From Mytilus galloprovincialis (taxonomy: Eukaryota > Mollusca > Bivalvia > Mytilida > Mytilidae): a DNA stretch of 64,000 nt. Where the stretch lies: positions 31,630,218-31,694,217 of the forward strand of contig NC_134846.1 of NCBI RefSeq assembly GCF_965363235.1, in the 5' to 3' direction. This document shows positions 1 to 64,000 of the stretch, one piece after another. The position numbers and the translations under genes are program-made. Every line of letters starts with the position of its first letter. The first letter of the stretch is position 1. Below the pieces are notes generated by a model. That model did not search any database and was not told the DNA's origin. It saw only the letters and a program-made list of their open reading frames with translations.

Positions 1-677
1 TCTCAACTTGTACGATTCGCTCGTTTATGTAACTATGCATTAAATTTAGCGAGAGAAATTTATGTATTAGTGGAAAATTATTACACCAGGGTTTTCGAAT
101 TGCACAACCTAGTCAAAAACATTTACTAAATTTTATCATCGGTACAAGGACATCCTTCGTAAATACACTTCAATATGCAGACATATTCATATGATGAAGA
201 CATAATCTTTCAATCAGTTTAATTGAGGTCTGGAGCTGGCATGTCAGTAACTGCTAGTAGTCCTTTGTTATTGTATGAACCTGACTATTGTCATTTTGTT
301 TAGTTTTTTTGTTATCTATTCTGACATCGGACTTTTTTTAAACTGAGTTTTACTGTGCGTATTGTTGTGTGTTTTTTCTACATTGGCTAGAGGTATAGGG
401 GGTGTTTGAGGTCTCAAAAAACATGTTTAACCCCGCCGCATTTTTGCGCCTATCCAACGTCAGGAGCCTCTTGCCTTTGTTAGGCTTGTATGATTTTTTA
501 TTTAAGTTTGATTTATAGATTTCGGAGTTAGTAGGACGTCCATTATCACTGAAATATAGTATACATATTTTCTCGCTGCATTGAAGACCCATTGGTGGCC
601 TTCAGCTGTTATCTGCTCTTTGGTCGGGTTGTTGTCTCTTTGACATATTCGACATTTCCATTCTCAATTTTAAAGTA
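1..677 (+). mobile_element. Reverse-transcriptase retroelement, C-terminal end plus 3' tail (family A)
   Basis: Bases 1-170 translate in pieces to the C-terminal helix region of a reverse-transcriptase protein (SQLVRFAR, then FYHRYKDI). The same region is present in the opposite orientation at 22.6-22.98 kb. It is followed by the same 3' tail found at 21.93-22.44 kb, ending near 675 in CATTCTCAATTTT. The copy runs off the left edge of the window and is an old, broken copy. The RT type (Penelope-like or another non-LTR class) is uncertain. The order RT end then tail shows that isolated tail fragments elsewhere in the window come from this retroelement. Confidence 0.6.
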
Positions 678-1480
678 AATAAATTGTCGTCAGATCCAAC
701 AAAGTTTGACTTATTAGCTGATCATATTTAATCTAATCTTCGATCTATCCATAGTAATTATAGTTTTTCAGATAATAAGAAAAAACTCTAAAAGAAGAAC
801 AAACACCGTTATTACAGGTCAATTACTCCAAAAAGAATTATATGTAGATCTTGCATTGCTGATCAGTTTTCTTGTAATCGGATTTAAGTTAATCTGATCA
901 TTTTTCATGTTTCTCCACCTGTCAGATTTTCTCTTCTTACTGCGGTTTTCAAGATGATAGACAAAACTTGCATTTAACCCCTACGTTCTAATTTTAGCCC
1001 TGTCAGCCATGTTGGTTAACAGGCCGGGAATCGGGCACATTTTTTAAAAATCTAGAGTTCCTATAGATGAGTGTGGCCAAGTTTTGTTAAATTTAGTCTA
1101 GAGTTTCAAAGACGATTATTGTATAAAGTTAACGACAACGATGGGCAACGGACATCAAATGATACTTTGAGCCAGAGGAAGTTGAAAAAAGGGGGGCCAA
1201 TTTAGATAGAAAAAAACTCAGTTCAGGACAACATATTTTCATGAGCATGACCTTAGTCAGAGTAGAGTTGTATGGAAAAACTAAGTGGGGTTTTTTTCTG
1301 CATTTTTTTTTTTTTTTTTTTTTTTTTGTGGTTGATGGTAGATTGTAGATTTTTTTGTTAAGATTTTACCACATGTTTTTTAGACGTGGGACGATATAGA
1401 TGGACAATTTCACTTTTTTGACAAATTTGTAAACGTCTTCGTGAGTTTGCATAGGTACATTTTTGGGGGAGGACAGCGCA
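678..1480. other. AT-rich spacer, nothing recognised
   Basis: No gene or repeat was recognised here apart from a T tract of about 25 bases near 1303-1327. No open frame of interest was seen on either strand. Confidence 0.5.
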
Positions 1481-1645
1481 ATTGTCTTCAATGCAACGAG
1501 AAAATCCCACGCCCGAAATCGTGCTTCAGCTGGCCCCTGAACAAAAATGTATACTAGTTCAGTAATAATGGACGTCCTACTAACTCCGAAATCTATAAAT
1601 CAAACTTAAATAAAAAAAATCATACAAGCCTAACAAAGGCCCTTT
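1481..1645 (-). repeat. Family A retroelement tail fragment
   Basis: Contains the modules TTCAATGCAACGAGAAAAT, GCTTCAGCTGGCCCCTGAAC and CATACAAGCCTAACAAAGGC in the order expected for the minus orientation of the tail at 63.5-63.9 kb. It breaks off in the TAACAAAGGCC module. Confidence 0.6.
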
Positions 1646-2360
1646 TTTCTAAAATTGGTATTTTTTTCTTTTCTTTGAATTTCGCGTTTTGTTTTTAATA
1701 TACTAGAAATAAAAACGTATAATTACAATCAATTTCTAGTATACTATCCACAGAGGTCACTGGTAATTTATTAATAAAAAGATACATATATATCAATGTC
1801 TGTTGTGTGTAGTGAACTAGGCAATGGTAATAAATAATGTAAAAATACAGGTTTTTGCAAGCACATGATTGTATAACATGTATAATAATTTGTGCAATAA
1901 TTTTGAAGGATGTATAAAAATATATATATATTAAAGGGGTGCTAGAAAAAAGAAGGATGGCTAATCAAAATTGTCCTGCTCTAATCGGACCATCAATTTA
2001 CAACAGAAAGATAAAACAGCTGGTAAAACCGAAACTGAAACTAGATATCAAAACAAATATGTGTTGTTCCACTTTTCATTTAAAGTGTGTTTAAGTATTA
2101 ATTTGAAGAAATAATCATACGTACGATTGTTTGTTTACATCTGCAGGATACACACAGTTTTGATACATGTACCACTTTATTTCTAATGAGAGAAACATCG
2201 TAATCACGTGGTTTCAATAAAGTTATATTTGTTCAACTTTGCCAAAGTACATAGCGATAGGGTTCATATACACATGTACATGTATGTTATATGAACTTTA
2301 ATTAAATAATGGTTTTAAAAGTATCAAAATAAGGAATTCTACTGTAAAATTGAAATAAAA
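1646..2360. other. AT-rich spacer, nothing recognised
   Basis: AT-rich sequence with short TA runs. I see no gene, RNA or repeat boundary in it. Confidence 0.5.
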
Positions 2361-2640
2361 AAGAATGTGTCCATAGTACACGGATGCCCCACTTGCGCTA
2401 TCATTTCTATGTTTACTGGACCGTGCAAATGGGGTCAAAACTCTAATTTGGCAGTGAAATTAGAAAGATCATATCATAGGGAACATGTGTACTAAATTTG
2501 ATTGGACTTCAACTTCATCAAAAACTACCGTGACTAAAAACTTTAGCCTGAAGCGGGTCAGACGGACGGACGGACGAACGAACTAACGAACGGACGCACA
2601 GATCAGAAAGCATAATGGCCATAAATGGGGCGCATAACAT
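2361..2640 (+). repeat. Bivalve dispersed repeat, GTCCATAGTACACGG type
   Basis: Opens with AATGTGTCCATAGTACACGG and GATGCCCC and closes with GGGGCGCATAA, so the short ends are roughly inverted. A tract of ACGG/ACGA units lies near 2566-2600. The same sequence recurs at 38331-40040 with the shared module GGAACATGTGT. It is a non-coding dispersed repeat; I cannot assign a superfamily. Confidence 0.6.
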
Positions 2641-3007
2641 ATGATTTTGTTGGTCTGTTATACTTAAGCCGCAATACTGACATATGTTCTTTGTTAACGA
2701 TCACATATGCACCTCTGTATACGTTAAATATCAAAACGAATTTAGTGCATATCCATTCATTTTCAAAAAATCGTACATTGAGCTGAGTTTTAGTTTACAT
2801 CATCGTCCAAAAGATGCATGAAATATTTGCCACTGAAATAAATTTAAAAAAAAACAAAACACAATCGGTCTAGTTTACTTCAAAGATTCCCTTGACCGGG
2901 GCTACTATAATATGTATGTAAGCATTTAGATACATGTAATCGCTAAATCTATTCGCTGCACCTTTTGCTTAGTTGGTATAGGAATGGCTAATCAGCTAAG
3001 GTCCTAT

Positions 3008-6000
3008 TAGTCCAGTCGATTTGTGCAGATTTTTGACAAAATTGCTCAGATTGTGGTAAAAGCATGAAATTTGGCATAGTAGTAGTATATGTCATGGACA
3101 ACATTTTAAGCTATGAACCCAATCTGAAAATCGAAATTAGCGGAAGAGGCGGCCATTTTAAAATGGCGGCCGTTTGATCTCAATAGATTAATAATAGAAA
3201 ATCATGAAAATTATATTAGAGAAGATATTGACATGAAATCTGGTTGATAGAATAACAGTGCTGAATCCAATTGTCTTGTAGAACAAAAGTTTTGAAATAT
3301 TACCCATATTGAATGGCGGCCATTTTGAAAAATCTTTTTTTTTTAAGCCAAAATATGTAGTCATTATCCGATATAATAAAAAAAATGCATTGTGGAAGAT
3401 ATATACAAATGTATTTGTTTGAGCTATATAAACAGGACAAAAAGCTAGCCTATCCCCCTCCCCCGAGTTATTCTTCTGTTTTGTAGCGGGTATAAAAGCA
3501 TTAAAATGCGGACACGAAGAGGATCATAAAATGAACTATTACTCTGAAAGCAATATTCGTGCAACCGCTTGTTCAACATAGAATAACATGAGAATTTTAT
3601 TTTATATGTAGAAATAAAGCAAGAAAATATGTGTATACCTGTCGTTTATAATAGTTGGCTGATTACTTGATAATTTGTTTTGTTGATATTGTTCATTTGA
3701 AACAACTTTCAAAAACCTTGATTGCAGACATAATAAATGAATTTTATATCATAAGTAATGTTATAAGAACATCAACTGCTCAAATGTTCTCAATTAACGT
3801 TGACAATATCTAACAATAAATGAAATGTACATGTACATGTTTTGTCAAATAACACTCTGTGTATCATATTCTATCACATTGTCCTCCACATTAACATAGA
3901 GTAGTACAACTTAATACTGCCTTTACACATTTTCAATTCCTTAGTTACCGTGTTTACTTTGACTTATAAGTTAAGCGCTTGCTGCAGGAAATTATTATAT
4001 AGTCATATGGTATATTCATCACAATTGACAAGGACTGTCATCTGAGGACTTCATATATATTGATTTTTTGGTAGCCATCTTGAATGATGGTCAATTTGAA
4101 AACATGAATCTACAATATATCATTATTCACTAATCTTATTAATTCACTGTTTTCATTCATACTTTTTTTACTAATTTATATTGGATATTCACAAAGAGGT
4201 CAGATAAGGCATGCACATGTTTACAAAATTAAGATATCAGTATCAAAATTTCTGTTACTTACACGTTTAAACTTTTTAAAACAGAAATTACGTATATACA
4301 TTTGTATTATATAATTTATGACCGAAAGTTTTGTTGTTTTGGAAAAGATCATAATTGTTGATTTCGAAAACACTGGAACTAGATATAAGTAAAACATAAT
4401 GTGCAATTAGACTGGAAGGAATGTGTAAAACGGCAATAGAGGACATGTAATGGTTTGCAATGCCAAGCAGATACAAAAAGAACAGTCATAGACATTTGAG
4501 CTGGCAATCCCTCTTTTGATGCAAGCATACGAAGATGTTGGGTCTTGAATTGGTTTTCCTTTCGCTCAATTCGAAACAGTTGAATGAGGGCTATGGAACT
4601 GCAGAAACCCTCCAGAATCACAAGGCAAAATGGCACAAACCATGTCAAACAAATTTTCAGACCTCAAAATATTTCATCAGCAAAAGGGAAAACATACTTC
4701 TGATGTTGAAGATAAGTTGCCAATTGGAAGGAAACAAAAAGTAACCAGACACTGTAAAGTGGAACTGGATCAAAAAGAACAATGAATGCAATTTTTTTTT
4801 TCTGTGGGGATGTATCTGAATGAAGATCTCCATGTTACATCGACATTTTCAAATCGACAAAAATAGGGCATGACTGTGCACATGTACTACAAGACATATT
4901 CCCTTTGCCAAAGTAAGAGCTGGAGATGTCAAATCACTAGTATCATGCTTGATGATTGATGAAACTTGACAACATAGCAAATAGGCAGAATAAAAGACAC
5001 AGAAAGAAAGCCAGGAATCTTTTATCCTTGGAGTTGTGCTTTCCTCAATAATGAAATACATTGATGGAACACGGTCTGGAAGAAGCACTGTACCAATCTC
5101 CAAGCTTGCAGATCACGCTAAATTGTACAGTCAACGCCTGGAAGATCTTGAGGTTATCATGGAAGGAAGAACTGATACAACGCAGTTAACAAAATTGGCA
5201 TGTAGCTGCTATAGGATATCTATAAGCATACAAGCAAGATAAATTAGTGCTCTTGATTTTCAACAAATGTAATCGTGAAGCTCTGAAACAGACCTAATAG
5301 AAAAAGGGTAAAAATGAAGGCATCACCATAGCCATAGCAGGCAAAATAGATATGCTTGATACTAAGAATAACTTTACAGGGACACTCAATAACAGCTGTT
5401 TACACGAATTAGTTCAACAGACATAAGTTTCCTTAGTAAAAATGATACAGCATGGCCAAACATAAAGACACAGTCCAGAAATATCGTTGAGTGGCAGACA
5501 AGACTTACCATTTCTCAGCTATAATAGTTCAATTGTGCAACTCGTCGTTGAAAGGATACAACTGCAACTTATCAGTCCTCAGATAGAGAGTAAGATGTCT
5601 CAAAGATTGTGGAACTGATTCATTTGGAAAGTCTACATTGAATGTCCCTGTAAACCTTTTTATAGTAACAAACTTATCTCTTCAAACTTTTCTAGTTACT
5701 TTGACTATGAAGAGGCCTTCATCATCACGACTAAAAGACATGGCCTGTTTCAAAACTTCCCCAACATATTCGTTGAGAATCCGGAGAAAGACGCAACCTT
5801 TCGTGTGTGCTTGCATATTATCTATGGCAGCTAGTATTCAATTTTTCAGAAGTGTTGTATTAATCATTCTTGTACAATTTACCAATATCATCAATTTCAA
5901 ATATTAAAACAATAGATGTTCCAAAGTGTGAGCCGTCACTGTTTTCTATCAATTGGGCGAGCCCCATTCCATGGATAACAGATTCTTGACTATTTTTTCT

Positions 6001-7162
6001 GTGTCTCGAATTCTGTCAAATCGCCCTGTCGTGCAGTTTTAACAAACATTTAGCATGATATCTGCTCCTGAAATATTAATCTCCAGCACTGAGTCTTGCT
6101 AAAAGAACAATGGTTAGTAGTTCAAGTGACAGTCACATACTCTATTGTCGATCATAATTGTCGAGGCTTCATGATGATAGTCAGATACCTCATCAAACTG
6201 AAAGAAAAAAATTCCTGCAATCATATTGCTCTTGTTAATTCATCACAACCGTGACTGGTTATATTACAATTATTTTCAATCCGTGACTCATCTTAGACTT
6301 TTTTCGTTTTTCCGGACAAAATATATTTTGATCTTAAGATTTGCTTTGACAGAATAAATACCTTTTGCCTTGTCATTCTCCCATTACATTGCCTTCATCA
6401 ACTTGGAACCGTTGTATGCTTACAGAAAATGACTGATTACCAGCTCAAATGTCTATGTCTGCTCTTTTTGTATTTGATTGACATTGTAAATCCTCATGTG
6501 TCCTCTCTTGACGTTACGGAATTCTTTCCAGTCTATTTATTATTTTTTCAGCTCCATTGACTTAATACCTACGTATTATTCCTTTTCAACATACAGTGGT
6601 CATAACTTATATTGTATATACCAATTTTTTGGTGGTAAAAAAGTTACTAAGGCCTACATGCTAAACTGCAATTAAAAGAATTTACGCATATTTTTTAAAT
6701 ACATTTATTAGTTAACATATGCATGCCTTTTTTCAGCACTTGGTGAATATATCCTATATGAATAGCAACAGTCATATAAATAAATGATAAGAAAAACTAG
6801 TTGTAAATGCATATAAAACTTAGTATTAATTCCAAAAACAATTTAGGATAGCGAATAATGATATATTTGAAATTTACGTTTCCAAAATGGCCACCATTCA
6901 AGATGGCCACCTAATACTTCAATAGTCCTCAGTTGATATCCTTTGTCATAAGATATACGAAAGTTTATCAAAATTGGTAAAGTAATATATTTTTTATATT
7001 TTTTTTAATAATTTTTATTAATTTTTTGGACATGATTTCAAAATGGCCTTTTCTGAATTGGGTCCATAGCTATAAATGTTAGTTATGACCTCAACTAACA
7101 CTCTGCCAAATTTTATGCTTTTACCACTATCTGAGCAATTGTTTCACAAATCGACTGGACTA
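3008..7162 (+). mobile_element. DNA transposon with long TIRs carrying an orphan-family gene remnant (copy 1)
   Basis: The left end starts TAGTCCAGTCGATTTGTG and the right end is its inverted copy. The inverted similarity runs about 110-120 bp inward, including the core AAGCATGAAATTTGG (left) and AAGCATAAAATTTGG (right, inverted). TAT lies directly outside both ends (3005-3007 and 7163-7165), as expected of a 3-bp target duplication. Subterminal copies of a GGCCATTTT/GGCCATCTTGAA motif occur inside both ends. The interior carries a decayed plus-strand remnant of an uncharacterised mollusc/cnidarian protein family (4535-5560). Copy 2 lies at 52310-56057. Superfamily is open; 3-bp duplications would fit Academ. 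Confidence 0.75.
4535..5560 (+). pseudogene. Decayed N-terminal part of an uncharacterised mollusc/cnidarian protein family
   Basis: Pieces in several frames match, from memory, the N-terminal order of a large uncharacterised protein family found in many mollusc and cnidarian gene sets. They are a KWHKPC motif near 4628-4645, a DCAHVLQDI-like stretch near 4872, ISKLADHAKLYSQRLEDL near 5098-5150, and HGxNIKTQSRN...LTISQL near 5450-5520. The frame is interrupted many times, with stops and shifts between these blocks, so this copy cannot be functional. The C-terminal nuclease-like part seen in copy 2 was not found here. The plus-strand open frame that begins at 4535 encodes 69 residues. Function of the family is unknown to me; its position between the TIRs suggests it is the element's own protein. 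Confidence 0.6.
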
Positions 7163-7783
7163 TATGAACCAATCCCGGCTCGTAAGCGTGTTACAGTGGT
7201 AATTGAAGAGAGGAAAATGATGCTCTGCTGTTAATGTCTTAATATACTGGTACATTACTATATAACATAGGTCCTTTTAAGTGGACCATTCTTGTATGGT
7301 ATGAGTTGGGGAAGGTCGAACGGTTACTTACATCCACTTAATTTGAACTCTCGTGGATGAATTAATTTTAGATGAAATTTTGCAAATATACATTGTAGGC
7401 TAGCATTTATAAACGAATCCAATCAAGAAAACTTAACGTTGATCACGTAGCCGTGTCGTGCGAACCCTGTCAGGGAGAAACGTATACTTCTATATTTACC
7501 AAAAATTGTTGTACTCGTTACGCTGGTAAAAATTGCCAAGCAAACAACAACCATTTGACCATTAAATGAGACCAAGGACAAAAGTCAAATGTTAAAAGGA
7601 AACTACAGAGCATATACATCTTTTACAAGAAATGGAAGTTTGCAGATCTTCTTCTTTAACACATAAAGCTGGTATGGATAGAAGGAGACAAGCGTTCACT
7701 CTATACATTCATTATATCTCATTAAGATTATAGTACAATATATAATATTGGTAAGTAAACGTCGAATATAATAAAAATTATAT
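7163..7783. other. Spacer downstream of the CSKMT exon
   Basis: Right flank of the transposon and presumed 3' untranslated or intergenic sequence of the minus-strand methyltransferase gene. No further feature was recognised. Confidence 0.45.
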
Positions 7784-8409
7784 CTATTTTTTCAATACAG
7801 TATACATGAAATATTCAATACTTTCACTGCTTAAAATTTTGTAACTAATTGAAATATTCCAGTTCCTACACGATTCCTCCAGGAAAGGAATTCTTACATC
7901 CGGGTCTTCGTCTGTAAATTGTAACAGCTTTCCGTTCGGACATAACACTCTAAATGCTTCAGACAGCACTGAATGAGTTCTTTCTTTTCCTTTTATTTTA
8001 TCTTTGAGTAAAGAGTCTGTCGTGCCTTTATCGAAAATTATGTTCATCGTGTCTGCTTTAAATGGAAGACTTTCTGCATCACCGCAAACATACATGATTC
8101 TTGCAAAAGGATTAGAAGCATCCCGAAAGTCTGATCGAAATATGGAAGATCGCTGAAATTGTAGGCATTCTTTCACATAATCAAAACAAAATAAATTAAA
8201 ATTGTCTTTTAAATGTTTAGATAATTCAGATGGGAATCGCGATGTTCCGGTACCCAAGTCCAGTAAATGTAAAATGTCTTTACTTTTGGTTTCTTCTAAA
8301 TATGGTAAAACGGACTGAACTGTCAAATAAGGATCTGTCAACCAATCAAATGCCTCGTTACGTTCCTTATACCTCTGATTCCAGTATTCCCATCGACTCA
8401 GGCTGTCGT
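7784..8409 (-). CDS. CSKMT: CSKMT-like mitochondrial citrate synthase lysine methyltransferase, terminal coding exon
   Basis: This exon encodes a class I SAM-dependent methyltransferase. The segment starts WEYWNQRYKE, continues with a glycine-rich motif I (LLDLGTGTSRFP), an acidic motif near YVCGDAESLPF, then FDKGTTDSLL, and ends with the signature LLQFTDEDPDVRIPFLEE. That signature closely matches vertebrate CSKMT (METTL12), which methylates a lysine of citrate synthase in the mitochondrial matrix. The frame ends at a TAG at 7784-7786. Upstream, TGTATTTCAG gives a splice acceptor, so the exon starts at 8409 in phase 1; the in-frame ATG at 8453-8455 is intronic. The missing first exon should encode the mitochondrial presequence and was not found. 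EEF1AKMT-type relatives share the fold but usually lack the DEDPDVR block. Confidence 0.85.
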
Positions 8410-9233
8410 CTGAAATACATGTTAAGAAAACAAAATTAAGCTGTACAATTTCCACTGTGACATTTCAAGATCATAAAAAGACTTCTACCATTTTAAAAAC
8501 AAAAGATTTTAACAAAGGCCATGGTTGATACTGAATCAGGGAATTTGATATCTCGGAACATTTAATTAATTTCTGTACACTTCAATTTTTATGTTAAGGG
8601 CCATTTTTCTCTATTCTTTATATTTCAACATCTCATTATTCTCTATTCTATATTTTTCCCCATTTTTCTCTTTTCTTTATATTTTAGTCCATTATTCTCT
8701 ATTCAGTAAACTTCCCATCATCACCACTTTGAATACTATATATATTGCCCTCTGGATTTCTTAAGGCTACAAACTTCCTGGCGCTGCTGTCTCACTGCAA
8801 TTTGGTGTATACCCACATCCCTGTGAATTCATAGCGAGATTCATATCCCCCTTGAGTACTCGTTTTTTAAAAGTAACTTACGAAATACCCTACTTAATAT
8901 TTTACCAGCTATATTCCTAGATTGAATAGATTACGGTCGTTGAAATCTACAAAAAAAAGGTCACTACAGACATGACAGACATAGTGAACGAATTGGGAAA
9001 TATATAAACACCATAAGAAGGAACTGAAGGAGCATATCCAACTAAAAAAAAGGAAATAAAATAGAGAACAATATTTAAAATGTCTCTTTTTGGCGTAAAT
9101 CCATTCCCATTCTAGATGTAACATAAATTAATACTAAAAACAAAGTCATAGAAGATGGAATGCATTACAAAGGATTATATCCGTAATAAGAAATACTGAT
9201 TTGTCAAAGATCGAATTATTTTAACATGTTTAA
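8410..9233. repeat. Spacer with CATTATTCTCTATTCT minisatellite
   Basis: Presumed first intron or upstream region of the CSKMT-like gene. About 8585-8705 holds a degenerate tandem repeat of the theme CATTATTCTCTATTCTTTA (four or so units). A similar theme occurs at 61.86-62.04 kb. No first exon of the gene could be identified here. Confidence 0.5.
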
Positions 9234-9824
9234 GGTTCATCATAACAAACGGACAAATATGGCTGTATTTACATGCCAAAAACTACTCTGAGTACAGACT
9301 TACCTGTGAAGTTTGAAAAGTTTTAATGCCTGGCATCCACTAGATATAATAAAGTTAAATGCATTTTGTGTTTCAGAAAATTAAAATCTCTTTTGGATTT
9401 TGATGGGCATTTTTTTTTCCTTCATGCAAAAGGTGTCAAAATTAACTTAGTTGTGGTACAACTATGAGATGCTCCCTCAGGTAAAAAAAACGGTTTGTAT
9501 TGTTTTGATTGTCCTTAATTGACATGGATAAGAGGTATCTTCACAACTATAGGTGAGTTAAAGAGTTTATCTGAGTCAGTGAGTGGACAGTATCAAAGTA
9601 ATTCAGGTGTTTGTTTATTTTTACACCTTCTGCAGACAGGGAAAAAAATCCCCATCAAAAACCAAGAAAGATTTTATCTTTCTTAAACACAAAATGCATT
9701 TAACTTTTATATATCTAGTGGATGCTAGGCATTAAAACTTTCCAAACAGTTCAGGTAATTCTGTACACAGAGTAGTTTTTGAGGTGAAAATACGGCCATA
9801 TTTGTCCATTTGTTATGATGAACC
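9234..9824. mobile_element. TTAA-flanked MITE with about 150-bp inverted ends
   Basis: Ends are GGTTCATCATAACAAA and its inverted copy, and the inverted similarity continues about 150 bp inward (GGACAAATATGGC, then GCATCCACTAGATAT, then GTTAAATGCATTTTGTG). TTAA lies directly outside both ends (9230-9233 and 9825-9828). A TTAA duplication is typical of piggyBac and Kolobok elements. No coding capacity is seen in the 591 bp, so this is a non-autonomous copy. Confidence 0.8.
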
Positions 9825-9828
9825 TTAA

Positions 9829-10214
9829 TATTTCATTTACTGTTATCTGTTTTTGTCCATTTTAATTCCTTGTTATCAGTTATGAGCCAAATCAATTTGC
9901 TGTTTTGCTGTTATTGGGACCCCCCTTTGCCACCCCCCCCCCCCCTCATTATAAAACGGGAGATGTCTAACCTTCCCTTTGTCTGCGGCTGGGGGATGGG
10001 GTATAGGCTCATAATGTTAGTATTCAAGAGTGAGATTTATGATAGAAAATAAGGTTGTGTAGCTAGCTAGGTTATCTCCAAGTCCTCGCTGACACATTTA
10101 GTTCACTGAATATTTTAAAAAAATACCTGTTATGTGTCTCGCTGAAGCCAAATGCAAATTATTTTGTGTTCTTTTGACCATACAAATACGAAATAATACT
10201 TTTGTCAACATTCT
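9829..10214. other. Spacer with a C tract
   Basis: Contains a run of about 14 C near 9937-9950. Nothing else was recognised. Confidence 0.45.
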
Positions 10215-10500
10215 AAATATTGACCTTCAAATACATAAAATTATCTACCTTTATAAGTAAATTGTGGCGGGAATTTCAATTTCAATCTTTTAGAAATATT
10301 AAGGCTTTTCTATACCTCAGAAATTATACCTTTGCAGTATTTGGCAAAACTTTTATGAATGTTTGGTTCTCTGTGCTTTTCAACTTCGTACTTTATTTGG
10401 CCTTTTTAACATTTTATGATTCGAGCGTCTTTGTAAGACGAAACGCGCCTGGCGCAAATACTAAATTTCAATCCCGGTATCTTTGATGAGTTCATATTTA
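10215..10500 (+). repeat. Mollusc retroelement-type 3' tail (family C)
   Basis: Carries the module series TTGCAGTATTTGGCAAAAC, GACGAAACGCGCCTGGCG and CCCGGTATCTTTGATGA, which I recall as a widespread mollusc repeat tail ending many retro-derived copies. A related stretch in the other orientation may lie at 58.85-59.0 kb. There is no coding region. Confidence 0.45.
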
Positions 10501-10698
10501 CCTGATCGTAACGGTTTTTTGGGTTGTTTTTTTTTAAATCTAAATTTACATTACTTTTTTTTCTTCTTTGCCATTTTTTAATCCATAGATTAGTAGAGGA
10601 TCATCAGTTTAGCTATAAAACCCTTACTTTTACAGTCTTCACAAAGTGAGGGTATTTTTGATCTAGGTTTTCTCTATCCGGACCCTCATGTAAACCAT

Positions 10699-10948
10699 CT
10701 AAGGGAACAACCATTTAACTTCAAAAAGGGAAAGATGAGGGTATGTATTCCTTTCTAAGGACTTCTAAAAAATATTCTGGTCAAGCAGATGTACAAAATA
10801 TTATTCTGAATGCAGATTTCCCCTATACCTGATAGTAAGATTGATAGTGTCAAAAAAACTAAATAAATGTGTTCGCGCTTTGCAAAAAAAAATTCTGCAT
10901 CAGAACAAAAATAACCCCCCTTTTTGAAGTTAAATGGCTGTTCCCTTA
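10699..10948. mobile_element. Foldback MITE, GGGAACAACCATTTAAC ends
   Basis: The left end GGGAACAACCATTTAACTTC is matched in inverted order by GAAGTTAAATGGCTGTTCCC on the right. The outside trinucleotides are TAA on the left and TTA on the right, both fitting the TWA target of PIF/Harbinger MITEs although they are not identical. A diverged relative lies near 49.85-50.02 kb, and 20893-21188 has similar ends. Confidence 0.6.
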
Positions 10949-11757
10949 TCTCATACAGTAGGACAACCGGAAGCGCCTGAGTAAGGATTTCGGTGCTCAG
11001 TGATACGGTTCACTGGACGACGTTGTCAACACGTAATGGCGGCCATTATTTGACGTTGGATTTGGCATTCCACGCTGAAAAGTTGCATTTATGACATTCT
11101 TGGATGCTTAAACTTTATGCTTAGCAACACAAAAGGTAAAGGTTTATTCCAGACATTTCAGTTAATTATTATCAAATAAGTCGGACCCAAAGAAATGATT
11201 TAAACGGCAAAAATAAAATGTAAAATTATATCAAACATGAAAATTAAAATCCAATATATCATCATTTCCTTTTCATATATACTAGTATTGAATGAATTAC
11301 ATTCGGTTTTCGGTCTAAGGTATCCGCACTTGTCTCCGGAAATATTATACCCACACAAGTTGTCAACATCCGTTTTTAAACTGGCCAAGGTGTTCTTCGT
11401 TCTTCACGATCTCCATGGAAAATATTCACGCTTTCACTTTTTGCTCAGATAATAGAACATTGTAAACCTTTAACTGCAAATACTGACCAAAATGAATCAA
11501 ATTCGAAAGCACGTATGATCACGTTTCATGCCGATTGTAAGTTCTTTCAAAAGGGGGGTAATTTCAAGGCCCCAAACATTGCAAAATATAGGCTACTGAG
11601 GCTACACGAATTTTGCTGAACGTCGTGGGTTCAACTCAATAGTGGACCCACTTTTACAGTACTGTTGGCTATTTTATACCTGGTATAATATTTCATTTGG
11701 AAAAAAAATATTTGTGTCCCTGATTTCATATATGTACACCAAAATGTAATATTCATA

Positions 11758-12415
11758 AAAATTAAATCTTTCATAAACATAAAATACAAAGGGAAAGCGA
11801 TTACAGGCACAGACTCCTCTTTCCCATATAAAAAAAATCATCCTCTAAATTCATATCTCATATTTTAAAAGAAATTTACACATTGAAATAACCACTGAAT
11901 CTCCATCCATTTCAGAGCTTACACATGCATTAAAATGTATCCCCATGACCAGGAACTATTACAAATTTACGGTCTCACTAATTATAATTAGCGACAAGAA
12001 GAATTTTAGCGACAAGAAGCGTCAAGAAGTGACAAGAAGAATTATTTTAGCGACAAGAAGCGACAAGAAAACATTTTATTCCTTAAAATTACTTATTCCA
12101 AATAAGTATTAAAAGAATATGCAAAAGAAAACAGTTTTAGCAACAAAAAATTTAATATTAATACAAAAAAAAATGATAAATTTATTTACATGATATTTTA
12201 TCATTTATTATGTTTAACAGTATTACGTTTACCCTGTTTATTATGATAATACTTTTACTTGTTTTAGTACAATAATATATTTAATAAACGGACTACTGGC
12301 GCTTAAAAACAGACAATACAAATTGTAGAAAGAATATAGAATATTTATTACTAATAATACAACAAGTATATGTACAAAATATGTATGTGTGGATATTTGA
12401 TAGGCCGCAGATAAA
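11758..12415. repeat. Direct duplication, copy 1
   Basis: This block is repeated almost identically at about 12915-13585, both ending in TAGGCCGCAGATAAA. It holds about 210 bp of flank plus the left end of the GGTCTC element (from 11971). The two copies differ by small indels, for example a poly-A stretch and an extra AGATAGCCATG-like insertion in copy 2. The spacing is about 1155 bp. Confidence 0.85.
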
Positions 12416-12429
12416 ATGTTTAACCAGTT

Positions 12430-12900
12430 CCAGGGAGACAAACAAACCGATAGCCAAAGGATTGAAAAGAGCATATCGGTGACCCTATGATAACATAAGT
12501 GTCAAAACATCCCTCCTACGTGCAAGAGTGGACTGGACGGAGAACCCCCCTCTGTTTACACAGACCTCTGAAAACAACAGTCTCTCCGATTTTTTAAATG
12601 CAAACAACCTGAATTACGTGTACTGCGGAGATGACACCTCCCTTCTGATACCAGAAGTGGAGGGGATTCCTCTTGATGACAAGAGTGAACCCTAGGAAAT
12701 TATTTGATACCCTCCACTAAAGAGCCGGTAGGGTAGAGATATGTGCCAGAGGGGGACAGTTCCAAGTCCGTTTATTGTCTCCCTGAACCGCCCCTAAAGG
12801 ATCTGCGACATCCAAGATTTTGTATAACCAAAATATAATCTTTAAATTTAAAGTTAGATTCATAAACAAAAATTAAGTCTAATTTCTACTACGCTAAAGT
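12430..12900 (+). other. Coding-looking fragment of unknown origin between the duplicated blocks
   Basis: From about 12505 to 12700 one plus frame reads without stops and looks protein-like (VDWTENPPLF, then NYVYCGDDTSLLIPEVEG). It then runs into stops. No family was recognised. It could be a gene or retroelement fragment carried into the duplication. The base composition is less AT-rich than its surroundings. Confidence 0.3.
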
Positions 12901-12914
12901 AATAAGTCAATATA

Positions 12915-13585
12915 AATTAAATCTTTCATAAACATAAAATACAAAGGGAAAGCGATTACAGGCACAGACTCCTCTTTCCCATATAAAAAAAAAAATAGAT
13001 AGCCATGCATCCTCTAAATTCATATCTCATATTTTAAAAGAAATTTACACATTGAAATAACCACTGAATCTCCATCCCATTTCAGAGCTTACACATGCAT
13101 TAAAATGTATCCCCACGACCAGGAACTATTACAAATTTACGGTCTCACTAATTATAATTAGCGACAAGAAGAATTTTAGCGACAAGAAGCGTCAAGAAGT
13201 GACAAGAAGAATTATTTTAGCGACAAGAAGCGACAAGAAAACATTTTATTCCTTAAAATTACTTATTCCAAATAAGTATTAAAAGAATATGCAAAAGAAA
13301 ACAGTTTTAGCAACAAAAAATTTAATATTAATACAAAAAAAAATGATAAATTTATTTACATGATATTTTATCATTTATTATGTTTAACAGTATTACGTTT
13401 ACCCTGTTTATTATGATAATACTTTTACTTGTTTTAGTACAATAATATATTTAATAAACGGACTACTGGCGCTTAAAAACAGACAATACAAATTGTAGAA
13501 AGAATATAGAATATTTATTACTAATAATACAACAAGTATATGTACAAAATATGTATGTGTGGATATTTGATAGGCCGCAGATAAA
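12915..13585. repeat. Direct duplication, copy 2
   Basis: Near-identical partner of 11758-12415, continuing into the full-length GGTCTC element rather than breaking off at GCAGATAAA. Confidence 0.85.
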
Positions 13586-14415
13586 TTATAAACTGATAGT
13601 GTCTAATCAACGCAGACAAATAAAAAGTCAATCATACACTGCTAATGTCTTATCAGCATTCAAAGGAATAAAAATGTCTTTTTATCAATTAATCTACACT
13701 TTTCTCCATATCTTCTCAGTAAACAAAGTCCATCGAGACATCAACATCTGTCACACAGCGTGAAGCTGAAAAATACAACAAACTGGCACAGCAATATCGT
13801 TCAAATAAATGCATTCACTACAAAAAGATATAATAGATAAGTAGTAATTAAATTATTTAAAAATAGATTTATTGGGAGGCGTGGGTGGGATTTTTTTGTT
13901 ATAACAAAATGTTAGTATAAAGCTAAACAGATGCTATGTGAGAAAGTTATAACGTGCTTTACACTCTTAAGAACAAAATGCACGTGATAGTAATCATTCT
14001 TAATAAGAGGCGTTCCCAAAATGTAAGACAGTGTAAACGGACACTTTTGATTTACAATACAAACACGTGTACAAATCCAAAAACAACATACGCCAGTAGC
14101 CTCATTAAATTCAATTATCTGATAAACAATAATTGCTATTATATTATAATTTGTTTTTTAAAATTCTCTTTGTACAATTTATAATAAACTTGCAGAAAAT
14201 ACAGACACAAATTGTGAAATACAAAGAACTGAAATCAGAGACATGTATATATACATATATATGTCTCTGCTGAAATAAAAAAAAAATATCAATTTATTTC
14301 TGCCCGTATATTAAAAAAAAAATGAATGTATATTTTTTTATATTTGATAAAAAAAAAATGTGTTCTTGTCGCTAAATAGTCTTCTTGTCGCTTCTTGTCC
14401 CTAATTAGTGAGACC
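13141..14415. mobile_element. Non-autonomous DNA transposon with GGTCTCACTAATTA ends
   Basis: The left end is GGTCTCACTAATTA followed by several GCGACAAGAAG units. The right end is the inverted copy, with CTTCTTGTCGC units and TAATTAGTGAGACC. No transposase was recognised in the 1275 bp. A truncated left end of the same element is at 11971-12415. AAATTT occurs two or so bases outside each end, so the target duplication is not certain. Confidence 0.65.
14205..14258. repeat. Inverted repeat CAGAGACAT...ATGTCTCTG
   Basis: A near-perfect short palindrome built around TATATA. A similar one, CCAGAGACATATAAT with its inverted copy, occurs at about 60489-60520. Confidence 0.5.
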
Positions 14416-14776
14416 CCAAATTTAATATGCCTGTACAGATTCTTTATATCCATTATGTTATATTATTCCTATAGGCTATAGTCATATATATATACAAACT
14501 AATTAGAAATGATAATCCATTGACAATATTAATTACTTTCAAAAAATGAACTCAAACTACATTAATATCATAATATTATCAAACTAATGGTGTTATGACA
14601 GTGGTGGTTCATGGATTTAAATTAAAACTAGGTTGTGAGTGCCCCCAAAATGTATAAAATTTCAGCTTGCATATATTTATGTACACTATTATAATATGTT
14701 TTCTTTGCCTGTAACTTTTATGTATAGAGCAGAAATGCTAGAGGCATAATCATTTATAATACATTATAAATATATA

Positions 14777-14883
14777 AAATTGAGAATGGAAATGGGTAAT
14801 GTGTCAAAGAAACAGCAACCCAACCAAAGAGCAGACAACAGCCGACGGCCACCAATGGGTCTTCATTGGAGCAAGAAAATATG
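14777..14883 (-). repeat. Family A retroelement tail fragment
   Basis: Contains TTGAGAATGGAAATGGG, GTGTCAAAGA and CCAATGGGTCTTCATTGGAG, the terminal part of tail A in minus orientation. Confidence 0.7.
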
Positions 14884-15324
14884 TTTTTTCTTGGTATTAA
14901 TTTATTTGGCAAATTTTTATTCATGTGTTGATAATAACAATGCAAAATTAATTTTGCTTTGAATAATTTAGTATAATTGATTTAGTAGTTGTATGTACAT
15001 TTGCTGTATATTTACAGGATGGAGAAGGATGTTCACTATGAATAAAAAATTCAAAACAGAGGACTTTTATATATCAACAAAAACACTTGCAGAACATGCA
15101 CATATATGATATACATACAGCAAGAAAACAGTAATCAAATGGAATGTCAAAGACGAGTAATGCTGAAAGCAAATTATTTTGTTTAAAATAGAAAACAATA
15201 TGATTAGAATATATTTAGGGTAAGTAATCCAAATATGTCTGTTCAGGGTAACACCAGTGGGTTATTTACAATGCGCTATGATTTCAATCCCACAAATATG
15301 AAACAAAACATGATAGACATTTAA

Positions 15325-15412
15325 GGAATAACATAAAATGTGGTGCACACTGAATAACCCGCGTAGCGGGTTATTTAACAGTGTGCACCACATTTTTTAT
15401 GTTATTTCTTCA
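15325..15412. repeat. Long hairpin centred on ACCCGCGTAGCGGGT
   Basis: AATAACATAAAATGTGGTGC, then CACTG, is matched in inverted order by CAGTGTGCACCACATTTTT and TATGTTATTTC. The centre is the perfect stem AATAACCCGCG/CGCGGGTTATT-like around GTA. The stem is about 38 bp with few mismatches. It may be the core or an end of a dispersed element. Confidence 0.7.
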
Positions 15413-15493
15413 TAGACAGAAAAAATATTACAGTCATTTCTTATAATTTAATTCTAAATTCCATTTTAAACCGTAGAAAACCATGAAAAAACG

Positions 15494-15575
15494 TTGATGA
15501 CGTCACGGTCACATGACTAAATTATGTCTATGGGCTCATAACAAAATAACGTCAGCCAATCAGAAGACGCGTTAC
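15494..15575. promoter_or_regulatory. Cluster of CRE, CACATGA and CCAAT motifs
   Basis: TGACGTCA (consensus CRE) near 15499, TCACATGAC near 15509, a second ACGTCA near 15549 and CCAATCAG near 15557 lie within 80 bp. The cluster looks promoter-like, but no gene start was found next to it and it may belong to a repeat. Confidence 0.35.
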
Positions 15576-16504
15576 ATCCAAAATTAAATTATTATGAATT
15601 AACACTATTTTGATAAGGAAATAGACTGAAAATATTTTACATTTAACAGTCAGATAAGAAAATTGCCAATGGAATAATTTTGGAATGGAAGTTAAAATTT
15701 ATAGTTTATAGGTTCAAGAACTATACACAGACTTTAAGGAAAATGGTATACTTTTGATAGTTTAAAGATTTTATACTACATGTATTATCTATTCTGTATA
15801 ATTTCAAGATAGTTTCATTTGGATTTAAAACCTAATTTCAAGAATGAAGGGTACAGTAATTTAAAATTAATTTATAAAGATAAAAAACAATATAAGGGAA
15901 TTAACTCTTACAAAATGTGCATCATATCCATGAGAGTGTCAAAAGTGTTTTTTTAATAAACTTTACCATTTTTTTTTTTTTTCAGATAAGAGAATGACTT
16001 AAGCAGACCATATTTGGGTCAAAGATGCCCATAACAATGAAATATAATATATTAAATTATCATTCATCATTACTTTTCAATTGAATCAACAAACTTTATT
16101 TATTAATAACAAAATATTTTTTTTATTTTCAGTACACAACACATCCTGTCAGAAGAATAATTTTACTGGAGGATTAAAATGTTGATACCTGGAATCAGCA
16201 ATTTATATGAAATTTGTTATGAGAGATATATTCATGTACAGAATGGTAACCAAGGTGGTTCAAGTGTTTATTAGCAGACATTTTTTTTTTTAATTTATGC
16301 AGAATGGAATAAATGAAACTTAAGCTGACTATGGGCTCAATGTGTAGTAAAAAGAGGATTTTGAAATATGCGAGACTCATCAACATTAAAATGTGCATAA
16401 GTGAAATGTCACCATATTTAGTAAAAAAAAATCAGATTATTGACTCAGTTGTTTTCATGAAAAAAAAGTTTCAAAGCAATATCACTGTTGTATAGTTAAT
16501 AACT
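15576..16504. other. AT-rich spacer, nothing recognised
   Basis: AT-rich sequence with T tracts near 15967-15983 and 16280. No gene or repeat was recognised. Confidence 0.45.
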
Positions 16505-16507
16505 ATA

Positions 16508-17612
16508 AGATTCCTCATTTTTGTCGAGTCTGCGACTTTGGTTGCAGAAAGCTCGACAAAGGGATAATGATCCAGCCGCTACAGCGACGGCGTTAGATAA
16601 CTACTTAAAAGCTTTATATTTTAGAAAGTTGAAGACCTGGATGCTTCATCCTTGGTATATGGATGCCTCATGTTACGAAGTTTCCGTCAGTCACATGTCC
16701 AATGTCCTTGACCTCATTTTCATGGTTCAGTGACTTCTTGAAAAAAAGGTTAAGATTTTTTGTAATGTTAAATTCTCTCCCATTATAAGTAATAGGATAA
16801 CTATATTTGGTAAGTCATACCTTGCAAGGTCCTCATGCCCGTCAGACAGTTTTCACTTGACCTCGACCTCATTTCACGGATCAGTGAACAAGGTGAAGTT
16901 TTGGTGGTCAAGTCCATATCTCAGATACTATAAGCAATAGGTCTAGGATATTTGGTGTATGGAAGGACTGTAAGGTGTACATGTCCAACTGGCAGGTGTC
17001 ATCTGACCTTGACCTCATTTTCATGGTTCAGTGGTTATAGTTAAGTTTTTGTGTTTTGGTCTGTTTTTCTTATACTGTATGCAATAAGTCTACTGTATTT
17101 GGTGTATGGAATGATTGTAAGGTGTACATGTCTAGCTGGCAGGTGTCATCTAACCTTGACCTCATTTTCATGGTTCAGTGGTCAAAGTTATGTTTTTGAG
17201 TTTTGGTCTTTTTTTCTAATACTATATGCAATTGGTCAACTATATTTGGTATATGGAAATATTTTATGATCTATATATATGTCAGCCACACAGGTTTTAT
17301 TTGACCTTGACCTCATTTTCACAGTTCACTGCTCAATGTTAAGTTTTTGTTTTGTGTTTTCTTAAACTATGAGCAATAGGTCAACTATATTTGTTGTATG
17401 GAAGATTTGTTTGCTGTACATGACTGCCTGGAACAGTTCATCTGACCTTGACCTCATTTTCATGGTTCATTGGTCAATGTTTAGTTTACTTGGTTAATGT
17501 TAAGTTTGTGTGACAGTTGTAATGAAGCTTTATATTTAGGACTATCAACATAATATCAATGATTAGTAAAGAAGGTGAGACATTTCAGCGTGTGCACTCT
17601 TGTATTGTATAC
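16508..17612 (+). mobile_element. Pearl/HINE-like repeat with about 150-bp tandem core
   Basis: Opens with a hairpin, TTTGTCGAGTCTGCGACTTT and GCTCGACAAAGG. It then holds about six degenerate tandem units of roughly 150 bp, each carrying TTGACCTCATTTTCATGGTTCA. It closes near GCACTCTTGT. A hairpin start plus a tandem core is the layout of bivalve pearl elements and Helentron-derived HINEs. The open frames inside are repeat-derived. Confidence 0.6.
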
Positions 17613-17934
17613 TTCTGAAAAACAAATATAAATTATCTTCCCTCTGGACTCAAGTGTTTCCCTTTTATTTTGCATGCGTTTAATTTAAAGAAAGCTCACT
17701 TTAACTTTTGGGCTTATTCAAGTTTTACCATTCCAGAATCATTTGACTTTTTTCAATCATGGTAAATTAAGACTTTTACCTTTCACCCATATGTTGTAAA
17801 ACTCAATTTTGCTTTGATATTTTTTCAAGAATTGAATCACAAGGCTGAATTTGATCAAATAAGCTCACTTTTGGATATTTATCACATATCACATATCACA
17901 TACTTAAATAATCTATTAAATTCCCACCACCTAG

Positions 17935-18045
17935 TCATACCTAGAAAAGCAAATGGTCGCTCCCCCTATGCATAATCGTAGGAAGGCGTCCCAGAAAAAA
18001 AAAATTAAAATAGCCTTGCCAGACGTCATAATTATTTAGACTAGA
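17935..18045. mobile_element. Partial copy of the CTGGCAAGGCTATTT MITE
   Basis: Contains AAATAGCCTTGCCAGACGTC and an end TAATTATTTAGACTA, matching the right half of the foldbacks at 30609-30709 and 32073-32194. The left arm is missing or diverged. Confidence 0.6.
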
Positions 18046-19300
18046 TGTCAACAAGTCAATCTCATGATGATGATGTAGGCCTTAACTGTTAGTTTACCAA
18101 GTAAGGCCTGTTTTGGTATAACGTTGATATGGATTCAACATAATGCATGACTTTCTTGACATTAAGATAAACAAAATTTAAACAAAGAAGAAAAGATTCC
18201 AACTTTTAATGACATTTTACGTTGACACTTTCGGCGCCGGAAATTGACAACGTTGATCTATGTATTGACACAACATCGGATGGGGTCGATTCCGGCATAT
18301 TCTGTTTAAAAAATCAGTAGCACTTAAAATTTATTGATGTCTTAAAATATATTCATTTTGTTTCAATGATATTTTATAGTTGATAATTAATTTCGAGAGA
18401 TGAATAGCTATCGTGTACTTCAGAAACACGTGAAAGGAGGACCACGCCCCCATAGTGGGGACATACAAAATAAAGATGACCGTTCTCCATTTCTACTCGA
18501 TAGAAGTGCCTAATTTTTTCATAACATCTACATTATGTACCAAAGATTATAAAATGAACGTAAAAAAAAAATCGAGGCGGAGATTTTTTAGAATCATCTA
18601 ATAATTATAGCAGACCAATTAACGTAATAGAGAAATAGGCGAAAATGGCGCCTTCTTCAATTTCGAAAAAAAATCTATAATTTTACAATTGATTGACACA
18701 TATTGATATTTTTATAGGGGTTATATATATAAGGACTCAGCTATTCTTGTTAGTTGAATGAATATTTACTTTAATAACAGAACCTTTTCCAATTTCTAAT
18801 TCTACCGGCCATGCAAGGAAAAACCTTCAAAAAAATGAGACCCCTACTTTAAAATGGGTACAATTTTTTGCCCTACTTTGGACACCCCTTTTCTTTACGG
18901 ATTTTGATGTGAAAACCTAGCGAAATTACACTGTAAAAATTTTAGGGTAATTGAAGGATATGCTTTTTTTTGTACCCCTTTTTAATATCGCTATTTAATT
19001 CAACAGTGCAGAAAATCGAAATCCGAAATTCTATGTTCAGATGTGAAAAAATAAGATTTTCTTTTATTTTTTTGTTCAAACATGAAAATAATAAGTAAAC
19101 TCATATATTTTTCTCTTATAAATGTGCTTACAATCAACAACATTTACCGCCGGTACTTTGCTGTAAACGAATGAATTTTTTTTACAAAAGCGCGCCATTT
19201 TTCAGCTGACGTCGGCCGACGCAAAAAAAGTCCAATTTTCGGCGTAGGACTACTGAGCGCCGCCGAATCACATTTTGGCCAAAAAGGCACATCCGGTTGT
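18046..19300. other. Presumed intron sequence, no exon recognised
   Basis: Lies downstream, in minus-strand terms, of the 19.3-kb splice donor. It contains CACGTG near 18427 and GC-richer stretches near 18230 and 19190-19290. No second exon of the membrane-protein gene could be identified. Confidence 0.4.
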
Positions 19301-19325
19301 CCTACTGATACATATTTAAACTTAC

Positions 19326-19684
19326 AAATCTTCCGGTTTTTTGTCTAAAGTTGTACAATTCTCATCTTGGTGTACGACACTTTCTATTGTCACTACTTCC
19401 AAGATATTTCTTTTCGTCGTACTCGTAGTTGTTTTTTTGAAGCACCCTTTTTTGTGTCGAATAAAGAACCACAGAAAAAATGCTTGGAAAATTCCAAGGG
19501 ATATAAATATAGCAGAAACAGCAATGTTATCTCCATCATGGTTGTCTTTGTACCATACACATAATGAAACAACTAGTAAGGACATGCCTGTCAAAAGCAA
19601 TCCAGTTATCGACAGAGAAAGCACTAACACAAATCCACGTTTCATTTTTTTCTTTCGAAAGTTACGTACTATTACGTCATGCAA
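19326..19684 (-). CDS. First coding exon of an unrecognised two-helix membrane protein
   Basis: The minus-strand frame starts at ATG 19682-19684, with an in-frame stop a few codons upstream. It reads a basic N-terminus (RNFRKKKMKRG) and a first hydrophobic helix (about residues 18-43, FVLVLSLSITGLLL...). A short polar loop WYKDNHDGDN follows, then a second helix (IAVSAIFISLGIFQAFFLWFF) and a polar, threonine-rich tail. The frame ends at GAAGATTT followed by GTAAGT, a consensus donor, so the nominal stop just after it is intronic and the exon ends at 19326 in phase 2. I do not recognise the family. The alternative start at the internal KKKMKRG methionine is possible. The next exon is not identified; the flanking interval is filled with mobile elements. 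Confidence 0.6.
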
Positions 19685-20003
19685 TGACGTATTTAAAACG
19701 GCGTGTTTTTCCTCGACCGGACTTGTAATAGGTACAGTATAAACAATATCGGGAAGGGGGTATGGGGCGGTGGCACTTCAATACTTGATTGATAGAGGGT
19801 GCCGCTGGGTTTCTGTTACCCCACCCTTTTCATCTAATTTAGATTTCAAAAATGTATACCTTTATATATTGCGTAGGTATAAATGTTACCTTTTCTCGTC
19901 TTGTTTGGGTTGCGTGTTGTGTGTAACAGTGGAATACCAAAAGATAGTAAATTGGTTGATAATACACAGCCGGGAACACCAAGAAAGATGACAGACGAAG
20001 TAA
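19685..20003. other. Upstream region of the membrane-protein exon
   Basis: Probable 5' untranslated and promoter sequence for the minus-strand exon. The start overlaps a palindromic ACGTCATTGCATGACGT with two CRE half-sites. No coding sequence was recognised on the plus strand. Confidence 0.35.
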
Positions 20004-21345
20004 TGGGAACTTTATTAACCTTATCATATGGGTCATTTTCAAAAAATGTCGAATTTTCAGTACAGCCATGCAATTTTTTTTTATTTCTAATGGAAATTTC
20101 AGTTGTAATGGTTAAAATGAAAGCTTGTCAGATTTGTGATTCAGAACATTAATAATAAACACACCTTATATTTATTTTGATGAGATTAAACTCCATTTAA
20201 GTCCGATTTTTGGGGTATTGGTGTGTGTACAGTGTCAGAAAAACATATTTCAAATGATTTTTTTACGATTTTCAAAAACGAAGAAATTTGTCTGTCCTAG
20301 CTGTTATGTCTATCCTGTTACTATAATTGCTATGGTTACAGTAACAGGATAGAAAATTGTAGAAAAAAACTACGTTAATTTTTTTATCTTAACATGAAGG
20401 TGCAAAATGAATGAAATATTTCGTTGTTTGAATTCATTTTAAGGGTATAACGTCTTAATCTTCCCAATTAAGCATTTGCAGGTGCAATACTGATATCGGT
20501 AACAGGATAGACTTTTATATAGTGATATATCAGAAGCGTACGTTCCTGTTACCAATGAAATAAAGAGAAAAGTAAACTAACTTGTGAGGGATTTAGTTGA
20601 GGCATTTTTCAGTACAACCTAGAAAATTGGCAAATAATCTATTATTTTACAGAATGAACGTATATAGAAGTTTATTATCTTGAAAACCATCTAAATGGCT
20701 ACGTAAAACAGGATTAAAATTTTATCTAAACCTTTTCTTAATAACCCAAAATTTCTTTTGAAAATGGTAACAGGATAGACAAAATATTGTACCACCGATC
20801 AAAAAATGTTTCAAGATATTCTTGTATGACATCATTAAAATTGCATCTTTTTGTATGTTGTTCTTAAAGTACTGTTTGTTTTGATTTGCTTAGGGAGCTA
20901 CCATTTGATTTTTATGGGGGGGGGGGGCTAGGATGAAATATTTTGTCCTGCTTTTTTTTTAGTTGTAATCTCTGTCCTGCCTTTTTATTTTTTACTCTAT
21001 TCGGTCCTGCCTTTTTTTTACTAGTTTATCCTGACTTTTTTTACACAAATTGTCATCCTGCCTTTTTTTTTTTTACCAAGTTGCTCATCCTGCCTTTTTT
21101 TTTACTCAAAACTCCTGTCCTGCCTATTTTTTTTTTCAAATTTCCTCCTAGCCCCCCCCCCCCCCATAAAAATCAAATGGTAGCTCCCTTATGTAGATAG
21201 GTTGTTTGAAATAAAGACTGTTTTTTTAATAATTGAGGCATTTTTCAGTACAACCTAGAAAATTTTTAATAATTTTTAATAATTTTTTCAATTTCAAAAT
21301 TCGACATATTTTGAAAATGACCCATATATTTCTGATAGTTTTCCC
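20004..21345. mobile_element. Non-autonomous element with inverted ends around ATATGGGTCATTTTCAAAA
   Basis: The left end region (GGGAAC..., then ATATGGGTCATTTTCAAAA and TGTCGAATTTT) is matched in inverted orientation by 21290-21345. Internally TTTTTCAGTACAACCTAGAAAA is repeated directly at about 20609 and 21240. TAACAGGATAG occurs as a recurring motif, direct or inverted, near 20311, 20341, 20499 and 20768. A MITE at 20893-21188 is nested within it. Exact ends and target duplication are unclear. Confidence 0.5.
20893..21188. mobile_element. Harbinger/Tourist-like MITE with G/C-tract ends
   Basis: Ends GGGAGCTACCATTTGATTTT and its inverted copy are each followed inward by TATGGGGGG-type tracts. 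TTA lies outside both ends (20890-20892 and 21189-21191), the TWA duplication of PIF/Harbinger elements. The interior is a degenerate tandem of TCCTGCCTTTTTTTT-like units, which produces a spurious phenylalanine- and proline-rich open frame. Confidence 0.8.
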
Positions 21346-21437
21346 GACCTATTCACATATGTTCAAGCTTAAAACGGTGACCTATTCCTGCGACACGTCC
21401 TATCACCTTGTATATATAGGAAGTGGACCCCCGAGAT

Positions 21438-21548
21438 AAACAAATAATAAGGATACTTTGTATGATTGTATGTACTCCGGGTGGGACAACATAACAAATA
21501 ATAAGGATACTTTGTATGATTGTATGTACTCCGGGTGGGACAACATAT
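21438..21548. repeat. Exact tandem duplication of about 56 bp
   Basis: Two back-to-back copies of a unit starting AACAAATAATAAGGATAC and ending GGGTGGGACAACAT. They look identical, so the duplication is recent or is a variable-number locus. Confidence 0.85.
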
Positions 21549-21588
21549 CACATGTACTATCCAGCAGATAAAGTCAATGTAAGCAATT

Positions 21589-21690
21589 ATCGTATGGCCT
21601 TCAACAATGGGCCGCGAAAACCCCTACTGTACAGTCAGTTATAAATGGCCCAAGCATGACAAAACGTGGGAAATGCAAAAGAGAAAAAAC
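21589..21690 (-). repeat. Diverged family B tail fragment
   Basis: TGGCCTTCAACAATGGGC and CAGTTATAAATGGCC correspond to the CGGCCTTCAACAATGAGC and CAGCTATAAAAGGCC modules of tail B. Confidence 0.5.
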
Positions 21691-21924
21691 AACGACCTGC
21701 TTTATTTCAGTTATGTCCATTCTCCTTTGATCAACGTTTCTGACCTTACGGTGATCTAGTTTTACCGTAGACGGTAGCTATCACATTGGCAAACATGACA
21801 GTAGAATACTGCTGTTCAAAAGTCATTGAGAGAAAACAAGAACGGGTTACAAACTAAAACCTAGGGAAAACCTATAGGAGGAAAACAAGATCAAACATTC
21901 ATCTCCTTATTTATGTTATTATAA

Positions 21925-24730
21925 AATTGAGAATGGAAATGGGGAATGTGTCAAAGAGACAACAAACCGACCATAGACAACAGCAGAAGGTCCCGCACCC
22001 GGAAGCGTCCTTCAGCTGGCCCCTAAACAGATATATATATATACTAGTTCAGTGATAATGAACGCCATACTAAACTCCAAATTGTACACAAGAAACTAGA
22101 ATTAAAATAATACAAGACTAACAAAGGCCAGAGGCTCCTGACTTGGGACAGGCGAAAAAATGCGGCGGGGTTAAACATGTATATGAGATCTCAACCCTCC
22201 CCGTTTACCTCTAGCTAAGCCAATGCAGAAAAGTAAACGTATAACAATACGCACATTAATATTCAGTTCAAGAGAATTCCGAGTCTGATGTCAGAAGATG
22301 TAACCAATGGAAATAAACAAAATGACAATAATACATAAATAACAACAGACTACTAGCAGTTAACTGACATGCCAGCTTCAGACTTCAATTAAACTGATTG
22401 AAAGATTATGTCTTCATCATATGAATATCAGGCACAATCCTTCCAATTAGGGTTTTAGTATCATACCATCATAAGATATATGAGAAGAACATAACCCGTG
22501 TCATGCCAACAACTGGTTTTAAATTTAAATAAATGTGTTTAGTTCCGATGCAAAGACCCTAAAAGTGAATCAATATTAACCCAAAATATGCAATCTTTAA
22601 TGACCTGACAACAGTATCGTAACTATATCCCTTCTTAATAAGTCTATTTCAAGGTGTTGTTAGCTTCTGAGGTGAATACTGACATTTTTGTGCTTTGTAA
22701 AGAATATTTCCATAAAATATTGGATGTGAAATACCTGAAAGTATACTGAAGAAGTCTGCATGTTGAGCTATATTTACGAATGATGTCCTTATACCGATGA
22801 TAAAATTGAGAAAATGTTTTGACTAGTTTGTGATATCGAAAACCCTGGTGTAACAATTTTTCAGTAATACATAATTTTCTCTCGTTAAAATCTAAAACAT
22901 TGTTACATACACGAGCGAATCGTACAAGTTGAGATATATATATAAACACCGTAAGATGATGGCAAGGGAACGTCACCATCTAAAAATGGATAATTAACGA
23001 TAGGAAATCAGAAATCATCTCTATTATCATAAATTTTAGTATTAAGCTTTCCGTTAATGATAATTTTTATAGATATCAAGATCGAGGAAAGGGCAGTGGT
23101 CATTGTTAGTATTAGCTTTATTTAAAGTAAGTTCAACAGGATAAATTTCTTTAGTATACATACTGAAGTCGTCATTATTGAGAGCCAAAATATCATCCAA
23201 ATATCTTAAAGTTATGGTGGCCGGATGCGGCCATTTCGCCTTTTCGCGTTTTCACGTTTTCTCCTTTCACTTTCACGGGAAATCGAGAATCGAGCAATTG
23301 GGAAATCGGGAAATCGAAAAATCGAGAAAGCGAAATCGAGAAATCGGGAAATCGGGAAATCGAGAAATGGAGAAAGCGAAATCGAGAAATCAAGAAAGCG
23401 AAAACGCGAAAACGCGAAAGCGAAAACGCGAAAACGGGAAATGAAATAGATTTCTCGATTTCGCTTTCTCGATTTCTCGATTTCCCGATTTCCCGATTTC
23501 CCGATTTCCCGATTTCTCGATTTCTCGATTTCTCGATTTCGCTTTCTCGATTTCTCGATTTCCCGATTTCCCGATTTCTCGATTTCTCAATTTCGCGTGA
23601 AATTGAAAGGAGAAAACGCGAAAACGCGAAAAGGCGAAATGGCCGCATCCGGCCACCATATTATTAAATTTGTGTATCAGATGTTGTTTTGATGGGTCTT
23701 TGCTGATTTTTATCATAAATTGTAACTCATAGCAATACAAAAAAGGTCCTCAATAAATGGTGCACAGTTAGTTCCTATAGGAATTCCGATAACCTGACGA
23801 TATACTGAATCTCCAAAGCGAACAAAAATGTTATCTAGTAAAAATTCAAGGGTAGTTATAGTATCAAAGCATGTCCAATTGACATAGTTTTTTTTGTTTA
23901 TTGCTACTAAAAAATGACCTAAAAGAGTTTGAACATATATATTCACATTCTAACTTTTTAATTTCCAATTTAATTAAGTGTGTGAATGTTTTCTTAATGA
24001 GAATGTGAGGCAATGTGGTATATAGGGTAGAAAAATCAAAACTTTTAACAGATTCAAAATCACCAATATAAGCATGCAATTTATCAAGTACTTCCAACGA
24101 GTTCTTGACACTCCAAAAGTAATTAATTCCACTGCTTTCGAACTTGCCTTATTTGAACAATTTATTATCAGGTTTTTGATTGTACCAAGTGTACTTGTAA
24201 GAAGAATAGATAATTTAGTAGTGGAACAATGGCTTGAAGACGAAATAAATCTATATTTGTAATATTTGTAAGGTGTTTTGTGTAGCTTCGGAAGACAATA
24301 CATAGTTGTGACTTTCATTGTTTTTGGTTCTGCTTGTAAAGCGGTAGCTAAAAGTTTATGTTTGATACAGATGTCGTTTTCTGAAAATGGAGTCAGTTGG
24401 AATGTTGGTGAATTGGTGATTTCTTTTTGTAGAACCTAAATGTAAAATTTACGTCAAACAATAATAATGTTATTAGCAGCTTTATCGGCCGGGACAAAAC
24501 AAATTCCTTGGTTAGTTCTTTTAGTTTATGTTTGATACGAGAAATATGTTTATTGTGGTTATTGTTAAGAGTAAAATGTTCTTTAAAATGTTGAATACGT
24601 ATATCAACTATGTTCATCACTGATTTAAAAAAAGAATCCAAAGATGTTTTGCTAGCTAGCTTTTTCCCGTTTTATCCATTTCAAACAATAAGTACGGAGT
24701 GAGTCGTGGATGATATTACGATACTCATTC
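21925..24730 (-). mobile_element. Reverse-transcriptase retroelement with its 3' tail (family A)
   Basis: The minus strand carries, in order from 24.73 kb down: an N-terminal region, LPKLHKTPYKY, SFDFSTLYTTLPH, IPIGTNCAP, a YLDD catalytic box next to DDILALNNDDF, and SQLVRFAR with FYHRYKDI. The 3' tail follows to 21925. This is a reverse transcriptase of a type common in mollusc and cnidarian genomes, either Penelope-like or another non-LTR class; no endonuclease was seen. The copy is broken and 5' truncated. A 444-bp foldback (23215-23658) has inserted into it immediately upstream of the YLDD box in coding order. Confidence 0.7.
23215..23658. mobile_element. Foldback element: 444-bp near-palindrome built of GAAATCGA/GAAAACGC units
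   Basis: Ends are TGGTGGCCGGATGCGGCC and its inverted copy, with TA on both sides (23213-23214 and 23659-23660). Each arm continues inward as CGCCTTTTCGCGTTTTC and then as tandem 8-9-bp units of the type GAAATCGAG/GAAATCGGG, inverted in the other arm. Arms meet near 23450. The many charged open frames (repeats of NREIEKSR) are by-products. A TA duplication is Tc1/mariner-like, but no such ends are visible. Confidence 0.8.
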
Positions 24731-24996
24731 ATTATACATGTATGTATATCCGACATAGTCCTATATATAGTGCTGTAGACTAAATACACAGCAAATCAAG
24801 GTTGTTCAAAACTTCCATTTCTTGTACACAGATCTAGAAATATTCAAGCACCAAGTCTTGTGAAACCATGCAATACTAACTAAAACACCTGACATTTTAA
24901 CACGTAGTTATAGATATCTAAAGCAGTTATGTATATGTTAAACCTGTTTTAAAACTTGCAGAGAAAAAAAATCGTGTTTTCTTCCGAAAAATACAA

Positions 24997-25742
24997 TCAT
25001 GACGTCTTTACACTAAATCCATTGGATGTTGGATGTGTACGGATTGATAGTTTAGTCTTAGATGCATGATTTTTTTTATTAGTTGTGAGTGGTTTTGAAA
25101 TAGCTGTCAGATAACTGCGAGTACTCTCAGATCTGTTCCTAGTGGCTTTTTGTTGTCGGGATGTACAAGTACCCGGCAACGTCTACTTGTATTTTTGTCC
25201 ATCTGATTAGTTAAGCCTTTTTCAGCTGATTTTTATAGTTCGTTCTTATGTTGTACTGTTTTACCACTGTCCCGAGTTAGGGGAGGGTTGGGACTCCGCT
25301 AACATGTTTAACCCCGTCACATTATTTATGTATGTGCCTGTCCCAAGTCAGGAGCCTGTAATTCAGTGGTTGTCGTTTGTTTATGTGTTACATATTTGTT
25401 TCGTTCATTTTTTATATAAATAAGGCCGTTATTTTTTCTCGTTTGGATTGTTTTACATTGTCATTTCGGGGCCTTTTATAGCTGACTATGCGGTATGGCC
25501 GTACGGTGACCTATAGTTGTTTTTCGTTCATTTTTTTTTTATATAAATAAGCCCGTTAGTTTTCTCGTTTGAATTGTTTTACATTGTCATATCGGGGCCT
25601 TTTATAGCTGACTATGCGGTATGGGTTTTGCTCATTGTTGAAGGCCGTACGGTGACCTATAGTTGTTAATGTCTGTGTCATTTTGGTCTCTTGTGGACAG
25701 TTGTCTCATTGGCAATCATATCATATCTTCTTTTTTATAAAA
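24997..25742 (+). repeat. Family B retroelement tail; holds the empty site for transposon copy 2
   Basis: Shares with other copies the modules GACGTCTTTACACTAAATCC, CTGTCCCAAGTCAGGAGCC, TATAAATAAGGCCGTTA, GCCGTACGGTGACCTATAG and an end CATATCTTCTTTTTTA. Internal stretches such as CATTTCGGGGCCTTTTATAG appear twice, from 25463 and from 25581, so part of the tail is duplicated. The stretch TTTAT/TAGTTGTGAG at 25079/25080 is uninterrupted here and is the site occupied by the 52310-56057 transposon in another copy. Confidence 0.7.
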
Positions 25743-25859
25743 CACGTCCATCGGGTGTAGTGTGATGACGTCTTATTAATTTGTGAAAAGACAATATAAA
25801 GTTGGCTTAAAACGATTAAAGACCAAGTCGAACGAGGAAAGAATATGCTAGACAATGTT

Positions 25860-28038
25860 TTATTTGTTTTTATTTAATGTAGTCATTTGACATGGTTTAC
25901 TGACATATTTCATTACAAGCGAAACTGTTAAGTCTTGAATACTGACTGGCAATATGGAATATATAAAACTCTCTAAAGAAGTACGAAACCCTGGAACATA
26001 TCTAGTGTCCGGATACTGGCAACAAATGGCGTCCTCAATTGCGTCAATTACTTGCGCGATGTCTTTATTGGCAGTTAAATCTAGTATATTTTCCTTTATT
26101 TTAACAAGAAAATCGTTGAAATAATGTTCTCCATATGCATTTTTAATCTCGTCTGGACACTTTTCCCATATCTCCTTGTTTTGTGCGATGATAACATTTT
26201 CATCAGTTATATTTGTTCTGTAAAAATATCATAAACAATTATTGACACGTGTAAATTTACTAGTACTCATTGATAGCATGTATACATAAAGTTTAAAATG
26301 AAAGAACGTCCAAGGAAGAAATTAAGCTCAAAAAGTCTGACATTCAGCAAATTTTGTTTAACTCAGATAACCGTATGTTTAAATCGGAAGGGAACACGTA
26401 TAACAGATTACGTATAATAATCCACCAAGGTTTGCCGAGTGGCAAAATTGACTCAGTTATCGATCATCAGTTTAACCATGATAACTTGTGTTGTTTTGAT
26501 TACAGGTACATTGTACATATCGTTTATTTTTGCTTGTCTTGGTAATATCTATACATGCTGGATAATTAGCCTTTCAAAGTTTACAACCGGTTTCCACATT
26601 TACAAAAGAACTCAGTTTACATTTACCTTAAATATTGCCATTTGGTCAATCAATTTAAGATATATACCAAACCACTTTTCGTCGATTCCAACAAGACTTT
26701 TGTAGCTATAATGACCTAGACTGGATACTTTATATACTTACTTGTACATACTTGGTTCTATTGTGATGACCTTGACATTAAACTTGTTCATTTCTCTTCT
26801 GAGACATTCTGAAAATCCTATTATACCAAACTTCGTGGCAGTGTATGCTGAGAAACCTGGTAAACCATTCCTTCCTGGAAATTAAAACAGTGTGTATAGG
26901 GACAGGTAGAATGTTTTTATTTTGCATGATTTTAATTGTCATTAACAACATGTCGAGCATCTTTGCTAGCCAATGGTTACGATCCGGTCCGCCCCTTTAA
27001 AGTGGGACTGGATCGGAATTCTTGGCTAGCAAAGATGCTCGTCAAGATGCTCGTCGAGCACCAGTAATTGAGAAGGAACCGACAGACGACATGCAGATAG
27101 CTTATATGTTGTTTTTCTTTATGTGTGAAGTATGCAAAGTTGTCTCGTTCATTCTGATTGTCTTTTGAGTGTCTGAATAATAATTCAAAAATGGCTTTTC
27201 ACGTCAGAGTTCATGCAAAAATGTGTCCGTTAAAGCCTTTGCTGAACGATTTGAAATTACAAATAAAAGACTGCATGATTGAGAATTAAAAAAAAATAAA
27301 CGTGTTAATTGACAACCTTACCAGGCCAGTACTGAATTGTAGGATAAGATAAATATTTTTATATATTTAAATCTCGTATGAAATTTTCAATAACACGACA
27401 ATATTCGTTAAGATAATATGTAATATTTTAAATTTTAACGCGTGTTACATTACCAGCCAGACTTGCAACAGTGACAACACGACCTTGAGTTTTTCTGACG
27501 AGCGGTAGAAAGGCTTTGGTCACTCTGATTACACCTGTTAGATTCACGTCAATCATGCGTTGATATACATCTAATGGACACCATTCACATTCGACATAAG
27601 ATGCTACACCTGCATTGTTAATAACAGCCCATAAACCTACAAAAATAGAAGAAATGTTTAATTGGTTTTCAACATTCGTAGCATCAATAACACATTATTG
27701 TGTGTTTGTTCATTGGCTTTGCCTGGTGTGTGAATATATATAAAAGTATAGTAACGTCAACCTCGTTTAACCAAAAATTATTTACTTTAAATACCTCTAG
27801 AAGCATTTTTGACCAATCATGTTAACGTATTTCATAATATGCAAATCATATAAGAACTCTAGTAACACATATATATTTGTATTGTTCTTGACGTTTGTCT
27901 TTCGACCATTGTTGTTTTGATTTCTATGTTCTCTGATCGACAAGTCTGTGTTCCTGGTTTGATGTAGTCTGTTGTGCAATCCAATTAACTTTTACATAAC
28001 GGCGGCATTTTGGCAAGTTTGGATTGGTTGGTTTTTTT

Positions 28039-28070
<32 letters not shown>

Positions 28071-29033
28071 GGGTCTCAGTCTAAATGATATAACTCGGCT
28101 AAAAGTTTGAGTACTGACATATTTGCACGAACCTTTATCTTGAATTGTATCTGTGACAAACTTTAATGCATCTGAGACATCTTGTTCTTTGGTTACATCT
28201 ATTTGTACTGGATGCACACTTTTTGAGAAGTTTGCAAGTTCTTTTGCACCTACTCCGTTGATATCTAAACAACCAGCAAACACCCGGAATCCTATAGTGC
28301 TCAATTGTTTGGCTATATGGTATCCAAAGCCTCTATCACATCCTTAAAGAAAGTATGTCCGTCAATTTGAAAATATAATGTTTTGTAATTTTTCCCCACT
28401 GCCCTGTTTTTTTCTACTTTTCCCAAGACCAATTCCCGCCTTTTATCAAACATTCCTTTTTAACCTACCGTCTGTATATCACAACTCACTAGAGAGCGTC
28501 GGGAAAACACATTTGCGATATATACATTATAACCTATTAATCATGAATCAACCAATACGTGTTTACATTTGTCCATTTAGGGAGCATAGAGAGCGTACGT
28601 ATGCTGACCTTTTATTTGAAAATATATAAATTTTAGCATAAAATCGTCCTATTTTATTTCTCTCGCTTAAAAGGAATTATACATCTCCAAACATTGATTG
28701 AGACCGTTATAAAACAGACATAACAAACATACTGTCTGTGCATGAGTATTGAATTGCAATACACAGTCCACTACCGGATAAAAATTCATTGTAATGGAAC
28801 GAAATTCTAACTTGATCTATTATAACATGTCCTGGTGTAACTACATAAAATAACCAACAAACCTACAACTAAATTCTTTAAACATTTTACTATAAAAAGA
28901 AAAGGAAAAAAAATGTCATTTATCTAAACTACAATGACTTTTAAAAAAATGAGTTGTTTCCCTTTGAACAGAACTCTAGTAATTTAAAATAAGTATATCA
29001 TCAAAAATTTAAAACTAGGTAAAGGGCTGTAAC

Positions 29034-29104
<71 letters not shown>

Positions 29105-29457
29105 CTCGAAATTTGTTTTCTGTCAGAAACCTATAATATGTAAAAAATTAGATAACAATCCAAATTCAGACAGTATCAAGCTTGAATATTGTGTCCAAAT
29201 TTGCCCCGTTGAAATGTTCAGGGTTCAACCTCTGGTCGTATTAGGCTGCGCTCAGCGAAGCATTTTATATAAAAAGTTAAACTACGGGTCAAGAAATAGC
29301 ACCACAACAGTGAATTTAAAAATAGCATACCTGTTAAAAATACTGATTTGCCATTTATTACTTTGATTTTCCTGTTTCGTCTGAGTTTGTAAACAAATAT
29401 AAGAAGACTAACGAAAAGTATGATAATAAGAATCACTCCATAAACACAAATATGCAT
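25860..29457 (-). CDS. SDR9C-type short-chain dehydrogenase/reductase (RDH/17beta-HSD6/DHRS9-like), five exons
   Basis: Exons are 29331-29457, 28133-28342, 27454-27636, 26742-26874 and 25860-26217. All joins keep frame with AG/GT borders, giving 336 residues. The protein starts with a membrane anchor (about residues 5-24) followed by KLRRNRK. The NAD(P)-binding motif TGCDRGFG is at 42-49, NNAG at 119-122, and the catalytic Ser171, Tyr184 and Lys188 (YTATK) have the usual 13- and 4-residue spacing. VFAGCLD follows beta strand 2, and the C-terminal RYVPGF matches the retinol/hydroxysteroid dehydrogenase group. The likely role is ER-bound oxidation or reduction of retinoids or steroids; the true substrate cannot be told. 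An AATAAA overlaps the stop. It sits head to head with the ANAPC16-like gene. Confidence 0.9.
28025..28073. repeat. T tract followed by G tract in SDR intron 2
   Basis: About 35 bases rich in T pass directly into about 17 G on the plus strand, just downstream (minus orientation) of exon 2. This is simple sequence only. Confidence 0.7.
28930..29290 (+). repeat. GACA microsatellite and 3' end of a pearl/HINE-like repeat
   Basis: About 16 GACA units lie at 29037-29101. They are followed by TTTTCTGTCAGAAACCTAT, GTTCAGGGTTCAACCTC and GGTCGTATTAGGCTGCGC, the closing modules of the element at 36018-38107. It is a short fragment inside SDR intron 1. Confidence 0.65.
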
Positions 29458-29723
29458 AGCGCAGTCATAAAATATGCTTCACTTGATAGTTAATATGCAT
29501 AACTTGTTATTGTAGTTGTAACGAGAACGACCGAGTAGTAACGATTGTTAATTGATTAATCTTTTGATAAATAGTCATCCATTGACCAATCAGAACCTTT
29601 TCAGAAAGTCATGTTTTATCTTATGCTTTATTTGGTTTTCCGATAGACCTGTGACGGATTTTTCTCGGAGACGGACTTTTTATTTTATTTTTTTTTATCA
29701 GACGAGTGCTCTCCCCTTGAAAA
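29458..29723. promoter_or_regulatory. Shared promoter interval of two head-to-head genes
   Basis: Only 266 bp separate the SDR start codon (minus) from the ANAPC16-like start codon (plus), so both promoters must lie here or overlap the first exons. A CCAATCAG box is at 29586-29593. No TATA box in a convincing place was seen. Confidence 0.55.
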
Positions 29724-32700
29724 ATGGCATCGCCTTCTCCAGATCCAACATTTACAAAAGAAGAAATAAAAAGGAACTTATTCAAATCACCAAATGTCGA
29801 AGCAGATAGAATGACAGGTAAATCTATTATCCACATCATGGACTTTTTTTTAACTTATACGTCTTTGTCCAAAACAAACAGTTTTTATTCCGTATAAGTT
29901 GTGTTTTAATGTTTATAAAGACACTCGGATAATTTTATGTGTAAATAGAAGAGTTTTACTGTATATTTTAACCGTTGGACAATAACTTTTAAAATATATC
30001 CACCATATATTTTAATATGTAAATAGTACTTTTACTTGGAGATAATCCTTGGTGTTCCTTAAAAAGTAGTCGGAGATTACTCTGACGTCCAACAGCTGTT
30101 TTGCCAGACAAGTTGGGGCCGTGGGACGTCAGAGCTTGTCCCATATCAAAAAGTGGATATTTGCCCACCCATAATAGATGCGCTGCTTCGTCGATTCTGG
30201 TGCCGATTGAGGGCCTTGGAATTATATAAATCGGGCATCAATCTGTTCATTTTTCATTTATCTCTTCATTTATGTAAGTTTCACCTACCTGCCAACCTTT
30301 ATTTTTCCATATTTTAACAGTTTTCACAGTTTTTTTAAGTAAAATTTATGCAGATTGAATTGGTCCACTTCATCTTTTATATAGAAAGTATGAAAAAAAA
30401 TTTAATTGTGGAACTCTGATTATTTTCACGATAATAGCCCAAAAATAGGTAAAAATCGATGAAAAATGGGAAAATCATCAAAATTGGACATTTTCAAAGG
30501 GCTGTAGCAAAAAAAGAAGTGCACCACCATACTATTTTTTCTTCACCAATTATTTTGCTACAGTCTGTGGCTCCTCAGAGGTGTACATCCTTAAATTGGG
30601 GTCTAAGCTATTCCTAATAATTATGACGTCTGGCAAGGCTATTTTAATTTTTTTTTCTGGGACACCTAAATTAAAATAGCCTTGCCAGACGTTATTATTA
30701 TTTGGACTAGGTTTAAGTGTGACACGGGATAGAGGATTTTTTTGTAAGCGTGACACATGAAAGTCAAATAATTATGTCATAAAAACAGAAAATGAAGTCT
30801 AGCGGGACACGGGAAATTACAAAAAAATGATAATTGCTTATGTACATTGTGTTAGGCCAACCTTAAAAATATGTTTGTTTGCAGTTTTCCGACTACCTTC
30901 AGACTGAAGGGTCGGTAGGTAGGAAAAATATTTTATTTTATCAGCCAAAATACAGTTTAAACAAGCAGTTACACTAAACCAAGTTTCTTGTGAAGAAAAA
31001 AAAAAAACATTTTAAAAACAACAAACACTGGACATGCTGAAAACCAACATCAAATGAACAGGCATTTTCAGATAAAAAACTTTTTAACCAAAACTGAAAC
31101 TTTAACATAGTGTCATTATCCAATTTATGACATAAAATACATGAAATATGGTATAATTATTAAATACTGGAACACTTATAAAGAAGGAATGTCATTATGA
31201 CTAGAACTGTTTTAAAGAAATATATTCAGACATGTATGCTTCTTGACTAGAATGTTTTCATGAGTAGAGTATTTTCATCAGAAAAATGATCTATATTAAA
31301 GATTTATAAGACAATGTATTAAAGAGTGTATTTTTAATAAAAAAAATAACCATTGAATCTTCCTCAATTGAAAAATAGCCAACTTGAAAAAAAAGTTTTC
31401 AGACATTCGACTGTTTTCATATTTCTAACAATATTTAATTATATGTGATAAGGTTATATTTTTGCCAGGCTTTAATGAAAACCAAAGAAATCTAAAGTTT
31501 GGGGTGAAATCCATATATAGCACCCCATTAAAAGTAAATGGTCTGTACTGAAATGTTTTTAATGCATAAAAAAAATTGGCAGCATATATATATATATATA
31601 GCTCCTAAGGACATGTTTTAATTGAATTCACACAGGCCACACAGTTTGGGTATATTTAATATTGTACATGTTGTAAGAAAGAATAATTGCAATGAGTGGG
31701 GCAGCCCCCCTTATCCTAAAGGAGCATACTCATTGCAATCGACAGGTTTTTGCTGTCATACATGTACATGGTGTACTTTGGCCACCAAGTAAAATTAAGT
31801 TTTTTCATCAACATAAATATACCTAAACAAGTCTGTCATTTTCTGACTTACATTGACTTGGATAAGTCTAAAATTGAAAACACGTTTTTAATGGATACAT
31901 TGTACATGTTTTCTTTAAATCAAAAACAAAAATTGACTTGTTTGTGTCTGAGCTCTGACTCTCTGTATATATGATACATGTGAATGGATATGAAATGAAC
32001 TTGTGTGTTTTGATTGACTATAAATACATGAAATAGGTGTCGATGTGCCGATTTGTCTTGTTCCCTGACCTCTAGTCCAAATAATTATAACGTCTGGCAA
32101 GGCTATTTTAATTTTTCCTTGGACACCTTCCTACTCCTATGCTTCCTTTTAATTGACTAAATAGCCTTGCCAGATGTCATTATTATTTGGACTACTTTAA
32201 CTCATGACTTTTTTTCTTGGATGCCAGGAGTATTGCCATATATATAAATAATTTTTTCCATTTTTAAATCAAAGAGAATTTTTTTTGGTGTATAAACATA
32301 TGAAAAAATATCTTAGTTCATGTAATACTTCAACTAGAATTTGTACAAAAAAAGGGTGCATACATGTAGATTGCGAACAGACCTAGGGGCAAACGTGTAT
32401 TGGGCAAGAACGAAACTGATACCCTTTAAATACAATACAGGAAAAGAACATGTATATAGACTTTAATACATGCACATGTTATTTACATTGTTGATATAAA
32501 AAATTCAAGAATGTTCAGAATACATTGTAACTGAAAGGGGGAGGTTCAGGAGTATCATTTTGTGACATGTGTACCAGTTTTAACTTTTTTGTTTGACCAT
32601 TGGGTACATACAATGATGTACATGCACCATTAAAAATAATGAATTTACATCATGTACATTAGTAGGTTTTATTAACATGATTAAGATGAAAAGGAGTATG

Positions 32701-35371
32701 CATACATGACCATTACTTTAATTTTCTTATCCCAATTTGCATGATTTGTTAACAACAAATACCAAACAAATAAATAAGAAATATTTCAGTGTAATTAATT
32801 ATGATGTAGGATATAAAAAAAAAATGAATAGATCATTAATTTAATACCCTTTTATTTTCAGATAGCAGTTCAGCCTTGTCTTTAATGAATAGGTTACAGA
32901 TAGATTATGAAATTGAAATGAGTAGAAAATTAATGCAAAAAGGTATATATATACATATATAGTTTTTACTAAGCATCCAAAAATACCATTGACAGTTCAT
33001 TACAAATGTACTTATTAAAATATCTGACTTTTCTCAACTGATTATGATCAATGTATGAGATGTATTCTCAGCAAAATAATATTTAAAAAAAACTTATATT
33101 CATGTACATGTTGATTTTCTTGTTGAGCAAAGAGATTTTTTATTCATTTAAAATTAAGATCTCAAAGAAAGATTTAGAGCTTAGATATACATTTAGGAAG
33201 ATGTCATTGTGGTATGAGTGCCAATGAGACAACATGGACAAATCTTCATCCAAATAACAATTTATTAAAGTAAACCATTTTAGGTCAATGTACGGTCTTC
33301 AACATGGAGCCTTGGCTCACACTGAATAACAAGCTATAAACATGATAAAGGGCCCCAAAATTACTAGTGTAAAACCAGTTAAACGGGAAACCAACAGTCT
33401 AATCTATATAACAAGAGGCTGTCACAACGACAGCAAACCGGATTTATTAATATTTATTTGTGTCCTGGCAATATCACAAGAACCATTACTGATGAATGGT
33501 GAAAGTGAAAATCGTCAATATCAAATTTGACCTCCATTTTATCATCAGTATCAACATATTAAAATTTGAAAAGCTTAGATTGAATGGTTCATGAGTAAAT
33601 GCAACAACGTGAATGAAAACGCCATTTTACAATCTTTCAAGAACCATAACGCCTGAACGGTAAAAGTCAAAATCGTCATTATTGAACTTGACCTCTATTT
33701 TGTCATCAGTAACAACATTTAAAAATTTCAAAAGCTTTGGTTGAATGGTTCATGAGAAAATGCACGGACACGACTGGAAACACCATTTTTCAATCTTTCA
33801 AGAACCATAACTCCTGAACGGTGAAAGTCAAAATCGTCATTATTTAACTTGACCTCTATTTTGTCATCAGTTACAACATATTAAAATTTGGGAAGCTTTG
33901 GTAGAACAGTTCATGCGTAAATGCACGGACACAACTGGAAACTCCATTTTTCAATCTTTCAAGAACCATAACTCCTGAACGGTAAAGGTCAAAATCGTCA
34001 TTATTGAACTTGACCTCCATTTTGTCATCAGTAACAACATATTAAAATTTGGGAAGCTTTGGTAGAACAGTTCATGCGTAAATGCACGGACACGACTGAA
34101 AACTCCATTTTTCAATCTTTCAAGAACCATAACTCCTGAACGGTAAAAGTCAAAATCGCCATTATTGAACTTGACCTTCATTTAGTTGTCAGTAACAACA
34201 TATTAAAATTTTAAAAGCTTTGGCTGAACGGTTCATGAGTTAATGCACGGACAACATTTGATTGCCGCCCGCCCGACTGCCCGGCCGCTCGCCGTACATC
34301 CCCAAATCAATAACCGATATTTTTGTCACAAAAATCCGATTAAAAAACAAGAAACATGCCTTGTTGTTGATGTTGTTGGGTGCTGTATACATGTATCATA
34401 TTAGTTTATTGTTTTGTAAATAATTAACTCTGTATGTTTCTCCTTGTTTTACATTTGTCTAGTGAGTGCCTCATATAGATTGCTATGTGGGGCCTAAATT
34501 AATATATTGTTAGTTTCCCCAATCTCGACCCTGCCAAGCCAGGTGAGGGTAGGTACATGTAGGTACTGAAATAATTTTATTTTTCCAAAAAGCTTGAACA
34601 TCATCAGAAATGAATAAAATAATATTTGACTTAGTTTTGACAATAAAATTTTATGAGAAACACCATTTTTGCAGGGTCAGTCGGGATTGGAGAGACAAAC
34701 AATATTTTATTTAAGAACTGGTACATTGTATAGGGTCAGCTACTTTGTTATGGTCTGTACATACATTTTGTACAGTGACTTATAGTAGTTGTTAACTTCT
34801 TCATCATTTTGTGATTAGTCTCTTGTAAGAAGCTGTCTCTAATTTTTGTGCTATTTTCACATTTCTTGATCAGTGTCAGAAAAATATTTCTCCTCACTAG
34901 TGAAATATCTGTTCTCCGCAAATGATTAGTCAAAATTTTTTGTTTTCTGCTGAATTTTTCTATTGTGACATCATGAAAAAAGGTGACCATGCCTGATGAC
35001 GTCGCATATAAAGAACACAAGTTTCTAAAAAATCTTTGAAAAAGAAGGAGAAAAATCATTATAGAAACAGATTTTAATTATTTAAAAAGTTGGCAAGCCT
35101 CTCGCTTTAAATAATAAAATTTAACTGTCTCGAGTGGAGAAATATCGTAATACACTTGTTTCAGTGTAAGAATCTATATTGACATCTTAACATTTTCTTA
35201 AGTTTAGACCAAGCAATGAAAAATATATTGTTAATCGGATATAAAAATCTGTATTTTTTTTCAGACGACATGCATGAGCAGAGACTGAAACAATTACGAC
35301 AGAAGCTGAAAAATCTAAGTGATGATGATTGGATGTACCCATCAGTGGAAAAATTGCTGGGACTGAGTTAA
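29724..35371 (+). CDS. ANAPC16: ANAPC16-like anaphase-promoting complex subunit, three exons
   Basis: Exons are 29724-29817, 32862-32942 and 35265-35371, all phase 1 joins with consensus AG/GT borders, giving 93 residues. The N-terminus (MASPSPDPTF) is low in structure. The middle and end form a helical stretch (SLMNRLQIDYEIEMSRKLM, HEQRLKQLRQKL) closing with DDDWMYPSVEKLLGLS. The tail matches the human APC16 ending DEWRFKPIEQLLGF in layout: an acidic run, a Trp, then E-x-LLG. Human APC16 has 110 residues and is a small structural subunit of the anaphase-promoting complex, the E3 ligase of mitosis. Identification rests on this short helix and is probable, not certain. Introns 1 and 2 hold MITEs and a pearl-like element. 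Confidence 0.65.
30609..30709. mobile_element. Foldback MITE with TGACGTCTGGCAAGGCTATTT-type arms
   Basis: The arms AATAATTATGACGTCTGG and CAGACGTTATTATTATTTGG are inverted around a short centre. The right end is GGACTA. It lies in intron 1 of the ANAPC16-like gene. Confidence 0.75.
30710..32072. other. ANAPC16-like intron 1, nothing further recognised
   Basis: AT-rich intronic sequence with a TA run near 31586-31601. A short inverted pair GAATAATTGCAATGAGT... ACTCATTGCAATCGA flanks about 31680-31742. No exon was recognised. Confidence 0.45.
32073..32194. mobile_element. Foldback MITE, best copy of the TAGTCCAAATAAT family
   Basis: The left end TAGTCCAAATAATTATAACG and the right end TCATTATTATTTGGACTA are inverted, with the arm continuing through GTCTGGCAAGGCTATTT. 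Flanking triplets are CTC and CTT, so a 3-bp duplication with one change is possible. Arms contain ACGTC/GACGT half-sites resembling CRE. Confidence 0.75.
33195..33410 (-). repeat. Diverged family B tail fragment
   Basis: Contains GAAGATGTCATTGTGGTATG, GCCAATGAGACAAC, GTACGGTCTTCAAC and GGGCCCCAAAATTAC, the modules of tail B in minus orientation. It lies in intron 2 of the ANAPC16-like gene. Confidence 0.6.
33411..34345 (+). mobile_element. Pearl/HINE-like repeat with 160-bp tandem core
   Basis: Begins with a hairpin GGCTGTCACAACGACAGC. Four to five tandem units of about 160 bp follow, each carrying CAATCTTTCAAGAACCATAA and TGAACGGT, with starts near 33630, 33790, 33950 and 34112. It then has a GC-rich stretch with CCGCCCGCCCGACTGCCC and an end near ACAAAAATCCGATTAAA. 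It is non-coding and lies in intron 2 of the ANAPC16-like gene. Confidence 0.65.
34346..35264. other. ANAPC16-like intron 2 remainder
   Basis: A minus-strand frame of 103 codons at 34748-35059 (DVTIEKFSRKQK, then TTTISHCTKCM) is open but matches no family I know. It has no splice context and is treated as unproven. Nothing else was recognised. Confidence 0.4.
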
Positions 35372-35803
35372 TCAGAAAAAGTTATTACCTTTAAAAAAAA
35401 ACAGAACAAGCACAAAATGGTCCAAGACCATTGAGCAGTCTACAAATGGAACTGATACGAAAGGTGTCCGATTGAGATCTATAATTACAGGATAACAGTG
35501 TACATGTAACTGCAGATTCCACACATTTATTTATATGATGGAGAACTTGTTGTAGAACATGTGAATTAACATGTGGATCTATGTTTTATCATAACAGATC
35601 TTAAAAAAACAGATTTACCTTAATATATTATTTTTATATATAAAAGTTTCCATCAATTTGTCTTGATATATTTATTACACATTTTCAGCGATTGGCTTAT
35701 GCATTGAGTGTTCCTTTAGTATATTTTGACTCTCTTTTTTATCTGACCTATTTGATGTATCAACTTTCACTTCAGTATGAAAATAATGAAGAATGCATTA
35801 GGT

Positions 35804-35936
35804 CAGTGGCAGATCCAGGGGGAGGGTTCCGGGTGTTGGAACCCCACCTTTATTTTTGGACGATCAATGCATTCAATGGGGACATATAGTTAGGACCCCC
35901 CCCCCCCCCCTTTTAAAATGGCTGGATCTGCCCCTG
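35804..35936. mobile_element. hAT-type MITE, CAGTGGCAGATCCAGG ends
   Basis: Left end CAGTGGCAGATCCAGG and right end GGATCTGCCCCTG are inverted. The 8-bp flanks CATTAGGT (35796-35803) and CATTAGAT (35937-35944) differ at one base, as for an hAT target duplication. The 133 bp contain a C tract and no coding region. Confidence 0.8.
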
Positions 35937-36017
35937 CATTAGATACATGTGTCACATCAGTTAATGAATGAAAGCTTACATCAACCATAACAAATAATTG
36001 GAGGTGGGGGATAAGTT

Positions 36018-38107
36018 TTTATACGACCGCAAAAATTGAAAATTTTTTGGTCGTATATTGGTATCCCGTTGGCGTCGTCGTCTGCGTCATTGTCGTCATC
36101 GTCCGAATACTTTTAGTTTTCGCACTCTAACTTTAGTAAAAGTGAATAGAAATCTATAAAATTTTAACACAAGGTTTATGACCACAAAAGGAAGGTTGGG
36201 ATTGATTTTGGGAGTTTTGGTCCCAACATTTTAGGAATTAGGGGCCAAAAAGGGCCCAAATAAGCATTTTCTTGGTTTTCGCACTATAACTTTTGTTTAA
36301 GTAAATAGAAATCTATGAAATTTTGACACAAGGTTTATGACCACAAAAGGAAGGTTGGGATTGATTTTGGGAGTTTTGGTTCCAATAGTTAAGGAATCAG
36401 GGCCCAAAAAAGGGCCCAAATAAGCATTATTCTTGGTTTTCGCACAATAACTTTAGTATAAGTAAATAGAAATCAATGAAATTTAAACACAATGTTTATG
36501 ACCACAAAAGGAAGGTTTGGATTGATTTTGGGAGGTGAGGTCCCAACAGTTTAGGAATTAGGGGCCAAAAAGGGGCCCAAATAAGCATTATTCTTGGTTT
36601 TCGCACCATAACTTTAGAATAAGTAAATAGAAATCTATGAAATTTAAACACAAGGTTTATGACCAGAAAAGGAAGGTTGGGTTTGATTTTGGGAGTTTTG
36701 GTCCCAACAATTTAGGAATAAGGGGCCAAAAGGGTCCAAAATTGAACTTTGTTTGATTTCATCAAAAATTGAATAATTTGGGTTCTTTGATATGCCGAAT
36801 CTAACTGTGTATGTAGATTCTTAATTTTTGGTCCCGTTTTCAAATTGGTCTACATTAAGGTCCAAAGGGTCCAAAATTAAACTTAGTTTGATTTTAACAA
36901 AAAATGAATCCTTGGGGTTCTTTGATATGCTGAATCTAAAAATGTACGTAGATTTTTTATTATTGGCCCAGTTTTCAAGTTGGTCCAAATCGGGGTCCAA
37001 AATTAAACTTTGTTTGATTTCATCAAAAATTTGAATAATTGGGGTTCTTTGATATGCCAAATCTAACTGTGTATGTAGATTCTTAATTTTTGGTCCCGTT
37101 TTCAAATTGGTCTACATTAAAGTCCAAAGGGTCCAAAATTAAACTAAGTTTGATTTTAACAAAACTTGAATTCTTTGGCTTTTTTGATATGCTGAATCTA
37201 TACATGTACTTTGGTTTTTGAATATGGGCCCAGTTTTCAATTTGGTTCAAATCAGGATCCAAAATTATTATATTAAGTATTGTGCAATAGCAAGAAATTT
37301 TCAATTGCACAGTATTCAGCAATAGCAAGAAATCTTCAATTGCACAGTATTCAGCAATAGCAAGAAATCTTCAATTGCACAGTATTGTCCAATAGCAAGA
37401 AATTTTCAATTGCACAGTATTGCACAATAGCAAGAAATCTTCAATTGCACAGTATTGTGCAATAGCAAATATTTTCAATTGCACAGTATCGTGCAATAGC
37501 AAGAAATATCTAATTGCACTATATTGTGCAATAGCAAAAAATTTTCAATTGGAGTTATCTTTCTTTGTCCAGAATAGTAGTTGAATCAACTTAAATCATT
37601 GTTTTATACAATATACAATGTATATTCACTTTTACTACCAACTGATAAATTAAAACAATCTTTACCATTCAGTGATAACAAGCACTTTATTTTACTATTT
37701 AATATTTTATGATGTATTTAAATGAGTAGTTATTGTTGCAAACTCCATAAGAAATTTGAATTGAGATCAGTTTTGGAAAAAGGGAAAGGGGGATGTGAAA
37801 AAAAATGGGGGCTGGGGGGTTAAATTTTTCTCATTTCAGATTTCATAAATAAAAAGAAAATTTCTTCAAACATTTTTTTGAGAGGATTAATATTCAACAG
37901 CATAGTGAATTGCTCAAAGGCAATAAAAATATTTTAAGTTCATTAGACCACATTCATTCTGTGTCAGAAACCTATGCTGTGTCAACTATTTAATCACAAT
38001 CCAAATTTAGAGCTGAATCCAGCTTGAATGTTGTGTCAATACTTGCCCCAACCGTTCAGGGTTCAACCTCTGCGGTCGTATAAAGCTGCGCCCTGCGGAG
38101 CATCTGG
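36018..38107 (+). mobile_element. Pearl/HINE-like element with ATACGACC start and CTGG end
   Basis: Starts TTTATACGACCGCAAAAATT, followed by the inverted GGTCGTAT. A core of about four tandem units of roughly 150 bp follows (each with GGTTTATGACCACAAAAGGA). A second unit type carries TTCTTTGATATGC. A minisatellite of about 38-bp units with TTCAATTGCACAGTATT lies at about 37275-37560. The 3' end is GGTCGTATAAAGCTGCGCCC, a small hairpin and CATCTGG, followed by TT. The layout and T-T target fit HINEs, the non-autonomous Helentrons. Confidence 0.65.
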
Positions 38108-38330
38108 TTTACAGTGCAATTAATCACTGGAACTATATAGTAATAAGTTTTCAGGCATAAATTGGTAATTTGAAATTTCCCCCCTCATGTTTTGAGACTG
38201 GTTCAAAAAGTTTTATATTGAAAATAAATAAGAAAAATGAAGATAAATTTCTTTCCATGTAAGAGGAATCCTTCTAGAAGGCAAACACCCTAACAAAATT
38301 ATTCACAAATATTAATAATAAACAAGAATG

Positions 38331-40040
38331 TGTCCATAGTACACGGATGCCCCAATCGTACTATCATTTTTAGCTCACCTGGCCTAAAAGGCCAAGTGAG
38401 CTTTTCTCATCACTTGTCGCCCGTCGTCTGTCGTCGTTAACTTTTACAAAAATCTTCTCCTCTGAAACTACTGGGTCAAATCAAACCAAACTTGGCCACA
38501 ATCATCATTGGGGTATTTAGTTTTAAAAATGTGTCCGGTGACCCGGTCAACCAACCAAGATGGCCTCCATGGCTAAAAATAGAACATAGGGGTAAAACGC
38601 AGTTTTTGGCTTATAACTCAAAAACCAAAGCATTTAGAGCAAATCTGACAGGGATAAAATTGTTTATCAGGTCAAGATCTATCTGCCCTGAAATTTTCAG
38701 ATGAATCGGACAACTCGTTGTTGGGTTGCTGCCCCTAAATTGACAATTTTAAGGAAATTTTACTGTTTTTGGTTATTATCTTGAATATTATTATAGATAG
38801 AGATAAACTGTAAACAGCAATAATGTTCAGCAAAGTAAGATTTACAAAAAGGTCAACATGATCGAAATGGTCAGTTGACCCCTTTAGGAGTTATTGCCCT
38901 TTATAGTCAATTTTTAACCATTTTTCGTAAATCTTAGTTATCTTTTACAAAAATCTTCTTCTCTGAAACTACTGGGCCAAATTAATCCAAACTTGGTCAA
39001 AATCATCATTGGGGTATCTAGTTTAAAAAATGTGTGGCGTGACCCTGCCAACCAAAATGGCCGCCATGGCTAAAAATAGAACATAGGGGTAGAATATAGA
39101 TTTTGGCTTATATCTCTGAAACCAAAGTATTTAGAGCAAATCTGACAGGGATAAATTGTTTATCAGGTCAAGATCTATCTGCCCTGAAATTTTCAGACAA
39201 AACAGACACCCTGTTGTTGGGTTGCTGCCCCAGAATTAGTAATTTTAAGGAAATTTTGCAGTTTTTGGTTATTATCTTGAATATTATAATAGATAGAGAT
39301 AAACTGTAAACAGCAATAATGTTCAGCAAAGTAAGATCTACAAATAAGTCAGCATGACCAAAATTGTCAAGTTTCCCCTTAAGGAGTTATTGCCGTTTAT
39401 AGTAATTTTTTAACAATTTTCATAAATTTTTGTAAATTTTTGTAAATTTGTAGAATATATTTTCCACTGTAATTACTGGGCCAAGTTCATTAATGATAGA
39501 GATAACCGTAGCAAGAAGAATGTCCAGTGAAGTAAGATAAACAAACACATCATGATCACCAAAACACAATTTTGTCATGAATTTATCTGTGTCCATTGTT
39601 ACATATGCACATAGACCAAGGTGAGCGACACAGGCTCTTGAGAGCCTCTAGTTTATGTTTAGTGGACCGTAAAATTGGGGGTCAAAACTCTAATTTGGCA
39701 TTCAAATAAGAAAGATCATATCATAGGGAACATGTGTTCTAAGTTTCAAGTTGATTGGACTTCAACCTCATCAAAAACTACCTCGACCAAAAACTTTAAC
39801 CTGAAAATTGCACTATCATTTTCTATTTTCAGTGGACCGTGAAATTGGGGTCAAAACTGTAATTTGGCATTAAAATTAGAAAGTTCATATCAGAGGGAAC
39901 ATGTGTACTAAGTTTTAAGTTGATTTGACTTCAACTTCATCAAAAACTACCTTGATTAAAAACTTTAACCTGAACTGGGACGAACGGACGTACAGACCAG
40001 AAAACATAATGCCCCTCTACTGTCGTAGGTGGGGCATAAA
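38331..40040 (+). repeat. GTCCATAGTACACGG-type repeat split by a nested element
   Basis: Same family as 2361-2640: opens AATGTGTCCATAGTACACGG, closes GGTGGGGCATAAA. After the nested element (38372-39651) the internal block with GGAACATGTGT occurs twice, about 185 bp apart, so this copy is internally duplicated. Confidence 0.7.
38372..39651 (+). mobile_element. HINE-like element with 5' and 3' hairpins nested in a T run
   Basis: The 5' end AGCTCACCTGGCC folds with GGCCAAGTGAGC. The 3' end has the hairpin AGGCTCTTGAGAGCCT followed by CTAG. It sits between CATTTTT and TTTATG of the host repeat, compatible with insertion between two T. The core is two units of about 500 bp (each with TTTTACAAAAATCTTCT and GCTAAAAATAGAACATAGG). 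Confidence 0.65.
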
Positions 40041-40194
40041 AATATAGTATATGAACACCCTTTTTTACCTGATTTTGTTGCACTTCTGACACTTACCATA
40101 TACAATAGTTGAAAGAAAGTATATGAAATATAGAAGAATAAGTTGAAGTTTCTATAAAATAAAGGATATTTTCTTCGATTTTAGTGTTGATTTT

Positions 40195-41400
40195 ATGGGT
40201 CACCTGGTCCGAAGGGCCAAGTGAGCTTTTCTCATCACTTTGCATCCGTCGTCCGTCATCGTCGTCGTCATCTGTTAACTTTTACAAAAATCTTCTCCTC
40301 TAAAACTACTGGGTCAAATTTGACCAAACCTGGCCACAATCATCATTGGGGTATCTAGTTTAAAAAATGTGTGGCGTGACCTGGACAACCAACCTAGATG
40401 GCCGCCATGGCTAAAAATAGAACATAGGGGTAAAATGTAGATTTTGACTTGTATCTCTGAAACCAAAGCATTTAGAGCAAATCTGACAGGGGTAAAATTG
40501 TTTATCAGGTCAAGATCTATCTGCCCTGAAATTTTCAGATGAATCGGAGAACCTGTTATTGGATTGCTGCCACTAAATTGGTAATTTTAAGAAAATTTTG
40601 CAGTTTTTGGTTATTATCTTGAATATTATTATAGATAGAGATAAACTGTAAACATCATAATGTTCAGCAAAGTAAGATCTACAAAAAAGTCAACATGACC
40701 AAAATGGTCAGTTGACCCCTTAAGGAGTAATTGCCCTTAGTAGTCATTTTTTACCAATTTTTTCGTATTTTTTTTTAAATCTTTTACAAAAATCTTCTCG
40801 TATGAAACTACTTGGTCAAATTATACCAAACTTAACCATCATTATTAGGATATCTAGTTTAAAAAATGTGTCCGATGACCCGGCCAACCAACCAAGATGG
40901 CGCAATGGCTAAAAATAGAACATAGGGGTAAAATGTAGATGTTGGCTTATAACTCTGAATCCAAAGCATTTAGAGCAAATCTGACAAGGGATTAAAGTGT
41001 TTATCAAGTCAAGATCTATCTGCCCTGAAATTTTCAGATGAATTGGACAACTGGTTGTTGGGTTGCTAACCCCCAATTGGTAATTTTTAAAGAAATTTTG
41101 TGTTTTTTGGTTATTATCTTGAATACTATTATAAATAGAGATAAACTGTAAACAGCAATAATGTTCAGCAAAGTAAGATCCAATAATAAGTCATTGTGAC
41201 CACAATGGTCAGTTGACCCCTAAAGGAGTTATTGCCCTTTATAGTAAATTTTTAACGTTTTTCATTAATTTGGTAAATTTTTGTAAATTTTTACATAACA
41301 TTTTCCTCTGTATCTAAAGGGCCAAGTCTATATAGATAGACAAATTGTAAGAAGCAAGAATGTTCAGTAAAGTAAGATCTACAAACACATCACCATCGAA
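40195..41400 (+). mobile_element. Second HINE-like element of the GGGCCAAGTGAGC family
   Basis: Starts GGTCACCTGGTCCGAAGGGC with the matching CCAAGTGAGC. It holds two core units about 510 bp apart, as at 38372-39651, and breaks off without a clear 3' hairpin near 41400. Confidence 0.6.
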
Positions 41401-41805
41401 AAAGTATATATATACTTTGGAAAGGGGGAGTGTTGCCTTCATGCCTTTTATATTCAAATACTTTCTTTTATATTTTTTTAAAATTTATATTGTAAAACAT
41501 GTATTGCTTGAGATCGCAAATTATAAATACACTGATATCAATGTTTTGTTTAGCTCTGTGTATATCTGTGAACACAAACATCTTATGTAAGGTTGTCTAC
41601 TCTTCAACGTTGTTCTCTTTTCAATGTCGTTTCCGAACTCACAAGTTCGTTTGTGAACAAACCAAGAAGGATAATCATGAACTATCTTATTTCTTCCTTC
41701 ATGTGTTGTTCATAGAAATTTCTGGATAAACTTCAGTCCCACATCATCATGAGTATCGTATAGGAGCACTTTATCTAACGTAGCATGTTTATAAAACATA
41801 TTTCG

Positions 41806-44800
41806 TTATTTGAGCCCAAGTTTCTTTAAAACTCGAAGAACACGTGCCTCCATTTCCGGTCTAATGCTGTTCATTTTCGAATCTTTATATTTTGGAAAAT
41901 TCAGACAGTCCTTCCAATATCCAACAGTAGGACACGTTCTATAATGGTGAACAACCATATCGTGACTTTTGAGATAGACTCTGAAATTACAAATATGAAA
42001 GCTCTTACATAACTGAAATATATTTTTTTTTTATATAAATAAGGCAGTTAGTCTTCTCGTAAATTGTTTTACATTGTCATTTCGGGGCTTTTTATAGCTG
42101 ACTATGCGGAATGGGCTTTGCTCATTGTGGAAGGCCGTACGGTGACCTATAGTTGTTATTTTTTGTCATTTTGGTCTCTTGTGGAGAGTTGTCTCATTGG
42201 CAAACATATCACATCTTCTTATATATATATATCAAATTAACGAGAAGTTATTGTTTAGTCTTTTGTTTTCCAAGTTGTGTGTTTGTAATTCTGTACTTCA
42301 TCTATTGGTCTTTTTTTTTCGCCATGGGGTTTTCATTTTTTTTTTCGAGTTTGAATGTCACTTCGGTATCATTCACTTTTGTTCGCTGTACATCTAAGAA
42401 ACAATTCGGGTGAAAGACATATGTTGTCTCACTAATCATGTTTGCTATTTAAAAGACTTCTATCTATCTTGATAGTTATCAAGATTATAGGCAAAACTTT
42501 CAGAAATTCGTAAAAGTAGCAATTACTTCATAATCTTGAAAAATTAATGGTAAATACTTAGCTCGATCTCAACATTCTAAACATATCTTTCTGTCGAATT
42601 ATCTCTATCTATAGTGGCTTTCAAGATAATAGACAAATATTGCATTTCCCCCTTATGTCTAATTTTATCCATATTGGTTGGCAGGTGGTATCTTCGGAGA
42701 TACTTCTTTTTTTTTTGTAAAAGTAAACGAACGACGACGGACAGAAGTAGTGAGAATAGCTCACCGGGTCAGATTCGAAAAAATGCTATGGCGTTTGGTT
42801 AGAAAAGTAAATAGTTGCAGGGAAAGCATCAGACTTGTTGGATTCAACTACCTGATGTATATAAAAGTATTCCATTTTTACCTAAAAAAACATATCCCAT
42901 CAATAAACCTACCATGCGTATCCCCATAATTAACCAACCTTGAGTATCCCTAGAATAAACCTACCATGTGTTTCCCCGAGAACAAACCTACTTTGTGCAT
43001 CCCAAGAACAAACCTACCATATGTACCCCTAAAATAAAACTACAATGTGTATTCCCAGAATAAACTTTCCATGTGCATTCCCAGAACAAACCTACCATGC
43101 GTATCTAGAATACACCTACGTTGTATCCCTAGAATACACCTACGTTGTATCCCTAGAATCAAACTACCATGTGTATCCCGAGAACCAACATACTTTGTGT
43201 ATCCCAAGAACAAGCCTACCATATGTACCCCAAAAATAAAACTACAAATTATGTGTATTCACAGAATGAACCTTCCATGTGCATCCCCAGAACTAACCTG
43301 TCATGTGTATCCCGAGAACAAACCTACTTTGTGTATCCCAAGAACAAACCTACTTTGTGTATCCTCATAAAAAAACCATCATGTGTATCCCAAGAATAAA
43401 CATACAATTTGTATTTCCAGAATAAACCTACCACGTGTATCCCCAGAATGAACATTAATTCCTTGTGTATCCCCAGAACAAACTTACCATGTGTATCCCT
43501 AGAATAAACCTACCATGTGTAGAATGTTGAATTTGATGTATGCCTTTTTGTGCTACTTTGTTACATTTGTTGTTTATGTAGTGATATTAAGATGATAACA
43601 CAATATTGACTGTTGTACCCCTATTTTTGACATTTTTACTCTTTGAGTATGTTTGTTTTGTTCATGCATCGTTGACAATGTAATGGAATTTGATGCGACT
43701 GTCATACAAGTGAGAGGTTTAGCTAGCTATAAAACCAGGTTCAATCCACCATTTTCTACATTAGAAAATGCCTGTACCAAGTCAGGAATATGACAGTTGT
43801 TATCCATTCGTTTGATGTGCTTGGACTTTTGATTTTGCCTTTTGATTTTTGATTTTCCTTTTTGAATTTTCCTCGGAGTTCAGTATTTTTGTGTTTTTAC
43901 TTTTTATCCCATGAACAAGCATACTTTGTGTATCCAAAGAACAAACCTACCTGTATCCTTAAAAAAATTACTTAGTGTATCCCCTGAAGAACCTATAACT
44001 AGAATTTCCAGAATAAACTTTCCATGAAAATTCCCAGAACAAACCTACAATGTGTATCCCCATAATAAACCAACCATGTGTTTCCTTAGAACAAACCTAC
44101 CAAATGTATCCCAAGAACAAACCTACTGTGTGTATCCCAAGAACAAACCTACTTTGTGTATCCTCATAAAAAACCATCATGTGTATCCCAAGAATAAACA
44201 CAATGTGTATCCCCAGAATAAACATTCCTTGTGTATTCCCAGAATAAACTTCCCATGTGCATTCCCAGAACAATCCTACCATGTGTATCCCTAGAATAAA
44301 ACTACAATGTGTTTCCCGAGAACAAACCTACTTTGTGTATCCCAAGAACAAACCTACCATGTGTATCCATAGAATAAAACTACCATGTGTATCTATAGAA
44401 TAAAACTACCATGTGTATCCCGAGAACAAACCTACTTTGTGTATCCTCAGAAAAAAACATCATGTGTATCCCAAGAATAAACATACAATGTGTATTTCCA
44501 GAATAAACCTACCATGTGTATCCCCAGAATGAACATTAATTACTTGTATGTCCCCAGTGTTAACCTACCATGTGGTTTTGTCTATAATAAACCTACCATG
44601 TGTATCCCATGAACAAGCATACTTTGAGTATCCAAAGAACAAACCTAGTATCTTGTGATTCATAAAAAAAAACCTACTAAGTGTATCCCCTGAAGAAACC
44701 TATAAGAAACCGCACATAAACGTACATTTGTACCTTCCGTATCCCCAGAATAAACATACCTTCTATATCCCAGCTTTTCTTCCAGGTTATGAGTAGTTAT

Positions 44801-47800
44801 ATCATCTATTCTGCTGGGAATAACTATGTTTTTATAATTCAATAATCGAGGATCTAATCTCTTTACAAAGCGAGACATCTGTAGGAACCCATCTCCTGAC
44901 ACTCCCCAGTCTGTGATGAAGTAGGAGTGGTTCAAAGTAAATCCTGCAGCAGTCGGATATCTTGGCATTAAATTGTTCTGAAATATACATTTATTTCTTG
45001 CTACTTTTTTTTGTCTTAATTGGTTTCTTTGGCTATCTTAAACAGTTTACTATAGTCGCCGTCACGTAATTGGCGCAATGATTTTTGTCACTTATTTTTT
45101 TAAATATCAGCCGCGTTCACTCGAGATAATGTCTTTCAATTAGCGGAAGAAAAATCCTGTCCAAATATCCACTAATGTCATACCCTTTTATTGTATTTGC
45201 ACTGTATAATCCTGACCTTTATTTACAGGTCCGCAACAAAAAGTAGGTATTCCAACGGGTAATTAATGTGCCCCCATACTGGTCATGGCCGGCGACTTGT
45301 ATCGTTTTTGTTTTGTGGTTGCTTTTTTTAGTTCTGCTTATCTTTGAAAAATAGCTTTTTTTTCCTGCAATCAGCCAACTATTTAAAACTATAATGGATA
45401 TATACACAGTGACACGGGAAAATAATTCAATTTTGAGAAGCAGTAAGGTGATTATTTCATTGTGCGTAACAGTTTATTTTTGGTCCTCTTAGCAGTGCGT
45501 GTTTAAAGTAAGTGGATTTCTTTAAAAAAAATCAGAGACAAATTTGGGGATTTTAACAACTTAACCTTTCTTTTGCCAGGTGTAAATTGCAGTTTTAAAA
45601 CAGTATATTTTAATTGCTGGAAATATAAGATTGTATTTGTACTTGTTCGTCCTGTTTCCAAAGCTAGTACAAATAAATGTTTATATTTTCCGACAATACC
45701 CATTGTTTGTATATATGTTACAGTGAATTTGTATAATCAGGGATTATGTAGAATCCCTAAAATTTTCAGGGATTATGTATAATCACTGGTTAGTTAGTGA
45801 TTATATATAATCACTACAATTTTCAGGGATTATGTATAAGCACTAGAAAAAACGTCAGGAATTATACAGAATAACTGAAATGATACTAAGATATATAACG
45901 GTGTCTTCCCATTTATCCAACTTTTAATTTTTTTAATTTTTGTTAATTATTGGGTTGTTTGTTTAGTAATAATAAGGTGTCATGTATGTTTTATATTATT
46001 TAAAATATATATATATTACATTAATGTAAACATTCATAAGATTGTCAATTCTATCCCGAATTTGTCAATTAAAACAGCAAAAGACGTAGAAATATCTGAA
46101 TGTTTTGGTATTTGAGCAAGTGTAAAATCATTTGTTCCCCGGACTATTGCTATACCGACCAGAAACTTAACATTTTACGACACTAGAGAGACAAAAGTCA
46201 ATAATTTTCTTCAGTTTTACCGTTAAGGAGAGTAAGACAATATTAAAACATGAGGGAGAATACAAAAACTATGACCTCTTTGTGTTTTAGAAATTGACAT
46301 TAAACTTAACTTAAGCTAAGTTATTTAATATTATATAAATCAACTGTCGTTGCACGGGACTCGTACCGTTGCCCGGTCTGATTGCATTGATATCTGCATC
46401 GTTAGCGAGAGCCTTATCCCCACTGCTACCGGGGTTAACATTATCAATTGGCAAATCAAGCCATTTAAACTACTTTGAAAATGATTGAAATATATGAAAT
46501 AAGTCATTAAAAATCTTGATAAAACTAAAGGGGGGTCTCAACACTTGCAGGCGTGTGTAGCTCACAGCTTAAGGATATGAGGAAAAGTAAATGTGTTTTA
46601 TAAATCACAAGTCTACTACCAATAATTATGCACACTTTTTAGAATTTCGTAAAATTTTCGTTTGTGTACCTTTCCTCATGGACTGGCTCATATCAGACTA
46701 ATACCCTTAATAATGTATAACGTTAGGCATAATATATTAATATGAAAGACACAAAAATATTTAAATGATAAACACAATATAATTAAATGATAAGCACAAT
46801 ATAATTAAATGATAAGAAAAATATATATTGAAAAATTGATGTTTTGTTTTTAATACTGACTTTATCAGCAATAATATCAAGCGAGCCCTTTTTGATATTT
46901 ACTGTATCAGTATTAATAATATCAAGCGAGCCCACAAGGGCGGGTTGATGAAGTTAGTATTAAAATATTAACATGATTAAATGGCATAATGATTATTGTT
47001 TTTTTATCGTATTGTTTTAGCAATTGTTTTTAGGTTGAGATATGGATTAAACTGAAATTGTCATCAAAACTATTTTTACGTGTACAATCTTTTTGATAAA
47101 TGTTAATTTTATGAACAATATTTTAAAAATAAACATTTTATTTACAAACTAGATGTGGATGGCATCGACTATTACACATTTGTCCTGTTTTTTTACATGT
47201 ATATCTATTAAATTCATATTTGTTTTTACCACGATATCAACATTTAAAAAACCTTGTCATCCATATCCAATCATATTTTACGGCACGTCTCAGAGAAATA
47301 GAGTTTTCAGCACAAACATCTGAAGGTACCAATGAAGGGAAATCAGCAACCTCAAATTTACTGATTTCTTGTATTAAAGATCCGAGCAGGAGTCCATTGC
47401 TATATGGCAAGGATCTCCCTTTCCTGGAACCACTTGTGGAATTGGTTTGAGATATATGTTGTTTTTCCTCTGCAATTTGCATTAACTTTTGAGCATACGT
47501 TTTTCTCCAACCCAAGCAACACCTGTGCCTGTGCCGAGCTTATTTATTAGTAGCATAATGAGGTTCAACACTTGGACAAAATATAAAGGTTAAAACTCAT
47601 CACTTAAGAATCAAATAGTAGATCAGGAAGGAAAACTGCATGTTTACTTAAACTTTCAAGGAATAAGAAAAAAATGATAATTTGTCTATGTTAATTTGTT
47701 TCATCATCTTTGGAGCTTAAATTTTAATAATTGATAATCACTGAAATCATATTAGGGAATTTGTAGAATACTAATTAAAATTATCAGTGATTATGTGAAA

Positions 47801-50800
47801 TCACTGGTAATTTTCAGGGAATCTGTATAATCACTAATGATTTTAGTGATTCTACATAATCCCTGAAAAATCAGGGATTCTACATAATCACTGATTATAC
47901 AAATTCACTATAACATATACAAGTTGTTAACACCGTCGCGACCACCGTATTTTTATAATCCCCATTTCTCGAATTTTGCGACTTTCGTCAAAGGCTGTAT
48001 CCATAAACCGATTATAAATGTCGAGGAAGCCGAAGAATGATGTAAAGTGGACATTGATGCGACTGTCGTGTAAGCGAGAGGTTTAGCGCTATAAAACCAG
48101 GTTCAATCCACCATTTTCTACATTTGAAAATGCCTGTACCAAGTCAGGAATAATAATGACTGTTGTTATCCATTCGTTTGATGTGTTTTTGACATTTGAT
48201 TTTGCCATGTGATTAGGGACTTTCCGATTGAATTTTCCTCGGAGTTAAGTATTTTTGTAATTTTACTTTTTTCTCGACCGACGGAATACCGGTATGTGAT
48301 CTCCATGTTCCGCTTAATTTATTCTGCAACTTTTGTAGTGGCTAAGACAAATATGGAAAAGGTATGTTTAATGGAATAATCGATTTTTAAATTATGCAGC
48401 CATGCAGATGAAAATCTAAAATACAACCTTCAAGTAATCTTTGAACTGTTTAAACTGTGAATGCACAATGAATTCATCAAAATCCACGTTAGCCACGAAA
48501 TCATAACCTTGTAATGTCTCTATGCAATGGTATAAAGCAACCTGCTGGTCGTGGAACCCTTGAGGTGACGGTCGCCGGAAAACTGTCCAAGGGATATCTA
48601 AAATAGCAATAAATTATAGTTTTGATACTTTTAAAGTAATAATAAACTCAAATTGGTTTACACATATTAAATTCACATACTTTCAGTTATAATTTGATAT
48701 ATTTTATTCTTCAAATGCAAATATGTTTCTTCTTATAAACTTTTTCGACATCATTTCTTTCAGTTAATAGACCAAGTAGTGTGTTAAAATTAATCAAATA
48801 GTGTACAATTATAATCATATTCATGTTTTCAGCTGTTTATTTTTCATGAATTTCTATTTCATAATAAAGGGTGTTTTTTTTTTAATTTTACACTATTTGG
48901 AAATCTCCAAGATGACGCAGATATTCCATATTGGTTAAATTAAGTCATGGTACCGCTGGGGCAGATCCATACATTTTCAAAAGGGGGTTCCTAGCCCAGG
49001 ATAAAAAAGGGTCCAATTATATGTAACCATAGAAATGCATTGATCGTAAAAAAAGGGGGGTTCAAACCGCCGGAACTACACCCTTTTCTGGATCCGCCAC
49101 TGGGTGGTTTCAATCAAACTGTATATTGGACCCACAAACACTGGTTTCTGAAATAAATTACTTAAAAGTTATAACCTACCTTTCATTTCGTCGTAGCTGT
49201 AATTTGTAAAACACTCCTTTCTGTCCTTTATCTTGCAATCCAAATTGTCAGCTGAAATATTTACCCCATTTATATCTCATATGTTAAAAGCAAGATATTT
49301 TTATTAATTATTTATACTAATATCTAGTATCCTTTCCTTTTCATTTCGAGAAGATGAAAGTAAATAGATTATATCTAAATAATATAAGAACAGAATATTT
49401 GCTGTCATTGTCAATTATACAATTATCCAACAGAGTCCAAATAACGTGAATTTGAGTATCTATATGTAACCTTCAACAATGAACAAAAATCACACGACAG
49501 CAACCAACGAAAGCCACGGATACAAGCGTCTGACTTTGGACATGCACATGTAGAAAGTGGCAGTGTTAAACATGTTTTGAGAACTCTACCCAACCTGTAC
49601 ATGTGACAGAGATAAAAAGAGATTACACAGTCTAACACAAGATCAAACTGAAACCATCAGTTAACTAGGACATCATATTGTCACGAAGCTAAGAAAAAGC
49701 AACGCAAACTAAAGACAAAAGACACGGAATACTGGTAGTTAGTACTATTGAAACCTAGAGATGACCAAAGCCAAAAAATCATGTTCTCCCAGATCCAACG
49801 TCTTCAAAATTTGAATGAAAGGAGAGTTTGTGTATAAATCCTTGAGATTATATTCATCTAACTTCAAAAGGGGGTATTTTTTTTCTAAAAAAAATATTCT
49901 GATCCACAATTTGAAGAAAAATATATTTTGGTCAAGCATATGACAAAAAATTATATGATGAAGTTATATTTTGACTTCGTAATACCCCCTTTTTCCCTTG
50001 AAGTTAAATGGTTGTTTCCTTATTTATTCAGAATATTTTTATAAGATTATCATTTTATATGAAGCGGAACATGATATAGAGTAGTCGGCCTTGACATTTC
50101 CTGTCAGTATACTAGATGAAGTACCGTTCCTCCTAACTCTTCCTTTATAAATTATCTCGCATGTATGCACTTTTGATAGTATCAAATGTTGTAATTTAAT
50201 TGTCAAAATTTTTAAAATGCAAAACTTTCAAAGCCAAAAAGATGTATCATTGCTTATACAACTGCTCAATAGATATCTAACCATAAGTGGCTCACCTTAA
50301 ACTGAACTTATCACAAACATGAATTTCTATACTATGCACACTATATGCAAAGTCAATAGTTCATGCCTAAGGGACGGATTAAATGGTCATTTCGACTTGG
50401 AAATGAGATACATGTATGTCAAGATTATGCAAATGATATACTAATTCATAAAAATACATGGACTTACCATTAGTGGCTCCCCTTAAAATAACTAAATCAG
50501 AAACTGTACAACTTCTGAAGTTTCGCTTCAGTCCGAGTCTAGTTTCCCCTCAGTCCTAGACTTGTTTAGCCTCCTCAATCCTAGACTTGGTTAGCCTCAG
50601 TCCTAGACTAAGTCGACCCAACGAAATAAATAACCAAAAGTAGGTTGTTATACTAACCTGTTGCTTCTCCTGGCAATGGAGCAGGAAATATACCCATTTC
50701 TAAAACACCTTTCTGCTGGTAATATTTCAACACTTTAAAAGCGTCCCTGTTTAGTGGTTGGACCAGTGTTATAAACTTGTCTACTCCCATCAAAAGATTG

Positions 50801-51201
50801 TATTCGAACCACTCAATAAGTTTGATAGGTTTTTCGGTGCCGTATGCCATCTTGGAACACACTGCTAGCTTATCTTGTTGTCTTGTTGGATACGTTACTT
50901 TGAGTACTTGTAAAGTCGAGTTATAAGGAGCACCATCTTTAACAATACTGATATGAGTAATATTTTTTTTTGTTATTTTACATATAAACTGACATGCATA
51001 CATTTTTGGCCATCCGTTTGAGTACTGCCGCCAGCGCTTTGCTTTAACACGTGCATGTTGTTGGTCACTAGTAAACAATATGCAGTTGAAAATGTCATAT
51101 CCTCTACACCATCCAGTAATTACTATCGAGTCATGTTTTGTCCAATTTCCATTTAGCTTTCCTATGGCTGAATAAGCATACATTCTTCCCGTGTGTATAT
51201 A
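41806..51201 (-). CDS. GT92 (DUF23) family glycosyltransferase, last five exons
   Basis: Exons are 50658-51201, 49180-49251, 48428-48597, 44760-44977 and 41806-41980. All joins keep frame with AG/GT borders, giving 392 residues to a TAA at 41806-41808. The GT92 core reads LAVCSKMAYG, LIEWFEYNLLMGVDKF, then QQVALYHCIE, VANVDFDEFIV (the DxD-type metal site), GWxVSGDGF-like and DMVVHHYRTC. GT92 enzymes are Golgi type II proteins; C. elegans GALT-1 adds galactose to core fucose. The first listed exon starts in phase 0 after a splice acceptor, so an upstream exon with start codon and membrane anchor is missing; it was not found. Introns hold many mobile elements. The 44760 donor lies within a minisatellite-like unit. 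Confidence 0.88.
42025..42222 (+). repeat. Family B tail fragment in GT92 intron
   Basis: Contains TATAAATAAGGCAGTTAG, CATTTCGGGGCTTTTTATAG and GGCCGTACGGTGACCTATAG and ends CACATCTTCTTA. Confidence 0.7.
42890..44759 (-). repeat. Minisatellite of about 27-30-bp units derived from a splice-donor-like sequence
   Basis: Degenerate tandem units on the plus strand read like AATAAACCTACCATGTGTAT followed by CCCAGAA. By length the array holds about fifty units and is interrupted by a dispersed repeat at 43529-43910. On the gene's strand each unit contains G/GTAGGTTTATTC. The genuine GT92 donor, G/GTATGTTTATTC at 44760/44759, lies in phase with the array at its edge. All open frames inside (such as VYPKNKPT repeats) are artefacts. 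Confidence 0.85.
43529..43910 (+). repeat. Family D retroelement-type tail inside the minisatellite
   Basis: Contains GATGCGACTGTCATACAAG, AACCAGGTTCAATCCACC, GCCTGTACCAAGTCAGGAA and TTTCCTCGGAGTTCAGTAT. The same series is at 48050-48275. It splits the minisatellite array, so it entered after the array had formed. Confidence 0.65.
44978..45706. other. GT92 intron, nothing recognised
   Basis: No repeat or exon was recognised. A ribbon of family-B-like text may start near 45255 (TTGTATCGTTTTTG) but is too weak to call. Confidence 0.4.
45707..47932. mobile_element. 2.2-kb element with long ends made of short palindromes
   Basis: The left end TTGTATATATGTTACAGTG, then AATTTGTATAATCAGGGAT, is matched in inverted orientation at 47740-47932. 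Both ends are built of repeated modules such as AGGGATTATGTAGAATCCCT and AGTGATTATATATAATCACT, each nearly self-complementary. The interior has no recognised transposase; a 92-codon minus frame at 47237-47515 is unassigned. Target duplication is not clear. It lies in the 3.4-kb GT92 intron between exons ending 48428 and starting 44977. Confidence 0.65.
46344..46436 (-). other. tRNA-like sequence (SINE-type head?)
   Basis: On the minus strand GGTAGCAGTGGGGATAAGGC resembles an A box, and GGTACGAGTCCCGT, about 50 bases on, resembles a B box within a short T-arm-like stem. The acceptor ends do not pair, so it is not a functional tRNA gene. It could be the head of a SINE or a decayed tRNA copy. 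Confidence 0.35.
48050..48275 (+). repeat. Family D tail
   Basis: Same modules as 43529-43910: GATGCGACTGTCGTGTAAGC, AACCAGGTTCAATCCACC, GCCTGTACCAAGTCAGGAA, TTTCCTCGGAGTTAAGTAT. Confidence 0.65.
48954..49102. mobile_element. hAT-type MITE copy, diverged
   Basis: Left arm GCTGGGGCAGATCC and right arm GGATCCGCCACTG are inverted. Same family as 35804-35936. The 8-bp flanks do not clearly match. Confidence 0.6.
49252..50657. other. GT92 intron with a partial GGG-AAATGGTTGTTTCC MITE
   Basis: Around 49850-50025, CATCTAACTTCAAAAGGGGG and CCCTTGAAGTTAAATGGTTG resemble the arms of the foldback at 10699-10948. A short motif ATTAGTGGCTC/ATAAGTGGCTC recurs near 50284 and 50471. No exon was recognised. 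Confidence 0.45.
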
Positions 51202-51290
51202 CTGTGTGAAATAAATAATAATAGTATACAATATATATTTCCTATGTGATATATGTTATTGTATATACCGTCCATATATAATTATTATAA

Positions 51291-51570
51291 AAAAGAAGAT
51301 GTGGTATGATTGCCAATGAGACAACTCTCCACAAGAGACCAAAATGACACAGAAATTAACAACTATAGGTCACCGTACGGCCTTCAACAATGAGCAAAGC
51401 CCATACCTCATAGTCAGCTATAAAAGGCCCCGAAATGACAATATAAAACAATTCAAACGAGAAAACTAACGGCCTTATTTATATGATAAAAAATTAACGA
51501 AAAACAAATATGTAACACATAAACAAACGACAACCACTGAATTACAGGCTCCTAGCTTGGGACAGGCATA
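51291..51570 (-). repeat. Family B tail
   Basis: Begins AAAGAAGATGTGGTATGATT, runs through CACCGTACGGCCTTCAAC and GGCCCCGAAATGACAATAT, and ends AGGCTCCTAGCTTGGGACAG. Confidence 0.75.
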
Positions 51571-51845
51571 TTGCATACTTTCCGTGTTCGTTTAGAAGAC
51601 AGTCATTTGGTTGTGAGTGGGGCTTGGAGATTTTGGAAATTACCCATTTAGGTGAAATTAATAATCTCGCATTATCACACATAAACATAAATATTCAGTA
51701 TGTTCAAAACGTTTTTGACTCGCTTCACTTGCCACAATCAAAAATGTTTCCAATAGTTTCAGATAATTCAAAAGCGTTATGCCCGTGTCTGTAGTGTCTT
51801 TCGTATTTCAATGAGCGTATTAATCTATGAATTACTGGTAAGTTA

Positions 51846-52096
51846 TTACAGCCAATTTCATTGAGTGTGTAGGTAAAGGTAATGACTGAACCGTGAAGTC
51901 ATTTTTAGGTCAGGTATACTTCCCTCCTTTCGAAGTAGCCTAGTCCAACAGACAGATAGATTGAGTATCTGTCGGGCTAGTCTACTCTTAAAGTAGGATA
52001 GTTTACCTAACCTAAAAATGACTTCACGGTTCAGCTAACAAGCAAGCTAACAAAAGATATTACCTTTACCAACACACTGAATGCAATCGGCTGTAA
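51846..52096. mobile_element. MITE with TTACAGCC ends and about 100-bp inverted arms
   Basis: The left arm (TTACAGCCAATTTCATTGAG, then GAACCGTGAAGTCATTTTT) and the right arm (AAAAATGACTTCACGGTTC, then TGCAATCGGCTGTAA) are inverted. Flanks GTTA and GTCA could be a 4-bp duplication with one change. 251 bp, no coding region. Confidence 0.75.
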
Positions 52097-52211
52097 GTCA
52101 TGGATCTCGTTAACATAAATCGCTTCATTATTTCTTCTATAGATTAAAATGTTTGGTTTACGTTTGACTACCTTAAAATGTACAAATTCAAAACTGAAAT
52201 TATATTTTTGT

Positions 52212-52309
52212 ACGTCTTTTTACTAAATCTATTGGACGTTGGGTGTGTATTGATTGGATTGATATTTAAATCTTTGATACTATTATTATTCATGTACATG
52301 AGTTTTTAT
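52212..52309 (+). repeat. Family B tail, left part, interrupted by the transposon
   Basis: ACGTCTTTTTACTAAATCTA and TTGGACGTTGGGTGTGTAT correspond to the tail at 24999-25079. It stops at TTTTTAT, and the tail resumes at 56061. Confidence 0.75.
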
Positions 52310-52615
52310 TAGTGGGAGATATTAGCAAGCAAAATCGAAGGAATTGTGCAAATGATGATACAAGCATGAAAATAAGCACGAAGCATCATTATTATATACT
52401 TTTTAAGAAAAAACTGCTGGCCATGAAAAAAAATCATTTTTTCAAGATGGCCACGGCCTTTTTAAAAAATGGCTGTTTTTTTAGTTCAAAAATACTTATT
52501 TTTCTACAAACATGTTCCTTGACCTTCTTTTAGTGTAAAATATTATATGGTTTGATAGCGACATTACTTGCATTTGACGTATTTAATAGAAATTAATATT
52601 TGACTCTTCATGGTC

Positions 52616-52772
52616 TGCGCATGCGCGAAAATGTAGCAAAAATCACACATAAACATTTGAACTATTTACTATTTACTTGGTGCTTTTGGATTTTTAATGA
52701 TATTATGAATTGGTTTGAAAAAATTATTTAAGGTTATGAAACAAATGCATTTATCAATTTTGCGCATGCGCA
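52616..52772. promoter_or_regulatory. Two NRF1-like palindromes inside transposon copy 2
   Basis: TGCGCATGCGCG at 52616-52627 and TGCGCATGCGCA at 52761-52772 match the NRF1 consensus. They stand 145 bp apart in otherwise CpG-poor sequence, upstream of the gene remnant, so they could be the element's promoter. Confidence 0.5.
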
Positions 52773-52999
52773 AACGATTTATAGACATACAGAGTGATTT
52801 GCACCAACTACCACAGGGCACACTGATGTAAATCATTTCGTAAATATATCTTGGTCGTCATTTCATTCCTCTAAAAAATTATACTCTTAAAGTAACTGTA
52901 ACTTCTATGATGCCACTGTTTGAAAACACGCCCACTCAGTTGAATTGAGCAATCATACGATGGGTAGGTGAAAAAGTGGTTAAACTTTCAAAATCCCGG

Positions 53000-55360
53000 C
53001 CAAACATCAATTATAGCTGCAGATCAACCACTTTTGGTATTGCGTAAGTAAGTTCAGTATGGATGGCCAGATTTGTACAGATAATATAAGTTTATCGTTT
53101 TGTTTTTGGAAAGTACTTTAAAATGGCTTTTTTGAAATTCATGGGGTTATATTGCCTGAAAGTGGATGGACTTGCTCTCACTGAAGCCGACATTGCAACA
53201 CCTAGAACGTCATATTATTTTCAGATATATTCAAATGAACCTAGGTTTAGACATGCGAATCATAACTGAGTGTGTTTTGCTGAACAATTAATGTCTAAAC
53301 GCAGAAAATATATCTCATGAATCTGTATCGTTCGATAATTTGATAGACTGGTGCAAGGAAAGAGAGTCATCTCGACCAACGTTTAATATCTGTTGTTCAA
53401 TCATATATATTAAGAACTTTTGTTCTTTCGGCGGTACACCCATTTTATGAGTCAGATATCGTACAAACAGTCCAAATAAAGCATGATACCGTATTTTTTT
53501 GGTCCAGATCATGAAAATTATTTTCGACAGTTACGGATCCATCTCCAAGATATGACTTCCCTTCACGAGCATCACCAAGAAGGTGCCAATGGTTATTTTA
53601 CTGTACGTAAGACTAACAAGTTTTTTTTCTAATATCACAATCGATCAGGCACAAACACAGAATAATGCAATTGAGAAGGGCGATGTCTGTGCCACCGAAG
53701 ATTCCCTTGAAACAATGGATGGATGGATGTCAGTAGACTGGTAGATTAATTTGAACGAAATAGTGGTTTTAGTCATTCTTAAACAGATGGTCGAAGACGA
53801 AGACGATACGAAAACACAAAAGGAATTTTTCGAAAAGAGTCAAAGGCTTTCTAAAGTTATGACCGAGTTTGGAAATCCATCTTCTGATTTTACTTTTTTC
53901 TAGAACAGTCGTAAGATTTGTACACAATTGATGGTTGATTTTTTAAAGGAAATTATTGACTCCAAGGCAGGTGAGATATGTATGCGATCTCTTTTCTATA
54001 CTTTTCATTTCCTGTAAATGTAGACAGTTTGACTTGGAAGATGTATTTATCCATGAAAACAAAATTGCTTCTCTGTTTTTGTCTACGGATGTTACTTTAA
54101 ACAGTGTTATTAAATCGCAGCAAATGGGTATACTTGAAACATTGTGAAATTTGCCGCTAACTGATCCAAATTCTGACACGCGTTTGGGGGGGGGGGGGGG
54201 GCATCAATGGTCAATTCCAAGCCACCACGTGCTAAACTATTTGATGATTATGCAATCGATGTCATACTGCCTCACATAAAATCTTGCATCGAAAAGTATT
54301 GACGAGTAGACATTGTATTTGATGTTTACTAAATGAATAATTTAAAGGCTGGACCGAGAAAAAGGCAAGGTGCTGGTGCTAGACGGAAAGTTGTTGGTTC
54401 TGATAGAACGCCAAGAATTTGGAGTCGTTTTCTTTGTGAAGATCATGGCAACAAAACGGAATGATTCAAGTTTGTTTCCGACAGAATTGCTTCTTTGGAG
54501 ACTTGTAAAAACGTTTATGTTACTCAAGGTGAAATATTCTTTGCAATTTCAATACGGATACTTCCCTGCTATACCTTTTAACCAAGAACAAGCAGATACA
54601 CGTATGTGTGTCAATGATAAGCTTGCTGCTGAAAATGGCTGATAAAAGTAATTTTAAGTAGTACTGATACAGATGTAGTAGTATTAGGATTGCAGCTCTC
54701 GCAGTCTTAGGTATGGACAAAGTGTGGATAGGTTTTTGAGGGAATAAAGACTTTCAATGGCTTCATGTATATGACATATCAAATGTGCTTGGTCTACGTG
54801 CAGCTGCTTTTATTTCCTTTCATGCATTCTGTGAATGTGACACTGTGTAAGCATTTGGTGGGAAAGTGAATAGGTCAGCTTGGCAGACATTGGAATTATT
54901 TTCCGATGTAAAGGATGTTTTTGCTCGCTTTAGTTTTGTATGAAGACAGAGACATGGACATCATAGAAGCATTTGCTTGCATCATTTGTCAGGAAGCAGC
55001 GCCCTTACTATGCTATTCTCCCTACAAGAAATTCTCTTCCGGAGCACATCTAAAGAGAAGCATATCAAGGTGGGCTCAACCGGATTTGTGCATTCGACAG
55101 GTACACATACCAAGTCATGAACACTGGGTTTGGATGAAAGAAAAACAAACACTGACAGTTGGAAACCAAAATGCACTTCTTTGGCTGCATTTGCACCCTC
55201 GTAACAGAAACAATGGAAAAGCGGATGCAAAAAATCCAGCGTTGTTGATAACTGTAAACGATTCCGTTCTGGCCTACCTTGTACGTGTTTGTGTTGGCAA
55301 CTATCAGATAATGATACGGAATGCAAACTGCCTTTTCTAACCAAACTAGGTATTTGAACT
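53000..55360 (+). pseudogene. Decayed C-terminal part of the orphan family with XPG/FEN-like nuclease motifs
   Basis: Blocks in changing frames follow the order of the same uncharacterised family as in copy 1. They are AADQPL near 53010; MAFLKFMG near 53120; LRIHLQDMTSLHEHH near 53530; FTVRKTNK near 53600; TIDQAQTQNNAIEKGD near 53636-53680; RVDIVFDVY near 54305; KVVGSDRTPR near 54390; QADTRM near 54590; STDTDVVVLG near 54660; SFHAFCECDTV near 54817-54846. The acidic positions in DVY, ADTR, DTD and CD match in spacing and order those of XPG/FEN/PIN-type nucleases. Many stops and frameshifts lie between the blocks, so this copy is dead. The conserved D/E-rich middle (DQA..QNNA) could be a separate catalytic domain; this is inference. 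Confidence 0.65.
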
Positions 55361-55424
55361 CAACAAATTAAGCGATATCTCTTTTAAATTAGAAGAAAAT
55401 GAAAAAGATAATGAAATTTTAAAC

Positions 55425-55905
55425 GTTTTTGTCGCCATTTTGGAACCGGAAGTTACTTTTTCGTCGTGTATGTATTGTGTCATCGTACTTTAGGAACAGT
55501 AATCTACGTTTTATCAAATTTGCATTGGATTATACCTACAACGCAGCTTTCAAGGGATTTCTAAATGGAGCCAATTTTAACGATTTTGCCACTATTTTGG
55601 AACCGGAAGTAACTTTTTCGTGTTTTATGTATTGTTTCATCGTACTTTAGGAACTGTTATTTTCGTTTTATCAAATCTTACTTTGGGTTATACCTAAAAC
55701 ACAGCTTTTAAAGGATTTATGAAATGTGGCAATTTTCAACGTAATTGCCGCCATTTTTGAACCGGAAGTCACTTTTTCGTCATTTATGTATTGTTTTATC
55801 GTACTTTAGGAACTTTTATTTACATTTTATCAAAATTGACTTTGGATTATACCTATAGCACATCTTTCAAAGGATGTACGAAATGTAGCGAATTGGATAT
55901 GACGC
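55425..55905. repeat. Three tandem units of about 158 bp near the transposon's right end
   Basis: Each unit opens with a GCCATTTT-like block followed by GGAACCGGAAGT (starting near 55442, 55599 and 55758) and contains CATCGTACTTTAGGAAC-like text. ACCGGAAGT is an ETS-type site and GCCATTTT/GCCATCTT a YY1-type core. Confidence 0.8.
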
Positions 55906-56060
55906 CATTTTTAAAATGAGCGGTGGCCATCTTGAAAAAATGAAAATTTTTGATGGCCAGCAGCTGATTTTTTTTAATTATCGTTTAGTCAACCTCTATA
56001 CCAAATTTCATGCTTGTATCACGATTTGCACAATTATCTCCATAATATCTCCCACTATAT

Positions 56061-56280
56061 TAGTTGTTATTTGCTTTGAACAAGCTGTATATAATTGCAA
56101 GTATTCTTAGGTCTAATATACTAAGTGTATTTTTTGTTGTGGGGATGTGTAGTTTAATACTCTGCCACATCCGGTTTGTGTTTTTGTTACTGTTTTTCTG
56201 CTTTGTATCGATCTGATGAGCCTTTTTTAAGGGGCGGCTTGAGCGCCCGTAAACATGTTCAAACCCGCCACCACTAGTAA
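56061..56280 (+). repeat. Family B tail, right part, resuming after the transposon
   Basis: TAGTTGTTATTTGCTTTGAA and CAAGCTGTATATAATTGC align with TAGTTGTGAGTGGTTTTGAA and onward at 25080. Further modules ending AACCCGCCACC are diverged. Confidence 0.7.
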
Positions 56281-57650
56281 CCCGAATTTAACTTGAACGG
56301 ACAAAAACGTGTTAACGCTATTTAAATGAGATTGATCGTTATTTGATAAAGATTGACAAAAATTAAAAATTATATTTAATTCATATCAATTCATATCAAT
56401 TCATTTTAACGCCAGTCAAATAGATTTCTCTGCGGTGAATCAATTGAAATCAAGTTGCTGGTTAGTTGCGTTAAACTAATAGGCCACGCCCCCGTTAAAC
56501 TATTTCAAACATCCATTAATTCGTTTTGAACATGGATGAGACCCGAGCTTTTTACAGGTAAATCACCCAAGCAAAACGACCTCGATGTATCTATCGTTTT
56601 TTGTTTCAAACTTTAAATGCGTATAGTCTTATTAAAGTCACATGCTTCACAATTTAAAACGTTGAAACGAATGAATAATACACGTATCATGTTCATATGT
56701 AAGGAATTAAAATAAAAACATTAAAATATATATGCACACGCGGTTTAAAAATGCAAAACTTGTGAATCTGTTGAAAAAAAAATAGTTAAATATATAACAT
56801 GATGGTTTTCTATATTGTACTCGTATTCAAATGTAGACACGGAAAACTATGTACACAAAAATTATTTATTGTGTACATAATTTAAATCGATGTATTTCAT
56901 ATTTTCGGCATTGACTGTAAAAAGTGCTTAAGTCCTTTATGAGTAAAATACAGAATTAAAAATAACTCTACCTTTTTTTTTAAATTTCTTTATTTTAGAA
57001 GTAAGCTTCTGGCCAAGTGTCACTGATTCTGTCGCAAATCATTTACTTCAATAACCAATCAATTGTATTCTGAAAGAAGTTGATTTGTTTTCTGTACGAA
57101 TACATTAAAAATATTTCTCACTGAACGTTATGTTTGCAATCGATGTTCAAATACAAATCTACAGTATCTATATGAAAGAGACTTAATAATATATTTTTTT
57201 TATTATTATTCTACACATGCATATTTGAAGGATCGAAATAATCAGTTCTACAAATGGGTGTTATTTTTAAAGACTTGAAACTTTACAATTATCAAGTGAA
57301 TCCATGAAATTTTTATCGACGCACAAAACTTTCATCGTGCATAGCTCATTTTCCGATTTAACGATCTTCTTACTTGTTCATTACATTCTAAAATTAAAAT
57401 CCTTCACAAATTGCAAAAACTTGTATTCTCCGGCTAGACTGCGCAAAAGATAAATCTTGCTTTGTTTGTGTATACACAATGTTTTGAAGGCCGATATCCA
57501 GTTTGGCTAAAAAAGAATTAATTTGCACCACAAGTTAATTACGCGAATTCTTTTTTTGCATAACTTTATCATAAAAACTGCAACATTCATTAGCGCCAAT
57601 AAAACAATCATTTAATTGCGCAAATATTATAGACTTCTTTTCAAATGTTT
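56281..57650. other. AT-rich spacer, nothing recognised
   Basis: No gene or repeat boundary recognised on either strand. CCACGCCCCC near 56483 is the only GC-rich spot. Confidence 0.45.
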
Positions 57651-57651
57651 C

Positions 57652-57742
57652 TTCTTAGTGCACTGAGGAGGTCCTTTTAGGTATTTTCATGTAGGTACAA
57701 AAATCGCAAACTGAAAGGGCCTCCTTAGTGCACTTAGACTGA
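57652..57742. mobile_element. Small foldback MITE, TTAGTGCACTGAGGAGG arms
   Basis: TTAGTGCACTGAGGAGGTCC is matched in inverted order by GGGCCTCCTTAGTGCACTTA. About 91 bp in all, with a 35-bp centre. Confidence 0.65.
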
Positions 57743-57932
57743 CAAAAAAAGTGCACTATGGACCTGATGGAAAGATAGAATTGACACAAAAAAACATAGC
57801 ATACGGAAGGAGAAGTACATAATTTTGAATTTTAGTAATTATAAAGTTATTCAACAGTTGAAGTAGGTATTCTAATGTTACATGTACGTGTAAATAGGTT
57901 AATAGTTTCGAGATAAATATGACACAATTAAT

Positions 57933-57966
57933 AAAATTGAGAATGGAAATGGGGAATGTGTCAAGT
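57933..57966 (-). repeat. Family A tail end fragment
   Basis: Only the terminal AAAATTGAGAATGGAAATGG and GGAATGTGTCAAG are present. Confidence 0.6.
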
Positions 57967-58844
57967 TTCATTTATTGGCGCAATTCATATAATAAAAAAA
58001 AGAGATGAGCGCGATTCAAAACTTTACAATATGACAAGTTACACCTAACCGTTTTGACAAATCAGTAAATTCTTCGCCCGGGGATATACACCTGCCAGTA
58101 ATCTACCTTCAGTAACTTTAAAATACCCAGCCGTGTCATTTCCGTATATTGTACATGTAGATAGCAAGTGTGATACATGTATATACACCAGAAATACCCA
58201 TTCAAGTGATTTTTAATTTCAGAAGAACTCCATATCGGGTACATACACATAAAATTACAATAATATGAAAAAATGTATTAATAAGTTCAAATGTTGTTTT
58301 GGTAAATGCACCTAGGTATGTATTTGTAAACTTATGTTAATTCGTTATTTCATGTCTCTTTCTTTTTTTTTGCTTCAATTAATTTTTTGTATCTTATAGA
58401 CTTATTCGTAAATCGAAAAAACTCACAAATCTGAATAGAATCATATGGCAATGAACATGTTGAATGATTTCTCTAACTCAAAACTAGTTATACATGTACA
58501 TGTAGATGCCTCTGAAATTATATTTTTCTCGTTGGGTTGCTTGTTCATTAATTGACGTTTACGATATATTCTAATGTTCAGTATTTGTGAAAACCGCTCA
58601 TTTATCAATTTTACAAGAAATATTATAATACTTGTAAGTCATGAACATTGAAGTTTAACTTTCTATCATTGTTTCGTATACGCACAAACATACAATAAAA
58701 TGAAACACTTTAAATCGGTTTAAATTATGCAATGCATTTTGAAAATATAGTTTTGAAAAACCGGATATTTTTGATTCATACTTTTTCTATCCCTTTTCTT
58801 AAAAATTAGGACACGTGTCACTGGTTAATATAGAATACAATTAA

Positions 58845-59010
58845 CGGTACCAATTTTCTTGCACTAGATGCGCATTTCGAAAATACATGTCTCTTCAGTG
58901 ATGCTCGAGGCCAAAATATATGAAATCAAAAGCAAATTTAATATAAAAGACGAAGAGCTATAATCCAAAAGGTCCAAAAGTATAGCCAAATTCGTGAAAG
59001 GAATACTAGT
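58845..59010 (+). repeat. Mollusc dispersed repeat, GATGCGCATTTCGA type
   Basis: Contains GCACTAGATGCGCATTTCGA, CTCTTCAGTGATGCTCG and ATAATCCAAAAGGTCCAAAA, a module series I recall as common in bivalve sequences. No coding region. Confidence 0.5.
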
Positions 59011-59205
59011 GAACCATGAATAATCCCAAACAACAAATTTGTGATTATATTTGGTTTGTCACACTTGCTTATATTATCAATATTATGTATTGTTTTCGGC
59101 TGAGACGACTACATGTATAAAATTTATAGTAGCCTCAGTTTTCGGCAATATTGAAACAAATTGAATATCCTTTGAATTGCTTCTTAAGTTATTTTAATAT
59201 ATATA

Positions 59206-60031
59206 CTGAGCCAAAAAAGTTTAGCAACAAAATTGTGAAATTTTGTTTTATTACAAAATCATAAAATTTAAACATATAATTTTAATAACACAAAAATGGA
59301 ATTATGATATGTCAGAAGCAACATGAATGTTTATCACTCACATTAATTAGGATTTTCTTTGTATGGAGAGCGGGAGGGTCAAAATGCTTAAATGAGTATA
59401 GTGTTTCTCAAAATCAATTTCTCAGCCATGCCCTTAGTGCACCAATGAAGGATTGACAGGAACACCAGCAACTTCCCTTAGTCAATGCAGTACTTTTTTA
59501 GCCGAAAAAAACTTGTCACGTGTTGACGTAAAGCGAAGGAAGCGCTCCTCCCTTGACGATAGTTTTTTCTTGTCTACGAGATATCGACCTATCCTATGCA
59601 GTTGTAATTTGTCGATATCTGTTTGTTAGTCTCTGAACTGTTGCCTAGTGCACATTAAATCGAGCCATGATGTCAACAACCCTCATTCCGGCATCAACCG
59701 TTTCAAGACCTTTCTGACTGTCATTTTCGGGGTGGCCTGGTTGACGCCCCAAGCAAATTTTTCAACGGTGTTTGTGTTTTTCTTACCAATGGTGTGTTTC
59801 TGAACGTTAGTGAAAAAGAATTTTTTAATATCGTTTTAAAATTACAGGTACAGAAGGTAAAACATCATTGACACGTGCAAAGCTTAAATGGCGCGAAATC
59901 AATCAGCAGGAAAAAAGTACGACTGTTACAGGTAAAACTAAGGATTATATCAATGATGTTTAAATATTTTTTTCCAAAAACAACAAAATAAAAATTATAA
60001 AAAAAAGTGTTGCTAAACCTTTTTGGCTCAG
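59206..60031 (-). mobile_element. Tc1/mariner element, internally deleted and decayed
   Basis: Ends CTGAGCCAAAAAAGTTTAGC and its inverted copy are embedded in TATATA on both sides, fitting a TA duplication. The minus strand holds a remnant of the transposase helix-turn-helix region (AGMRVVDIMARFNVH, TVQRLTNRYRQ) with in-frame stops, and a following piece (RFLRFTSTRDKFFSAKK) in another frame. The catalytic DDE part is missing. At about 826 bp it is shorter than a full element of about 1.3 kb. Confidence 0.8.
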
Positions 60032-60488
60032 TATATATACGGAAAAACAAGGTGGATATTTAATCATCGGCTCTTCGTGAAGTTTTCTTGTAGGTTAAAA
60101 GAAGGGGACAGTATACCTCTAAGTAATAAAACTTTAAGATTTGTATTCTTTAAATTGTATAACGTCTTAGTCTGGCTTTCTCTTCAATTTTTAGATTATA
60201 TTCAGAATCACGTTTTTATGCCAGATCTTTTATCATTTGTTAAATCAAAGACATGTAGTAGATATATTTTTTTTTAGACCAAAAAAACTATCATACGGTA
60301 TTCCACATGTACGGTGAATTAAATTATTGACAAGCATACCACATCTTCTTATATTCATTCGTTATTTGATGAAGATCTTCAACAAGCCTTAAAGGGATAA
60401 TTCGCGATTTTTCACTTTAAATAAATGATTTTGAAAATGAACTTATTGATAACTATACACTTTTTAATTCTAAATAATTATGTTTATC

Positions 60489-60520
60489 CAGAGACATATA
60501 ATTGTATTATATGTCTCTGG
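60489..60520. repeat. Perfect short palindrome CCAGAGACATATAAT
   Basis: CCAGAGACATATAAT, two bases, then its inverted copy. Similar to the one at 14205-14258. Confidence 0.6.
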
Positions 60521-60565
60521 AACAAGCATGTGCATACAATAATGCATGTATGTATACGCATGAGG

Positions 60566-60669
60566 TTCTCGCTACATTAAAGACCCGTAATTTAGGCCTT
60601 CCTCTTTTGTCTGCTCTATAGTCGGGTTTTTGTCTCTTTTACACATTCCTCATTTTCATTCTCAATTTT
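60566..60669 (+). repeat. Family A tail end fragment
   Basis: TCTCGCTACATTAAAGACCC, GTCGGGTTTTTGTCTC and TTCATTCTCAATTTTT are the last modules of tail A. Confidence 0.7.
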
Positions 60670-60899
60670 TGTAATATACGACGGTATATTGTTCCTGTAT
60701 CAAATACCATGTACATGTACATATATGAGGCTATGAAAGTAAGTTTACAGAAATAAAGATGATAGTGGAATAAGCACTTTAAATTACAGAATAAAGAGAT
60801 GAAAATATAAAGAATAGATTAAATGTTTCATGATTGCTTAACGCCCAGTTACAAATATTACACTCTACCCCTCCATCTTTTTGTCCATCCTATTTAAAA

Positions 60900-61080
60900 T
60901 GATTCTTATAGGAGGGTCTGAGTTGGGGGGGGGGGGGGGCTGTTTTTCTGTAAACATTTAATTTTCACCCCTTTTTTTTCTAATCTTCAAAAAATAAGTC
61001 TATTCTTTAAAAGTAATTTTTTACGCATTATTCTCTAATTTTTCCCCAGTTTTCTTTAATCTTTAAAAAAAAAAGTAAAA
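60900..61080. repeat. G tract and CTAATCTTCAAAA-type low-complexity block
   Basis: Contains a run of about 14 G near 60927-60940, followed by degenerate TTCTCTAATTTTT/TCTAATCTTCAAA units related to those at 61.86-62.04 kb. Confidence 0.45.
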
Positions 61081-61249
61081 ATCATTCTTTTAAATGAATG
61101 AGAACGGTGATTTCCAAACAACAGCAAGGCTTTCATTTGTTACTCAACAATGACGTGTTGGTGTGTATTGTTCTGCATGATTTAAGTGCTAGTTCTATGA
61201 AGTAACAAGTCCAAGTTTTCATCAGTTCTTTCCAGTGATTTTGACTACA

Positions 61250-61370
61250 CATAAGAAGATGCCAATGAGACAACTCTTCGAAGAGACCAAATGACACAGA
61301 AATTAACAACTATAGGTCACTGTACGGCATGCAACAATGAGCTAAAGCCAACCGCATAGTCAGATATAAA
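61250..61370 (-). repeat. Family B tail fragment
   Basis: AAGAAGATGCCAATGAGACA and TATAGGTCACTGTACGGCAT are tail B modules. It ends where the hAT-type MITE begins. Confidence 0.65.
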
Positions 61371-61676
61371 CAGGGGCGGATTCAGGCTTTTTGAAAGAGG
61401 GGCTGTAGTTTTGTAACGAGGGGAGCGAGGCGAAATTTTTTTTTTTGCCCCTTTTTAGGACTTAAAACATAAAATAAGTGAAATATGCACTTTTTAAACG
61501 GTTCCTGGCGTGGGGCATGCATATTTTGTAGTTGCTGGTAAGGTGTAAGGGTTGGACATTTTAGATGCTGCATCTCCCTATTAATTCACGAAGTCTAGTC
61601 TGATTAATCATTTAAAAAAAAGTCCAAGCAAAAGGGGAGGTGTACGCCCTCTACGCCCCCTCTGGATCCACCACTG
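61371..61676. mobile_element. hAT-type MITE, CAGGGGCGGATTCAGG ends
   Basis: Left end CAGGGGCGGATTCAGG and right end TCTGGATCCACCACTG are inverted. The 8-bp flanks GATATAAA and AATTTAAA differ at two bases. Same family as 35804-35936 with a longer interior. Confidence 0.65.
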
Positions 61677-61859
61677 AATTTAAAGCACGAGTAGAAGTAT
61701 CGGAAACCAGTTCATATTGACTGAATCCTATAGTCTGTTACCACGAAACCAAAAAAGGTTTACCAAGTTTGTTTTCACTTTTATCATATTTTTACAATGA
61801 TAACTTTGATAATTTTCTTTAAATTTTAAGAAGAGAAAATTCTGTTACCAGATAATGTT

Positions 61860-62040
61860 TAGCATTTTCTTTTATTAATCATTCAATAAAATTCAGGTAT
61901 CTTTTAGCGTTTTCTTTTATTGATCATTCAATGTTCATTATATTTTTAGACCACACATTTCTCTAATCTTTATTTTTTATGCCCATTATTCTCTAATCTT
62001 CATTTTTCAAGGGCATTATTCTCTAATCATTGAACCCCAT
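61860..62040. repeat. CATTATTCTCTAATCTT minisatellite
   Basis: Degenerate direct units of two themes: TTTTCTTTTATTGATCATTCA (twice) and CATTATTCTCTAATCTTCA (three times). Related to 8585-8705. Confidence 0.6.
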
Positions 62041-62061
62041 CCAAACCCTCTTTTTTTTATT

Positions 62062-62442
62062 ATGTTGTACATGTACTGTTATACCACTGATCGAGACTAG
62101 GGTGAGGATAGGGAGCCCGCTAACAATTTTAACCTCGCCACATTATTTATGTATGCGCCTGTCCCAAGTCAGGAGCCTGCAATTCAGTAGTTGTCGTTTG
62201 TTTATGTTTTACATATTTATTTTTCATTCATTTTTTTTTTGTTATATAAATAAGGCGGTTCGTTTTCTTGTTTGAATTGTTTTACAATGTCATATCAGGG
62301 CCTTTTATAGCTGACCATGCGGTATGGGCATTACTCATTGTTGAAGGCCGTACGGTGATCTATATTTGTTAATGTCTCTGTCATTTTGGTCTCTTGTGGA
62401 CTGTTGTCTAATTGGAAATCATACCACATCTTCTTTTTTATA
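62062..62442 (+). repeat. Family B tail
   Basis: ATACCACTGATCGAGACTAG, CTGTCCCAAGTCAGGAGCC, TATAAATAAGGCGGTTCG and GGCCGTACGGTGATCTATA are followed by CACATCTTCTTTTTTATA at the end. Confidence 0.75.
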
Positions 62443-63477
62443 TTCCTGTCCTTTTAAAATGCCCATTATAGACATATAATAATACATTAGGCTTAACATT
62501 TCAATTTATAAATATCAAATAGCGAAAAATTTATATATTTATTCAATAACGACAATGTTGTTGCAATAGATGCCAAAAACATCAACAATATTTTATTGAA
62601 AAGAAACGGCATTTTATTTCACTTGTTCTTAAATAAAAAGATGTTTCATTTCATTTGTTATATACGGACACTGTAAATTTTGAATGTAAATGAGTAAAAA
62701 TTTGTTTATATTTATATATTGTGTCTTATACGCGTCTCATTTATCTTTTTAAAGATTGATGCACACAATGCAAATGTTTAAATGTTTTGTTTAGTTCTGT
62801 GATTCTCATTTTATGTTTGTATGTGGTGAGACTTTAAAAAATAATAATAATGATAAAATATTGAATCTAAAAATATTCAGAAACTAGTAACTTTTCTTAA
62901 ATTTATACTTGAGTCAGAAAATTAAAACCAGCAGTGTCAAACATGTTTAACACTCAGCGGGCATTCGATATCATTGACATACTATATAGCACTAATTGCA
63001 ATATGTATACATGTACATATATTTTGGGCATCTTATCAGTAATCTCTCTATTGAAGATGTTGAAATATATGTATTATAATTATTCGCTTATTAGGCAAAT
63101 TCATATTCTACAAAGATATTTTCAATCATTTTAGTTTTGATAAAGACCATTACAAATAACTTATTTTGTCTAGTTTCCTGTTTGAGGATATTTGATTGAT
63201 AAAATTCAATAAACAATTTAAGGTTGTCGGGTAAATGTGGATTACGGATTAAGATGTTAGATGTCAAACTTGAATTAACAAACTAAGGTGAATTTAACCC
63301 GAATATGTAGTTTCTCTTCAACAGTGTTTTAATTCCAATTTCCTTATTTTCATTTAAACTAAATTAATTAGAATGAAAGAAAGATTCGAAACTAAAGATA
63401 GTCACAATTAAAAATATGTATTTTGAAAAAAAGACAAAAACCGCCAGATCATATCTGATTTAAATCCAGGGTCCGTA
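62443..63477. other. AT-rich spacer, nothing recognised
   Basis: No gene or repeat recognised; only short TA-rich runs and TACATGTACA palindromes. Confidence 0.45.
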
Positions 63478-63886
63478 TATGCATCTTCTGACTTCAGACT
63501 CAGACTTCTCTTGAACTGAATCTTAATGTGCGTATTGTTATGCGTTTACTTTTCTACTTGGCTAGAGGTATAGGGGGAGGTTGAGATCATAAACATGTTT
63601 GCGCCTGTTCCAAGTCAGGAGTCTCTGGCCTTTGTTAGTCTTGTATTATTTTAATTTTGGTTTCTTGTGTACAATTTGGAAATTAGTATGGCGTTCATTA
63701 TCACTGGACTATATATATATATATATAGTATATATTTGTTAAGGGGCCAACTGAAGGACGCCTCCGGGTGCGGGAATTTCTCGCTACATTGAAGACCTGT
63801 TGGTGACCTTCTGCTCAGTGTAGGTTTTTTTCTTTGGTCGGGTTGTTGTCTCTTTGACACATTCCTCATTTTCCATTCTCAATTTT
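63478..63886 (+). repeat. Family A tail, most complete isolated copy
   Basis: Runs from TATGCATCTTCTGACTTCAG through GGCTAGAGGTATAGGGGGAG, CAGGAGTCTCTGGCC, GGGGCCAACTGAAGGACGCC and GGTCGGGTTGTTGTCTC, ending CATTCTCAATTTTA. It contains no RT coding sequence, so it is a 5'-truncated retrocopy. Confidence 0.75.
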
Positions 63887-64000
63887 ACAATGGTACGTAA
63901 ATTAAGATTTTATTCGAAAAGACGGATTTTTCTACATGTTCTACATGTACCAAAAAAATGTACAACTATTGAATATTGTAAATGTTTAATGATGATACAT

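What the first reader, a model, noticed from the sequence alone, without database searches (positions are those of the whole stretch)
52307..56060. Transposon copy 2: orphan nuclease-like gene inside a TIR element with a visible empty site
Ends TAGTGGGAGATATTA are inverted and flanked by TAT. The sequence outside aligns on both sides to a dispersed tail whose uninterrupted copy lies at 25.0 kb (junction 25079/25080). Joining the flanks minus one TAT restores that tail. This shows a real insertion with a 3-bp duplication. The interior gene belongs, from memory, to a protein family widely listed as uncharacterised in mollusc and cnidarian gene sets. Its C-terminal part shows XPG/FEN-like acidic motifs (DVY, ADTR, DTD, CD). 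If the family always sits in such elements, a host-annotated orphan family is really a transposon protein.
Basis: partly seen in the sequence, partly recalled or inferred. Interest (0 to 1): 0.88.

Follow-up and report, generated by a model that had tools for sequence, protein, structure and literature searches.

The report
Dead Academ-like transposon in mollusc-like DNA
A decayed cut-and-paste transposon with clear ends and a visible insertion footprint carries the wreck of a large transposase and nuclease gene, most likely of the already named Academ kind, and a second, probably related wreck lies elsewhere in the same stretch.

Summary
Window 52310-56057 has perfect 15-bp inverted ends inside longer imperfect inverted repeats and TAT on both sides. 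The joined flanks minus one TAT align through the junction with the 25.0-kb paralogue (E 1e-18). This is a real insertion with a 3-bp duplication.

The interior is a wrecked gene (about 52968-55354) in all three frames.

A second element, 3008-7162, has other ends (TAGTCCAGTCGATTTGTG), TAT on both sides, end sequence related to the first (E 2e-6) and, by recalled probes only, pieces of the same family.

A 3-bp duplication plus a nuclease-like domain fits AcademX (PMC10045372); Academ is amplified in bivalves (PMC10294476). The FEN/XPG likeness is motif-level only: no Pfam match, hhalign 0.9%. No Academ sequence or animal genome could be compared.

Verdict: a real but dead copy, probably of a known superfamily.

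The parts
52307..52309 (.). target-site duplication TAT, left (element 2)
   Evidence: single TAT in the 25.0-kb paralogue
52310..52480 (+). left terminal inverted repeat; outer 15 bp 52310-52324 perfect
52968..53263 (+). gene remnant: segment with DQPL, possibly part of a DDE core
   Evidence: recalled probe: E 8e-11 for 52968-53105; only E 0.40 for 53108-53263
53349..53741 (+). gene remnant: IPYFFGPDHENY...TVRKT...IDQAQTQNN, presumed end of the DDE core (the E of the recalled HEQ reads T)
53787..54144 (+). gene remnant: linker region (EFGNP, HEN)
   Evidence: translation; recalled probe E 4e-4 for 53887-54084 and E 7e-5 for 53983-54138
54201..54940 (+). gene remnant: FEN/XPG-like segment with VFDVY, ADTR, DTDV, HAFCECDT
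   Evidence: (recalled probe, E 1.5e-30 over two pieces)
54985..55354 (+). gene remnant: C-terminal part with a cysteine-rich end
   Evidence: 54985-55074 weak (28.1 bits, E 0.025, below the shuffle maximum of 28.9; E 0.003); cysteine-rich end 55205-55354 seen in translation only
55415..55894 (.). three subterminal tandem repeats of 159 bp, 83% matches
55900..56057 (-). right terminal inverted repeat; outer 15 bp 56043-56057 perfect
56058..56060 (.). target-site duplication TAT, right (element 2)
25002..25164 (+). uninterrupted paralogue of the target (empty site), junction 25079/25080
3005..3007 (.). target-site duplication TAT, left (element 1; no empty site shown for it)
3008..3123 (+). element 1 left terminal inverted repeat; outer 18 bp 3008-3025 perfect
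3876..3932 (-). element 1: C-terminal cysteine cluster of the same gene family (KCVKAVLSCTTLC*CGGQC)
   Evidence: E 0.015, 28.9 bits, equal to the shuffle maximum; 36.2 bits, E 4e-6, element alone, no composition correction
5006..5590 (+). element 1: N-terminal half of the gene, inverted extra copy
   Evidence: recalled probes
5745..6105 (-). element 1: N-terminal half of the gene, copy in the orientation of the C-terminal cluster
   Evidence: recalled probes; 5866-6105 only
7057..7162 (-). element 1 right terminal inverted repeat; outer 18 bp 7145-7162 perfect
7163..7165 (.). target-site duplication TAT, right (element 1)

Best explanation
It is a dead, probably internally deleted copy of a DNA transposon of the Academ kind (nuclease-bearing, AcademX-like lineage). 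Shown: ends, 3-bp TAT duplication, empty site, a gene broken over several frames, a second element with TAT and related ends. Inferred: an intact relative makes one long protein with an N-terminal metal-binding part, an RNase-H-like DDE transposase core, a FEN/XPG-like nuclease domain and a C-terminal cysteine cluster. The DDE core would bind the terminal and subterminal repeats, cut the element out and join it to a target cut with a 3-base stagger; host fill-in gives the TAT duplication. The FEN-like domain would help trim or cut strands at the ends. This copy can no longer make the protein; whether it was already broken when it inserted is not known.
For: Perfect 15-bp ends within longer inverted repeats and TAT flanks. 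Empty-site alignment through the junction. Recalled-family probes match in collinear order over 52968-55074; the best pieces score 78.2, 64.7, 50.8 and 48.5 bits against a maximum of 28.9 in 50 shuffled probe sets. Second element 3008-7162 with TAT and TAGT... ends; its left end is 78% like the right end of element 2 over 51 bp, E 2e-6 in a two-sequence comparison; three of the four ends carry GTGNTANAAGCATNAAATTTGG, which occurs nowhere else in the window at up to 3 mismatches (0.13 expected; the pattern was made from these ends, so the exact matches are by construction). Literature, passages only: AcademX makes 3 or 4 bp duplications and encodes a nuclease (PMC10045372); Academ amplified in bivalves, 100 curated consensus elements, mean 5565 bp (PMC10294476); Academ listed with 3 bp duplications (PMC5199201).
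Against: No Academ protein was available, so kinship to Academ was never compared directly. Pieces of element 2's own gene do not find element 1 (in the only shared part, the cysteine-rich end, E 3.5 at 3938-3894; the best hit elsewhere, 8060-8119, 26.6 bits, E 0.001, lies opposite a methyltransferase frame and I judged it chance). FEN/XPG likeness is not significant. The DDE core is not shown in the window's own letters; only the recalled probe touches DUF6589 weakly (E 1.3e-4, 21.2 bits, cut-off 27; E 4.2e-4). The left end of element 2 does not match the shared motif within 3 mismatches. Element 2 is 3.75 kb against a mean of 5.6 kb reported for bivalve Academ. That the host is a bivalve is my inference from memory.
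Confidence: 0.72

Rival explanations
1. A transposon of another superfamily with 3-bp duplications (Zator, a Harbinger relative, or CACTA/EnSpm) that captured a piece of an unrelated host gene of the uncharacterised family.
For: Zator makes 3-bp duplications and Harbinger and its relatives none or 1 to 4 bp (PMC10045372, passages); 2-3 bp for CACTA and gene capture by transposons are recalled.
Against: By recalled probes the gene family lies in both elements of the window and the elements share end sequence, which suggests that it is the elements' own gene. No Pfam transposase was found in the pieces scanned (pieces of the recognised gene only, not the whole element). The ends read TAGTG...CACTA, the reverse of CACTA ends, and TAT is not the TTA/TAA of typical Harbinger (both rules recalled).
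Confidence: 0.12
2. A new transposon superfamily distinct from Academ whose sole protein is this uncharacterised family.
For: No direct comparison with Academ was possible; no Pfam model matched the FEN-like half of the recalled probe, and no paper in the library holds the word DUF6589.
Against: A nuclease together with 3-4 bp duplications is already described for AcademX, and bivalve Academ elements are already catalogued.
Confidence: 0.12
3. A host pseudogene with chance inverted ends.
For: The gene is broken, and mollusc gene sets list many members (recalled). Inverted ends with equal 3-mers do arise by chance at looser match levels (29-48 pairs in 10 Markov sequences, 76 in the window).
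Against: Perfect 15-bp ends with TAT and an empty site that aligns through the junction; a second element of the same build.
Confidence: 0.02

Closest known systems
Academ superfamily, AcademX lineage (Kapitonov and Jurka 2010; Kojima 2020; both known here only through citing papers)
   Same: inverted ends, 3-bp duplication, nuclease-like domain by motif, presumed DDE core; abundant in bivalves
   Different: this copy is shorter (3.75 kb), shows no match to the N-terminal half and is wrecked; sequence kinship to a named Academ element was not compared
AcademH lineage
   Same: same superfamily; fungal members might carry DUF6589 (my inference)
   Different: AcademH makes 9 or 10 bp duplications and carries a helicase; here 3 bp
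FEN-1 / XPG / GEN1 / EXO1 structure-specific nucleases
   Same: order of VFD, an acidic EGEAQ/EEADTR motif, DxD and G-x-D; spacing between the last two acidic motifs 61 in PDB 1b43 and 57 in the recalled family
   Different: no significant profile match
Mu killer of maize (recalled)
   Same: element 1 carries a long inverted duplication of part of a transposase-like gene
   Different: arms are only about 66-82% alike, and nothing is known of transcription

Membership tests
Academ (AcademX) | terminal inverted repeats | tested here: met
Academ (AcademX) | 3 or 4 bp target-site duplication | tested here: met
   TAT in both elements; empty site for element 2
Academ (AcademX) | nuclease domain, XPG-like (the XPG name is recalled) | tested here: inconclusive
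   motifs present in remnants; no Pfam match, hhalign E 0.058, 0.9%
Academ (AcademX) | DDD/E transposase core | tested here: inconclusive
   window pieces: no Pfam match; recalled probe weak to DUF6589
Academ (AcademX) | transposase sequence groups with Academ proteins | not testable with these tools
   no Repbase/Dfam proteins on hand; Kojima 2020 and Yuan and Wessler 2011 not held
AcademH | 9-10 bp target-site duplication | tested here: not met
   3-bp duplication
AcademH | helicase | tested here: inconclusive
   none in the pieces scanned, which are parts of the recognised gene only
Zator | 3-bp target-site duplication | tested here: met
   rule from PMC10045372
Zator | Zator transposase | tested here: inconclusive
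   no Pfam transposase in the pieces scanned; no Zator sequence compared
CACTA/EnSpm | 5'-CACTA/G terminus | tested here: not met
   5' end is TAGTG; rule recalled
PIF/Harbinger | TTA/TAA target-site duplication | tested here: not met
   duplication is TAT; rule recalled; the wider group varies from 0 to 4 bp
PIF/Harbinger | Harbinger DDE gene | tested here: inconclusive
   no Pfam match in the pieces scanned

The most novel reading that the evidence does not exclude
One of the largest unnamed protein families of molluscs and cnidarians is a two-nuclease transposase: a DDE core fused to a FEN/XPG-like nuclease and a cysteine cluster. Its core is the same family as DUF6589, so that two orphan families are one transposase superfamily, and the FEN-like part takes part in strand cutting at the ends.
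Probability: 0.3. Interest if true: 0.5.

Novelty: new member of a known kind. Interest (0 to 1): 0.3.

Why it matters
If the family is the Academ transposase, many 'uncharacterised' genes in mollusc and cnidarian annotations are transposon genes and should be masked. No Pfam model matched the family above its cut-off in my scans (window pieces and recalled probes), which could explain why annotators keep counting them as host genes. A DDE core fused to a FEN-like nuclease also raises a testable question about how the second strand is cut.

Tried and rejected
Relatives in the collections on hand: none confirmed in viral contigs (15 pattern matches, 0 confirmed; 0; no pattern match), genome contigs (0; 0), plasmids (a 114-aa probe) or phages (protein, DNA). 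These hold prokaryotes and viruses, so absence says little. Host genome: not held. DUF6589 and XPG_I through the genome search: no match in the one phage record searched; DUF6589 rang in 0 of 14 control genomes, so that search shows nothing. Rfam at gathering thresholds: nothing in the window. Solved structures: chance-level matches only for recalled probes. PHROGs: one chance-level match, E 0.23. Other Pfam matches of recalled probes (SLATT_1, SecD_1st, BTB; E about 0.1) were taken as chance. Structure prediction and fold search were not run: the gene is split over frames and no relatives were found for an alignment. More inverted ends with equal 3-mers up to 9 kb apart: 76 pairs against 29-48 in 10 first-order Markov sequences. 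Pairs whose end begins with four equal bases were counted but not printed; among those printed only the two elements join TAT with TAGT ends.

Full report
Observation. The element runs 52310-56057 with TAT on each side (52307-52309, 56058-56060). The 15-base end TAGTGGGAGATATTA occurs exactly twice in the window, at the two ends and inverted (4 matches at up to 3 mismatches, 2 of them exact; 2.64 expected at that tolerance). The inverted similarity goes about 165 bp inward, with gaps (84% over 75 bp, 93% over 30 bp; arms of 132 nt, 74%). Joining the flanks minus one TAT gives a sequence that aligns with 25.0 kb through the junction (131 of 187 columns, 25 gap columns, E 1e-18; the nearest gap ends 8 columns left of the junction). 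In the whole window the crossing piece is 77%, E 1.7e-8, with only 7 bases of left flank in it, and the left flank also matches separately at 25002-25046, 84%. The paralogue has one TAT, so a 3-bp duplication is the reading that also keeps the ends symmetrical.

The gene. No open frame of 150 codons with a common start lies in the element; the longest stop-to-stop frame listed there is 142 codons. The three forward frames carry pieces that change frame repeatedly and are broken by stops. Pfam found no significant match in the ten stop-free pieces scanned (one hit, E 0.12). From memory the pieces belong to a very common uncharacterised family of mollusc, cnidarian and fish gene sets. They hit the element in order: 52968-53105 (E 8e-11), 53108-53263 (E 0.40), 53483-53626 (E 9e-10), 53887-54084 (E 4e-4), 54201-54922 in two pieces (E 1.5e-30) and 54985-55074 (E 0.025, 28.1 bits). 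The best of 50 shuffled probe sets reached 28.9 bits, so the last piece alone would not count; the best real piece has 78.2 bits. No probe hits the element before 52968, so the N-terminal half is deleted or decayed beyond recognition. The C-terminal part carries VFDVY, ADTR, DTDV and HAFCECDT. In the recalled DDE segment the position of a conserved E (HEQ) reads T in the window, which fits a dead copy.

FEN/XPG likeness. Motif order matches FEN-1: VFDG, EGEAQ, QDYDSLLFG, GTDY followed by GIGxKKA. The distance between the last two acidic motifs is 61 residues in PDB 1b43 and 57 in the recalled family. hhalign puts GCDT on GTDY in that register, but with E 0.058 and 0.9% probability, from two shallow alignments. 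Pfam, PHROGs and PDB searches give no FEN match. I treat the nuclease as likely but unproven.

DDE core. The recalled segment with DQPL and HEQ touches Pfam DUF6589 at E 1.3e-4 (21.2 bits; cut-off 27) and E 4.2e-4 in a longer probe. The window's own pieces do not. No paper in the library holds the word DUF6589.

Second element. At 3008-7162 lies another element with 18-bp perfect ends TAGTCCAGTCGATTTGTG, TAT on both sides, and longer ends that are 81% alike over 104 bp. No empty site was sought for it. Its left end is 78% like the right end of element 2 over 51 bp (E 2e-6, two-sequence comparison). A motif made from the aligned ends, GTGNTANAAGCATNAAATTTGG, fits three of the four ends and nothing else in the window at up to 3 mismatches (0.13 expected); the three exact matches are by construction, and the left end of element 2 falls outside. 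By recalled probes the element holds the N-terminal half of the same gene family twice, in opposite directions (five pieces of 36.2, 31.6, 30.8, 28.1 and 27.7 bits against a maximum of 28.5 in 100 shuffled sets, so two of the five are no better than shuffles), and a C-terminal cysteine cluster at 3932-3876 (28.9 bits in the window, equal to the shuffle maximum; 36.2 bits, E 4e-6, when the element alone is searched without composition correction). Pieces of element 2's own gene do not find it. The inner arms, about 4026-5419 and 5608-6948, are 66-82% alike. It looks like an element in which the gene's front half was duplicated in inverted orientation and the middle was lost.

What is known. A 2023 paper states that in the Academ superfamily AcademH makes 9 or 10 bp duplications and AcademX 3 or 4 bp, and links this to the helicase and the nuclease they encode (PMC10045372, passages). 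A bivalve study reports a bivalve-specific amplification of Academ, with 100 curated elements and a mean of 5565 bp (PMC10294476, passages). An insect study gives 3-bp duplications for Academ (PMC5199201, passages). An older paper mentions a RecQ helicase in Academ (PMC3627910, passage), which is not what is seen here. Repbase lists Academ among its DNA transposon superfamilies and cites its description of 2010 (PMC4455052, passages). The paper that set up AcademH and AcademX and the DDE survey are not held. No paper in the library holds both whole words Academ and XPG; the XPG name is recalled.

Verdict. The insertion is real and dead. It is most likely an Academ-type element of the nuclease lineage. 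The host is probably a bivalve, perhaps a mussel: the 25.0-kb tail resembles, from memory, an abundant mussel repeat. That was not tested.

Noticed in passing
3008-7162: A second element with TAT duplication and related ends carries an inverted duplication of what recalled probes read as the front half of the same gene (arms about 4026-5419 and 5608-6948, 66-82% alike); such a structure could give hairpin RNA, as Mu killer does in maize (recalled).
   Followed up: partly
55415-55894: Three tandem 159-bp repeats just inside the right end, with GCCATTTTGGAACCGGAAGT-like stretches; perhaps subterminal binding sites.
   Followed up: partly
20893-21188: A 296-bp stretch with perfect 14-bp inverted ends GGGAGCTACCATTT flanked by TTA, like a small Harbinger-type MITE.
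   Followed up: no
10956-19307: Perfect 14-bp inverted ends CAGTAGGACAACCG flanked by ATA, 8.35 kb apart; a large element or chance.
   Followed up: no
50653-51231 (-): 192-codon open frame that matches the first part of a glycosyltransferase family 92 domain (Pfam E 6.6e-8).
   Followed up: no
7784-8455 (-): 223-codon open frame with a methyltransferase domain (Pfam E 2.6e-9).
   Followed up: no
23206-23667: Dense array of short inverted repeats built on GAAATCGAGAAATCG-like units.
   Followed up: no
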